Shown piece by piece: positions 1-64,000 of a DNA stretch of 64,000 nt. The stretch is taken from assembly GCA_037447655.1 (NCBI GenBank), contig JBBHKE010002909.1, positions 299,886 through 363,885 of the forward strand, read 5' to 3'. This DNA comes from Zygnema cylindricum (lineage: Eukaryota > Streptophyta > Zygnematophyceae > Zygnematales > Zygnemataceae). Under the pieces are notes generated by a model that saw nothing but the letters and a program-made list of their open reading frames with translations, did not search any database and had not been told where the DNA came from. Each line of letters begins with the position of its first letter. Position 1 is the stretch's first letter. The translations under genes were made by a program, and so were the position numbers.

Positions 1-64
1 TTTTCCTTTTACATTTAATTTCTTAAGACTTAGAAAATACCTTGTAAATCTAGTTATTTCAACA
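1..64 (-). mobile_element. Copia-1 3' LTR, terminal fragment
   Basis: The first 64 bases end in 'ttatttcaaca', immediately followed by the polypurine tract (read on the minus strand) that precedes the Copia-1 pol. They resemble the start of the LTR-A family seen elsewhere in the window ('agacctagaaaatac...caaca'). Only the terminal piece lies in the window, so length and target duplication cannot be judged. Confidence 0.6.
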
Positions 65-2580
65 CTTCCCTTATTTTCTAGTCTAATTTTAATTTCTCTT
101 ATTATCCATATTTTTCTCTACAATTTTTTGACTTGGGAGAGGACACAAGTTTGGTCATCATATCAGCCACCATTTCCCCATCACCCCTATACACAAGATT
201 CAAAATTTTGTTTTCAACCTTTTCCCTCACAAAACTTAATCTTATGTCCATATGTTTAGCCTTGAAATGATATTTTAGATTGGCTGCCATTGCAATGGTT
301 GTCTTATTATCAAAAAAAAAGTCATGCATTCCCTCTTTCGTATACCTTAGTTTTTGCAATAAAGACCTGACCCACATCAACTCTTTCACAAGAGAAGAGG
401 CCATGTACTCAGCCTCCATAGTGGACTGAGCAACCACCTATTGTTGCTTGCTACTCGAATAGCAAACACATTCCCCCACATATAACATGTACCTAGAAGT
501 GCATCTTTTCATAGGTGCATCCCTATATCAGGCATCACTCCAAGTAGTGATGTTAGTGTTCTCCCCTCCCAAACGCCACCATTAATCCCCAGTTCCCACC
601 ACATATCTCATGACTCTCTTGGCTACCTCCTAATCTCTTTTTGTAGGATAGTTAAGACTCGTACTGAAAGCTCCAATTGTTGCCGCTATGTCTGGCCTAA
701 TAGAGTTCATAACGTAGATTAAGCTTCTTACAACCTGCGTGTAAGGAATACACTTCATAAAATGTCTCTCTTTTGGACTCATCTAATTATCTAAGATTAT
801 CACTCCTCCTTCTACACTCGGATCACCTACTTTTTTCAAGTCCATGGGAGTGGTACAACTGTTTGCCTTTTCCATCTTGAATATCTCAAGCATATTCCAT
901 ATAGTTTCTTTCTGAGTAAGTATCATAATGTTTTTCCCCTTATCTCTTTCCATCTGAATTCGGAAAATGCACTTGCCTTCCCCTAAATCTTTCATGTCAA
1001 ATTTGCTTCAAGATCTTTCTTTAACTTATTGATCTTTTCCATAGACTTGCTTAAAAACAACAAAGCATACACATTAATTGTAATGAAAATAACACCATTC
1101 TCATCCTCCAACATATAAATAAAATGGTTAGAACTGATCCGGATATATCCCAAATCGGTGAGAAACTCATCTAGTTTCTTATTCTATTGTTTCGGAGCCT
1201 GCTTAAGACCATATAAGGACTTTATGAATCTGCACACTTTGCTCTCCTCTCATTCTTCTTCAAACCCCTCTGGTTACCGCATGAATATTTCTTCCTTTAG
1301 CTCTCCATTGAGGAAGGCGGTCTTAATATCCATCTGCTGTATTTCCATGTCTTCCGCTTCCGCTAAGCTGAGGATATTCCTTACTGATGTGAACCAAACC
1401 ACTAGAGCAAATGTCACCTTATAATCTATCCCCTTTTTTTGGGTGAACCCCTTTGCTACCAACCGAGCTTTATATCTCTCAATGGTATTATCTGGATTTA
1501 ATTGAAGTTTAAACACCCATTTGCACCCAATCTGTTCTATCCAGAGGAGAGTCCACTTGCTCCCAAGCATTTCTTTCCATAATCGACGTCATCTCATCAT
1601 TTATGGCTCTAATCTATCTACCTTTCTCCGGACTGTCCATGACTCCGAGTATGACAGAGGCTCATCAGGGTGAGACAACTTAATTACTTTGTGAGTGGCC
1701 TGTTTTTCCTGTAGCCTTTTGCTGCTTTTTTGTCCTCCTTTAAAGTCTCAAACTGGAATGGAGGGAAGTCTTGGGTTCCTCCTCTTTGTCTCATCGGCTC
1801 TCCTATCTATAGAATCCGGTTCCGACTCCTCCTCTTTTGTCTCCTGGTAGTGTATAGAGATATCGGGATATTTTGGTATATCTCCGAGATCTTGGATCTC
1901 CTTTGAATCTACAACCATCTTTTCACTCATGTCCCATCAGGGATGATATGAGTCCTCCACACTCTCGAACTCAAAATTGATTCTTATCTTCTTGGTGTAT
2001 TTGAAAGGATCAAATGACTTCCCTTCATCCATGACAACAAGGTGCTTTACCAAAATAAATCTTGTGTAGCTAAGTCAAAGACTCTATATCCTTTGATATC
2101 TTCATCATATCCCACAAAATATCTCGGTATCCCTTTAGCATCTAGTTTCCAGTTTTCATATATGTGTTCAGACAGTAAAATTGACTACCGAATACTTTCA
2201 AGTGAGAAATATGTGGTTTCCTTCCAACCCATCTCTCATAGGCTATCATTCCTTTTACCGTTGTAGTAAGGACTCTATTCTTAATGTAGTTAGCACAATT
2301 CACGGCTTTTGCCCAAAACCTTTTTCCTATCTTCTTCTTGGCCAACATATTAGGTACACTATCTCTTAAAGTCCGGTTCAACCTCTTAGCTACCTCATTT
2401 TGTTCTAGATTTTTCGGTACAGCTTTTTGATTGTGAACTCCCTCATCTTTGAAGTATTCCTCAAACTGGTTAGAGGTATATTCTCCTTCATTTTCACTCA
2501 TTATTCTCTTAATGGGGGTTCTGTGCAATTTCTCACTCCAAGCTTTATATTCTTTGAGTAAGTTGGTGTTTTGACTTTGT
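65..2580 (-). pseudogene. Copia-1 pol remnant (integrase, reverse transcriptase, RNase H)
   Basis: Read on the minus strand from 2528 to 102 this is a Ty1/copia pol in the usual order. Integrase core is at about 2140-2530, with 'NEGEYTSNQFEEYF' and 'EQNEVAKRLNRTL'. The reverse transcriptase start, with 'GCKWVFKLQLNPDN', is at 1274-1570 and its C-terminal part at 783-995. RNase H, with 'STMEAEYMASS' and 'AKHMDIRLSFVREK', is at 102-437. The frame is broken many times. The YVDD catalytic motif expected near 1090-1110 reads as 'NVYALL', so the polymerase is dead. A polypurine tract (AAAATAAGGGAAG on the minus strand) lies at about 65-79. It is close in sequence to Copia-2 and Copia-3 but much more decayed, so it is an older insertion. 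Confidence 0.88.
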
Positions 2581-2830
2581 TTGATCCTATCCTAACATAT
2601 ATCCTGGTTTTCTTTTTGGATCTAACATCGAATTTGACTGATCTGTGTCTAGGCCAGACACTTGACTACTGAAAACATTTAAGTTTGAAACATCTGGTTT
2701 TCGGCCGGTCCATCTCTTATAAGGTGTTTGGCCTTTTACAGCTGAAGTCAGAACTTTACTATTAAGATAATTTGCAGAGTTCATAGCTTCGGCCCAAAAT
2801 CTCTTTCCTATCTTATGAAATTCCGTGGTC
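2581..2830 (-). pseudogene. Second copia integrase fragment (Copia-1b)
   Basis: About 250 bases repeat the integrase C-terminal region already present in Copia-1 but with a different sequence: 'GKRFWAEAMNSANYL', 'YKRWTGRKPDVSNL' and 'LDPKRKPGYMLG'. Two overlapping parts of the same domain lie in the same orientation, so this is a separate copy joined to Copia-1 by rearrangement or deletion rather than its continuation. It is only a fragment and cannot be active. Confidence 0.75.
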
Positions 2831-2930
2831 TCCATTGACACACAAATTGAGCAGCCTATGTAAAGCGTACTATAATATTTTCCCCTTCCAATTTCCCTCT
2901 TAATAAATGACACCCAAGCACACATATAAT

Positions 2931-3060
2931 CTGATCAACCTTAATCTTGTGAGAATAAGACTCCTTTGAGTCAAACGCAAAAAGAATCACTGAATTTGCT
3001 CCCCTGAGTAGTAAGTTATGGCTGGTCAAAGATGACCTTTGGCTAGTCAAATATGACCTT
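2931..3060 (-). mobile_element. LTR-A fragment
   Basis: The stretch containing 'gcaaaaagaatcactgaa' and 'cccctgagtagtaagttat' matches the U5 side of the LTR-A family found complete at 53861, 59262 and other places. Neither LTR end is present. It is followed directly by the LTR of Gypsy-1. Confidence 0.6.
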
Positions 3061-3066
3061 TATAGT

Positions 3067-3345
3067 TGTCGAGCGTGCTTGGGAAACATAAGAGAGGGGA
3101 CCACCGCTAGAAATAGAGTGCATTGGAGTCCCCAAATAACCCCCTTGAAATGCGGATGCTTCCCATAATGATGATCGTGCCCATTGATGCCCACATCCCT
3201 CCCTCAAAAATGCATGCAATATAGAGGAGACAACCGGATAGCAAATAGAAATGAGTGCATGGGGAGGTGGGAAGGTATTTCCTTTCTTCCCTTCCTTCTC
3301 CAACCGGGCCGAGAGAAGAGAGTGGGTTTAGACTGATCTCCTAAT
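3067..3345 (-). mobile_element. Gypsy-1 3' LTR (about 280 bp)
   Basis: It begins with 'tgtcgagcgtgc' and ends next to a run of C (the polypurine tract on the minus strand). The same sequence occurs at 25906-26249 and 27360-27641, with shared motifs such as 'atgcttccca' and 'gcccacatccctccc'. The boundaries come from comparing the three copies and from the adjacent polypurine tract. No target duplication was found. Confidence 0.6.
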
Positions 3346-6230
3346 CCCCCCCCCCCCTTTTAGTCAACTGTGACTAAGATATAAAATAAATAGCCGCCCA
3401 ATTCGCAGTTCCCACAAAAACATGTGTTGGAGGGTGGAGGACGTGGCTCCCACGAGGAGGGGAGATAGGCGTGATGCCAACATTGGCCGCACACGTTACA
3501 CAACAAGTCATTTCCTAGCTGAAAAGATAGATTGCAAGCTGAGGAATAGGAAGGTGGATCGGCAAAGTATGTCAAGTAGAAAGTGGGTTTGTCCTCCAAT
3601 CCTTCAAGATGACAAGAGGCCATATTGATATCATTCTCTTTAAATTTTCAGCCATAATTCCCCTCCAAGGAAAGAACCTATTTGTTAAAAACTTCTACCA
3701 CTTTCAAAATTACCCACCCGGCAGAAAAATCCAGCGTGTCATTTATTATCTTGCATCCGTTATACAAAGTCCCCGGGTAGAAATCGCTGTTGCCTTGGCA
3801 AATAATTCCCGCTCTAACGTTGAGAGTACCACAACTGATCTTGTTGTTGAGCGGCTTGTAAATTTCTCATGGCGAGAGTTATCTCTCGGTGGAATACTGT
3901 AGCTCTCTTGACGATCAGTTTTTGGATAGTCCCGTTGTTATCCATCTTCGAGAGGACCACCGCTTGGGCCGATGTTGCGTTGGGCAGGATGGGATGTCGT
4001 CCAAAAAAGACGAAGGAAGGGCTATGGAAGTGGAGAGAAGCCTGCCTGCTGAACCACTATCCCATGGCAATCTAAGGCACCCTCCCGTCCCACTCCCCTA
4101 AATCTTCTTCAACAGCGTATTTCCGTTTTGACCTCTTCACTGTTTGTACGTACCTTTCAGCCAAATCGTCGGCTTGTGGGTGGTCACGGCTATTCAACCA
4201 ATGGTGGATGAGGCATTTTTCCACGAGGTTGGAAAATTCTCTGGCAAATTCGGAGTGTTGGTCAGTTAGAACCTTTGCTGGCGCCCCAAATTGCGACAAC
4301 ACCCTCTAAAAAAAGGCGTCTGCAATTGCTTTGGACTCGTTGCGGGGCAACACCACTAACTCAATCCATTTCGAAAAATGTTTGCTCATGGCCAACACGA
4401 AGCGGTTTTGCTGCTTGCTGGTAAGAAGAGGTCCCAAAAGGTTCAGAGACAATTGATAAAACTTTCCTCGGATTTGCAGTGAATGAAGCTTTGTCCCGTT
4501 CTTTTTGTCGAAAGCTGCTTTGACTCGGTCATTAGAAGGGCATGTCTGTACAACTCGATTAACCTGGGTACGCAACCTGTGCCACCAATAAGACCTAGCA
4601 ACCAGGGAAGTGGGTCTTTTTTGCTCAAAATGTCCGCATTATTGATGAAGGCGAGTGAACAAAGTTTCTCGATCTGATGGGGGAGGAACCATTTTCCTCG
4701 TTCTGTCAGCCCATTTCTGGAGGAGAATGCTTTGGTCCTAGTCATAGGCCGCCATCTGGATTTGAACACAGGAGAATTAAACTCTAGCGAGGTGGGAGAG
4801 AGGGGATCCCTGCTGGATGGTTTGGAGAGAATCAAGGTCATTCCAAATATCCTTTCTTTGAGCTTCTATCAAAGCTTACCCCTCCACCTCTGCCGGATAT
4901 GTCGAGAGTTCCCCCCTAGATCAAAGAAGCATGATAGAGGCGGACGAGGCTTTAATAATGTGTAAATTGATCTCCGAGTCCTCATCGTGTGGAGCACCGG
5001 TGGAGTCCAACGTGGAAGGATCGGGATTGCGGCTAAGTCTGTCAACATTCCCGTGGATTTCTTCTGCCCGGTGGATAATGCTGAAATCATATTCTTGCAG
5101 GATCAAAACCCATCTCGCGAGTTTGACGGTTAACATACTGTTTTCCATTATCCATTTGAGAGGTTGATGGTCCGTAATAAGTATTAACCGGACCTCGTAC
5201 AAATAGGGTAGGAAATGGTGGATTTCCCAAACAGTTGTAAAGAGCTCTCCTTGATAACTGTTGTAGTTTCCCTCTGCCTTGTAGTTACTCTTGCTGGCGT
5301 AAGCCACAACATACTCACCTCTAGCGTCATCAATTTGAGCCTAAGCTGCCCCAAATCTAAACCTACTCCAATCAGTGTAAAGGAGGAAAGGTTTTTGGTG
5401 ATCACGCATTCGGAGCACAAGGTGGTGTTTTAGCGAATCTTTCAAGAAATAGAAGGCAATATGCTGTTTTTCCGCTCATTGCCACTCTAAGTCTTTGCGC
5501 AGCAACTGATTGAGATGTTAGGCATGATTGCTGAACTCGAGGATGAACCTCTGGTAATAATTTAATGGCCAAGAAATGTTCAAAGGGTAGAGATGTCTTG
5601 TGGTGGAGGAAGCGCATCAAGGGCCGCAACCTTGACCATATAGGGGCCCACTGTCCTAAGTGTAACTTCATGTCAAAGGTAAATAATTTTCTCCACCCCA
5701 AAAATACCTTTGCCGGGGTGGCATTTTAAGCTTACTGCTTGAAGTGCCTGAAAGACAATCTGGGCATGCTCAAGGTGTTCCTCAAACATCTTAGAGAAGA
5801 TTATAACATCATCAATGTAACACCGAGCACAATCTATTCCTTAGAGCGCCTTGTCCATTGCCTGTAGGAATTTGGCTGGTGCATTTTTCAGCTCGAAAGG
5901 CATGTAAATCCATTCATATAACCGAAATCCTTCCAAAAATGTTGTCCTCTCCCAGTGCTATGGTTTGATTGCAATTTGACGAAACCCGTTTTTTATGTCT
6001 AAGGTGGAGTAAATTGTGGCCCGTGCAAGAGAGTCGAAAATCTCTTTCGGAGTTGGCATTGGATAACGGTCGAAAATAAATGCAGCCTTTAGCATTCGAA
6101 AGTCGCCGCACATCGTGAAATTTACAGTTTACCTAGAAAAATCTTTTTTAGGAGGAATAACACTCAAAGAAGCAAATACATGGAGTTTGGTTCTCTCTTG
6201 AACCAATTCTACTGCTGCTAATGTCTACAC
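3346..6230 (-). pseudogene. Gypsy-1 pol remnant (RT, RNase H, integrase, PHD finger)
   Basis: A Ty3/gypsy pol read on the minus strand. Reverse transcriptase lies at about 5690-6200, with 'ATIYSTLDIKNGF' and 'CYIDDVIIFSK' near 5807-5835. RNase H is at 4921-5307, with 'MAYASKSN' and 'ITDHQPLKWIME'. Integrase follows: zinc-binding 'CPSNDRVKAAF' and core at 4306-4575, then 'KVLTDQHSEFAREF' and 'RDHPQADDLAERY' at 4072-4302. The first catalytic Asp appears replaced by Asn ('LSLNLLGP'). A PHD-like finger ends the protein. A G-rich polypurine tract (run of C at 3346-3358 on the plus strand) precedes the LTR. Several frameshifts and stops make it inactive. It is closely related to Gypsy-2, but no methyltransferase is visible before its RT. 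Confidence 0.88.
3405..3536 (-). other. PHD-finger-like domain at the C-terminus of Gypsy-1 pol
   Basis: The minus-strand frame shows spaced zinc ligands: a Cys after 'SSA', then 'LLCNVCGQCWHHAYL', then 'CFCGNC'. This is the second half of a C4HC3 PHD finger (C-x2-C, then His, hydrophobic core, then C-x2-C). The Cys after the His is Tyr here, the Trp before the last pair is Cys, and the second Cys of the first pair is missing, so this copy is degraded. The homologous positions in Gypsy-2 and Gypsy-3 supply most of the missing ligands, which is why it is called a PHD finger. Confidence 0.6.
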
Positions 6231-7026
6231 TTTAGTGGTGATGAACTCCTTCTCTTTGAAGCTGAGAGGATACTACTTCTGCGAAACAGTTGCCGTCTCG
6301 TCTATCAGGTTAATTTGGAAAGGATTTCCTTTTTAGATACCTAGATTTGTGTTTGACTAGCAGAACACCTGTTTTTTTCTAGACAAAAATTTGAGAGTTG
6401 GGCCTTTTGCTGATAATCTAACTTTTTCCCCGAGGTCAAATCCATTTTTCCTAGTTCAACTACTACCTAGGCTTTCGATGGTTGATCCTAGCTTGTGATA
6501 TCCAATCCCAGTTCCACCTGTGGGTCCACTTTCCCCCTGCCTGCTAGGACGCTAAATCAGACAACTTCAGCTAACGTGTCCCTTTCTCAACCACCGCTTC
6601 CCCCCACTGGAGAAACACTCGGGTGTTGAATGTGATATTTTCTCCTTCCTCTCCCCCCCTCAAGCAGTAAAGTTGCGTGCATTGCCAACAATTGGTGAGC
6701 TTGAAGGTAACTCCTCCTATATTCAAAGGACAAGAGACTTGAAAATGCAAAAGCATGTTTTACGACCCATATGATGGCAATTAAATCCATGCTTCGCCCT
6801 ATTTAGCTACACCTTTGGAGGTGTAACAATACATGGTGCGGCTGTGGTTTCCTGATAGAATCCCATGGCTTGTTCTCGTTCTGCAATTGTCTCTGTGGTC
6901 TAGGTTTTTTGTTACATAATCGAAGATCATTCACGTTGATCTTATCCGATATGCATGGATATGAGGAAGGGAAACCAACGTAGGAAGGACTCGACGCTAA
7001 AGTCCTAGCTTGTTACACCTTAAGAA
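6231..7026 (-). other. Gypsy-1 upstream region, possible protease remnant
   Basis: This lies upstream of the Gypsy-1 reverse transcriptase in the direction of translation. Short coding-like stretches such as 'VSCPLNIGGVTFKL' (6571-6756) and 'DWISQARINHRKPR' (about 6470-6500) look like parts of a retropepsin and its linker, but no D-S/T-G active site was found and stops are frequent. About 6790-7026 shows nothing recognisable. Confidence 0.35.
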
Positions 7027-7290
7027 TAAAACTCTGAGACCTCCATAGGTCCTCTAAGTAGCCATCTCACACAAAGCCTCTAAGATAACCATGATCCCAT
7101 TGTGTTTCAGCAAAATTAACTGTCACCTTGAAAGAGAAAAACTCCAACCAACATCACCCCTCTGATCAGAAGACTCTCTTGAGTCTATAACAAAAAGAAT
7201 CCGTAAATTTACTCTTCTGAGAAGAATGTTATGGCTTGTCAAAAATGACCTTTATATTTTAAATCTCTCTTAGAGAGAGGTACATCAATA
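7027..7290 (-). mobile_element. LTR-A fragment (first about 260 bp on the plus strand)
   Basis: 'aaactctgagacctccat' and the following sequence reproduce the beginning (as read on the plus strand) of the LTR-A family, then stop after 'cttagagagagg'. A complete LTR of the same family starts ten bases later, at 7300. The pair looks like a tandem partial LTR, left either by insertion beside an older copy or by unequal recombination. Confidence 0.7.
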
Positions 7291-7299
7291 TCACTAAGT

Positions 7300-8355
7300 C
7301 GAAACTCTAAGACCTCCATAAGTCCTCAAAGTGGACAGCTTCAAAGAAGCCTCTAACATAACTTTGACCCCTTTGTGTTTCAACAAAAACAACTGCCTCC
7401 TTGTCAGACAAAAACACTCATCACCTGCACCCCTGTGAACGGAAGACTCCTCTGAGTTTATAGCAAAAAGAATCTCTCAATTTGCTCCCTTGAGAAGTAA
7501 GTTATGGAGGGTCAAAGTTGACCTTTTGTACATAAGCTCTCTGGGAGAGAGGGTCCTATCTCCTAATTTTTCTAAGTCCTATCTCTCTCACAGACTTTAT
7601 CTATTGATGTACGGAACCAATTAGATTACAGTTCCGTACGCCAAAGTATATCTGCCGGTGTACTTTATGTACGGACATTTTCCGACATGGCCTAAATGTC
7701 GACACATGTCATATCCGGATTCGGTGCCATAATCTCCGGAGATTCCATGATCCAATGTAATTTCGCCACGTGTCATCTGATGTGGCGATGGCCACAAATC
7801 GCCGAAATCTTCTTCCGCAATCTCGGCGCTAATTCCGATCGTCCGATTAAATCTGATTTTAATCCTAGCCGTAATAACTAGATGCGCGTTATTCTTTTCA
7901 CTTAAGAAATAAATGTGCGGTATTGATTTCTTGTCGATACCGTAATCCGTACTTATACATTACCGGATCTATGTATCCCGTTAACAATTGCAGTTAAATA
8001 ATTTATCCTACGTATACATGTTTAAATAAATATCAAACTATATAGTAGGTAACACTAGTTCTAGACTTAACGGCTATGGCTACCGGCTATCCACTGTCTG
8101 CCGGCCGGTAGGTACAGAGATCAAATCCTGTGGCCGGCACATACCTTTTAGATAAAACAAATCCCTAACTAAAATAAATTTCCCATAAACCTCTGGATAG
8201 CCTAGGTAGCCATGGCTCTAGCTCCCTCTACAATTTCTTAGTGATTGCGACAAGTTTGAGAGTTGGAAAGAGGAGTTAGAGGTAGACTGCCTCGGCTTCT
8301 TTCTATATTTCTATTTAGACCTAAAAAATACTAAAATGGACCATTAATTTCTACA
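7300..8355 (-). mobile_element. Copia-2 3' LTR (LTR-A family)
   Basis: It runs from 'cgaaactctaag' (one base changed from the family 'tgaaactctgag') to 'tttctaca', next to a polypurine tract on the minus strand (AAAATAAGGGGAA). Length 1056 bp, close to the 1048 and 1050 bp LTRs of Copia-3, with which it aligns throughout. It holds the family features: a hairpin at 8222-8276, the tRNA T-arm-like palindrome 'ggatcaaatcc' near 8120, and G-box-like 'cacgtgtc' near 7770. No 5' LTR survives. Confidence 0.88.
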
Positions 8356-10940
8356 TTCCCCTTATTTTCAGTCAATCTTTAATTTTAGACCGTTTTTCTC
8401 TCTGCAGAAAATTAGTTTAGGGGAAGCCACAGGTTTGGTCATCATATCTGCTACCATCTCACTATCTCGTCTGTACTCTAAACTGATTATTTTAATGTCT
8501 ACTTTCTCTCTAACAAAGCTGAGTCTGAGTTCCATGTGTTTGGCTTTAAAATGATGTTTAGGATTGGTAGAAATAGCGATTGCTGCCTGATTATCACAAA
8601 AAAAAATCTGCACACCACTCTTAAGGTGACCAAGCTCACCAAGCAAAGACTTGACCCACATCAATTCTTTTACAGCAGAGCAAGAGGCCATATACTCAGC
8701 CTCCATGGTGGACTGAGCAATAACCTTTTGCTGTTTGCTACTCCAACAGCAAGCCCCATCACCCACATATAATACATATCCAGAAGTGCATCTCCTCATC
8801 GGAGCATCACCATAACTGGCATCACTCCAAGTAGTGATGTCAGTATTCTCCCCACCCAAATGCAACCATAGATCCCTAGTTCCTATCAAATATCTAAGGA
8901 CTCTCTTAGCTGCCTCCCAATCCTTCTTAGTGGGAGCATTTAGACTTCTACTCAGCACTCCTACAGCTGCAGCTAAATCCGGCCGGGTACAATTCATAAA
9001 ATAGATTAGACTTCCCACTACTTGCCTGTAAGGAATAGTCTGCATGAACTTCTGTTCTTCAGGAGATAATTCCTCGTCTAAGACTATGACTCCTTCTTCC
9101 TCACTCCCCTCACTTCCCTTCTTCAACTCCATTGGAGTTGTACAACTATTAGCTTTATCCATTTGAAATTTTTCAAGCATGTTCCCTATTGCTTCTTTTT
9201 GAGTCAATCTTATAATTTTTCTTTTTCGGTCTCTCTCTACTTGAATTCCCAAAATATATTTTGCTTCCCCCATATCCTTCATTTCAAATCTCCCCTTAAG
9301 ATCGGTTTTCAGTTTATTAATTTTTTCCATTGATTTACTTAAAACAAGCAAATCATCAACATAAATTGCAATAAATATAACACCTTCCTCATCTTCGAAA
9401 ACATAGATTGAGTGATCTGAGCTGATCCGAATATATCCATGACCGCTAAGAAATTCATCAAGCTTCTTCTTCCATTGTCGAGGCGCCTGTTTCAAACCAT
9501 AAAGAGATTTAATCAGCCGGCATACCTTACTCTCCTCTCCTTCCTCCACAAACCCTTCGGGTTGTCGCATGAAGATCTCCTCTTCCAATTCTCTATACAA
9601 AGAGGTTGTCTTGCTGTCCATCTGGTGCACTTCCATGTTTTCCGCTGCTGCTAGGCTGAGAAGTATGCCGACGGAGGGAAATCTGACCATCGGGGCAAAG
9701 GTTTCCTCGTAGTCAATTCCCTCCTTTTGTGTAAATCCCTTTGCCACTAATCCGGCCTTGTAACGCTCGATTGTGTTATCTGGGTTCAGTTTTAATTTGA
9801 AAACCCACTTACAATCGATTGGTTTTCGGTTACGTGGACAATCCACCAGCTCCCAAGTATCGGCTGCCATGATTGAGGCCATCTCCTCATTGATGGATGT
9901 CTTCCACTAGTTTCTTTTTGGACAAGTCATCGCCTCTCTATAAGTTTGGGGTTCATCTTGATGAGATAGTTTAGTTACCTTGTTATTAACTTGTTTTTCT
10001 TGTAGTCTTTTGCTACTTCTCCTCCCCCCCTTAAAATCTGAGGCCGGAATAGATGGTTCTCGTGGATTCTTTCGAACAAACTCGGCTTCTCCCCTTTCCC
10101 TTGATTCCAAATCATTTTCCACCACGTCTTCCGCTTCGGGTAGAGTTGTCACTGGAGTTTCCACAGCCGAGTCTTTTCTGGTCTGATTTGTAACTGCAAG
10201 AATGTCATCTTCTCTAAAACCAGGATAGTTAGGAAGCTCAAAGTCATCGGAATTTTTTGACTCAAATCTGATTTTTAGTGACTTTGTATATTTGAAGGGA
10301 TCCACAGACTTTCCTTCATCAATAACTACTAGATGCTTTACTACGATTATATCTTCCCTTTTTAGATCATAAACTCTATATCCTTTAACATCCTCATCAT
10401 ATCCTAATAAGTATCTCGGATTTCCTTTCGGATCTAGCTTCCAATTGGACCAATCAGTATCTAGACTGAATACTTGACTGCCGAAAACCTATAAGTGAGA
10501 TATGTCGCCTGTCTTTCTCTCATAAGGTGTTTGATCTTTTATAGCTAAAGGAAAAACTCTATTTTTGAGGTAATTAGCACAGTTCATTGCTTCTGCCCGA
10601 AACCTTTTTCCTATCTTCTTATGTGACAACATACTTCTAGCACTATCACTTAGTGTTCTATTTAACCTTTTGGCTACCCCATTCTGTTCCGAGTTTTCTA
10701 GTTTTGTCTTTTGGTGTTGGACCCCATCTTCCCACAGAAAATCCTCAAACTGGTTAGAAGTATACTCTCCACCATTGTCACTCTTTATTCTCTTGATTCG
10801 AGTTTCATGGAGTTTTTCGCTCCATGCTTTATATTGTCTAAAACAATTCTGAGCTTTGGACTTGTTTTTAAATAAATACACTCGGGAATACTGAGACGAA
10901 TCATCAATGATAGTCATTTGTGTCCCTTTTCCCTTTGCAT
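8356..10940 (-). pseudogene. Copia-2 pol, 5'-truncated
   Basis: A single minus-strand frame from 10917 to 8368 encodes copia integrase C-terminal half, reverse transcriptase and RNase H. Visible motifs: 'SDNGGEYTSNQFE', 'NSEQNGVAKRLNRTL', 'CKWVFKLKLNPDN', the intact catalytic 'IAIYVDDLLVLSK' (about 9320-9370), 'WSDASYGDAP', 'STMEAEYMASC' and 'FFCDNQAAIA'. Only two in-frame stops interrupt it (near 9906 and 10490), both replacing residues that are Trp and Lys in Copia-3. The 504-residue RT/RNase H part (8368-9882) is open. Gag, protease, the integrase zinc finger and the 5' LTR are missing upstream of about 10940, where unrelated sequence starts. It is a sister copy of Copia-3. Confidence 0.93.
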
Positions 10941-11541
10941 AAAGTCAACATAAATTAATAGAATTTTGAATTATTAACGCGTAACAATTTGAATGAGTAG
11001 GCAGTATTATTTTGTAATCTGAAAATATAATACAGAGGTCCTTCACTGAAATTAAGACTATAGTTCATATTTCGAATATGGAGATAATTTGAGAAATGTA
11101 CCCGTTTTAAGCGTCAATTTACTAGCTCTAGATTTAAACAATTTTCAAAAAAATAAAATTGGGCTTCCACAATATTTAATTTGTTTTAATGCACATGCAG
11201 TCATTTTGGTTACCGATTTGACAAAACAACACATTCCACTTAAATATGTTTACCATGATTTCAATTCATACATCAAAACTGTTAATTTGGACATCATTTC
11301 CCTTCGCAAATAAGTATGTAAAAAAAAAGTTTAACGCAATTTCAAAATCGTATCAAATACACAAGGTAATGATATCTCAAAGCGTTATAGATCTTGATCC
11401 CAAATAACTAAATATCCCAGCCCACTTTACCGAAGATGAACGATTACTCACTACAAAATTTAAAAAAACACCTCCAACTCTCCCTATACTCTCTCAAACT
11501 TCCCACCCTCGACCTTACCCTCAATATCTAATTTCCCTCTA
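10941..11541. other. AT-rich non-coding stretch
   Basis: Between the truncated Copia-2 and the protease pseudogene. The sequence is A/T rich and I see no motif, repeat or convincing coding frame in it. Confidence 0.5.
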
Positions 11542-12337
11542 TCAACATGTCGATCTGAATACAACCCTTCCTCTTACCGCATATGTTGATACATTCCAAT
11601 AATATTCCACAAGTTTTCTCAGTGTATATGTTCCCGTAAGTCCTGTATAATATATGGGACACCCGTTAACAACACCACCAAAACAAGTACCCAAAATAAT
11701 TCTTGAAGGATGTAAAATAGGTCCCCCACTCATCCCTCTTTCAACAAAGACCTCCTCGCAAAAAATGTTAGAAGCATTTCAAGAGAACCCAGTCACTTGA
11801 GCTTTATGCGCGACGTCGAAAGTGAGTGCACTCCCACCTCCTGTTCTTCTGAGATAACTGTAATTTGTTCTTGGAATCATAAATCGAAGAGGAGCTGACC
11901 ACGGAAGATTTTGAGAACTAAGTGCGCTTTCCAAATACAAAACAGCTACGTCACTCCTTGCCTTGAGACACTCTTGCCACGTGTTGTGATTCTGATAGGC
12001 AACGTAAACAATGTCGTCACTCGCGTAGATAGAGCGCACACTGTAGTCAAATGCTCCGTTCCGTTGAGCGAAAACTAGCACCAGGTTTCCCGGACTGAAG
12101 TACCAGTAGTTCCCTTTGGTGTCGTACAGACAATGAGCCATCGTCATAACAATTTTTAACAAAAGTAACGCGCCAGATCACAAGGCGACCCACCTGCCAC
12201 CATTCCATATTCTCAAAGAGACAACTGCGGAAAAAATGCCAAAATCTTCAAAGGTTGGGACAACTACAGAAAAAAGGATCTCCCTTATTGCATCCGAAAA
12301 GTTGACTTGCTTGATTAATATTCCCCGATTGGTTGGC
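11542..12337 (-). pseudogene. Trypsin-like (S1 family) serine protease, interrupted by TGA codons
   Basis: One minus-strand frame from an ATG near 12337 to 11542 carries the chymotrypsin-fold triad in order: 'VMTMAHCLYD' (catalytic His, about 12130), 'ARSDVAVLYL' (Asp, about 11945) and 'VERGMSGGPILH' (Ser in GxSGGP, about 11725). The His-to-Asp and Asp-to-Ser spacing and the C-terminal 'YYW' helix fit a compact S1 domain. The frame is broken by two TGA codons. One lies 16 residues before the Cys of 'MAHC', the place where the family has the Cys42 partner of Cys58. The other follows 'VTGFS'. A third TGA lies two codons before the ATG. No signal peptide is visible, so an upstream exon may be missing. 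This is the only host-like gene in the window. It could be a pseudogene or carry short unrecognised introns. Confidence 0.72.
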
Positions 12338-13236
12338 ATTAATCAAAGCTTTACCTCCGTTTGTGAAAACTATTGTGGAGGGGTTCCCGGGGGAAAAAAT
12401 GGTTTTGTAACCGATAATAGTGTTGATCTTGGCGCAACTTTGCCACAGCGTTGACTTTAGGTAATTGATTTTGGTTTTGGGTTGAGGAAAAAAACTAGTG
12501 GGAGGAGATTCTACAACTCTCGAGGATCAGATTGCGTGGCACATACGAGTGTTGAGAGAAAAAAAAAATTAAAATCGGAAATGAAGAGGATCTGACATTT
12601 GGAACCAATTTTTGAAGGAGATCCATCGAGAAAGGAATATGAGAGTAAAAGTGAGGAGAATGGCAAGAGAGAGAGGAGAGCAAGAGAGGGAGAGAGGGAG
12701 AGCGACAGGGAGGGAAAGAGAAGTTGACCTAACAAGTGGTGTAACATAAGGTGTAACCCGACACTATTTATGCATTTTCTCTGACTTTAAAAAGTTCTCT
12801 AAGCCACTTTTTTACGAATTTCAATGCGTACTTTTCAAAAATTTGGAGTTAAACTCATAAAAACATTGCGACGCTTAGATCTTCTTGAAAAAACGATTAT
12901 TGGATTTTACCACATTGTTTTCTTTTCCCTAGGATTCAATATTTTTTGTTTATACTAACTACGAGGCGAGCTTCGAATCAATAGAGATGATGATGCGCTT
13001 CACGGAATGGAGCACCTATCCCCATATTTTTCAAAAATTTGTGAAGCATTTGCGCAAATGGTTTGAAAGGGGTACAAAAGTACAAAACACGAAGGGTTAT
13101 AACCATAAACATGGCTTTGTACCGCTCAGTGGAAAAGCTGCAATACAACTATTAATCATTGAAAAATCATGACTTATAATGTTAATCTGAATGGGATTTC
13201 GTACAATTATCTCAACATTTTGTCCTTTTGCTATTA
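12338..13236. other. Non-coding, with a purine-rich tract
   Basis: This is upstream of the protease in its direction of reading. From about 12640 to 12722 the plus strand is almost pure A/G ('gagagagaggagagcaagag' and similar), a low-complexity GA tract. Short A runs occur at 12560. No coding frame is convincing. Confidence 0.5.
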
Positions 13237-13376
13237 ACTTAGTGACAACGACCAATTAGGCATTTAAGAGCTTACGCGTTGACGGAGTGTCAGATCTGTT
13301 ATTATTTCACTTAGTGACAACAACCAATTAGGCATTTAAGAGCTTACGCGTTTACGGAGTGTTAGATCTGCTATTA
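13237..13376. repeat. 72-bp tandem duplication
   Basis: 'acttagtgacaac' starts at 13237 and again at 13309. The 72-bp units are nearly identical, both carrying 'caattaggcatttaagagc' and 'ttacgcgtt'. No coding potential was seen. It is a local duplication in single-copy-looking sequence. Confidence 0.85.
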
Positions 13377-13380
13377 AGTA

Positions 13381-14679
13381 CGAATGTACTTTACTGGAAA
13401 AAGAAAATTGTACTTGACGAGAAAAAAAAAACAGGATATACAATCGACAAAAGAAAGTGAGAAAAACAAAGCCTAGGGAGCTCCAGGCGTACTGCTTCAC
13501 TACTTACGGATGCAATCTATAAAATCTACTTCTTCTTTTCTAATTCAAAGATTGCAACAAGGCAGAGGAAATGGTAGAGGAAATAGTAGACTAGGGCTCT
13601 TGACCTTGACCTTAATCAGACATTTCGAGCGACTAGGAGGACTCCTAGGACCACGTACACCTAATCAAATAACAAGATACGCAGTAGCAACGAACTTGAT
13701 AAATCACAGAGGTAGAAAAGACAGGAGTATGAAGAGGGAGAGTAATTACATTCACATGTAGTAAGGCACAGAGTAGATAGTCATTCAAAAAGTAGATTCC
13801 ATTATAACATAAAATAATATTATTATAATAAGAGGGACAATGTCGAAAATACATTGATTCTGAATACTAAGGTTGCCAATTCTAATTTGTCAATGAGTGA
13901 TAAATCCTAACTCTTGTCCTATGCTATTTATCCTAATGCAAACAAAAGCAACTAAGTGGTGGTCGAATGATCAAGTGCTAGATGTACAATTCTTTTGACA
14001 ATAATGCATCGTGAAAAGGTCCACACGTCTGCCTAGCACTTGATTTAATGTTCCCCCTATGAGATCGCTAATGATGTTGTGATGATGCAATATCCTAGTA
14101 CTAATGAAATCACGTAGATCGGTGCACAGAATAATCGCCTAAAATCGAACCAAAAACAATACTCCCACTCGATTCAAAGGGTGATATAAAATTTCCCTTG
14201 ACTGAGACTTCGTTTGACAGCGAACTTTCGTAGAAATGGTTCGCTGTCCAATTTGGTAAATACCGATGGCGAAAGAACAAAATCTTCACCGTACATCTTA
14301 TACAAATTTAAACTTACGTGCGTCACTTCAAGAACATAGAAGTTTCGTTGCCACTTCCAAAATGTTATCCGTACAGGACCATTTAAAATTAACTTTGAAA
14401 AATGTGGCGTAAATAAAATGCCACGTCCAAATTCAAGACCATTCCAATATAACAAAACACTTTTGACGCTTTAACTCGATTGAGAAATTTCAAAGCGTAT
14501 GCAACGGCTGCCAACGTGCAGATGCAGCCTTATACATTTAAATCCAATGTTGGAGAATCGTCCTCCAAGAGCGACGGTGGTCCTGCCGAAGTAACAGGTT
14601 CGGAAAAGTACTCAAAGTACTTTAGGCGCTCGTGCCTTCCGCTCCTCCTATTTTTATTTTCTTGTTCCTTCAATGTACA
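13381..14679. other. Non-coding or unrecognised
   Basis: Mostly A/T rich. A minus-strand frame of 93 codons at 14174-14455 ('MLYWNGLEFGRGILF') and a plus-strand frame from 14480 ('MRNFKAYATAANVQM') resemble no family I recognise and may be chance. The 3' LTR expected for C4 should lie here but was not identified. Confidence 0.35.
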
Positions 14680-15475
14680 CAGATTTGGCTCCTCTCCTTC
14701 CTCCTTAGGGTTTGCTTATTTCGCCTTAGAGAGTCTTGCTTTTTTTCACAGAGTAGCAATATTTGTTTTCCAATAGCCTTTGTTAGCATGTCGGCATCGT
14801 TCTCCTTGTCTGGCATGTACTCCAATGCCATAGCCTTAGCAATTGTAGTGTCCCAAATGAAATGGTACCGCATGTCAATGTGCTTTGCCTTTGGGTGGTT
14901 GATAGGATTTTTGATTAGGGCCAAGCAACTCTGGCTATCCGTGTAGATGGTGGTATTAGTTTTTTGCACAAATCCTAGCTGGTTCAAGAATCGCCGGAGC
15001 CATAAAACCTCCTCTATAATGGCGGCGAGCGCCATGTTTTCGGCCTTTATGGAAAAGAGTGCCATTATTTTTTGGAGTTTTCTGCTCCTGCTCACGCTTT
15101 CGTTTCCAATGTACACTAGGTAACCTGTGGTTAATTTCTTGTTTGAAACATCCCCTCCCCAATTAAAGTGCATAAATGCATGAATTTTGATGCTTTTTTT
15201 TGCTCCCCTAATAGAAGTCAATTGTCTCTTTGAGGTATTTGAGCACTCTTTTTTCTACTAACCAACATTGTTTCCTTAGCTTGTTTAGGAATTGACTATG
15301 GATTCCAATGGCGGTGGCGATATCCATGCGGGTGCAATTCATCGCAAAGATAAGTGCTCCCACTGCTTCACTGTATGGAGCCTCAACTGGCTCATCTTGA
15401 ATTTCAATGCCCTTAATGAACTTCTCCCCTTGCTCTAAAGGTGTGGAGATGTTGTTTGCATCCTGGGATCAAAAT
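14680..15475 (-). pseudogene. C4 copia element: RT C-terminus and RNase H
   Basis: The minus-strand frame from about 15450 to 14670 reads 'EQGEKFIKGIEIQ', 'GALIFAMNCTRMDIATAIG', then RNase H with 'LTTGYLVYIGNESVS', 'IYTDSQSCLALIKNP' and 'HPKAKHIDMRYHFI'. Two RNase H acidic positions are altered (the first Asp region reads 'MHFNWGGD', the Glu region 'SIKAENMAL'). It continues the reverse transcriptase found at 21450 and above; the two halves were separated by insertion of N1. Confidence 0.85.
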
Positions 15476-16356
15476 TGTTGTTTTGTGACTGCTACACCAA
15501 CTGAAGATGAAGATGATGCTAGAGTAGACATCACAGAATTCAGATAAGCAAGAAACTCTCACAGATGCCCAAAAAATACACATAACTTTGGAACACCGCC
15601 AAAGAAAATTCAGGCAACCAAATGGCATACATATCTGACAGAATGTAGATAATAAACAAAGGAACACAAGTGCAAATTTACATAGAAATCGGCACACAGA
15701 TCTGACAGTTATTTTTAGCCAAATATAACAAAAATGTCATAGTATAATTTTGATACAACAAGTTCCTAATTTTGAGATGGCTAAGTCTTATTCTTATACC
15801 CAAAAGATCTATTCTTCTAAGAGCTAGCAGCCACTTATTGCCCTAACTAAGCAAAGGAAGCATACAAACCATGCATCAATAATATCTACTATATAAAAGA
15901 GGATACCTGAATATGTCAAGGTATGTCATACAAAAATAATCTGAACTGAAACACTAATCAAACAAAACACGCTTCTGTACAAACTTGAGAGAAGTAACAT
16001 CAGAGTACACCGTGTACAAAACACGTCAGATAATAACAAACGTGGTCTCGGATGACCACCTTCCATCGGCAACAAATCTTCAGCGTCCATCATTTCAAAG
16101 TTTCATCCAAAATGAAACTTTTATGCGACACTTCACTCTTTATGGTAAGTCTGAATTGTACGAACGGATCTTTGTAGAGTGTCTCATTTACCGAGGCGTG
16201 TCTTGAAGTGTGTCACACCGTGAACTCTCTCAATGTTTATTGTAACATTAATTCTGGTACATACCGAACCAAACTTTTCACAAGATATTATAAATACTGA
16301 GAAAACACTCCCCTCGCCTATGGAGCTTAGTGAGGACTAAAACATTGAAAAGAACA
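15476..16356 (-). mobile_element. N1 3' LTR
   Basis: It starts 'tgttgttttgtgactg' and ends 'aaaagaaca', 881 bp, and is repeated at 20568-21449. A polypurine tract follows on the internal side (AGCTTTAGGGGAG on the minus strand). The five bases outside are 'aaaat', against 'gaaat' beyond the other LTR, so four of five match a target duplication. Confidence 0.92.
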
Positions 16357-19300
16357 CTCCCCTAAAGCTTTAGACTCTACTTATCACTTAGACCACATCC
16401 CTCTCTACAAAATTTCAAGTTTGGGGCAGGTAAGGGTTTTGTCATCATATCTGCCAATATTTTCTCATCACGTAAGTAGCTGAGTTTTAGAATTCTGCCC
16501 ATCACCTTTTCCCTCACAAAGTGTAACTTAATGAAAATATGATTGATTTTGAAATGATGACTAAGATTAGAAGGAATAACAACAACAGCTTGATAATCAC
16601 ACCAAATGATCTGAGGACAAGACTACATAAATTTCAGTTCTTGTAAAAGAGACTTTTCCCAAAGAGGTTTTTTAATAGCTGAGCTAGTGACTTTTCCCAA
16701 AGAAGTTCTTTAACAGCTCCGCTAGTGACTTTTCCCAAAAAAGTTCTTAAACAGCTGAGCTAGTTGCCATGTAATGAGCTTCCATGGTTGACTGAGCAGT
16801 CACCTTTTGGAGCTTGTTTGTATAGCAACAAGTACCATTACCGATCTTCAAAATAAATCTAGTGGTAGAACGTCAGCTTGGAATATCACCATAACTCGCA
16901 TTGCTCTAGAAGATGATCTTCACTTCATCTCCTTGAAGAGAAAGTATGAGATCTCGTGTTCTTGCAAGATATCTCATAAATCGTTTTACTGCCTCCCAAT
17001 CTGATTTCTTCGGATTTTGAAGACTTCGACTCAGAGCTCCAACAACCGCTGCAATTTGCGGACGAGTGTAATTCATAAAGTAGATAAGACTCCCAACAAT
17101 TTGTCGGTAGGGAATCGTGGACATGTAGTCTGACCCCCCTGGTTCCATATCATCTTCGAGAGTCATTCCTCCATCTGTCTCTTTTCCTTCCACTTTTTGC
17201 CTGAACTCTATAGGAGTGGCACTCCTTTTTGCAGCTGCCATGCCATATCTTTCAAGTGCATTTCCAATGGCCTCTCTCAGAGTTAGCTAAATAACTTTTT
17301 GACTCCTATCTCTCTCTACTTGAATGCCTAGGATATACTTAGCTTCACCTAAGTCTTTCATTTAAAACATGACATTCAGAGCTGCTTTTATCTTATTTAT
17401 CTCATTGAATGATTTGCTGATTAGCAGTAAATCATCTACATACATTGCTACATAAATCACTCCATCGTCTCCTTCTATGACATAAATAGAGTGATCTGAG
17501 CTGATCCTTGTAAAGCCCAAGCTGGTAAGAAACTCATCCAACTTAAAAAACCACTGTCGTGGAGCTTGTTTCAATCTATACAATGAGTTCAACAATTTAC
17601 ACATTAGATTTTCCTTTACTTTTTCTGCATAACCTTCAGGTTATTTCATATAGATTACTTCCTCTAAGTCTCCATGCAAGAAGGCAGTTTTAACATCCAC
17701 TTGATGCAATTCCATATTCTCGATTGCAGCTAAGGACAACAAGACTCTGACACTAGGAAACCTGACAACTGGAGAGAAGGTTTCCTCATAGTCTATTCCT
17801 TCTTTTTGACTAAAACACTTTGCAACTAGACGAGCTTTATGCCTTTCAATGATGTTGTCTGGGTTGAGCTTCACTTTGAAGACCCACTTGCAGCTAATGT
17901 TTTTCCGTTCCGGTGGAAGCTCCACAAGTTCCCATGTTTGGGGTTCCATGATTGATCTCATCTCATCATTTGCAGTTGAGATCTGATGATCCTTTCCAGG
18001 AACAAAAAATGCCTTATGAATGGTAAGAGGCTCCCTCGTGCTTGCACAAAAAGCATATTGAACTTGTTCTCCCCTTAAAAGAGAACTCTATCTTCTTTCG
18101 CCGAAAAATTTGAGGCTGGAATTGTTGGATACCAAGCTCCACCTGGTTTTGGAAGATGAGGATCAGTTGTTGTTTGTTGTTCAAAAGCTGATGGTACTCT
18201 AGTATTTTGTACTCCAGTAGAAGAAGAAGTAGAAGCTGGTGCAGACTGAAAGGGAATCTGATCCAAGATGTCATATTCTTGAAGTTTTTCTTTCTTCTCA
18301 TACTCATCGATACTAAATACGTCTATGCACTCACTCTCATCTTTTACTTGAATATTTTTAGCAATCTAGATGGTATGTTTTTGAGGACAATAAATTCTAT
18401 ATCCTACAAATACATCATCATATCCCATAATGATTCCAGGCTTAGACTTTGGACTCAGTTTCCAGTTTGGTAGATTATCTAGTACAAAGCATTTGCTACC
18501 AAAAACTCTGAAGTGACTGACATCTTGTTTTCTGCTTGTCCACACTTCATAAGGTGTCATTCACTGAATAGATCTAGTTTCTAATATATGTTGCAGTTTT
18601 GTAAGCTTCAGCCCAAAATTTAATATCTATTTCTTTATCAGCCATCATAGACTAAACACTCTCAGTTAAAGTTCTATTTAGCTTTTTTGAGACTCCATTC
18701 TACTCAAGAGTGTAAGGCACAATAAACTGGTGAGATATACCATTTTCTTTTAAATAAGCACCAAACTCATTGGAAGTATATTCACCTCCATTATCTGTTC
18801 TTAATGAGAGAATCGATCTACCATGAAGTTTCTCCGCTGAGATCCGAAAGTGTTTGAAGTGGGTGAAGATTTCCTTTTTTCTCATTTATAAAATAAATTC
18901 TGCTGAATATGGAGAAGTCATTTGTGAATGTGACAAAGTATTTGTTGCTAGCAAAAAATGGTACTTTGGAGGGTCCCCACATATCTAAATGAACAAGTTC
19001 TAACATATTAGTCGCTCTAAAATCTGCAGCTTGGGGTAAGTGAAGTTTATAAAGCTTGCCCAAAGCACACCCATCACACATACTTGACTATTGCTGACCA
19101 AGCTTTACTCTTTCTACCATATCATTTTTGACCATTTTTTTCATTTTGTCGTAATGAACATGACAAACCTCTTATGCCACAAAACATTATGAGATAAGAC
19201 ACTAACATGACAAACCTCTTATGCCACAAAACAAAATTAGATAAGACAATAGAGTAAGCAAAAGAAGATGTATTCACCATGTCCATCCGGTACAAATTTT

Positions 19301-20567
19301 TTGGGCCTCTTATTCCCATTACGGCTACCCTTCCCTCTTTGGTGACTATTTTCTTTCCTTGTTTTTGGAGTATTTCAAAACCTTTACTTTTTGCAACTGA
19401 GGTAGAAAACAAGTTCTTTTTGAACTAAGGAACATACAATACATCATAGAGAGTTATATGAACTGCATGTCCATCTATCTCACACATAAGGATGACGATT
19501 CCTTGAGCCTTTGCTTTAACTATGGTACCACAAACATAAAAGATCTTCCTTGTTGGAATAGGTTGCAGATCTGTGAAGGAAGCTTTGTTCCAGCATATGT
19601 GAGATGAGCTTCCTAAGTCCATGATTTACCAATGGTCTTTGTCTCCCTCCATCAGTTTTGCAAGGGCAAAAAATTATTTGTCATCAGTTTTTGGAAAACA
19701 GATGACATCTGGCGCCTTCCCTTTGTCAACTGATTTCGATCCCGGTGTATCAGCTGAAAATACTTCGGTTTTAGAAGGAAGAGTCGGTGGTGTGTGTGGT
19801 GTCTTTTGGGGCGTATAGATTCTTTTAGGCCTCCATCCATTTTTGAACATACTTGTCTCACGGGCTTTAAGAAACTTAGGACACTGTTTGTACAGATGTC
19901 CTTGATCATAACAGTAGACACACTTGTTATAAGACTGAAAACCTTGGTACCCCTCAGATCTGAGATCTGTCTCCTTGATACTGTGCATTAAAAGCTACAT
20001 ATGATTTTCGTAGATTAAAAGCCGCAACAGTGGATTCCTCCTCTAACACAAGTTCTATAGTTGTTTCTAAGTTCCAAGTTGACTTATCCAACTTTCTCAA
20101 ATTTGCCGATGCTCCTTTATATTCCTCGAGAGCCTCTCATAAGAATCATAACTTGATCATAAGTGGAGAAGATCCCCCCTGAACATGCATTCTTTGCCAA
20201 CAAAAGCCTAAGACCATTACAATATACAACCATGCTACCTCCTATATACCTATAATCATAAATATTCGTAGCTGTGATAATTTCATGTTGGTCATAAGCT
20301 TTCAAATAGATGGTTTTCAAAGAAGACCAGATTTCTGATGCATTTTTCATTTTGATTTATGGCATAAGTAGATCTTCTAAAATCATTAACTTCAACAAAT
20401 GCAGAGCTTTCTGATTTTTTTCATTATAGAATGCTTCAGTTTAAGCAAGGCAGCCATCAACTACATTAAACAATTTAACTTGAGTGAAATAAGACCCAAC
20501 CAGATCAGACAAATAAATATATTTCCTTCCATAAAAAACTGGGATCCGTGAGGGTGGGCCCGTGACG
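16357..20567 (-). pseudogene. N1 copia internal region (gag, protease, integrase, RT, RNase H)
   Basis: Read on the minus strand. The gag start is at 20626-20441, where 'GPPSRIPVFYGRKYIYL' is homologous to the gag start of Copia-3. A zinc knuckle, intact 'CVYCYDQGHLYKQC', lies at about 19880-19925. The protease remnant 'MDLGSSSHICW' (19590-19622) shows D-L-G in place of D-S-G. Integrase runs 18366-19081, with 'CDGCALGKLYKLHLP' and 'RTDNGGEYTSNEF'. Reverse transcriptase follows, with '[13 protein letters not shown]' (17641-17961) and the intact 'VAMYVDDLLLIS' (17362-17604). The RT/RNase H junction is at 16906-17241. RNase H (16430-16800) is badly decayed and contains a short triplicated segment around 16640-16760 ('gacttttcccaaagaagtt'). 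Many stops, inactive. Confidence 0.9.
20553..20567 (-). promoter_or_regulatory. N1 primer-binding site, degenerate half-tRNA type
   Basis: Directly inside the 5' LTR the minus strand reads CGTCACGGGCCCACC, matching 12 of 15 bases of the GGTTATGGGCCCACC seen in Copia-3. That sequence is complementary to the anticodon arm of plant initiator tRNA-Met. The three differences include the ATG. Confidence 0.7.
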
Positions 20568-21449
20568 TGTTGTTTTGTGATTGCTACACCAACTGAAGAT
20601 GAAGATGATGCTAGAGTAAACATCACAGAATGCAGAGAAGCAAGAAGCTCTCACAGATGGTCAAAAAAATACACATAACTTTGGAACACAACCAAAGATA
20701 ATTTTGGCAACCAAATGGCCTACAAAGCTAAGACAATGCAGATAATACACAAAAGAACCCAAGTGCAAATTTCCACATAATTTTGCAAACAAATCTGAGA
20801 GATATTCTCAGTCAAATATATAAATAATGTCACAACATATATTTGATACAACAAGTTCCTAATTTTGAGATGGCTAATTCCAATTCTTATACCTAAAAGA
20901 TCTATTATTCTAAGAGCTAGCAGCCACTTATTGCCCTATCTAACCAAATGAAGTATACCAGCCATGCATCAATAATATCTACTATCTAAAAGAGGATACC
21001 TGAATATGTCAAGGTATGTCATACAAAAAGAATATGAATTTAGACACTAATCAAACAAAACACGCTTCTGTACAAACTAGAGATAAGTAACATCAGAGTA
21101 CACTGTGTACAAAACACGTCAGATAATTATAGATGTGGTCCCAGATGACCACCTTCCGACTGCAACAAATCTTCACCGTCCATCATTTTGAAGTTTTATC
21201 TAAGATGAAACTTTTATGCGACACTTCGGTCTTTATGGTAAGTGTGAATAGTACGAACGCATATTTGTAGAGAGTCTCATTTACCCACGCATGTCTTGAA
21301 GTGTGTCACACCGTGAACTCCCTCACTGTTCACTATAACTTGAATTTTAGTACATATTGAACCGTAATTTTCACAAAATATTCTTAATACTGAGAAAACA
21401 CTCCCCTCGCCTATGGAGCTTACTGAGGACTAAAGCTTTCAAAAGAACA
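20568..21449 (-). mobile_element. N1 5' LTR
   Basis: 882 bp from 'tgttgttttgtgattg' to 'aaaagaaca', matching the 3' LTR at 15476-16356 along its full length with scattered differences. Beyond it the sequence resumes the reverse transcriptase of C4 ('YIEELLTIF' on the minus strand), which shows that N1 landed inside C4. Confidence 0.92.
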
Positions 21450-22873
21450 GAAATATGGTGAGAAGCTCCTCTATGTACTTTCTTTGGCTAAGATGGAAAG
21501 TCTTGTTTTTCCTATCTCTAATTACTTCTATGCCAAGTACATATTTAAGTTCTCATAAGTCTTTTATTTAAAAGGCTTGTGATAACATTTTCTTTACTTT
21601 TGCTATTTCCTCTTTTGTCTTTCCTATTATCATCAGATCGTCTACATAGATTGCTATGATTACCTTGCTCTGTAGATGATAATAATTTGAGCGATGTGAC
21701 TGAACCTTTACAAATCCCTGTCCTTGCAAATATTTATCAATCTTTATGTTCTATAATCTGAAGACTGTTTAAGGCCGTAAAGAGCCTTTGAGATTTTGCG
21801 AACCGTATTGGGGTTCATCGGGTCCTCATACCCCTATGGTTGGGTCATGTACAAGTCCTATTCGAGCTCTTCATGGAGAAATGATGTTTCGACATCCATC
21901 TGCTCAACTAAGAGGTCAAGGATGGGTGCAAGGGCAAGGAGCGGCCGAACAGAGGTAAATTTCACCACCGGTGCGAATGTCTCTTTGTAGTCTATTTCTC
22001 GTTTTGTGTTAACCCCTTTGTGACAAACCTTGCTTTATAGCGTTCGATTCTGCCATCTGCCTTCCTTTTAATCTTAAAGGTCCACTTACTTCCAATTCAT
22101 TTTCTCCCTTAAGGCAAGTCCTCCAATGTCCATTTGCCGTTCTTGAGAATGGAAACAATATCCTCATTGGTTACGGCTTTCTATTTTTCAGAATCTTCCC
22201 CTGTAATAGCACTTTTGAGAGAGGCCGGTTCCTCAACCTGTGCCATCCCAACAAACTTTTTCCTTGGAGCCTTTGACATCTCCAACCACTCACCAAACTT
22301 GTTAAGGGAAAAGCTCAAGTGCTTTTCCCTTATTCTCTCGATTACTCCTCCTCACATCCAATTTTTTTTCCATTACATTATTTTCACTCTTCTCATAAAT
22401 TCATGCCATACTTTTTTCACTAATTTGACTTTTCAATGATAATTTTGAACTCTCGGACTTATCATCACTCAAATTGGATTCCAAATAAAATAAATTTTTC
22501 AAAATTGGAAACTTTATCAAATTTCGGTTTTTCGTTTTGGAGTCTCATAATGATCCTCTTCCTCATCTGACGAATCCGCCACTTCGAACTCCTCCAAACT
22601 GTTTTTTTCTTCAAAATCCAAGCTTCGCTCCTTACTGTTTGAATATTCCATGGCTGCCTTTAAATTCTCGTGGAAGTCGACATTCCGTGACTCCACTACA
22701 TTTCACGTCACAGGATTGAAGATTTGATACGGATTCGAATTCGCATTATATCCGACAAAAAATCCACTCCAGCTTCGTGGACTAAACTTACCGATCCGTT
22801 TGTTTCCGTCAATATATACGGTCGCCTGGCAACCCCAAATTCTTAAATGTCGTACGGACGGAACTCGTCCACT
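21450..22873 (-). pseudogene. C4 copia: integrase C-terminus and reverse transcriptase
   Basis: A minus-strand copia reverse transcriptase with the catalytic 'IAIYVDDLMIIGK' visible around 21625-21665, 'RYVQSHRSNYYHLQ'-like sequence near 21690, and the N-terminal RT 'TFAPVVKFTSVRPLLALAP'-like region near 21920-21990. It is fragmented by frameshifts. It joins the part at 14680-15475 once N1 is removed. Confidence 0.8.
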
Positions 22874-23611
22874 TTAAAGTTCTTGAGGCGTCTTCTCACC
22901 AGAAATCGAAGTCAATTTTCGATTACACACATAGTTTTCCGTGACTATGGCTTCTCCCCAAAGCGAAGCATTGTGATTTGTGCTATGAAGCATCGCACGC
23001 ACCATTTCCTGCAACGTCCTGTTTTTCCTTTCGGCCACTCCATTAGATTCGGGTGAATAAGCGGCGGTAAATTGTTGCTTGATTCCCCGCTCTTCACAAA
23101 ACTCCTTAAATGCAATAAATTCTCCACCATTATCCGACCTCACGGCTTTCAATTTCCTGTCCGTTTCCCTTTCAGCCATCACAACAAACTTCTTAAAATA
23201 ATCCAAAGTCTCCGACTTCCTTTTCAAAAGATACACCCAACTCTTACGAGAAAAATCATCAACAATCACAAAAATATATCTATTTCCCCCAAGACTCCTC
23301 GGCTTAATAGGTCCACATAGATCCACATGAATAAGTTCCAAAGGTTGACTCGCTCGAAATTTTACATTTTTGACAGGATGAGGTTTCCTCATTTGCTTCC
23401 CCTTGCTACAACCATTACATCCATTCACCTTTTCTCCGGTCGCCAATTCCAAACCTCTCACCGAAGAATTCTTAATCATCCTTTTAATTTTTTCCTCCAA
23501 AGTGTGGCATAACCGATGATGCCAAAAGCTAAGGTCACCTTTCTCCATCTCCACGGAAAGCATAGAAGGTTCCTCTTTAGTCGGACGTTTCCAAATCAAC
23601 TTACTAACCAA
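22874..23611 (-). CDS. C4 copia integrase (open frame)
   Basis: A 245-codon frame holds a complete copia-type integrase. The HHCC zinc finger is 'FWHHRLCHTLEEK' and 'CNGCSKGKQMRKP'. The DD35E core has Asp in 'IHVDLCGP', Asp in 'RSDNGGEF' and Glu in 'SPESNGVAERKNRT'. The protein would join viral-type cDNA to host DNA in the nucleus. It is the best preserved domain of C4; the flanking protease and RT are separated from it by frame changes, so the element as a whole is dead. Confidence 0.88.
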   Translation of the reverse strand: MVSKLIWKRPTKEEPSMLSVEMEKGDLSFWHHRLCHTLEEKIKRMIKNSSVRGLELATGEKVNGCNGCSKGKQMRKPHPVKNVKFRASQPLELIHVDLCGPIKPRSLGGNRYIFVIVDDFSRKSWVYLLKRKSETLDYFKKFVVMAERETDRKLKAVRSDNGGEFIAFKEFCEERGIKQQFTAAYSPESNGVAERKNRTLQEMVRAMLHSTNHNASLWGEAIVTENYVCNRKLTSISGEKTPQEL

Positions 23612-23644
23612 ATTATCCTAGACAAATCCTTCTCCAATTGGAAT

Positions 23645-24210
23645 TTATTCCTTACTTTTAATCATGATTCTAAAATCCTCCAAATAAATGACTCTACCTC
23701 CGGCCTTTTGAATTTGAGGAACACTAACCAAATTCACCACTCCATTAGGAATAAACAAAACAACATTAAACTTAGCTTTATGCACTCTAACATTTCCAAA
23801 TTTATCTCTCACCGGTAAATCAATTCGGACCGTTCTTACCGTGACCACCGGAATCACATGTCCACTTGCAACAGTGACATTCTTTGGAACCGTAAGCTTC
23901 CTTGTATCCAAAAATTTACTTAAATCCGTACACACATGATGTGTTGCTCCGGTATCAATAATCCAATCCTTACCCAATGATAAGTAGAAGTCAAATTCAA
24001 AATTGCTCCGGTTTTCTCGTCCAATAAAATAGCCAAATTGTAATATCGCTCCTCAAAGTCTTTTTCAAACTCCGTATAGTTTCCTTGATAACCGGATCCT
24101 CTTAATTGGCCATGACTGCGTCCGCGTCCTCGGCCACGTCCTCGTCCATTTCCTCGATTGTCATAAAACGAAGAATTTTCGCCTTCTCGTTGGTAACATT
24201 GTGAACTCAC
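23645..24210 (-). pseudogene. C4 copia second zinc knuckle and protease
   Basis: The upstream part (23920-24210 and just above) carries 'CNICHKWGHVSSQC', a C-x2-C-x4-H-x4-C knuckle, followed by an RG-rich stretch ('GNGRGRGRGRGRS'). A frame change near 23975 leads to 23645-23977 with an intact retropepsin active site 'WIIDTGATHHVC' and 'VLFIPNGVVNLVSV'. The protease would cut the element polyprotein. Confidence 0.85.
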
Positions 24211-24240
24211 ATGCCCCCACTTATGGCAAATATTGCACTT

Positions 24241-25032
24241 CTACTCCTTATCCGGGCACTCGGCTGCAAAATGCCCAATCTTATCACATTTGAAACAAGT
24301 CACGTTAGAGGCGTTAGATTTATCAAATTCACTCCTACTAAATCCAACATTTTGACTTCTTCCTCTACCTCTTCCTCTAAAATTTCCTCTAATACCCCCT
24401 CTTCCTCGGAACAAATGTAGATCCGGGGAATCCGAAGTATTTACATTATGGATTCCACTACTTTCAAAACCTCTACCTACACTCTCTCTATACTTCTCAA
24501 TGGACTTCAAATAATTCACCGCATGCTCAAGTGTAGCCTTCCGTTTAGATTGAATTATTTCACTAGACGTAGAATATCTTTTGGGTAATCCCTGTAAAAA
24601 CACTTGTAACTTTTCATTTGCGAGTACAACTTTACCAAGACTACTCAATTGCTCCAACAAAATATAAAATCTTTTGACTCCATCATCTATTGACTCATTA
24701 TGCTTAAACTTAAACTTAATGAAATCCTTGAACACATAATTTGCCTTATCTTTGACTCCTTTCTCAAAATGATTTTCTAACGCTTGCCGACATTTATGTG
24801 CGGTATCATGAATAAGAAAATAATCATGGACCGATCCGGTACAACATTGAATCAACCCATTAATGGCCGCCATATCTTTCAATCTCCAGAAATTTTGCGC
24901 CTTGGGATCTTTTGGCATTTTTTCCTGGCCGTTGACGATCTTCCATAATTTCTTCAAGATGAGACTCGCTCTCATGTTTTTTTTCCAAATAGCGTTGTTC
25001 GATTTGTCAAAGATAACCGACTTGCCTCCCAT
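24241..25032 (-). CDS. C4 copia gag
   Basis: 263 codons on the minus strand. The first 60 residues hold 'FDKSNNAIWKKNMRASL', typical of copia gag starts. The middle is a UBN2-type capsid region ('RFYILLEQLSSLGKV', 'LQVFLQGLPKRYST'). Near the end is an RG-rich stretch and an intact knuckle 'CFKCDKIGHFAAEC'. A TAG stop follows the knuckle, with a second knuckle continuing in the same frame. Upstream a single TGA separates it in frame from the acidic leader at 25033-25440. Confidence 0.88.
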   Translation of the reverse strand: MGGKSVIFDKSNNAIWKKNMRASLILKKLWKIVNGQEKMPKDPKAQNFWRLKDMAAINGLIQCCTGSVHDYFLIHDTAHKCRQALENHFEKGVKDKANYVFKDFIKFKFKHNESIDDGVKRFYILLEQLSSLGKVVLANEKLQVFLQGLPKRYSTSSEIIQSKRKATLEHAVNYLKSIEKYRESVGRGFESSGIHNVNTSDSPDLHLFRGRGGIRGNFRGRGRGRSQNVGFSRSEFDKSNASNVTCFKCDKIGHFAAECPDKE

Positions 25033-25440
25033 TCAAAAATCTTCTTCTCCTTCCAACTCACTATCAAAATCAAAATCAAAATCCTCTTCTATCCTTTTAT
25101 TTTTATTTTTCTTACATTTTTCGTCATCATCCGAATCATTTGAGCTGCTACTAGAACTAAAGCTAGAACTACCCTCGGATTCCTCTTTCACTGAAACATT
25201 TTCATTTTTCACCTTTTTATCCTTTTCTTTCATAATTTTTACCCACTCCTTATAAGTGTCTCTATCTAACCGGATGTCATAACTTTCCTTCTCTTTAGGT
25301 TGATCCAATCCGAAGGGTTTAGCTAGCAATGACTCCTCGGATTTTGGCGCAATTCCTCCACCGAAGCTGAATTCACGTTCTCTCGGACCTCGAAGAAATG
25401 GCTCGGGTGTCGGCGAAGTTCCTGAGGTCCCCATAGGCAT
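25033..25440 (-). CDS. C4 acidic leader ORF in frame with gag
   Basis: 135 codons, in the same frame as gag and separated from it only by 'TTTTGAATGG' (TGA directly followed by the gag ATG). It is very hydrophilic: a Lys-rich segment ('EWVKIMKEKDKKVKNE'), a Ser run and an acidic tail of repeated Asp-Phe and Glu. I do not recognise a domain. It may be a gag N-terminal extension cut off by a recent stop, or a separate small ORF. Confidence 0.55.
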   Translation of the reverse strand: MPMGTSGTSPTPEPFLRGPREREFSFGGGIAPKSEESLLAKPFGLDQPKEKESYDIRLDRDTYKEWVKIMKEKDKKVKNENVSVKEESEGSSSFSSSSSSNDSDDDEKCKKNKNKRIEEDFDFDFDSELEGEEDF

Positions 25441-25538
25441 CCTCGGTCTTGATGGAGTGGGTGTGTTCTTCTTTTTATTCCCTCCTATACCGAACTCACT
25501 AGATCCTCAATGTGAAGCTAACTTGCTCCGAAACCAAT

Positions 25539-25905
25539 TGAAAGGATCGCAACTCAATCAGAATGCGCAGAAAATTGACAAATTACACAATGCGGAAGCG
25601 AATTTAACTTAAATCAATTATGAACCAACTCATACACATTAAATTCTCATGAACATAGATAGAGGCATTACGTAATTCACAAGAGGAAATTCACATTAAT
25701 TCTCATACATTAACTCTACAATAATTTCTCCTTAATTGTTCCTTAGTTATTACCTAATCCCTCACTGGCTAACATTTTAACTTAGTCACTAGATTACAAC
25801 CAAAAATCTAATTCTAGAAGCATCACATGTACTTGGACGCAAAATAGAGTACGAAGCAAACTGAAAATTCTCGAAACGAAACATCTAGAAGTACAATACT
25901 TAAAG
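25539..25905 (-). mobile_element. C4 5' LTR (right boundary uncertain)
   Basis: On the minus strand an LTR end '...GATCCTTTCA' is followed by ATTGGTTTCGGAGCAAG, a variant of the usual plant copia primer site complementary to the 3' end of initiator tRNA-Met (GGTATCAGAGC with two changes). The LTR extends to higher coordinates through A/T-rich sequence until a gypsy LTR begins near 25906. No partner LTR was recognised. Confidence 0.55.
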
Positions 25906-26249
25906 CGTTGAGCATGCCTGATTAACGTGAGGGAAGGGCCCACAACCTGAAGTCGCCGGCATTGGAGTCCTGCAAATAAACCCCGAATGTGAATGCTTCC
26001 CAAAATGATGATCATGCCCACAACTGCCCACATCCCTCCCATAGATATGCCTGCAAAATAAGAGAGATGTCCATCCTCCCATAGATATGCTTGCAAAATA
26101 AGAGAGATGCTTGGACAGGGAATAGAGATGAGCATAGGGATGAGCATAGGGGGAAAGCGAAAGTTATCCCCTCCCCCTTCGTTTCCCCCCCCCTCTTGGC
26201 CGGGGAAAGGAATTTGGGTCTCGGTAATCGGGCTGATATCCCAATTTCA
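25906..26249 (-). mobile_element. Gypsy-1/2-type LTR, isolated
   Basis: It matches the Gypsy-1 and Gypsy-2 3' LTRs and ends with 'gatatcccaatttca'. Internally it contains a direct duplication of about 35 bp ('ccatagatatgc' twice, 26035-26105) and a doubled 'gatgagcataggg'. Its right edge coincides exactly with the start of a block repeated at 63881. Confidence 0.65.
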
Positions 26250-27359
26250 GTGCTTTGTCTACGGGAAGTCTATCGCACTTGTGCCCTCAAATCCCAATGT
26301 CCTGATCTAGGGGGTTTCAATTTACTCTGGAACAGTAAATCCAAAACAAAGAAAACTCCAGATGAAGACACAAATGCACTACCACGTATATATATAAATA
26401 AATATGATTGGCTTTCCAGATTTAACAATCTCACCTTGCCCCAGAAAAGGAGAAAAAAAGATAGAAAATGTGATATGTAGCGAAGCAAGCTTAACATACC
26501 CCAGCAATCAACGATGACAATTAGGAAAAGGTGACCCCCCTCCCGATAGTATCATCAAAAGGTATGGTACTCCTGCAACCTTGGGTGTCCGCATCTTGGA
26601 ACCGACCAGACTCTTCTCGGTTCCAAACAGTAAAGAGTCCAAAATCACCCAAAAGGAAGATAGTGCCAACTACTCGCCTTGACTGTGATTTCCACAAAAG
26701 ACAGATCCAAAACCAAGATGGCAATAGAGTCGAAACAACAGAAAGATTCTCCAAAAGAAGGTTTGTTGTTATTTTTGAGGGGTTTCACAAGAGACAGTTC
26801 TGAAAAGCAACCTGTCTCCTTCAACACCAAGTGCCTTATAAGTGTAATTGAAGTGACATAAGACAAAATAATCCGTGCTACATTCGGGGCACAAAGTTTT
26901 GCTTTGGTCGGCAGCTAGATCCGCGGCTGGAAGTAATTATTTGTTCCACAATTATAAGACAAAGTCCTGAAAAGGACACTAACTTGCCAGACTCTGACCT
27001 AAGGTAATTAATGGACCAAAGGTCAGCCGAGTTTGAACTAAATTCCTACTGACGGCTAATAGCATAATCTAGATGAAAATCTGGAAAGTTACGTGGCAAT
27101 CCACAATGTACCTCCAACGGGGGCTGGTGGCAAATGGTTCCATGTAAATGGATGGTAATCTTTGAGATGATATAACTTGGTCGTTCGACCTCCGTTAGGC
27201 ACGAAACAAAGTGCGTTGTGCTCAGTTGAGAAAATCCTAAAATTTGGTTTGACAGGGTGCACTCCTTCCTCCGTACAGTGATGACCGTACAGGTTGAAAA
27301 GGTCTCGAAAATCCTTGGTGATATAAAGGTGTGCCTGTAAAGCACATGAGCTTGACAAC
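26250..27359. other. Unassigned block, first 120 bases repeated at the end of the window
   Basis: 26250-26370 ('gtgctttgtctacgggaag...') is found again at 63881-64000 with few changes, so it belongs to a dispersed repeat. The rest (26371-27359) has no recognised domain, RNA or LTR; it separates an isolated gypsy LTR from the Gypsy-2 3' LTR. Confidence 0.5.
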
Positions 27360-27641
27360 TGTCGAGCGTGCCTTATTAACGTGAGGGAAGGGCCCACAGC
27401 CCAGAGTCGTCGACATTTGAGTCCTGCAAATAAACCCCGAATGCGAATGCTTCCCAAAATAATGATCATGCCCACATCCCTCCCATAGATATGCTTGCAA
27501 AATAGGAGAGATGCTTGGATAGGGAATAGGGATGAGCGCACGGGGAAAGCGAAAGTTATCCCCTCCCCCTTCCTTTCCCCCCCCCCCTTGGCGGGGGAAA
27601 GCGATTTGGATCTCGGTAATCGGGCTGATATCCCAATTTCT
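27360..27641 (-). mobile_element. Gypsy-2 3' LTR (about 282 bp)
   Basis: 'tgtcgagcgtgcc...cccaatttct', homologous to 25906-26249 and 3067-3345. A polypurine tract on the minus strand (CTAAGAGGGGGAG) lies at its right edge. A poly-C run at 27580-27590 is inside the LTR. Confidence 0.65.
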
Positions 27642-30163
27642 CCCCCTCTTAGTCAACCGTGAGAAAGATATAAAAACAATTACCCGCTCCATTCGCAGTT
27701 CCCACAGAACCAGGTGCTGGAGGGTAAAGGGTGTGGCTCCCGGAGGAGGGGAGACAAGCTGAATGCCAACATTGACCACACTGATTGCAGACCAATATGT
27801 GGTGCAACTGGGAGGACTAATTGCAAGCTGATGAACAGGAAGGAGGATTGACAAAGTAAGTTAAGTGGAAAGTGGGTTTGTCTTCCAATCCCCGAAGTTC
27901 GCAGGGGGCCACATTGATCTGATTCTCTTTGATTTGTCGACCATCCTTTCCTTTCAATGTAAGAACCCATTTGTTAGAAACTTCAACCACTTTCAAAATT
28001 ACTCTCTCGGCAAAAATATCCAGCGTGTCCTTCTTCTATTGCATCCGATATACAAAGTCCCCCGGCATAAATTGTCGCTACCTGGGCACATAATTCTCGC
28101 TCCGGCGTTGAGAATACTACAACTGATCTCGGTGTTGAGCCGCCTGCAAATTGCTTATGGCGAGAGGCATCTCTCGGTGGAATATCTTGGCTCTGTTGGT
28201 GATCAGTTTTTCTACTATCCCCTGGTCATCCATCTCCGAGAGGACCACCGCTTGGGCCGATGCAGCCCCGGGCAAGATGGGATGCTGTCCAAATATAATG
28301 AAATAAGGGCTATAGGAGTGGAGGGAAGGGTGCCTGCTGAATCTGTAACCCATAGCAATCCAAGGCACTTTTCTGTCCCACTCCCCCAAATCTTATTCAA
28401 CTGCATATTTTTGTAGTGACCGTTTCAGTGTTTGTACGCACCTTTCGGCCAAACCGTCGGCTTGAGGGTGGTCACGGCTGGTCAACTGATGGTCGACTCG
28501 GCATTTTTCGAAGAGGTTGGAAAATTATCTAGCGAATTCGGAGCCTTGGTCGGTTAGGAATTCCGCAGGCGCCCTGAATTGGGCTTAAAACCTCTACAAA
28601 AAGTCATCTACAGTTGCCTTGGACTCCTTCCGAGGCCAAACCACCAACTCGATCCACTTGGGAAAAATGTTCTATCATGACCAGCGCGAAGCGGTTCCCA
28701 CGCATGCTGGTTGGAAGAGGTCCCAAAAGATCATAGACCACCGATAAAATATCCCCCTGATAGGAAGCGAATGGAGCTCAGTCCCCCCCTTTTTGTGAAA
28801 AGTTGCCTTAACTCGATCGCATGAGGAGCAAGTCTGCACAATTCGGTTGACTTGGGTCCGCAACCCATGCCACCTATAAGAGCCCGTAACCAGGGAAGTG
28901 GTCCGCTTTTGCCCGAAGTGTCCACATTCTCGATGGAGATTGGAAATCAAAGTTTCTAGGTCAAAGGGGGGAGGAACCACTTTCCTCGTGCCGTCTAACC
29001 ATTTCCAAAGGAGAACGCCTCTATCCCAATCATACGCAGCCATCCGCGTCTGTACTCGGGATAAGTGAATTCAATCAACTGGGGAAGAGGCGACCCTTGT
29101 TGGATAGATTGGAGAGCATCTAAGTCGTACCAAATGTCCTTCTGTCTAGCCCCTATGGGCGCCTGCCCCTCCACGTCGACCGAGAAAGTTGACAGTTCCC
29201 CTCCAGATTGGAGAAGCCAGATGAAAGCGGAGGATGCTCGAATGATCCCCACACTGATCTCAGGGTCCTCATCATGCCGAGCCCCGGTAGAATCCATGGT
29301 GGATGGATTAGGATTCCGGCTAAGTCCGTCGACATTCCCATGGATTTTCCCTACCATATGAACAATGTCGAAATCATATTCTTGCAAGATAAGAACCCAT
29401 TTGGCGAGTTTGCCGGTTAAATTACTTTTTTCCATGATCCATTTGAAGGGTTGGTGATCCGTAATCAGTGTGAAATGGACTCCGTACAAATAAGGCTGGA
29501 AATGCTGGATGGCCCAATCTGCTGCGAGTAACTCTCCGTGGTAACTGCAATAATTCCCCTTTGCTATGTCGTAGCTTCGGCTAGCGTAGGCCAACACATA
29601 TTAAGCTCCGACATCATCAACTTGAGCCAAAACCGCTTCCAATCCAAACCTGCTCCAATCAGTATAAAGAAGGAAAGGTCTCTGGTGATCAGGCATCCGG
29701 AGCACGGGGTGTTGCTTCAGAGCATACTTCAAGAACTAGAAGGAGATCTGTTGTTATTCGGCCCACTACCACTCTTGGTCCTTCCGCAATAGCTAGTTAA
29801 GGGGCTGGGCGTGAGTACTGAATTCCGGGATAAACCGTTGATAGTAATTGGCCAAACCGTGAAAGGTGCGAAGGGCCGAGATGTCTTGTGGTGGCGGAAG
29901 AGCGTTAAGGGCTGCCACCTTGACCATGTGGGGACCCACAATCTCGTGAGTCAACACATATCCGAGGATAATGATTTTCTGTACCCCAAAAATACCTTTG
30001 CCCGGGTGACATTTCAAGCTTGCTGCTTGGAGTGCCCGGAGAACGATATTGACATGCTCCAAGTGTTCCTCAAAAGTCTTTGAGAATATAATAACATCAT
30101 CAATATAGCACCGGGCACAATCGATTCCTCGGAGTGCTTCGTCCATTGCCTGTTGGAATTTGG
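27642..30163 (-). pseudogene. Gypsy-2 pol, 3' part: RT C-half, RNase H, integrase, PHD finger
   Basis: The minus-strand reading continues the RT begun at 34239-34574. 'FQQAMDEALRGIDCA' and the intact catalytic 'CYIDDVIIFSKTF' (about 30085-30125) are followed by the RT thumb ('ILGYVLTHEIVGP'). RNase H (28995-29597) is open for 200 codons, with 'LAYASRSYDIAKGNY' and 'ITDHQPFKWIMEK'. Integrase has 'HRECGHFGQKRT' and 'CSSCDRVKATF' (28675-29043), with the core and C-terminal part (28117-28680) in changing frames ('WAEAVVLSEMDDQ'-like region). A PHD finger closes it. RT joins perfectly in frame once the 30164-34238 insertion is removed. The RNase H and RT halves look recently functional; integrase is frameshifted. 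Confidence 0.88.
27695..27830 (-). other. PHD-finger-like domain at the C-terminus of Gypsy-2 pol
   Basis: Two minus-strand frames together show the finger: 'LVCNQCGQCWHSACLPS' (Cys pair, His and following Cys all present) and, after a one-base shift, 'SSTWFCGNCE' (the W-x-C-x2-C end). An upstream Cys pair 'CSSAC' is plausible. This copy supplies the Trp and Cys that Gypsy-1 has lost. It lies where chromoviruses carry a chromodomain. Confidence 0.65.
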
Positions 30164-31615
30164 TGTTGTTCTTTGGTCTAAAATAGACCGCAGAAGCCAC
30201 CCAAACTATCATGCAAAAAGCTAAGCGAAGCTAGGCCAATGAACAATCATTTGAAATGCATCCTCCATTTAACATACATGCATACACAGATGCCACACAC
30301 AGGCGGAGCAATCATCTGTACACAGACGGAGCAAGCATGCATACACAGCTGCATAAATAAAATTTAGGGTTTCATGAAAATCAGAAGAAACCCTAAGACA
30401 AATGCATAAATAATGCATATCAAACAAACATAAAATTAAAACATATAAATAATAATAAATGAATGCATCACAGATAAACGAAAGTATAATCAAATAATTG
30501 TATCACTTAAATGCATGACCTAATCGACAACCCTAAAAGTCTACATCTTTGGTCCCAACTTTTCTTAACAAGCATTGATGATACATTCCTAACAAAGCTC
30601 ATTCTTATATATACACTTGTGAGCTGTCAACAAATCACGAACTGTCAAAATATCCAACGTTACTTCCACTAAAACATAATATCCAATTAAGACAAAAATC
30701 CTAATTGGAAATTACGTAACTATCATTATATCCTATTCAACCATGATAACATACTATTAAAAATAAACTAATCCCAAGCATACACCTGAAAGTCAAGCAA
30801 TCGTAAGCGTACACTTGTCTGCAAATATGACACACAAATTAAATTGTCGAAATCCTAGTTGACCACATAATTATAAACATCATAGTCAACTCTAATTAAT
30901 TAATACACATACGACAAGAAAATGTTTCTTCAAATATTTACACCGACGCGTCCGCAAAATCCGGCCGCTAAGTGACAACTTGCTTAGTCACTTGTAGACG
31001 AAACCACGCAGTGAACCGACATCACAAAAGTACGGTCCACTTGATAATACGTCATCAAACAATGCGATCCCTTGAAAATATCAGCGGACGCCGTCCACCT
31101 TCCACTTCTAGCTCGAACCACTTGCCGAAATAAACTGTACCATCCAAATCCTGTCCGTACCGCGACCACTTACTTCGCCATAAATGCGCTTGTGAAATTT
31201 ACTTTACTCCAAAATAGATTCTCTGTACAATCGCGTACTTTCTATAATTGTCGCCTGCCAAAATTAAAGTACACGTGTCAAATAGGACGCTCCGTACCGG
31301 CGGCGTCCCTTTTTCATTAATGCGCCTGTCACATTATGTCTCGTACGACCAATGTACAATTTCAACCTTTCTAATATTTCACATCGGATCCCTTCGCGAT
31401 CCGCCGTCCATTTCTATTACGCATTCCGCGCCACTCAATTAATCTTTCATGTCCCTTTAATTTAACCTGCATATTTACTCCCCCAATCGGCAAATCTATT
31501 CGAACCACAACGTTACATCCGGTAATAAATTATGCACGCGAACACGCGTACGCAAGAAACATTTTGTACGCACGAAACGTCGCATACGCACGAAAATAAC
31601 TTTTCAAAAACAACA
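30164..31615 (-). mobile_element. LTR-2 element, 3' LTR
   Basis: 1452 bp from 'tgttgttctttgg' to 'caaaaacaaca', followed inside by a polypurine tract (AAATTTTCGGGGGAG on the minus strand). It is nearly identical to 32789-34238. The five bases before it, TTTGG, match the five after the second LTR. Confidence 0.95.
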
Positions 31616-32788
31616 CTCCCCCGAAAATTTAGTTTCGTGCATCCATGGCGCCACGTCACCAAATGTCACACATGCCTCCAGCTGCCTCTTCCATCTGAAT
31701 GCGCCAAATGCTTCCGTCGAATTTCCCCCCTTGTTCCACCACTTCTTCCGCTGCCTCCAAAAATATTTTTCAAATTTTATAATAAATAATAATTCTTTTT
31801 TATTTTTCTGATTACAAAAATTTTCTTTTACCGAAATATAAATCCCACTCTAAATTTCAACATTCTATCACAAATTAACCTCCCAAAAAAAAAAAAAAAC
31901 CAATAACACTAATAAATTCCCACTCAATTATTTCTACCTCCACTAAACAAATCCATTGTTTTCTTTTGAAACAAATCCCGAAATTCCAATTAAAAATAAA
32001 AACATCAAAAATCTATTTTCTCAACAATTCTACCGAAATAAAAGCATTCAGCAAAATCCATATTTCTATAACTACCACACGATTTCCAAACATAAAGCTT
32101 CTCAAATTTTCTAAAGCCCATTGACTAATCCCGAATTTTACTACAACAAAGTATTAAAAGAAAGCAAAATAAACTACACTCCAAAACCTTTATCCCATGT
32201 TTTTTTTTTTTTTCTTCCCTCATTTTCCAAAAAAAAAACTACAAATATTTTTCCAATTCCCAAAATTCCAACAACCAAAAAAATAATATCACAAAATCCC
32301 TCTTCCAACAACCATTGATCCTCCAAATTTGGATCTTCTCCTCAAAATACCAAAACGCCACCTTTCCGATCTCTCTCCCCCTAATGTCGAATCTCCACCT
32401 TCCAGATCGCTCCACCGAATGTCAAATCTCCAACAAATGTCAAAATTTCCACCTTCCGAATTTCTCCCTCAAATATTGAATCCTCCATATTCCGAATCGC
32501 TACACCAAAAACAAATATGTATTTTCCAAAAAATATAATATCCTTTCTCAAAATTAATCATTTTCATTGAGGGTAGACATTTCGGCACTGTCACTAAGTT
32601 AACCCTTGGGGCGATGCACGTTAAACTCGGCACATACCAACACTTTGATAAGGCTGATCTCATGGGTACACAGACACCATTATTGCAATACAACCAGCAA
32701 GAACAAAATTAACCCGCTACAACGCGTGTGACACAAACCTATCTTGACTCAACCTAAAGTATGATAGATGGGGGGTGGGCCCATAACC
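31616..32788 (-). mobile_element. LTR-2 element, non-coding internal region
   Basis: 1173 bp, A/T rich, with no gag or pol. From about 32370 to 32500 it has loose repeats of 'ccaccttccgaat'/'ccagatcgctcca'. At the 5' side on the minus strand (32774-32788) there is an exact GGTTATGGGCCCACC primer site. With LTRs, primer site, polypurine tract and target duplication but no proteins, this is a non-autonomous element that must be moved by enzymes supplied in trans, most simply by a copia using the same primer. Confidence 0.85.
32774..32788 (-). promoter_or_regulatory. LTR-2 element primer-binding site (half-tRNA type)
   Basis: Exactly GGTTATGGGCCCACC on the minus strand, starting at the first base after the LTR. 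It is complementary to 15 bases of the anticodon stem and loop of plant initiator tRNA-Met. Confidence 0.85.
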
Positions 32789-34238
32789 TGTTGTTCTTTG
32801 GTCTAAAATAGACCGCAGAAGCCACCCAAACTATCATGCAAACAGCTAAGCAAAGTTAGGCCAATGAACAATAATTTGAAATGCATCCTCCATTTAACAT
32901 ACATGCATACACAGATGCAATCATTCATCCACACACAGGCGGAGCAATCATCCGTACACAGACAGAGCAAGCATGCATACACAGATGCATAAATAACATT
33001 TAGGGTTACATGAAAATCAGAAGAAACCCTAGGACAAATGCATAAATAATGCATATCAAACAAACATAAAATTAACACATATAAATAATAATAAATGAAT
33101 GCATCACACATAAACGAAAGTATAATCAATTAATTATATCACTTAAATGCATGACCTAATTGACAACCCTAAAAGTCTACATCTTCGGTCCCTACTTTTT
33201 TTAACAAGCATTGATGATACATTCCTAACAAAGCTCATTCCTATATATACACTTGTGAGCTGTCAACAAATCACGAACTGTCAAAATATCCAAAGTTACT
33301 TCCACTTAAACATAACATCCTATTAAGACAAAAATCCTAACTGGAAATTACGTAACTATCATTATATCCTATTTAACCATGATAACATACTATTAAAAAT
33401 AAACTAATCCTAAGCATACACCTGAAAGTCAAGCAATCGTAAGCGTACACTTGTCTGCAAATATGACACACAAATTAAATTGTCGAAATCCTAATTGACC
33501 ACATAATTATAAACATCATAGTCAACTCTAATTAATTAATACACATACGACAAGAAAATGTTTCTTCAAATATTTACACCGACGCGTCCGCAAAATCCGG
33601 CCGCTAAGTGACAACTTGCTTAGTCACTTGTAGACGAAACCACGCAGTGAACCGACATCACAAAAGTACGGTCCACTTAATAACACGTCATCAAACAATG
33701 CGATCCCTTAAAATTATCAGCGGACGCCGTCCACCTTCCACTTGTAGCTCGAACCACTTGCTGAAATAAACCGTACCATCCAAATCTTGTCCGTACCGCG
33801 ACCACTTACTTCGCCATAAATGCGCTTGTGAAATTTACTGTACACCTGTCCAAAATAGATTCTCTGTACAATCGCGTACTTTCCATAATTGTCGCTTGCC
33901 AAAATTAAAGTACAAGTGTCAAATAGGACGCTCCGTACCGGTGGCGTCCCTTTTTCGTTAATGCGCCTGTCACATTATGTCTCGTATGGCCGGTGTTCAA
34001 TTTCAACCTTTCTAATACTTCACATCAGATCGCTTCGCGATCCGCTGTCCATTTCTATTACGCATTCCGCGCCACTCAATTAATCTTTCATGTCCCTTTA
34101 ATTTAACCTGCATATTTACTCCCCCAATCGGCAAATCTATTCGAACCACAACATTGCATCCGGTAATAAATTACGCACGCGAACACGGGCACGCACGAAA
34201 CATTTTGTACGCACAAAACTAACTTTTCAAAAACAACA
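32789..34238 (-). mobile_element. LTR-2 element, 5' LTR
   Basis: 1450 bp, 'tgttgttctttgg' to 'caaaaacaaca', then TTTGG, the target duplication. It contains the palindrome 'gatcgcttcgcgatc' near 34028 that is also found in the other LTR-2 copies. The element sits inside the reverse transcriptase of Gypsy-2, and removing it with one TTTGG restores the frame. Confidence 0.95.
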
Positions 34239-34574
34239 TTTGGCCAGTGCATTCTTAAGCCCGAAGGACATGTAAATCCATTCATAAAGTGTGGAATCAG
34301 CCCAAAATGCAGTTCTCTCCGTGTGCTTCGGTTCCATGGCAATCTGGTGGAAACCATTATTCATGTCTAGGGTGGAATAGATAGTGGCGCCAACAAGAGA
34401 GTCGAATATCTCTTGTGGAGTCTGCATCGGATACTGGTCAGAGATGGTGGCCGTTTTGAGCATGGGATAATCTGTGCACATCCGAAAATCTACAGTCTTC
34501 CCGGATGAGTCCTTATTGGGAGGGAGAACTGTCGAGGAAGCAAACCCATGAAGTCCAGTACTTTCATGAACCAA
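34239..34574 (-). pseudogene. Gypsy-2 reverse transcriptase, N-terminal half
   Basis: The minus-strand frame includes 'FRMCTDYPMLKTATI', 'YSTLDMNNGFHQIAM' (first catalytic Asp region) and 'YMSFGLKNALAK', which continues at 30163 with 'FQQAMDEALRG'. The very start of RT is fused to the truncated methyltransferase upstream: a deletion seems to have removed the methyltransferase C-terminus and the RT leader. Confidence 0.9.
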
Positions 34575-34579
34575 TCGGG

Positions 34580-35267
34580 CTTACTCTGTGTGCTCTGGAT
34601 CCCATGTGTGCGGTGTCAAAAACCCAGGGAGCTCCTAAAATCCGTGTTATGTGATTCTAACTATCCTCAACCTGTTACATTTTATCATCTCCCGGGTTGA
34701 CATTTTCTAGAACGTACCCCACCGGTGTGTCCTCGTGCTGTTGAAGCCATGTGATTAATTCAATCATCCTGTGAAATGTTCCACTTTTGCGGTCTTGATG
34801 CCTTTTTCCTTGTCTTGCTAGGGAGTATCCTTGACAAGGCCAGCCTGCCAACACCAAATCCACCCTTCCCAAACTGGCTAGATGGGGCGCCATGATGTTT
34901 TCTACATTTTGGGGAAGACTTCAGTGAGCCGTGGAAAAGGCTTCACTAGAAACTGTTGAGGATATAGGTGATGAAGTTGGTGGAGGCGGTGGTCGGTGAC
35001 AGCCCGCGCCTCGGATGATATTTCTACGGCTGCGTATGACTCCACCAGATATGTTGTTTTCAAAACCGCTTCCAAATCGGAACTAATTCTCGAAAAGAGA
35101 GGAGAAATACGGAGTTCAGAATCGGGGGTTGCTAATGACACCACTTGTCGATTGAACTCCACGTTATCAGACTTGGGTGTGGAAGCATCAGACCTGGGTG
35201 TAAAAACTGCTTCCTTTAATGATAATGCCGAAAATGTTTTATCCACTCCGCGCCGGAGTTTTGCCAC
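34580..35267 (-). pseudogene. DNA (cytosine-5) methyltransferase domain inside Gypsy-2
   Basis: Between protease and RT of Gypsy-2 the minus strand encodes a C5-methyltransferase. A motif I-like start is 'LFSRISSDLEAVLKT' (about 35085-35130). The adenosyl-methionine pocket acid lies in 'YAAVEISSEARAV'. Motif IV is 'LVLAGWPCQGYSLA' with the catalytic Cys at 34834-34836. Motif VI is 'GYVLENVNP' with the Glu at 34705-34707. A motif VIII-like 'GSRAHRV' is near 34600. A one-base shift at about 34902 separates the first third from the rest, stops lie at 34672 and 34652, and the target-recognition region and motifs IX-X are deleted. The domain would transfer methyl groups to cytosine. It is in the same slot as in Gypsy-3, so it is part of the element and not a host gene. 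Confidence 0.85.
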
Positions 35268-35283
35268 GTGTAATAATCTATTC

Positions 35284-35870
35284 TTATATTCCTCTTCCCA
35301 CCGCTTGGAAATAGGGAATTCCTAGATTTCTTTTGCGATATCTGTGGAACTGCCGAACAGTTCCGTGAGAGATGAGGTAGTATACACCGGGTAGCAACCT
35401 GACAATGGGACATTTGTCTTCCCCCTGTTCCATAGATCCAAAGGAACCACCACTTTGGTACCCTCCGGATTTTCGGGGTCCCGAATGGTACATTGTTCCT
35501 TCCACACGCTCAAACTCATGTTGAGCCGGGTCCAAGCGGCCATTCCCAACAAAATTTCGAATTGAGTCCCTTCCACCACCAAGAACGGATGCTCAATTTT
35601 CACCCGTTGGCCTCCGTCATCAGAAAACTCGATTTCCATGGTCTTGTTTATTCCATAGTCTGGATGACTGCCGCTACTTACAGTGCTTAAGCAGGTATTG
35701 CTTGGGTAGATTTCGAGCCGGAGTTCCTCGGGCATTTTTTACAAAGCAGAGGTGGTAATGAGGTTGGGGAGCGCTCTGGTGTCGACCACACCGTCTTGGT
35801 ATCCCCCGTACCCGTTGAGCTTGAAGTTCATGGTTCGGTTCAGTATAAGAACCATTGATAAGGCTTTATA
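35284..35870 (-). pseudogene. Gypsy-2 aspartic protease
   Basis: The minus-strand frame has 'GVVDTRALPNLITT' at about 35750-35790, where the retropepsin D-T-G-A motif reads D-T-R-A (35772-35783), then 'FEILLGMAAWTRL' (the flap and ILG region) in 35322-35735. A stop lies just before 'MPEELRLEIYP'. The Gly-to-Arg change should abolish cleavage. It is immediately upstream of the methyltransferase. Confidence 0.75.
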
Positions 35871-36614
35871 GTCCCTATCCACTATAGGGGTTTTAAGGAT
35901 AGTTGGACAAAAAGACTGCGGTTGGCAGAGTGGTCCTGTCGACTCCCCTCTTTCCAGAGTGGATCTCCTCTCCCAATGCCTGAATGAGGATTTCTTCAGG
36001 CAGGTTGTGGGAGGATGCTAGAGTCTTCACGTGTGTGAGGGCATATAGCATGAGGTGCGGAACTAGCATGATAGCCGGTTTGGAGGAAGGAAGTGTTACT
36101 TTCGGCGAAGATGGGGAGGAGTTCGGTTCCTGCAGATCCTGATTTTGTCTTTTTTTCTCACTCTCGGAGTCGGAATCTAGGATTGGAGGTGTTTAAGGAG
36201 TGTCATACTTCGGGCGTTCTGCCATATATCTCTTAAACCAATCCTGATTGTTCTTTTTCTCTCGTCTCCGTGACTCCTTTCGCTGCTGTTTCTCGTTCTA
36301 GAAATTTTCGAAACTTGGAGGTAATTTAGGTTTGATTCCTAAGCCGATGTCGCTATTCAACATTACTACCCTGGGAGTAAATGACAAAGGCCCTGTAGCT
36401 TTCTGGTTGTGATCCCTCTGACCCATTTTTTTGCCTGTCCTATCTTTGCATCGAGGTGGAGTTGCGGAGTTGGCGGCGGCTGTCTCCCACCCCAAGATTC
36501 CAAGCTCTGAACGGGAAGGTTTGGGCATGGTGGGCATTTGGGGGTTCCAAATCCCAGCCCAATAAGTCGTCATCGTTGGCACCCGCTTTGCCTTGAAGCT
36601 CAAGCTTCCCTAGC
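35871..36614 (-). pseudogene. Gypsy-2 gag/protease linker
   Basis: The minus-strand coding-like frame contains 'GKLELQGKAGANDDDL' and 'LGWDLEPPNAHHAQTF' (36470-36610). It resumes beyond the LTR inserted at 36615-37835, where the preceding residues 'QKQKHELSEA' fit directly. Pro- and charge-rich, no domain recognised. Confidence 0.6.
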
Positions 36615-37835
36615 TGTTGATATTTGTGTATTTTCTAGGTCTGTAAATAGGATAGAAAAAGCCAGAGGCAGTTTGCCTCTAACTCCCCTCTCCAAGCCCC
36701 CACACTTGTTGCAGTCACTAAAGGTTGGATAGGGAGCTAGAGCCATGGCTGCCTAAGCTCTCTAGAGAAGACATGGGGTAAATTAGGTAGACTTACCAAA
36801 AGATAGGTGACGCACCCAGGAATCGATCGTGGTCCTTGCCGTCTGTCAATTTGCATTAGCCGTTAGCTTTAGCCGTTAAGTCTAGGAAACATATTACGAT
36901 ATATTGGGTTTGATAAATATATAAATCGTTAAATGTAGATTAATTCGTTTAACTGCAAATAGATACGTAGTGCATAGATACAGTTTGATTTAGTACAAAG
37001 TACGGTATGGGGACAGAACGGATACCGCGCATTTGTTTCGATAGCGAAACAAATACTGCGCGTCGAATTTCAGCGGCTAGGATTATAACCGGTTTTGATC
37101 GGACGGCCGCGATAGGCGCCGCGATCACGGAAAAGGCACTTTTGGCGTTTTACGGTCTTTGCCACGTCAGCTGACACGTGGCGTGATAACATTGGATTAC
37201 GGGAATTCCGGAGATTAGAGCAACTAATCCTGATTTGACACGTGTCGACATTTTGGCCATGTCGTACAATGGTCGTACAGAAAGTACACCGGTACCTGTA
37301 CTTTTCTGTACGACACACTGATTTGATTGGTGTCGTACTTCAGTAGATAGAGTTTTAGAGGGGGAATAGGACTTAGAAAATTTTGGGTAGGTAGCGGCCT
37401 CTCCTAGAGAGCACCTTGTACAAATAACAAACTTTGGCCAGCCATAACTATCAATTTACTTGACCATTTTCAGTGAATCTTTTTGCTGCAGACTCAAGGG
37501 AGTCCAAGCTACACAGTGGTGTAGTCGGTCAGAGTTTTTGTCTGCCAGGGTGGCTGCATTTCTAAGGGAAAGTCAAAGTGGGTGAATGTGTCCAAATCTC
37601 ATATTCTAACTTTGCATTCTGTGGTGGAACTGAGCACACAGAAAGTGTTATTTCACAGGGGTGAATCTATATTGGGGTTGTGACTGCCAAGGGGTCAGTC
37701 ATTTGGGTTTATATCAAGTTTGGAGTCGGCACTATCTAGATTAGCTTCTTTGGATCTGCCTACTCTGAGGGCCAATGGAGGTCTCAGAGTTTCAGGTTAT
37801 GGGCCCACCATCTAGGGTGCCTATGTTTTATGGAA
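36615..37835 (+). mobile_element. LTR-A insertion with primer site but no second LTR
   Basis: A complete plus-strand LTR (36615-37794, 'tgttgatatttgtg' to 'cagagtttca') is followed by the half-tRNA primer site GGTTATGGGCCCACC (37795-37809) and 26 more bases of a gag start ('PSRVPMFYGT'). Gypsy-2 gag then resumes. Flanks are CTAGC on the left and CTTGC on the right, four of five matching a target duplication. So the unit is one LTR plus 41 internal bases, either an internal deletion that removed the 3' LTR or an unusual insertion. Confidence 0.8.
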
Positions 37836-39754
37836 CTTGCTTCACTTAACTCGTGTTTTTGCTTTTGGAGTTGTTGCGATGCTGTGAGAGGAGCATGCTG
37901 GGAAGAAGATCCCAAGCAGAGGGCAACTAACTTTGCAGCCATTGCGGCCTGCTGCTGACTCTACGGCTGTATGATGATCTTCGGCGTAAGCTTGGCTGGA
38001 GCATCCGGGGCTCGCTCAGGTCTGTCTAGCGTGGACATAAGTTGGCGCCCCCAAGGGTAAAAAAGTTGGAGTGGGAGATGGTTAACAACTGTTTCTCCTT
38101 CTCTAGTAAACAAAGCAAATTGCATCATTTCCTTGGGTACTCCATTTTTTCGAAAACATTGCCCTTCCTTGTGCCCCTCAAATTTTAAAAGCTTTGCACT
38201 TGGCGCCCTCAGTGGTATATTTAATCTCGATTTTGTTGAAGATTTGAGCGTCATCAAACTTTGGAAGTTTGATTTGCCGCAATTGAGATTGGGACATCTT
38301 AGAGGTTTCGCTCTGTGGTGTTGGACGGTAAGTTTCCTTGGTTACCGGTGTCTTGTCCTCTCCCCTCCCTCCCTTGAGCTTTTATTGCTCTTTCAAGGTC
38401 CTTTCTGCACGTTCTTTCTCCCATTCCTTAAGTTTCAAAGCCAGCTCCGGTTTAAGTTTCCTGGTTGATTGGTTCCACCCATGACCCGGTTGCTGACAAT
38501 TCATGCAATTATAGAGAAATACTCGCTCATCTGCTCCCATAGCTGGTTCTCACCCGCTGTCAGCTACTTGCTTCCCTTTAAGCTTCCACAAAGCTTGAAG
38601 TTCAGCTTGTCCTCCTCATTCAAGGAGGTCTCCCCGGCGAATCCATTAAAATTTGCTTGGGCTTTGTCGGTCACGGCCTTCTCCCTTGCCTCATTGTGGA
38701 CGAAGTGGTCATAGAATTTCATTGCCACCAGTAAGATTTCCTTGGCGGAGGGATTGATGTCTTCAATTTCTTGTCCAGCAATCCAATTATCTATAGCAGT
38801 ATGCCTTGTCGTTCCGAATGAATTACGGACATCGATAAAGTATTTAATTGCCATCGCCAGAAGGTCAATCGTGGACAATTTTATTTTCTGACAAAAGCTT
38901 AAAAGTCGGTTGAAGAGAGTCTGGTGAGTCTCGTTATTCAAGCATCGGAATTACGTGAATTCCTTGATTGCGGACTCGTTTCTCTCTGTGTAGAGGAGTC
39001 TCCAGATGTTCAGCAGAGTGGTACAAGGGTTGGGATTAGCAACCATGCGAGTTGTTGCCTAGGCTGCCTGAATGGCTTGCAGCTGGTTTACATAAGCACT
39101 TCCTTGTGCCTGCAGTTTCATGTCATCTGTAAAGGTAGCAGTCAAAGGTGTCGCAGTCGCCGCAGCCAAGTCAGCCTTCGGTTGTAAAATTGCAACATCA
39201 AGGGCTGGATCCGAGATCTTAATAATAGGAGCCATCAAAAGAGGTTGACGCTTCTTGTAATCCGCCAACGCCCCTCCAGAAAGGTAGTTGACCATCATGG
39301 GGAAGAGTGTGTTCTCGAAGTCATCCGGAATGGCTCCTCCCTGATACTTATTAATTTCGGCTTGTGTGAAAGATTTCCACAACAACGCGAAATGCGAAAA
39401 TGTGATCCTCGAGCTATCTCTGGTAAAGATCCGGATATCCCCATTTCCTTTTCTTCCTCTGCACGGTTGGTGAAATGGGAAAAGGAAGGCCCGCTGGGGG
39501 TGACAAACTGAGCCGGCGAGATGACTCCCGTATTCTCTTCCTTGGGACCGGAACCGTGTCCTCCTCCGGTAGAAGGGGCTTCCCGGAGAGGTGTGGATCC
39601 CCCTCCCACAGAAGAAGTACTAGCGCCTCAAAATATGGTCGGAGGAAGGATATTCCCCACTTCTCCTCTATATGTACAAACGCTGCCAGTTTCTAGAGGT
39701 GGCCGCTACGTGGCCGCCTCGGGTTGCCTTACATCTATACCTCGAGGATGAAAA
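37836..39754 (-). pseudogene. Gypsy-2 gag
   Basis: Minus-strand fragments in changing frames. 'MLWKSFTQAEINKYQGG' and 'MAPIIKISDPALDVAI' lie at 39059-39385. A capsid-like helical region, 'NRLLSFCQKIKLSTIDLL' and 'TTRHTAIDNWIAGQEI', lies at 38564-38941. Near 38485-38525 is a degenerate zinc knuckle, 'CMNCQQPGHGWNQ', whose last Cys is lost. A Pro/Gly-rich N-terminus is at 39295-39609. It continues past the solo LTR at 39755 into 40947-41242. Confidence 0.7.
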
Positions 39755-40946
39755 TGAAACTCTGTATGCTCCATTGCCCACAGAAATCGCGGATCCAAAA
39801 GAAGCTTATCTAGATAGTCCCGACTCCTAGTTGATATAAACCCAAATGACTGACCCCTTGACAATCACAAACCCATTATAGCTTCACCCCTGTGAAATAA
39901 GACTTTCTGTGTGCTCAGTTCCACCACAGAATGCAAAGTTAGAATGTGAGTTTTGGACACATTCACCCACTTTGAATTTCCCTTAGAAATGCAGCCACCC
40001 TAGTAGGCAAAAACTCTGACCGACTACACCCCTGTGTAGCCTAGACACCCTTGAGTCTGCATGGACTCCCTTGAGTCTGCAGCAAAAAGAATCACTGAAA
40101 ATGGTCAAGTAAATTGATTGTTATGGCTGGCCAAAGTTTGCCAATTATACAAGGTGCTCTCTGGGAGAGGTAGCTACCTACTCAAAATTTTCTAAGTCTT
40201 ATTCCCCCTCTAAAACTCTATCTACTCAAGTACGGCACCAATCAAATTACTGTGTCGTACAAAAAAGTACAGGTGCCGGTGTACTTTATGTACGGCCATT
40301 GTACGACATGGCCAAAATGTCGACACGTGTCAAATCAGGATTAGTTCGTGTAATCTCCAAAATTCTCGTAATCCAATGTTATCATGCCACATGTCATCTA
40401 TCGTGGCAAAGACTGTAAAACGCCAAAAGTACCTTTTCTGTGATTGCGGCGCCTATCTCGGCCGTCCGATCAAAACCGGCTATAATCTTAGCCGCTGAAA
40501 TTCGACGCGCGGTATTTGTTCGCTATTGAAACAAATGCGCGGTATCCGTTCCGTCCCCATACCGTACTCCGTACTAAATCAAACTGTATCTATGCACTAA
40601 GTATCTATTCGCTGTTAAACGAGTTAATCTACATGTTACAATATATATATTTATCGAACCTTATATATCGTAATATGTGTCCTAGACTTAACGGTTAGAG
40701 CTAACGGCTATTGTAATTTGACGGACGGCAGGTACCAAGATCAATTCCTGGGTCCGTCAAATAACTTTTGGTAAATCTATCTAATCCACCCCTTGTCTTC
40801 TCTAGTGAGCTTAGACAGCCATGGCTCTAGCTCCCTATGAAGCCTTCAGTGACTACAACAAGTGTGGGGGCTTGGAGAAGGGAGTCAGGGACAGATTGCC
40901 TTTGCTCTTTTTCTATAAAGACCTAGAAAATACTCAAATATCAACA
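39755..40946 (-). mobile_element. Solo LTR-A, target duplication GAAAA
   Basis: 1192 bp from 'tgaaactctgtatg' to 'atatcaaca', flanked on both sides by GAAAA (39750-39754 and 40947-40951). An uninterrupted relative of the target exists at about 61537-61551 ('ctcgaggatgaaaaccctcc'), so both the insertion point and the 5-bp duplication are confirmed within the window. Confidence 0.95.
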
Positions 40947-41242
40947 GAAAACCCTCCCTACGCAACAAAAATAATGCATGAACCTCCGAGGGTTCACGAC
41001 TTTGACATGTGTCAGGTATGTAACCATTTAAGTCTATAAGATGTCACGTTTAGAGCCGTTCAAATTCGCAAAATCCGATGCCGTACCGCAATCTGATTTC
41101 ATGCCGGTAATATGGTACGACCTCCGTTCCGTCTGTATCTTCAACTGAACAGTTCGCACTTGACCTGTAATATTCCCTTATACCCCAATTAGTAAAAGAA
41201 CCAACAATAATACTCGCCAACGTGTTGCGGCATGACAGTTGT
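40947..41242 (-). pseudogene. Gypsy-2 5' gag-like segment (repeat R)
   Basis: About 290 bases, with the piece at 39664-39754, are repeated at 61458-61830. The minus strand reads partly open: 'SSANCSVEDTDGTEVVPYY' and 'YGIGFCEFERL'. The same frame in the other copy runs on through 'DTCPSRVPSEVDALF'. No domain recognised; by position it is the N-terminal part of a gypsy gag. Confidence 0.5.
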
Positions 41243-42416
41243 TGAAACTCTGAGACCTCCATTGGCCCTCAGAGTATGCAGATCCAAAAGAAGCTAATCT
41301 AGATAGTGCCGACTCCAAGTTGATATAAACCCTAATGACTGACCCCTTGACAGTTAGAACCCCAATATAGATTCACCCCTGTGAAATAACACTTTCTGTG
41401 TGCTCAGTTCCACCACAGAATGCAAAGTTAGAATATGAGATTTGGACACATTCACCCACTTTGAATTTCCCTTAGAAATGCAGCCACCCTGGCAAACAAA
41501 TCCTCTGACCGACTACACCCCTATGTAGCCTGGACTCCCCTAAGTCTTTTTAATCAATGAAAATGGTCAATTAAATTGATAGTTATGGCTGGCCAAAGTT
41601 TGTCATTTATACAGGGTGCTCTCTGGGAGAGGCAACTACCTACCCAAAATTTTCTAAGTCATATTCCCCCTCTAAAACTCTATCTAATGAAATACGGCAC
41701 CAATCAAATTACTGTGTCGTACAAAAAAGTATAGGTGCCGGTGTCCTTTATGTACGACCATTGTACGACATGGCCAAAAAGTCGACACGTGTCAAATCAG
41801 GATTAGTTCCTGTAATCTTCGGAATTCCTGTAATCCAATGGTATTAAGCCACGTGTCATTTGACGTGGCAAAGACCGATAAACGCCAAAAATGCCTTTTT
41901 TGTGATCGCTGCGCCTATCACGACCTTCTGATCAAAACCGGGTATAATCCTAGCCGCTGAAATTCGACGCGCGATATTTGTTTCGCTATCGTAACAAATG
42001 CGCGGTATCCATTCTGTCCCCATATTGTACTTCGTACTAAAACAAACTGTATCTATGCGCTAAGTATCTATTCGCCGTTAAACGAATTAATCTACATGTA
42101 ACGATTTATATATTTATCAAACCCTATATATCGTAATATGTGTCTTAGACTTAACGGCTAGAGCTAACGGCTACTTCACACTGACGGACGGCAGGGACCA
42201 GGATCAATTCCTGGGTCCGTTAACTAACTTTTGTTAAGTCTACCTAATTTACCCCATGTCTTCTCTAGAGAGCTTTTGCAGCCATGGCTCTAGCTCCCTA
42301 TCCAGCCTTCAGTGACTACAACAAGTGTGGGGGCTTTGGAGATGGGAGTAAGAGGCAAACTGCCTCATCCTTTTTCTATCCTATTTACAGACCTAGAAAA
42401 TACACAAATATCAACA
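41243..42416 (-). mobile_element. Mini-element: left (3') LTR
   Basis: 1174 bp, 'tgaaactctgagacc' to 'atatcaaca'. The five bases before it, GTTGT (41238-41242), equal the five after the LTR ending at 43623. It therefore pairs with 42600-43623 as one insertion. Confidence 0.85.
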
Positions 42417-42599
42417 AGTCCGAGAGCAACAAGGGATGTCATCAACTTCACACCAGCAGCCCACCAAATCTGAGAACACTGCAACCAACTGACCGTCTAC
42501 GGACAGGGCGACCTCTCCGGCACGGGCCGGGAAGGAACCAGCAAGCGGGGGTTACCAGAACCCAAGAGAGTGCACCGGTTTGACCATAGAGACAGCAAG
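42417..42599. mobile_element. Mini-element: 183-bp core
   Basis: No gag or pol and no clear primer site next to the right LTR ('gacagcaag' replaces the usual 'cccataacc'). G/C richer than the surrounding sequence. It may be a captured segment or the scrambled remains of an internal region. Confidence 0.6.
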
Positions 42600-43623
42600 T
42601 GCAATTCTGTGTCCTCCATTGGACTACAGAATACAGGAAGCCTCTAGATAGTATTTAACTAACCCACTTTAAGCCACGACCACTTCTGCCCAAAAAAGGC
42701 AAACTGACAAATTGACTGCACCCCTGTGTAGCCTGGACTCCCCTGAGTCCGTAGCAAAAAGAATCACTGAAAACGGCCAACCAGGCGATAAGTTATGAGC
42801 CGGCAAAAATGCCAATTTATACAAAGCTCTCTTAGAGAGGCAGCTGCCTACCCAAAATTTTCTAAGTCCTATTCCCTCTCTAAAACTCTATCTACTGAAG
42901 TACGACACCAATCAAATTATTGTGTCGTACCGAAAAGTACAGGTGCTGGTGTACTTTATGTACGACCATTGTACGACATTGCCAAAATGTCGACACGTGT
43001 CAAATCAGGATTAGTTCCTGTAATCTCTTGAATTCCCGTGGTCCAATGTTATCACGCCACGTGTCATCTGACGTGGCAAAGACCGTAAAACGCCAAAAAT
43101 GTCTTTTCCGTGATCGCGGCGCCTATCGTGGCCGTCCGATCAAAACCGGCTATAATCCTAGCCGCTGAAATTCGACGCGCGGTATTTGTTTCGCTATCGA
43201 AACAAATGCGTGGTATCCGTTCTGTCCACATACGATACTTCGTACTAAATCAAACTGTATCTTTGTACTAAGTATCTATTAGCCGTTAAACGGATTAATC
43301 TACATATGACGATTTATATATTTATCAAACCCTCTATATCGTAATATCTCTCCTAGACTTAACGGCTACAGCTAACGGCTAATGCGGATTGACGGACGGC
43401 AGGTACCAGGATCAATTCTTGGGTCCGTCAACTAAATTTTGGTAAGTCTACCTAATTTACACCCTGTCTTCTGTAGAGAGCCTAGGCAGCCATGGCTCTA
43501 GCTCCCTATCCAGCCTTCAGTGACTAGAACAAGTGTGGGGGCTTGGATAAGGGAGTTAGAGGCAGACCGCCTCAGCTCTTTTTCTATCCTAATACAGACC
43601 TAGAAAATATTCAAATATCAACA
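42600..43623 (-). mobile_element. Mini-element: right (5') LTR, divergent start
   Basis: 1024 bp. The first about 200 bases on the plus strand ('tgcaattctgtgtcctcc') are a diverged version of the family start; the rest matches 41243-42416 closely. It ends 'atatcaaca' followed by GTTGT. The difference between the two ends suggests recombination between subfamilies. Confidence 0.8.
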
Positions 43624-43628
43624 GTTGT

Positions 43629-43840
43629 CGTGCATGAGCATACAACTGTCAAATGACATGCATCACACCTAATTAGCGTTGCCAAGAATGTATGGACCGC
43701 ACATATGTATGCCAAAACGAGAGGGCAAAGAATATATATCATCAGAAATATTAATGAATAAGCTCAAGAAAAAAAACAAACAAATAAAAGTACAACGACA
43801 AGTTTAGTAGGTAGAGAGGGAAACGAGGGATGGAATTCCC
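43629..43840 (-). mobile_element. Probable Gypsy-3 3' end / LTR
   Basis: Just downstream (minus strand) of the PHD finger of Gypsy-3 there is a G10 polypurine tract (C run at 43837-43846), then A/T-rich sequence. By position this is where the 3' LTR should begin, but no second copy was found to prove it. Confidence 0.35.
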
Positions 43841-43894
43841 CCCCCCCAGCTCCTTAGCTTGCAGGGAGCTAGGAAGGACAGCTGGTAGGTTGCA

Positions 43895-44029
43895 ACATCC
43901 ATGGCAAAACCACCGTCTAGCCCGAATAACGTGCAAAGGTGGGACCAAGCACCCCATGTGAAATCATAGATTGCAATAGTCGCAGAGAACCATCGTCGTT
44001 TCTCCATCAGACCGCTGACACAACTGACA
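43895..44029 (-). other. PHD finger at the C-terminus of Gypsy-3 pol
   Basis: The minus-strand frame gives all eight zinc ligands of a C4HC3 PHD finger: 'ECQLCQRSDG', 'MVLCDYCNL', 'FHMGCLVPPL' and 'RWFCHGC'. The only defect is a TGA between 'CNL' and 'FHMGC', where PHD fingers usually have Trp (TGG). PHD fingers bind histone H3 tails, most often by Lys4 state. The domain follows the integrase and lies in a different frame from it. Confidence 0.85.
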
Positions 44030-45480
44030 CTCGGTGGCCTCGGTAATCGGCATCCGCCACGGATACATACTGTGGGAGAAATCAGGCAGGTAGCAGGGGG
44101 CAAAAAATTTCGAATGTTATCGCAAAGTCCACGTGTCGGCCCCTTGTAGGCTTAATAATCCATTGGAGTCGATTTTGGTGATCCTCAATATGTGAGACGA
44201 GACATCCGTGTCAAGTGTGTCAAATGTTTGCCGACGCAAATATACATAGTCCCCACCCGATAGGGTTTTTGTTGTGGCCGGTAACTGCCACTGCGAGTTG
44301 TTGCAAACTATAAGGAGTCGCGATGTTGAGCAATCTGCAAGTTTTCAAAGGCCATTGGAATTTCCCTAGCAAAAAGCAAATCCCGGTTGGTTAGTTCTTC
44401 CAGAAAAAGAGAATTAGACATAAGCAGCAAAGGAAAACTAGCAGCTTTATGTATATTTCTACCGAGCAGTGGCTGTCTTCCAAATAACACATAATAGGGA
44501 CTGAAATTTGCTAAGCTGGCCTGTACACACATGCGATAACCCATGACAATATAACCCAATGATTCATCCCACACAGTAATTTGTTTCTCGAAGCAATGTT
44601 TAGGCAAAGTCCACTTAAATGTTTGCACCGCCCTCTCGGCCAAAACGTCTACTTGGGGATGATCTCGACTTGTTCGACGGTGATGGATCAACGCCTCGTC
44701 CAACATTTCTTGAAATTCGCCACGGAACTTGGTCCCCTTGTCCGTAAAGACTTCTGCTAGAGCTCCATATCGGAGGAGCACATGCTCATTCAAAGCGGCG
44801 GTGGTGAGTTTTGCAGTTTTGTGTGGGAGGGCCACAACTTCCACCCATTTGCTGAAATTCTCGATCATGATAATGAGGTATTGCTTGCCTTTTCTTGAGA
44901 TGGGAGAAGGACTTGCCAGATCACACGACCACTTGTAGAAAAGACCTTGGATAGGCAAAGGTTAAAGTGTAGTTTGACGGTTAGAGAAAGAGGTCCGCAA
45001 CCGGTCACATGTGCTACATTCTTGTAACACGGCCGCAACCTCCGCCTGCATGAGTGACCACCAATAACGTGCCTCTACCAAACTCAAAGTATGTTTAGTA
45101 CCATAATGTCCTAGATTAGTATGAATCTGATCGATAAGTGATAGGCGTTTTGTCGGCCGAGGAAAATGCCGATGACTTCCATCTGCGAGGAGACGGATAA
45201 AGGAACCTCCCATCCATAAGTAATTTTTGAGCTCTTTTACAAACACGCCCCTCCTCTCGTGGTGTGGTGCCTGTTCGAAAGGACTGGGTGGATAAAAATA
45301 GGACCAGAGCGCTGTCCCGCCATGGATCGAGTTTAGTTTTGTGAACTGTGGGACCCAAAGAACTATAGACTTGGTGCGCTCTAGCACACAGCGATGCAAG
45401 TGGTTCGTCATCAAAATCCTGTCGCACTCTATTATTGCCAGAATTAGGTAAGGGGTTTCAGGAAAGACCGACGGCATTCA
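44030..45480 (-). pseudogene. Gypsy-3 integrase
   Basis: One minus-strand frame from 45477 to 44308 with a single TAA (44959-44961). The HHCC finger is 'HTNLGHYGTKHT' and 'CSTCDRLRTSF'. The core has Asp in 'YKWSCDLASPSP', Asp in 'EVFTDKGTKFRGEF' and Glu in 'DVLAERAVQTFK', so all three catalytic residues are present. The C-terminal 'FLEELTNRDLLFAREIPMA' follows. About 44030-44307 links to the PHD finger. It inserts the cDNA into the host genome. Among the three gypsy copies this is the best preserved integrase. Confidence 0.9.
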
Positions 45481-45914
45481 AATTGAGGAGCCCCGGTCGA
45501 TGGATGATCTCCATATCATATTCTTGCAAAATAAGAGCTTAGCGGGCTATCTTGCCGAATAGTTTGTCATTGGTCAGGAGCAAATGCAATGGTTGATGGT
45601 CAGTAAGAAGAGTAAAAGGTTTGCCATAAAGGTAATGGCGGAAATGCACAATTCCCCAAAGTGCGGCCAGGCACTCCCCCTCATAACTACTGTAGTTTGA
45701 CTCTGCTTGATTGTTGCTTCGACTAGCATAATTCACCACATATTCCTCACTTGTAAGCTCACACTGAGTTAGGACGGCGGCGATACCGGGCTTACCAAAG
45801 TCTGTCTGTAGGCAAAATGGTAACTTATGATCTGGTGGATGGAGAATCGGAGCGGTGGACAGTGCCTTCTTTAATCCCTAGAATGCCTCAATCTGCGGGG
45901 GTCCCCAAGTAAAC
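45481..45914 (-). pseudogene. Gypsy-3 RNase H
   Basis: The minus-strand frame reads 'FTWGPPQIEAF', a TAG, then 'LKKALSTAPILHPPD', 'FCLQTDFGKPGIAAV' (catalytic Asp), 'YVVNYASRSNNQAE', 'EGECLAALWGI' (Glu) and 'LLTDHQPLHLLL' (Asp). It continues RT directly once the solo LTR at 45915-46946 is removed. Confidence 0.88.
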
Positions 45915-46946
45915 TGTAGAAATAAAAGGTTATTCTAGAATTTTCTAGGTTTTGCAAAATGCAGAAAAGAAGCCGAGGCAGTCTGCCTCTAACTTCTCTC
46001 TTCAGCTCCCACACTTGTCGTAGTCACTGAAGGTTGAAGAGGGAGCTAGAGCCATGGCTGCCTATGCTGATAAGAGATAGAGTTATGGGTTGTAGATTTT
46101 GGTAGATTTACCAAAATAGAAATTGACGGACCGTGGATTTGAATTTGGTACCTACCGTTCGTCAACATAGCCGGTAGCAATAGCCAGTTAGTCTGGCATC
46201 ATGGTTGGACATATAGGGTTTCGTAATTATTTAGATGTTAACACGTAGCCTATTTTCATTCAACATAATATTTAGACATAGATACAGTTGTAATGTATGG
46301 CCACGGAACTTCCGAAACGGATACCGCGCATTTTGTTTCGAAGGGGAAACAAATAATGCGCAAGTATTTATGACGGCCACAATTGTAATCCGACTTCATT
46401 GGACGGCCACAAAGCATGCCGAGATCGCGGAATGAGTTTTTGGCGGTTTATGGTCGACGTCACATCAATTACCACGTGGCACAATCACATTGGATTTCGG
46501 CATCTTTGGGGATTCCGCGAACGAATCCAAAAACGACATGTGTCGACATGTTGGCCATGTTGTACAATGGCCGTACACAAAGTACATCGGCACATGTACC
46601 TTTATGTACGATACACTCTTATAATTGGTGCCGTACTTCAGTAGATAGAGTTTTAAAGAGAGATAGGACTTAGAAACTTTTGATAGATTAGACCATCGCT
46701 CCCAGAGAGCTGCTGTACAAAAGGTCAACTTTGACCCTTCATAACTTACTGCTCAAGGGAGAAAATTCAAAGATTCTTTTTGCTATTGACTCAGGGGAGT
46801 CTTGCCTTTACAGGGGTGAAGGTGGTCAGAGTTTTTGTTTGCCAGGGTGGCATTTATTCTTGCTGAAACACAAAGGGGTCACGGTTATCGTAGAGGCTTC
46901 GTGTGAGCTGCCTACTTTGAGGTCCTATGGAGGTCTCAGAGTTTCA
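45915..46946 (+). mobile_element. Solo LTR-A in Gypsy-3, no 5-bp target duplication
   Basis: 1032 bp, 'tgtagaaataaaagg' to 'cagagtttca', of the Copia-3 subfamily. It splits Gypsy-3 between RT and RNase H. Flanks are TAAAC and CGACG. The reading frame is restored if only a single shared C is removed, so the usual 5-bp duplication is absent. Confidence 0.9.
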
Positions 46947-48224
46947 CGACGCTGATTTTTTCAAGAGTTCATTTAGTGGGGATGCGAGTGTGCTAAACCC
47001 AAGAAAAAATCTCCGGTAATAATTAGCCAAACGTAGGATTGCACGCAAGCTCGTTAAATCGGTTGGGGCCAGTAGTTTGATGATCGCTTCTACCTTGGCT
47101 TTTAGCGGAGTAATTCCCTCGGATGAGATAAAATGCCCGAGATATGGTACACCTTCAGCCTGGAAGATGCATTTGGCAGGATGGCATTTGAGACCCACCC
47201 TTTTCAACTCTTTTAATACCCATTCTATATGTGCTGCGTGTTCCTCTATAGAGGCTGAGGAATGATTAAATCGTCAATGTAGTAACGGCCAAACTTACAT
47301 CTGCCTAAGATTGAGTCCATAACCTTTTGGAATACGGCCGGTGCATTTTTCAAGCCAAAGGGCATAACTGACCATTCCCAACACCCATCACTTCCCCAAA
47401 ATGCAGTCTTATGTCGATCTATCTCCTCTATTTCAATTTGGTTAAACCCGTGTCATAGATCCCGAATGTTGAAATGTTTAGCCCCTCCGACGTGATCAAA
47501 AATTTCCTCTGCCAAAGGCATTGGATGTCGATCCTGGATTGTACGGGAATTCAGTTCTCGATAGTCCCAACACATGTGACGTTTTGTGAAATTCCCCTCT
47601 GCGTCTTTTTTACGAGGCATGACGGTAGGCGCCGCAAAGGTGGAGTCGTACCTATAAAGCAGTCTTGCCTCTTTTTACTCTGCGCGTCGTTTGTCGACTG
47701 CTTCCCATTTGGTTTCTGATAGATGATGCTTAGGTTTGAATATGGATCTGTCATCTTCCAAGTCAATGGACATTCTGTACTGGTGTGTCGACCCAAATCT
47801 TTTATGGAGTAAGCGAACGCGTCTTGGTGTTGGTTTATGACTCCATTTAACAGTTCGTGTTCTGGTTTTGTTAGTCCCGTCCCAAATTTCCATGTTGGTT
47901 TGTCAGGTGCATTGATGGTAATGGCTTCCATGGCGTGTGCAAACGCTAGCTGCTCATCCGCGACTAAAGACTATCCCAACTTATACTTAATTGGGAGCTG
48001 ATGCAAACAATTTACTGCATGATGCCAACTTCTAGATGGAAATGCAGCTGTCTAGTATGAGATTGCGCGTACTGGTATCGGGGATCTAGTCGCTGTGTAT
48101 AATAGAATGGACCAACTCATGTGACTAGGTTCGAAGAAATTGTAAATAGTATGATTTGTGTCAAAATTGGCGGAAGGAGGAAAAAGAAAGAGCTGATAAG
48201 TTGTACCCCGGAGAGAAGGTGAGA
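46947..48224 (-). pseudogene. Gypsy-3 reverse transcriptase and leader
   Basis: The minus strand carries the leader 'HELLNGVINQHQDAFAYS' (47800-47931), RT fingers, 'MPFGLKNAPAVFQKVMD' near 47310-47365, the catalytic 'FGRYYIDDLIIPQP' (about 47262-47300), and the thumb 'GLKCHPAKCIFQAEGV' with 'YLGHFISSEGITPL' at 46944-47207. Several frameshifts are present. The sequence differs enough from Gypsy-2 to be a separate gypsy lineage. 47940-48224 is a linker to the methyltransferase. Confidence 0.88.
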
Positions 48225-49565
48225 ATTTAGAAGCAGTGTGTTTGAATGGTGTATTCCCCCCCCCAACTCATTGAGACGGATGGTTCTGTGTGTATCGACC
48301 GGCTGCAAACCATATGCCTAAGACAAAGGACAGGGATTGAGGATCCATAACCCGACCAAGTAAGGTGCAACGCTGCCGCTCAGTGAGTTATGGGACAGCG
48401 GTAGTGCCTGGGATGAAATGGAGTAGGAGTCCTCGCTCCGGTGCAGTACGTTCTACTAGACTGCTTGTATGAGTGTTTTGAAGCATATCAGGTCCGTTAT
48501 GTGAATATGCATGGGAGTTTGGATATGCGACTAGAGTAGGAAGTGCACGTAATGGTTGGCCAGGGGTGTTAAGACAAAATGCAGGAGGATAGTCTGTCTG
48601 GACACATGTTTGGACTTTATGAAATGGAAGAAGTGCTTCTTGAATAAAAAGTTTAGGTGGATGGACAACGAGGTTAGCTTCTCGGAGCTGGCCTATGTCC
48701 ACTAGAATATTCCACTTAGAACGAACCCGGTGGGCCAGCGACCCATGACGTGCGACATCGATTATTAGTGGTGGTCCAATTAATGATTCGATATGTTTGT
48801 AATTTGCGAGAACCGTAGGTTGGGGGTCATTATGAGCCGCGATGTTTTCTAAAACGTATCCAAAAGGACGGTTCAGCGACTGAAATAAATGGATAAGACG
48901 CACTTCCTCAAAAAACAGTTTAGTGCGCGAAGTGATAGACCTAAACCCTTTCCAGCTCTAGACATACCTTGACATTCCCATCCTGCGAAAAGGAGATCGA
49001 TTCGTTCTAACTGCGCTAGGTGGTGATTTGTTATGAGACGGGTATCCTGTGGTAAAGCTGAATGCGTCTAACCAAAAGGTCAATATCTAGAGAATAATAC
49101 TGCTTGATTAGAATACCGTTTCTAAGGCATAAGAGAAGTGAGGTACCTATTCATGCAAATAGGTCTAAGATAACAAGACCGTTCGAATTAGGTTGTAAAC
49201 TGACTGGATTCCATTTAATCGGCATAAACCAGGAAGGATATTTTGAAATCGCGGGTGGATCCGGAAGACAGAATAAAGGAATCGGTACCGTAAACTTATA
49301 CAATCTATCAAAATCTGAAGAGTCAATAATAAAACCTGGGGTGCCAAATAATTCCGGCGTTTTCAGGAGTTCTGGTAAGATTTCATCCGTTGTTAAAGAT
49401 TCAAGAATATCAGCACGTATGCCAACTATAGCATTGGCTTGCAAGACAAACGCCAAATGAGCCGTAGTAGGCATGGGTTGCCGGGGCGAGATAAGAGGTA
49501 AGCAAACTTTGCGATTTGGAAAATTGTTAGGTCGATACGAAAATAATTGATCATGCATATCAACC
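48225..49565 (-). pseudogene. DNA (cytosine-5) methyltransferase domain inside Gypsy-3
   Basis: A full-length C5-methyltransferase fold can be followed on the minus strand. Motif I is 'LVILDLFA' then a TGA (49151-49153) where Gly is expected, then 'IGTSL'. A motif II-like acid is in 'YYSLDID'. Motif IV is 'IDLLFAGWECQGMSRAGKG' with the catalytic Cys at 48972-48974 (the preceding Pro is Glu). Motif VI is 'FGYVLENIAAH' with the Glu at 48847-48849. Motif VIII is 'GSLAHRVRSKW' near 48715. 'LPTLVAYPNSHAY' begins the return from a short target-recognition region. Motif IX is 'ERGLLLHFIPGTTAV' and 'LTERQRCTLLG', and a motif X-like 'VGGGNTPF' is near 48250. The domain lies in three frames with several stops. 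An unassigned 130-residue segment (49154-49565) precedes it and was cut from gag by a solo LTR. Confidence 0.88.
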
Positions 49566-50759
49566 TGAAACTCTGAGACCTCCATTGGCCCTCAGAGTAT
49601 GCAGATCCAAAAGAAGCTAATCTAGATAGTGCCGACTCCAAGTTAATATAAACCCAAGTGACTGACCCCTTGACAGTCAGAACCCCAATATAGATTCACC
49701 CCTGTGAAATAACACTTTCTGTGTGCTCAGTTCCACCACAGAATGCAAAGTTAGAATATGAGATTTGGACACATTCACCCACTTTGACTTTCCCTTAGAA
49801 ATGCAGCCACCCTGGCAGACAAAAACTCTGACCGACTACACCCCTGTGTAGCGTGGACTCCCTTGAGTCCGCAGCAAAAAGAATCACTGAAAATGGTCAA
49901 GTAAATTGATAGTTATGGCTGCCCAAAGTTTGCCATTTATACAGGGTGCTCTCTAGGAGAGGCAGCTGCCTACCCAAAATTTATCTAAGTCCTATTCCCT
50001 CTCTAAAACTCTATCTACTGAAGTACGGCACCAATCAAATTACTGTGTCGTACAGAAAAGTACAGGTGCCGGTGTACTTTATGTACGGCCATTGTACGAC
50101 ATGGCCAAAATGTCGACACGTGTCATATCCGGATTTGTTCCCGTAATCTCCGAAGTTGCCGCAATCCAATGTAGTGTTACCACGTGTCACTCAATGTGGC
50201 GGTGATCGCAAACCGCCAAAATCGTACGCCGCGATCTCGGCATCCTTCGCGGTCGTCCGATCAAATTTGGATTTCAATCGTGGCCGTCATAAATACCTGC
50301 GCGGTATTCTTTCCGGCGTCAAACAAACCGCGCGGTATTTATTTCGTAATCGTACCGTACGTCGTACTTTCCACAACTGTTTCTATGCAGTATGCATATA
50401 GTTCTAGTTAAATGAATTATTCTTATTGTATTTATTTAAATAAATATCATACCTCGTAATATCTAATACAATTTAGACTATCTGGATAAGACTACCGGCT
50501 ATTGCGGGTGTGACAAGTGGCAGGTACCAGGATCAAATCCTGGACCTGGCAAAACTATCTTTTACAGAAAACCCCCTATAAAACAACTGTCTGTCTCCCT
50601 CTAGACAGCACAGGCAGCCATGGCTAACTCCTCCTTCAGTCTTCAGTGACTGCGACAAGTGTGGGGACTTGAGGAGGAGTTAGAGGCAGGCTGTCAATAT
50701 CTACTATTTTGCTTTTTATTTTGCAATCTCTAGACCTAGAAAATACTTGAATTCCAACA
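49566..50759 (-). mobile_element. Solo LTR-A in Gypsy-3
   Basis: 1194 bp, 'tgaaactctgagacc' to 'attccaaca'. Flanks CAACC and CGTAA do not match, so either the duplication has decayed or sequence was lost at one side. It carries the T-arm-like palindrome at 50521-50543 and the conserved hairpin near 50625-50685. Its end supplies an ATG to the adjoining methyltransferase fragment. Confidence 0.9.
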
Positions 50760-52135
50760 CGTAATGACCTGTTTGATTGTAGTGAGTACACGTGGCTACC
50801 TTGTGTGGACAACTGCGTGCGTCGTGACCACTGTGACCGCACCGAAACATATACGCCCTCCAAACGTCGTTGGTAAAGATCTCATGGCGGGGACCCTTGG
50901 AGGTCTTGGGTTGGGCCATGGGTTGCGCGAGTTAGGATTCTGTTTAGGATTTGGATTAGGGTAATCTTTAGGTGAAGGTTTTGGCCGCTCGTGAGCGCCC
51001 CACTAGCTGGTCTGCATTTCGTACTTTACAGCATACTCTGCAGCTTGCTCAAAAGTGAATTTAAGGCCATATGCTTCGGTCAAACAGTTCTGAATGAACC
51101 GTCAAGATTGTGTGGGAAATTGACCGACAAACTTTTGTACCGCCTCAGCCTCTGACATTAGATCCGGTAGGGCCTCATGCAAAGTTTCCATACGTGATCG
51201 CAATGCTGGGGTTGTTTCTTCGGATTTGCGTTAAAAAATCATTAATCCTTTGACTTTGTCAGGATTTTGCATTCGTTACTTGTCCTGTAACAAATCGAAA
51301 ATTAACGAGATTGGATCTCTTAGGTGGACCAGCATTTCAGGTCTAGCCGGAATTGCAACCCTAGCTGCCACTGCAAATTGATGAGGGACCTCAGGTATTT
51401 CAGGTGAAACTTCGTTGCCTGCAGAGTCATAAACTGCCGGGACAGCAGGTTAGAAAGGAATTTCGGGGCTGCCTATTATGGCTAAAGCTCCAGAATAGGC
51501 GGGTGCTATTTTGGTCAAAGCACAAATTTCCTCGTATTTCCGTGTATAAAGGGATAGGGCAGATCCTCTGAGGTATCTCCTTAGTAAAGAAAAAGCGACC
51601 CGCAGATCGTAACAGTTTTGGTACCAAAACGCAAGGTCACGCATTTCGGTATTGAAAAGCATGCGAAAGTGGGACAAAGACATGGTGTCCTTTAGACCAG
51701 AAAATTATAAATGATGTTTACCACCTTCGGTGTCCATAGACGAGCCATGTCCACGCTGAAAGGACTGTGATTAGTGTGTATGGTACTGCCCACTGAGAAA
51801 ATTGACGGTGGTAAACTTAGACCCTATATGACAAGCGAGTCGGTGTCCCAATCTTCCCTCGAATTGTGGGTGAAAGATGAAGAAACAAACGACGTAGACC
51901 TATGGAGAGAAGAAAGACGAGATCTCGACTGATTAGATGATCCTAAAAATGGAGACTGAACTGCTGAGTTTGGAAAAGATATCGGAGGGGAGCCGGCCAT
52001 AATCAATCCTTTGGGCGACCTTCGGTAAGCACTTGAGCTTCTGGTGGTACCAGCCGAGAACTGTAAATTATTCAAGTCCGTTGGCATGTAACCAAAAGAT
52101 TGTCCTATCCGGATGCAGCTAAATGCCGAACACAC
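50760..52135 (-). pseudogene. Gypsy-3 gag
   Basis: The minus strand holds a capsid-like stretch 'MSLSHFRMLFNTEMRDLAF', 'RVAFSLLRRYLRGSALSL' and 'KYEEICALTKIAPAYSG' (51427-51683), and two degenerate zinc knuckles 'FRCGHSGHDARSCPH' and 'CTHYNQTGHYV' (50760-50860), each missing one Cys. A Ser-rich N-terminal frame is at 51824-52135 ('GSSNQSRSRLSSLHRSTS'). Many stops. No D-S/T-G protease site was found between here and the methyltransferase. Confidence 0.75.
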
Positions 52136-52713
52136 ACAAAAGTATGATAATCACCGCAAACGAGACACACCACGCAGTTCGGTCTATCCTGTATCACCAG
52201 AGTTAGTCTACTCGTAAACTGTCTTTTTCAATCCCACTCATGTCACGCCATGCTAAGCAAACTCATGTCACCTATGCAAGGCCACTTGCGACCAGATATA
52301 ATAAGCAGGAAACTATTCAGGGCCACCACGGTCAGATGTAATAAAGTAGGAAACTGTTCAGGGCCAACACGGCCTGATGTAATAAAGCAGGAAACTATTC
52401 AAAGCCACCACGGCCAGATGTAATAAAGCAAGATACTGTTAATCAATACCGATCAAGGTCAAATCTACGACCATGCAACGATGATGTCATATGTGAAAGG
52501 AAAACGCAGCCTTCGGTAAGATATCTAACCCTCTAAACGAGTGCGCTTGATAACCTATATCGCGCCTGCACCCACAAGGATTAGTTGCTCACCTAAATCG
52601 ATAGCATCCAGTAGGATACCTTAAATATTCCCCATCGATGCTCCACTTCCAAGTTATCGTAATCACACCAGCGCTCAATGCCAAAGTAGTTAGTAGCCTG
52701 TTAGGGTACACGT
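52136..52713. other. Upstream region of Gypsy-3, possibly its 5' LTR or leader
   Basis: Non-coding. It contains the tandem repeat at 52280-52443. No LTR pairing with the 3' side could be made by eye. Confidence 0.35.
52280..52443. repeat. 41-bp tandem repeat, four units
   Basis: Units start at 52280, 52321, 52362 and 52403, each of the type 'ggccaccacggtcagatgta' followed by 'ataaagcaggaaactattcag'. The units differ by a few substitutions and the first and last are the most diverged. Repeats of this size are common in LTR or leader enhancers of gypsy elements. Confidence 0.92.
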
Positions 52714-53860
52714 TGTTGTTTTTGGAAGATTCATTTTCGTACATGCGTGTGCTCGCATGTTCGCATACTTAGTAACCAAATGTAATATGGTGGTTCGAAT
52801 GGATTTGTAGTTTGGGGGGTAATTGTACGAATGAATTTAAAGTGACGTAAATTATAAATTGAGTGACGCGAAGAAGCGTACGAATAATACGGAATACAAA
52901 ATGGAAATGGATGGCGGATCGCTTCGCGATCCGATATGAAATGTTTGAAATATTTAAATTGTACGCCGGCCGTACGGAATCTAATGTGACGGGCGACAAT
53001 TATGGAAAGTACGCGATGGTACAAAAGAATCTTTTTGGATAAGTATACTTCAATTTTGACGTGCGGCATTTATGACGAAGTACGCGGTTTTCGGTACGGA
53101 CAAGATTTTGATGGTACCGTATTATTTCAACGAGTGGATTGTGTTGTACTTCGAAGGCGGACGCCGTCCGCCGCTTTTTGATGGATCACACTATTTTGAG
53201 AATGTATGATCAAGTGGGCCGTAAGTATAAGACATCGGCTTGCTGCGTGGACTTATCGACAAGTGACTAAGCAAGTTGTCACTTATGACGCGGATTTGTG
53301 GATGCGTCGGTGTAAATATTTGAAGCATCAATGTTTTGTCTTATTTGAATTAATGATTTAGTGTTGATTAAAATAGTTATATTTTAGGTGATCAATGAGG
53401 ATATCGACAGTTTAATTGTGTGTCTTTATGTGTCGTATTTGCAGACACGTGTACGCTTACGATTGCTTGTCTTTTAGGTGTACGCTTACGATTAGTTTAC
53501 TCTTACTAAAAGGTTATTATGCGTAAATAGGATTTAGTGACAGTAACGTAATTCATGACACTTAGTGATTATTTGACAGCTCACAAGTGTATATATAGGA
53601 ATGAGCTTTGTTAGGAATGAATCATCAATGCTGGTTAGTAAAGTGGGGACCGAAGATGTAAACTTTTAGGGTTGCCGATTAGGTCATGCAGTTGAGTAAT
53701 ATGTTTATTGATATACTTTTGTTTATCTAATGTTTATGTGAGATTGCACTCTTTTTTGTTATTGTTTATTTATGTTATTTTATGTTTGTTTGATATACAT
53801 TATTTATGCATTTGTCCTAGGGTTTGCTTATGTTGATTATTCCATCAAACCTTAGATGTT
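52714..53860 (+). mobile_element. Solo LTR-2, left part
   Basis: 'tgttgtttttggaag' opens a plus-strand copy of the LTR-2 family, with the palindrome 'cggatcgcttcgcgatccg' at 52915-52933. It is interrupted at 53860 by Copia-3 and continues at 60312. Flanks of the whole LTR are CACGT (52709-52713) and CAAGT (60492-60496), four of five matching. Confidence 0.88.
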
Positions 53861-54908
53861 TGAAACTCTGAGACCTCCATAAGTCCTCAGAGTGGACAAC
53901 TTCCAAGAAGCCTCTAGGATAATCCTGACCCCTTTGTGTTTAAGCAAAAATAACTGCCACCTTGGCAGACAAAAACTCTGAACAACTTCTTCCCTGTGAA
54001 GACAAGACTCCCCTGAGTCGATAGCAAAAAGAATCTCTGAATTTGCTCCCCTGAGCAGTAAGTTATGGAGGGTCAAAGTTGACCTTTTGTACAGAAGCTC
54101 TCTGGGAGAGGGGGTCCTATCTTATAATTTTTCTAAATCCTATCTCTCTCACAGACTCTATCTACTGATGTACGGAACCAATCAGAATCGAGTTCCGTAC
54201 GCAAAAGTACAGCTGCCGGTGTACTTTATGTACGGACATTGTACGACATGGCCAAAATGTCGACACATGTCAAATCCGGATTCGGTGCCATAATCTCCGG
54301 AGATTCCACAATCCAACGGAATTTCGCCACGCGTCATCCGATGTGGCGATGGCCACAAACCGCCGAAATCTTCCTCCGCGATCTCGGCGCTAATCCCGGC
54401 CGTCCGATTAAATTCGGCTTTAATCGTAGCCGTAATAAATACATGCGCGGTATTTGTTTCATTTACGAAACAAATGCGCGGTACTGATTTTTGTCCGTAC
54501 CGTAAGTCGTACATTATATATTACTGGATCTATGTATCCCGTAATTCATTTCAGTTAAATGGTTTATCGCACGTATACATATTTAAATAAATATCAAACT
54601 ATATGATACGTAACACTACCGCTAGACTAAACGGCTAAGGCTACCGGCTATTTCCTGCCTGCCGGCCGGTAGGTACAAGGATCAAATCCTGCCGCCGGCA
54701 CATGACTTTTACTTAAATAAATAAACCCTAATATAATTTCCCGTAAACCTCAGGATAGCCAAGGTAGCCATGGCTCTAGCTTCCTCTCCAATTTCTCAGT
54801 GACTGCGACAAGTTTGAGAGTTGGAGAGAGAAGTTAGAGATAGACTACCTCGACTTCTATATTTCTTTTCAGACCTAGAAAATACTAATAAAACCATTAG
54901 TTTCTACA
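53861..54908 (-). mobile_element. Copia-3 3' LTR
   Basis: 1048 bp, 'tgaaactctgagacc' to 'tttctaca'. It is nearly identical by eye to 59262-60311. The five bases outside, ATGTT (53856-53860), are repeated after the other LTR (60312-60316). Confidence 0.97.
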
Positions 54909-54921
54909 CTCCCCTTATTTT
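54909..54921 (-). promoter_or_regulatory. Copia-3 polypurine tract
   Basis: The minus strand reads AAAATAAGGGGAG directly before the 3' LTR: the primer for plus-strand synthesis. The same tract precedes the Copia-2 LTR. Confidence 0.85.
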
Positions 54922-54938
54922 CTAGTCAATCTTTAATT

Positions 54939-57290
54939 TCAGACCACACTTCTCTCGCAAAAAATTAGCTTAGGGGAAGGCACAGGTTTGGTCATCATAT
55001 CTGCTACCATCTCACTATCTGGTCTGTACTCTAAACTGATTATTTTGTTTTCTACTTTCTCTCTAACAAAGCTGAGTCTGATGTCCATGTGTTTGGCTTT
55101 AAAATGGTGTTTAGGATTGGCAGAAATAGCGATTGTTGCCTGATTATCACAAAATATTTTCTGCACACCACTCTTAAGGTGACCAAGCTCACCAAGCAAA
55201 GACTTGACCCACATCAATTCTTTTAAAGCAGAGCAAGAGGCCATATACTCAGCCTCCATGGTGGACTGAGCAATAACCTTTTGCTGTTTGCTACTCCAAC
55301 AGCAAGCCCCATCACCCACATATAATATATATCCAGAAGTACATCTCCTCATCGGAGCATCACCATAACTGGCATCACTCCAAGTACTGATGTCAGTATT
55401 CTCCCCACCCAAATGCAACCATAGATCTCTAGTTCCTACCAAGTATCTAAGGACTCTCTTAGCTACCTCCATATCCTTCTTAGTGGGAGCATTTAGACTT
55501 CTACTCAGCACTCCTACAGCTGCAGCTAAATCCGGCCGGGTACAATTCATAAAATAGATTAGACTTCCCACTACTTGCCTGTAAGGAATAGTCTGCATGA
55601 ACTTCTGTTCATCAGGAGATAATTCCTCGTCTAAGACTATGACTCCTTCTTCCTCACTCCCCTCACTTCCCTTCTTCAATTCCATTGGAGTTGTACAACT
55701 ATTAGCTTTATCCATTGGAAATTTTTCAAGCATGTTCCTTATTGCTTCCTTTTGAGTCAATCTTATAATTTTTCTTTTTCGGTCTCTCTCTACTTGAATT
55801 CCCAAAATATATTTTGCTTCCCCCATATCCTTCATTTTAAATCTCCCCTTAAGATCGGTTTTCAGTTAATTAATTTTTTCCATTGATTTACATAAAACAA
55901 GCAAATCATCAACATAAACTGCAATAAATATAAAACCTTCCTCATCTTCGAAAACATAGATTGAGTGATCTGAGCTGATCCGAATATATCCTAGACCGGT
56001 AAGAAACTCATCAAGCTTCTTATTCCACTGTCGAGGCGCCTGTTTCAAACCATAAAGAGATTTAATCAGCCGACATACCTTACTCTCCTCTCCTTCTTCC
56101 ACAAACCCTTCGGGTTGTCGCATGAAGATCTCCTCTTCCAATTCTCCATGCAAAAAGGCTGTTTTGATGTCCATCTGGTGCACTTCCATGTCTTCCGCCG
56201 CTGCTAAATTGAGAAGTATGCGGACGGAGGGAAATCTGACCACCGGGGCAAAGGTTTCCTCGTAGTCAATTCCTTCTTTTTGTGTAAATCCCTTTGCCAC
56301 TAATCTGGCCTTGTAGCGCTCGATTGTGTTATCTTGGTTTAGTTTTAATTTGAAAACCCACTTACAACCGATTGGTTTTCGGTTAGGTGGACAGTCCACC
56401 AGCTCCCAAGTATCGGCTGCCATGATTGAAGCCATCTCCTCATTGATGGCTGTCTTCCACCGGTTTCTTTCTGGACAAGTCATCGCCTCTCCATAAGTTT
56501 GAGGTTCATCTTGATGAGATAGTTTAGTTACCTTGTTATTAACCTGTTTTTCTTGCAGTCTTTTGCTACTTCTCCTCCCCCCCTCAAAATCTGAGGCCGG
56601 AATAGATGGTTCTCGTGGATTCTTTCGAACAAACTCGGCTTCTCCCCTATCCCTTGATTCCGAATCAATTTCCACCACGTCTTCCGCTTCGAGTAGAGTT
56701 GTCACTGGAGTTTCCACAGCCGAGTCCTTTTCGGTGTGATTTGTTCCTGCAAGAATGTCATCGTCTCTAAAACCTGGATAGTTAGGAAGCTCAAAGTCAT
56801 CAGAATTTTCTGACTCAAATCTGATTTTTACTGACTTTGTATATTTGAAGGGATCCACAGACTTTCCTTCATCCATAACTACTAGATGCTTTACTAAGAT
56901 TATATCTTCTCTTTTTAGATCATAGACTCTATATCCTTTAACATCCTCATCATATCCTAATAAGTATCCCGGTTTTCCTTTAGGATCTAGCTTCCAATTA
57001 GACCGATCTGTATCTAGACTGAATACTTGACTGCCGAAAACCTTTAAATGAGATAAGTCTGGTTTCCGGCCTGTCCATCTCTCATAAGGTGTTTGATCTT
57101 TTATAGCTGAAGTAAGAGCTCTATTTTTGAGGTAATTAGCACAGTTCATTGCTTCTGCCCAAAACCTTTTTCCTATCTTCTTATCCGACAACATACTTCT
57201 AGCACTATCACTTAGTGTTCTATTTAACCTTTCAGCTACCCCATTCTGTTCCGGATTTTTCTGGAACTGTCTTTTGGTGTTGAACCCCAT
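54939..57290 (-). pseudogene. Copia-3 reverse transcriptase and RNase H
   Basis: Two minus-strand frames in the same phase (55866-57290 and 54939-55835) are separated by a single TAA where Copia-2 has Lys ('EKINKLKTDL'). They hold the integrase tail ('NGVAERLNRTLSDS', 'GKRFWAEAMNCANYL'), an acidic linker, RT ('CKWVFKLKLNQDN', 'AVYVDDLLVLCK' with the catalytic Asp pair intact near 55905) and RNase H ('TTWSDASYGDAP'-like, 'STMEAEYMASC', 'IFCDNQATIAI'). Apart from this stop the domains are full length, consistent with a recent insertion. Confidence 0.95.
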
Positions 57291-57942
57291 CTTCCCTCAA
57301 AAAATCCTCAAACTGGTTAGAAGTATACTCTCCACCATTGTCACTCCTTACTCTCTTGATTGGAGTTTCATGGAGTTTTTCGCTCCATGCTTTAAATTGT
57401 CTAAAACAGTCCTCAGCCTCTGACTTGTTTTTCAAAAAATATACTCGGGAATAACGAGACCAATCATCAGTTATAGTCATCATAAATCTCTTCCCCCCCG
57501 GTGAGGGCACTCTAGCCGGTCCCCAAATATCTCTGTGTACTAGATCTATAAGTTTTTCTCCCTTGTAGGTGGCTGTTTTTGGAAAGGGTAATCTGTGTGC
57601 TTTACCTTGAGCACACCCACTACAATCACTTATATCATCACTCTCACTGAACTGAATCCCTTCCACCACTCCCATCTTTTTCATCTCTCTTAACTTATCT
57701 AGATTCACATGCCCAAGCCTCTTATGCCACATCATAATATCATGAAAAACAGCATAATAAAGTTTCTTCGTTTCATTACTTAAGATCAGCCTAAACATCC
57801 CATGGCTACCTTTCTCAGCAATGAAATAGACATCTTCCTCAAAACTAGCAGTAAAGACTCCTTCCCTAGTGCTAGTAAAAAAACCCTTATCATCTAATAC
57901 AGATGTAGAGATAAGGTTTTTGTTCAGCTCCGGGATAAACAA
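57232..57942 (-). pseudogene. Copia-3 integrase
   Basis: 236 codons: HHCC finger 'HKRLGHVNLDKLREM' and 'CSGCAQGKAHRLPFPK', and core with Asp in 'LVHRDIWGPARV' and Asp in 'RSDNGGEYTSNQFE'. The frame shifts by one base near 57270, just before the catalytic Glu ('PEQNGVAER'), which lies in the next frame. Upstream it is in phase with the protease but separated by one TAA near 57960. Confidence 0.92.
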
Positions 57943-57975
57943 TACATCGGAGAATGTTAATATGGATGTCTTTCC

Positions 57976-58536
57976 TTATACTAACACTTTCAGATCTACC
58001 GATCCTACAAGAGTAGTGGTGACTATCCTCCCATCCCCGTACTCTATCTCTACGGTGGGAATCTTTCTTGTCTTAGTGAACAAGTGCCTATCCTTACACA
58101 TGTGCATTGAGGCACCTGAATCTATAATCCAGCCTGCTTCACCTTTCAATCCACCGTAAGCACATTTCTGCCTTCGTGGAATTTCAACCTCAGTTTTCGC
58201 CTCCAACTCCTCATCCAAAAGAAGCTCATCGTCCTCGTCCTCGGATTCCGCCTCAAGTACCTGTGTGACAAGGGCTTTTTTCTTTCCTCTCGGGGTACCA
58301 CCGGTCCCCCCCTCCTTTAACCGAAGCTCGGTTAGCTTGGTGTACACTGCCACATAGTGCCCCGGTTTCTTACAAAAATGACATAAACCTTTGGGAGCCC
58401 TTGGTTCGAACTCGCCAACCTGTTTTTTTCTGCTCCCTACCCCCATAGTTTTCGACTGGTTTCCGGGAATCCTTGTTCCTCCAATCGGTCGCTGTTGCCA
58501 AGGCTTGGCCACTGTTTCCTCCCCTTCGGATCTCAA
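57976..58536 (-). pseudogene. Copia-3 nucleocapsid knuckle and protease
   Basis: The minus-strand frame holds 'CHFCKKPGHYVAVY', a zinc knuckle whose last Cys is Tyr, an acidic linker ('EAESEDEDDELLLDEEL'), and the protease active site 'GWIIDSGASMHMC' (D-S-G-A). The frame differs from gag by one base; a run of seven A at about 58424-58430 is the likely place of the shift. Confidence 0.9.
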
Positions 58537-59281
58537 TTGTATTCTCCCGAACGAGAATCATCCCTACCACTGAGTTCCATATCCACCTTGAGTCCGGCAA
58601 GTCCTGCACACGGTTGACTATGTTCTCGAACTCATCAGGTAACTTCATTAGTAAACAGTTAACTTTTTCTTTTTCACTAACAACTTTACCCGCACTCTCT
58701 AGCTCCATGAAGAGTGTAGCAAGCTCATTGCAAAAATCCAACATATTTCCCCCTTTGTATATATACTCCTTAACTTTCTGATCAGCCAACTGTTGTTGCT
58801 GAATCGTACCACTTCGGTACATCTCTATGAGAGCCATCCAAAGATCGGATGCCCTCTCTACCTGCAAATGAGGACATGCAAGTCCTTGAGTGAGATGGCG
58901 TAGGATGAAGTGCTTTGCCGCCATATTGTTGAAGTCCCAGGTTTCAGTATCATTCTCCTCGTTCCTCGGAATAGGTGACATAAATGCTAAACTAGTTGCT
59001 ATTGGTGTGGTCGCCTCCTTCTCCTTTCCTTTGTCCACCACCTCTCCTTCCTTTGTTTCCTCCGTTGAAGGTGAATCCTCTTTCCTGGTGAATCTGCTTC
59101 CTTTAAACCCTGGAGGAATTCCAAGACATGATGGACGCCCCAATCGTCCACTCACTATCCCCCAAAACCTTTTTTCGCATAGAGCTCCTATCATCATACT
59201 TTCCCAGTATATGAAGCCAGTTCCATTAAAGATTGGTACCCTAGAGGGTGGGCCCATAACCTGAAACTCTGAGACCTCCAT
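58370..59281 (-). CDS. Copia-3 gag
   Basis: 303 codons, opening with 'MEVSEFQVMGPPSRVPIFNG'. The first six codons are the last bases of the 5' LTR and the next five are the primer-binding site, so the ORF runs from LTR through primer site into gag. The second Met, inside the primer site, is an alternative start. The middle is a UBN2-type gag: 'FNNMAAKHFILRHL', 'MLDFCNELATLFMELESAG', 'CLLMKLPDEFENIVN'. The start is also conserved in N1 ('GPPSRIPVFYG') and in the insertion at 36615. Confidence 0.9.
   Translation of the reverse strand: MEVSEFQVMGPPSRVPIFNGTGFIYWESMMIGALCEKRFWGIVSGRLGRPSCLGIPPGFKGSRFTRKEDSPSTEETKEGEVVDKGKEKEATTPIATSLAFMSPIPRNEENDTETWDFNNMAAKHFILRHLTQGLACPHLQVERASDLWMALIEMYRSGTIQQQQLADQKVKEYIYKGGNMLDFCNELATLFMELESAGKVVSEKEKVNCLLMKLPDEFENIVNRVQDLPDSRWIWNSVVGMILVRENTIEIRRGGNSGQALATATDWRNKDSRKPVENYGGREQKKTGWRVRTKGSQRFMSFL
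59247..59261 (-). promoter_or_regulatory. Copia-3 primer-binding site (half-tRNA type)
   Basis: GGTTATGGGCCCACC on the minus strand begins at the first base after the LTR. It is complementary to the anticodon stem and loop of plant initiator tRNA-Met, GGUGGGCCCAUAACC. The ATG in it pairs with the CAU anticodon. Confidence 0.88.
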
Positions 59282-60311
59282 AAGTCCTCAGAGTGGACAG
59301 CTTCCAAAGAAGCCTCTAGGATAATCTTGACCCCTTTGTGTTTAAGCAAAAATAACAGCCACCTTGGCAGGCAAAAACTCTGACCAACTTCACCCTTGTG
59401 AAGACAAGACTCCTCTGAGTCGATAGCAAAAAGAATCTCTGAATTTGCTCCCCTGAGCACTAAGTTATGGAGGGTCAAAGTTGACCTTTTGTACAGAAGC
59501 TCTCTGGGAGAGGGGGTCCTATCTTATAATTTTTCTAAGTCCTATCTCTCTCACAGACTCTATCTACTGATGTACGGAACCAATCAGAATCGAGTTCCGT
59601 ACGCAAAAGTACAGCTGCCGGTGTACTTTATGTACGGACATTGTACGACATGGCCAAAATGTCGACACATGTCAAATCCGGATTTGGTGCCATAATCTCC
59701 GGAGATTCCACAATCCAACGGAATTTTGCCACGCGTCATCTGATGTGGCGATGGCCACAAACCGCCGAAATCTTCCTCCGCGATCTCGGCGCTAATCCCG
59801 GCCGTCCGATTAAATTCGGCTTTAATCGTAGCCGTAATAAATACATGCGCGGTATTTGTTTCTTTTACGAAACAAATGCGCGGTACTGATTTGTGTCCGT
59901 ACCGTAAGTCGTACATTATATATTACTGGATCTATGTATCCCGTAATTCATTGCAGTTAAATGGTTTTTCGCACGTATACATATTTAAATAACTATCAAA
60001 CTATATGCTACGTAACAATACCGCTAGACTAAACGGCTAAGGCTACCGGCTTTTTCCTGTCTGCCGGCCGGTAGGTACAAGGATCAAATCCTGCCGCCGG
60101 CACATATCTTTTAATTAAATAAATAAACCTTAATATAAATTTCCCGTAAACCTCAGGATAGCCAAGGTAGCCATGGCTCTAGCTTCCTCTCCAATTTCTT
60201 AGTGACTGCGACAAGTTTGAGAGTTGGAGAGAGAAGTTAGAGATAGACTGCCTCGACTTCTATATTTCTTTTCAGACCTAGAAAATACTAATAAAACCAT
60301 TAGTTTCTACA
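59262..60311 (-). mobile_element. Copia-3 5' LTR
   Basis: 1050 bp, partner of 53861-54908, followed by the target duplication ATGTT. It contains the conserved hairpin near 60179-60235, the T-arm-like palindrome near 60085, and a stem 'tttgtttc...gaaacaaa' near 59855. Confidence 0.97.
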
Positions 60312-60491
60312 ATGTTGTCATAGGGTTTATTTATGTTGATTATTCCATGAAATCCTAAATGTTGTTTGTTGCGTCTGTGTACGCATATGGAGGATGCATT
60401 TCATATGATTGTTCGTCGACCTATTTTTGCTTAGCTTCTTGCATGATAGTTTAGGTCGCTTCTGCGGTCTATTTTAGACCAAAGAACAACA
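60312..60491 (+). mobile_element. Solo LTR-2, right part
   Basis: It continues 52714-53860 after Copia-3 and ends 'gaccaaagaacaaca', the family terminus. The segment just after the insertion repeats about 50 bases present just before it ('agggttt...ttatgttgattattcca'), a short tandem duplication in this LTR copy. Confidence 0.88.
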
Positions 60492-61457
60492 CAAGTAACA
60501 ACTTTAAGCCACGCTCTACCCAACTATTAAAGCAATAAAAAATTTATTTGATTATTCGTGCAAGCTAAGTTATATATATTTAAATTTATATATTTTTTTT
60601 TTCTAGGTTTTTAATATGGATATTTTTTTTTATAAGTTTTTAGGTTTGCTAGGTTTTCTGAGTGAGTTAATCCGGTAGGTAGATAGAAAGAAAAAACTAT
60701 GCTGGATTTATAGATAAAATCAACAATATCCAACTCACAGCCCAACAAGCAATGAAACCCTAAAAATTGAGAATGAAAACAGATTAGAGCAATCCAAAGA
60801 AAACAACAGACTGGAAAAGATAACAAAAAAACTTATTAATGCTTGACTGAAAAAGAAAGACAAATTACAGCACGGGAATATTTGCGACAGTAGCCACTAG
60901 GCCTTACAGTCTTCAATATTCCTTTCAAGAGTCCAACTAGCGGACAACAAACTCTCCTTAACCGGATAAGACCTCCGAGAAAACTGGCATTCCTAAAGTC
61001 AGAAGAAAAAGGAGACAAAAGACGAAAACCACGCAACAGCAATAATAAAACACGAGATTCACACTCCAGAATTCGCAGAGCACGACAAGTGAGACAGAGT
61101 CTGGAGGGAAACCTTGCAGGCTGGCTTGCGCGGGTAGATTAGGTGAGGACTTAGTACAGAAAAGAGAGATCAGAAAAGCTCTGAGAAAACATCTAGCCAA
61201 AGACTAAGGATCCAGAGAGAGAAACCCTAACTCAACAACCAACTGATCCTAAATATCCGCAGAGAAATGCTAACTGAAAAAAAAAAGAGGTTCGACAAAT
61301 CCCGAGAATGTAGATTGCCAGAAAACGACAACTCTACAATGTTGGATTCCCGTGTTGTAATTTGCAACTAATCCTACGCGGCCTTTTAGCCTTTATCCTA
61401 TGATGTCGCCTATCGTAGAGCTACACTAATTTCTATATGTCTTCGAGCAAGCAACTT
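60492..61457. other. A/T-rich sequence without recognised genes
   Basis: Contains T-rich tracts around 60590-60640 and A-rich tracts around 61280. Minus-strand frames of 68-80 codons (60611-61200) are hydrophobic, have no family signature and are treated as chance. Confidence 0.45.
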
Positions 61458-62474
61458 TCTATGTACAAAAGCTGCCAGTTTCAAGAGGTGGCCGCTACAT
61501 GGCCGCCTCGGGACGCCTTACATCTACACCTCGAGGATGAAAACCCTCCCTACGCAACAAAAATAATGCATCAACCTCCGAGGGTACACGACTTGGACAT
61601 GTGTCAGGTATGTAACCGTTTGAGTCCATAAGATGTTTGGTTTGGAGTCGTTCGAATTTGCAAAATCTGATGCCGTACCACAATTTGATTTCATGCCGCT
61701 AATATGGTATGACCTCCGTTCCCTCTGTATCTTCAACTGAACACTCCGCCACCTGACCTGTAGTATTCTGTTAAACCTTAATTAGTATAAGAATTAACAA
61801 TAATACTCGCGGACGTCTTGCGGCATTACATGCTTTACGCTCGATACCCCCTTCTCCTCTACGGGGTCACGAAGAGGTACTTCCCCGAAAGGTTTGCTAG
61901 CTGCGGTGTCGTGAGAGGAAAATGGTGGGGGGCGAGAATAGGGAGCTCTCTGGGACCGGTTCTGCACCGTTTTTGAAGAGCCACTCTCTCAAGAACTGCT
62001 CAAAATCTCCACCACCCCTCCTACGGGTCTAACCACTCTGACTTGATCTGTCCGAGCCACTCTCTGTACCAACTCTTTTTTCACTCTTAGCTCATGGAGG
62101 TCGTGAAGGGCAAGAAGTTCCTTACGACCTGGGCGATGTGGATCCGTCAAAACCGCGGGGTCAATCTAGATCTCGGCCTGGGGAGTCTTGGATCTAGTGT
62201 GGAGCCCGACCTCCGGAAGAGGACCCAAATGGGGCTCCCTTTGTGCTTGACGCTTTGGCCGGGCCTTGGGAGACACTCGGCTCCTCTCCTGAGCCTGAGC
62301 TCAAGCTTCCTTCCTTTCCTCAACATAGGTCTTCGCGGCCTCCGCCAAGGAGGGGTAATGTTTGAGAGTCAGACTTGGAGGAAGAGGAGGAGAAAAAGCA
62401 CTACCTAGTTCCTTGGTTGGAGAATCAAAGACAGACTCCATGAGTTTTGACTCTTGTGACATCTGAGACTTTTC
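61458..62474 (-). pseudogene. Gypsy-4 gag-like region, downstream part
   Basis: 61458-61830 repeats the R segment of Gypsy-2. Between 62040 and 62469 the minus strand is open with few stops and strongly charged: 'KLMESVFDSPTKELGSAF', 'KHYPSLAEAAKTYVEERK', then a TGA, then 'RVSPKARPKRQAQREP' and 'LLALHDLHELRVKKELV'. The frame continues upstream of the solo LTR at 63684-63757. No known domain was recognised; the link to R makes a gypsy gag most likely. Confidence 0.5.
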
Positions 62475-62542
62475 TGTTGATATTTGAGTATTTTCTAGGT
62501 CTGTATTAGGATAGAAAAAGAGCTGAGGCGGTCTGCCTCTAA

Positions 62543-62596
62543 CTCCCCTATCCAAGCCCCCACACTTGTTGTAGTCACTGAAGGCTGGATAGGGAG
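62543..62596 (+). promoter_or_regulatory. Conserved LTR-A hairpin
   Basis: 'ctcccctatcca' pairs with 'tggatagggag' across a loop containing 'cacttgttgtagtcactg'. Equivalent positions occur at 36683, 45993, and on the minus strand near 8222, 40829, 42291, 43500, 50625, 54777 and 60179. The stems change together while the loop stays constant. Confidence 0.7.
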
Positions 62597-62675
62597 CTAG
62601 AGCCATGGCTGCCTAGGCTCTCTAGAGAAGACAAGGGGTGAATTAGGTAGACTTACCAGAAGTTAGTTGTCGGAC

Positions 62676-62698
62676 GCAGGAATTGATCCTGGTACCTG
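62676..62698 (+). promoter_or_regulatory. Segment complementary to the tRNA-iMet T arm
   Basis: 'gcaggaattgatcctggtac' and the next three bases can pair with the T arm of plant initiator tRNA-Met (CAGGUCCCAGGAUCGAAACC and on), with few mismatches. It is also self-complementary. The same segment lies at 42192-42214, 43400-43422 and 50521-50543. Confidence 0.5.
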
Positions 62699-63307
62699 CC
62701 GTCCGTCAACCGGCATTAGCCGTTAGCTCTAGCCGTTAAGTCTAGGAATGATATTACGATATATAGGGTTTGATAAATATATAAATCTTTATATGTAGAT
62801 AAATCCGTTTAACGGCTTATAGATACTTTCTACATAGATACAGTTTGATTCAGTACGAAATACGGTATGTGGACAGAACGGATACCGCGCATTTGTTTCG
62901 ATAGCGAAACAAATACCGCGCATTTGTTTCGAAAGCGAAACGAATACCGCGCGACGAATTTCAGCGGCTAGGATTATAGCCGGTTTTGATCGGACGGCCG
63001 CGATAGGCGCCGCGATCACGGAAATGTACTTTTGGCGTTTTACGGTCTTTCCCACGTCAGATAACACGTGGCGTAATAACATTGGATTACGGGAATTCCG
63101 GAGATTACAGGAACTAATCCTGATTTGAAACGTGTCAACATTTTGGCCATGTCGTACAATGGCCGTACATAAAGTACATCGGCACCTGTACTTTTCTGTA
63201 CGACACAGTAATTGATTGGTGCCGTACTTCAGTAGATAGAGTTTTAGAGAGGGAATAGGACTTAGAAAATTTTGGGTAGGCAGCTGCCTCTCCCAGAGAG
63301 CACCCTG

Positions 63308-63314
63308 TATAAAT
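63308..63314 (+). promoter_or_regulatory. Candidate TATA box of LTR-A
   Basis: 'tataaat', conserved in several LTR-A copies (for example as 'atttata' at 49936-49942 for a minus-strand copy) but changed to TACAAAA in Copia-3. It lies about 200-250 bp downstream of ACGTG boxes and about 370 bp before the LTR end, a reasonable U3/R arrangement. Inferred from position only. Confidence 0.4.
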
Positions 63315-63683
63315 GGCAAACTTTGGGCAGCCATAACTATCAATTTACTTGACCATTTACAGTGATTCTTTTTGCTGCAGACTCAGGGGAGTCCAGGCTA
63401 CACGGGGGTGTAGTCGGTCAGAGTTTTTGTCTGCCAGGGTGGCTGCATTTATAAGGGAAAGGCAAAGTGGGTGAATGTGTCCGAATCTCATATTCTAACT
63501 TTGCATTCTGTGGTGGAACTGAGCACACAGAAAGTGTTATTTCACAGGGGTGAATCTATATTGGGGTTTTGACTGTCAAGGGGTCAGTCATTTGGGTTTA
63601 TATCAAGTAGGAGTCGGCACTATCTAGATTTGCTTCTTTTGGATCTGCATACTCTGAGGGCCAATGGAGGTCTCAGAGTTTCA

Positions 63684-63757
63684 TTTTCCTCTTTTAAGGC
63701 CCTCTTGTGCCGACCCTGCTCTCCAGATCCATTATCTATAGTCTCTCCCCCCACCAT
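63684..63757 (-). pseudogene. Gypsy-4 gag-like ORF, start
   Basis: An ATG at 63755-63757 on the minus strand opens 'MVGGETIDNGSGEQG' and 'HKRALKEEK'. After removal of the solo LTR and one TTTTC it continues in frame as 'SQMSQESKLMESVFD' at 62469. Confidence 0.55.
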
Positions 63758-63880
63758 GATGACATAGGTAACGCGAGAAATAGAATTGAATGTAACTAGA
63801 GCTCACTTCGAAAAAGAGAGCTTCCAATGTTGAAGCTCCTAGCCCCTTTAATCCGAGTAGACAGGTGGCTTTTGAGTACT

Positions 63881-64000
63881 GTGCTTTGTCTACGGGAAGT
63901 CTATCGCACTTGTTCCCTCAAAACCCATTGTCGTGATCCAAGGGGTTTGATTTTACTCTGGAACAATTACTCCAAAGCAAAGAAAACTCTAAATGAAGAC
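63881..64000. repeat. Second copy of the block at 26250-26370
   Basis: 'gtgctttgtctacgggaag' through 'aaatgaagac' aligns with 26250-26370 with about a dozen differences. It runs off the window end. Nature unknown. 63758-63880 in front of it shows nothing recognisable. Confidence 0.8.

Follow-up and report, generated by a model that had tools for sequence, protein, structure and literature searches.

A cytosine methyltransferase inside a gypsy polyprotein

Why would a retrotransposon carry a cytosine methyltransferase, when its hosts silence retrotransposons by the same mark? The window analyzed here—64,000 nucleotides of Zygnema cylindricum DNA—raises this question at positions 49564 to 48304 of the minus strand. 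On tblastn matches to a related polyprotein and on motif reading, this stretch (48304–49564) is the decayed C5-methyltransferase (DNMT) domain, with its preceding linker, of a dead gypsy element copy belonging to what we call family A. A sequence-only reading had listed a set of DNMT motifs here, and they are indeed present, in the order and on the strand claimed. Motif I reads DLFA (49165–49154) and runs into a TGA (49153–49151); motif IV reads GWECQG (48966–48983), with Glu replacing Pro before the catalytic Cys, as seen by motif reading and in the motif table and codon counts; ENI lies at 48849–48841 and AHRVR at 48735–48721; and the C-terminal block ERQRCTLLGRVMDP stands directly 3' of a TAA (48390–48388), all read from the minus strand. 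The motifs fall in three different frames; the gene is thus broken by two or more frame changes as well as by the two in-frame stops. Chance does not account for the set, since tblastn against the uninterrupted family-A polyprotein of another locus (L009:1535-8719) gives 73% identity over residues 811–982, 66% over 1003–1063, and 71% over 1035–1462. The proposed check with the Pfam profile PF00145 came out differently for the window and for its kin: four window pieces gave no DNMT match and one unrelated weak match (E 0.19), while all seven relatives scanned were recognized (E 6.5e-14 to 1.8e-10).

Relatives in the same genome

How widespread are such elements in the genome from which the window comes? 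We searched the same assembly (352.8 Mb in 2689 contigs) in two ways, each returning first-look places, rather than copies, of which part were scored. A PF00145 profile search gave 782 candidates, of which at least 123 were scored, all 123 above the curated cut-off; a search with the 189-aa open reading frame of the window gave 1323, of which at least 150 were scored (the window included), the weakest at 59% identity (E 7.1e-67). About 54 of the 123 PF00145 places were inspected, and 53 are copies of elements of three families, A, B, and C, while one (L007) is host-like.

The longest frame, that of L009, runs for 2395 codons without a stop in the order gag–protease–DNMT–reverse transcriptase (RT)–RNase H–integrase–PHD finger, which bears out the claim of a gypsy element whose Pol includes the methyltransferase, downstream of gag and upstream of RT. 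In this frame five domains exceed their Pfam cut-offs (DNMT, RT, RNase H, integrase, and PHD); the CCHC knuckle falls below its own, and a protease motif of the DTGA type can be made out by eye (in L015, also a family-A frame, Pfam reports an aspartyl protease, again below cut-off). According to Pfam, the family-B frames of L011 and L012 carry DNMT–RT–RNase H–integrase, with PHD below cut-off, and the family-C frame of L020 carries DNMT–RT–RNase H. Wherever Pfam resolves the full Pol order (L009, L011, and L012), it is RT–RNase H–integrase with integrase last, as in Ty3/gypsy elements. The L009 element, the one measured for this feature, is bounded by a direct pair of long terminal repeats (LTRs) of 931 bp that are 100% identical (TGTCATGC...CGCAAATA); it therefore moved recently, unless the assembly merged its LTRs. 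Its flanks hold no obvious short direct repeat. A 243-base stretch preceding the 3' LTR recurs (99.6%) right after it (L022 and the end of L009, contig C1344), which is either a tandem arrangement or an assembly slip.

The PHD finger that ends the L009 Pol matches those of PHF12 (E 5.5e-16), BAZ2B, lid/KDM5, PHF21A, AIRE, and UHRF1, named here from the best 60 of 84 PDB chains under E 0.001. Several such fingers read unmodified H3K4, as does the ADD domain of DNMT3; Pfam finds neither a PWWP nor an ADD domain in L009. That Pol ends in a PHD finger appears to be new for elements of this kind.

Type of methyltransferase

To which type does the element enzyme belong? By sequence it is DNMT3-type, the type being assigned by comparison with solved structures. 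A profile of 14 element sequences finds DNMT3A first in the PDB (76.6 bits, E 1.5e-20), ahead of HaeIII (37.1 bits, E 1.6e-8), HhaI (E 6.2e-8), DRM2 (E 1.3e-7), DNMT2 (E 1.2e-6), and DNMT1 (E 0.074), and single-sequence searches also place DNMT3A first for family B (E 2.8e-14) and family A (E 1.3e-10). The sequence-only reading had taken GW-x-CQG to set the enzyme apart from the DNMT3 type; the distance between 76.6 bits for DNMT3A and 37.1 for the best non-DNMT3 chain does not support this. Its further suggestion of a distinct clade fares better, as the Glu-Cys form recurs throughout family A (see below). Similarity to DNMT3A is strong over motifs IV–VIII and weak at motif I (12.2 bits) and over the C-terminal block (3.9 bits). 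It is with this C-terminal block that ERGLL..GTTAV, previously read as motif IX, weakly aligns; a better candidate for motif IX is an LPTL-type stretch upstream of it. The NCBIfam dcm superfamily model stayed below cut-off in the three proteins tested.

The one host-like place, L007:1498-1800, has a 100-aa open frame in which 83 residues, GGPPCQG among them, match PF00145, and is probably, judged by its sequence, an exon of a chromomethylase-like gene of the host. Such an exon fits a genome of the green plant lineage. Its best PDB matches (E 8.1e-28) are 9mvy, 7ubu, 4fsx, and 4ft2, listed as 'DNA (cytosine-5)-methyltransferase 1'; the last two we take to be maize chromomethylase ZMET2. No A-, B-, or C-type DNMT or RT was matched in this 3.2-kb locus. 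Nine short stretches, chosen as candidate host exons, turned out without exception to belong to B or C elements, ten copies in all.

Could the window then hold a host methyltransferase gene, or chance motifs, beside an unrelated gypsy element? The lack of a Pfam DNMT match in the window pieces would suit this idea, but DNMT and RT share single open frames, several of which also include gag or integrase, and the host-type exon is quite different, so that we regard it as already refuted and its survival as hardly conceivable. Outside this genome, pattern matches in a viral collection held up in 1 of 3 and 1 of 17 cases, on the same contig, and the protein there is ordinary and Dcm-like (29% identity); among prokaryote genomes, none of 21 pattern matches was confirmed.

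Three families and the residue before the catalytic cysteine

The three families of DNMT-bearing gypsy elements are, on their sequences, apparently new. Measured on one representative per family, DNMT identity is 42% between A and B, 40% between A and C, and 59% between B and C; the corresponding RT values are 55, 54, and 82%. This shared ranking fits a single capture of the domain followed by common descent. A tree built from 18 DNMT rows recovers every family as a single group, with support that is full or good, and the grouping of B with C is a matter of distance, since there are three groups and a midpoint root.

The families differ at motif IV. In family A—repeat fetches of one place counted once—Glu precedes the catalytic Cys in 33 of 33 distinct places examined, including the window copy, while B and C have Pro there in 29 of 29 (19 places and ten further copies). 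We know of few, if any, C5-methyltransferases in which this Pro is missing, and the Glu-Cys form is apparently new. The residue preceding the Glu is Trp in 30 places, Ser in two, and a stop in one. The Glu codons themselves vary (22 GAA and 11 GAG), as do those of the neighboring Cys (TGT/TGC) and Gln (CAA/CAG). Other catalytic residues are retained: the motif-IV Cys and the EN of EN(V/I/M) in 33 of 33 family-A and 19 of 19 B/C places, and the RxR of motif VIII in 28 of 33 and 19 of 19, the five exceptions all being copies with stops. Element copies share ancestry, and such counts do not represent independent events.

A conserved stop ahead of DNMT and Pol in families B and C

How do families B and C express their enzyme? 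In all 19 alignable places (20 rows, with L006 and L012 counting as one place and L025 and L065-L073 outside the set), the frame of the protease continues in register into that of DNMT-Pol, interrupted by a single stop. This stop is TAG in 17 of the 19, among them the second, B-like copy of the window, and TAA in two diverged ones (L027 and L040). The six bases after it are CAATTC in 16 of 20 rows, and the residues QFPIS that follow it directly are common to both families. A stop separating gag and protease from DNMT and Pol is apparently new.

Frame register and conservation suggest that the stop works in a readthrough-like manner, and readthrough, as at leaky UAG sites of viruses, would be the simplest reading. 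The type I readthrough motif is UAG CAR YYA (PMC11166343); the context here, UAG CAA UUC, departs from it by ending in C instead of A. This mismatch in the last base would favor an alternative in which the stop is not read through and Pol starts at an internal AUG or is made from a spliced mRNA, as would an early Met, at residue 18–19 and thus before motif I (72–73), in six of seven B copies checked. In four C copies, however, the first Met after the stop comes at residue 96 (three copies), past motif I at 82, or at residue 79 (one copy), shortly ahead of it; an internal start would thus be possible for B and less so for C. Together with the register of the two frames in 19/19 places and the shared QFPIS, this leaves the alternative improbable in our view.

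Selection and the fate of the family-A enzyme

Has the domain been kept functional? The DNMT domain has evolved under purifying selection, as judged from NG86 estimates on the 15 of 22 full-length domains that are free of stops. For family A, three of 15 pairs have dS between 0.05 and 2 and give dN/dS of 0.15–0.20 (median 0.155); 11 returned no dS, with dN of 0.11–0.17 and differences at 61–69% of fourfold sites, so that synonymous sites are near saturation; and one nearly identical pair gives 0.32. All ten pairs of family B fall between 0.13 and 0.42 (median 0.26). In family C, five of six pairs have a median of 0.20, one of them at 0.51, and the sixth stands at 1.38 with a dS of 0.007. The choice of open copies favors low dN/dS, and the diverged pairs are the stronger evidence. 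For RT, one B pair gives 0.08 and three close A pairs give 0.28, 0.34, and 1.14 (the last at dS 0.004), while L009 and L015 differ by a dN of 0.064 and at 73% of fourfold sites. Between these same two A lineages the dN of DNMT is 0.168, which indicates that the DNMT domain is less constrained than RT.

Do the elements bear a trace of CG methylation? Among the transitions separating L009 from the window copy, there is no clear CG excess and thus no clear footprint on family A: the C strand shows 40 of 234 at CG, 31 of 235 at CHG, and 116 of 722 at CHH sites, and the G strand 47 of 235, 48 of 236, and 65 of 593, respectively. CpG observed/expected ratios, taken over whole 9.9-kb stretches with flanks included, are 0.88–1.07 in five A loci and 0.59–0.69 in three B loci and one C locus.

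What, then, would these elements do with a methyltransferase? On balance, we favor reading the window copy as a dead member of a Ty3/gypsy lineage whose Pol carries a DNMT3-type domain between protease and RT and a PHD finger after integrase, and whose enzyme would act during retrotransposition. The polyprotein would be packaged with the element RNA; the methyltransferase, placed beside RT on the new cDNA, would modify that cDNA or else chromatin at the integration complex; and the PHD finger would help to choose the insertion site. In B and C the enzyme sits behind the in-frame stop and would be made by readthrough, setting its dose relative to Gag, and in A it lies within one continuous frame, with Glu for the motif-IV Pro. 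The architecture of the elements, the relationships of the families, purifying selection, and the conservation of Cys, EN(V/I/M), and mostly RxR are established from the sequences themselves. Several observations count against an active writer: a Glu beside the nucleophile may lower or change activity; family A has no clear CG footprint; DNMT is less constrained than RT; family C has pairs with dN/dS of 0.51 and 1.38; and five of the 33 A places have lost RxR. The related Klebsormidium nitens domain, for which no methylation was detected in yeast, also counts against it, although its authors regarded that test as inconclusive (PMC5890265).

Selection on the family-A Glu-Cys pair is argued for by synonymous turnover and dN/dS together, rather than by copy counts. 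One tentative proposal, which we would call possible though not probable, is that family A encodes a C5-methyltransferase of changed chemistry or substrate, in which the Pro-to-Glu change was ancestral and has been kept by selection across lineages whose synonymous sites are near saturation, in an element with at least 150 scored places. If so, the enzyme would represent a working variant of the DNMT3 active site and not a plain CG writer, with a possible role on a cDNA:RNA hybrid, on RNA, or in a step other than CG methylation, and its Pro-Cys sister families B and C, under readthrough control, would offer a contrast. A selected change of this kind at motif IV would surprise a methyltransferase enzymologist.

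Family A might instead no longer methylate at all, its domain being retained for nucleic-acid binding or for the structure of Pol while B and C are true enzymes, much as DNMT3L is a pseudo-enzyme beside DNMT3A. The replacement in all 33 A places of a Pro that B and C hold in 29 of 29, and that is to our knowledge near-universal, speaks for this; the Cys and EN kept in all 33, and RxR in 28 with every exception in a stop-bearing copy, speak against it. The synonymous codon turnover at the Cys, moreover, indicates selection for that residue, whereas a pseudo-enzyme ought to have lost its nucleophile. We therefore hold such a pseudo-enzyme to be rather unlikely, although a serious contender.

More doubtful still is action in trans, whether on host chromatin (to silence competitors, or at the insertion site) or on RNA, and not on the element's own cDNA. 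The PHD finger of Pol, with its best PDB matches among chromatin proteins, would agree with this, and RNA and insertion-site roles of retrotransposon DNMTs are discussed in PMC5890265; the position of the domain inside Pol next to RT, and hence with the cDNA, argues the other way.

Relation to known systems

Is the combination new? Gypsy elements with a Dnmt3 in Pol are a kind already known: KnitGypsy-Dnmt3 was described from the charophyte Klebsormidium nitens (de Mendoza et al. 2018, PMC5890265), and such elements are also mentioned in PMC6338049; DNMT-bearing retrotransposons appear as well in PMC12344493, which calls the LTR elements Copia. By its published description, KnitGypsy-Dnmt3 resembles the present elements in being an LTR gypsy with an intronless Dnmt3-type domain in Pol under purifying selection (PMC5890265). 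Its repeats are described as DIRS-like, whereas the LTRs of L009 are a direct pair of 931 bp and its stretch contains no inverted repeat of at least 40 bp, and the main text of that paper contains neither 'PHD' nor 'readthrough.' The absence of detectable methylation by the K. nitens domain in yeast was judged inconclusive by its authors, which leaves the activity of gypsy-element DNMTs undecided there (PMC5890265). SymbioDIRS-Dnmt3 of dinoflagellates, which methylated CG de novo in yeast, also has a Dnmt3-type domain in Pol beside RT, but it belongs to the DIRS class, has a tyrosine recombinase, and represents an independent capture according to the authors (PMC5890265). Among open-licence PMC papers, in which Glu-Cys was not sought by name, we found none reporting the Glu-Cys form, the stop before DNMT-Pol, or the PHD finger in such elements; some of these features may also occur in the K. 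nitens elements.

Compared with vertebrate DNMT3A and DNMT3B—the best sequence match, chiefly over motifs IV–VIII—the element domain has GW[P/E]CQG instead of GGSPCN at motif IV and some 20 extra residues between motifs I and IV, and L009 lacks PWWP and ADD by Pfam but ends its polyprotein in a PHD finger. Chromoviruses, the chromodomain gypsy elements, likewise end their integrase in a chromatin-reader module, there a chromodomain and here a PHD finger. The present elements lend themselves to direct tests: the genome has three or more related families with many long open copies, a contrast between Pro-Cys and Glu-Cys, and a putative dosing stop.

Layout of the window

How is the window itself arranged? 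By tblastn and blastn it holds three broken DNMT-gypsy copies, one of family A and two B-like, with all element parts on the minus strand. The family-A copy begins with an LTR remnant at 61623, ends near 43.6 kb, and is interrupted by a nested copia-type element (~53.9–59.9 kb) and two copia-type LTRs. Its 5' LTR remnant (61623–60879) and a piece of 5' leader (60872–60495), found by blastn at 73 and 83% (60495–61623 together), are separated by the nested element from the leader and gag (50759–52713), which has broken frames, CCHC-like knuckles near its 3' end, tblastn support, and 80% blastn identity to L009 1037–2973. The protease segment (L009 2974–3963) is missing, and a copia-type LTR (49566–50758) stands in its place between gag and DNMT, recognized by repeats common to the LTRs at 53.9 and 59.3 kb and by a gap in the L009 alignment. 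RT follows the DNMT domain at 46953–47803 (tblastn 82–86%). The second copia-type LTR, inverted and on the plus strand with approximate ends (45917–46946; inverted repeats I1-I5 and a gap in the L009 alignment), separates RT from RNase H and integrase (44200–45913; tblastn 80–81%, open reading frames at 44308–45477). The C terminus of Pol, which includes the PHD finger (43865–44269), is 83% identical by tblastn to residues 2258–2392 of the L009 polyprotein, in which the PHD lies at 2338–2382. LTRs in both orientations had made us suspect a DIRS-like inverted-repeat structure for the gypsy copy, an idea rejected because these LTRs are common to the copia-type element at 54–60 kb. The LTRs of that element, which was delimited by eye from open frames, are 97% alike over the 300 bases compared, and related sequence lies at about 42.6–43.2, 45.9–46.9, and 49.6–50.8 kb of the window.

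The second copy, B-like, comprises gag (38135–39669; tblastn 53–55% to the L012 gag frame), the protease region (35325–36141; 61–75%), the in-frame TAG between protease and DNMT at the site kept in B and C (35322–35324; junction alignment), the N-terminal two thirds of the DNMT domain (34543–35321; 54–62%), and, past an insert of ~4 kb, the rest of RT with RNase H and integrase (27748–30227; 76–79%). The insert, in RT at 30.2–34.2 kb, has a strong GC skew of -0.32 to -0.35 and a GC content of 0.37–0.38. The third copy, also B-like, extends over 3393–7035 and retains a C-terminal DNMT piece (7035–6828), RT, RNase H, integrase, and the PHD end (tblastn 51–75%). In family A, the leader before gag contains tandem repeats, at L009:1318-1445 and at 52303–52440 of the window; their spacing is 41 and 36 bases in L009 and 41 and 41 bases in the window copy.
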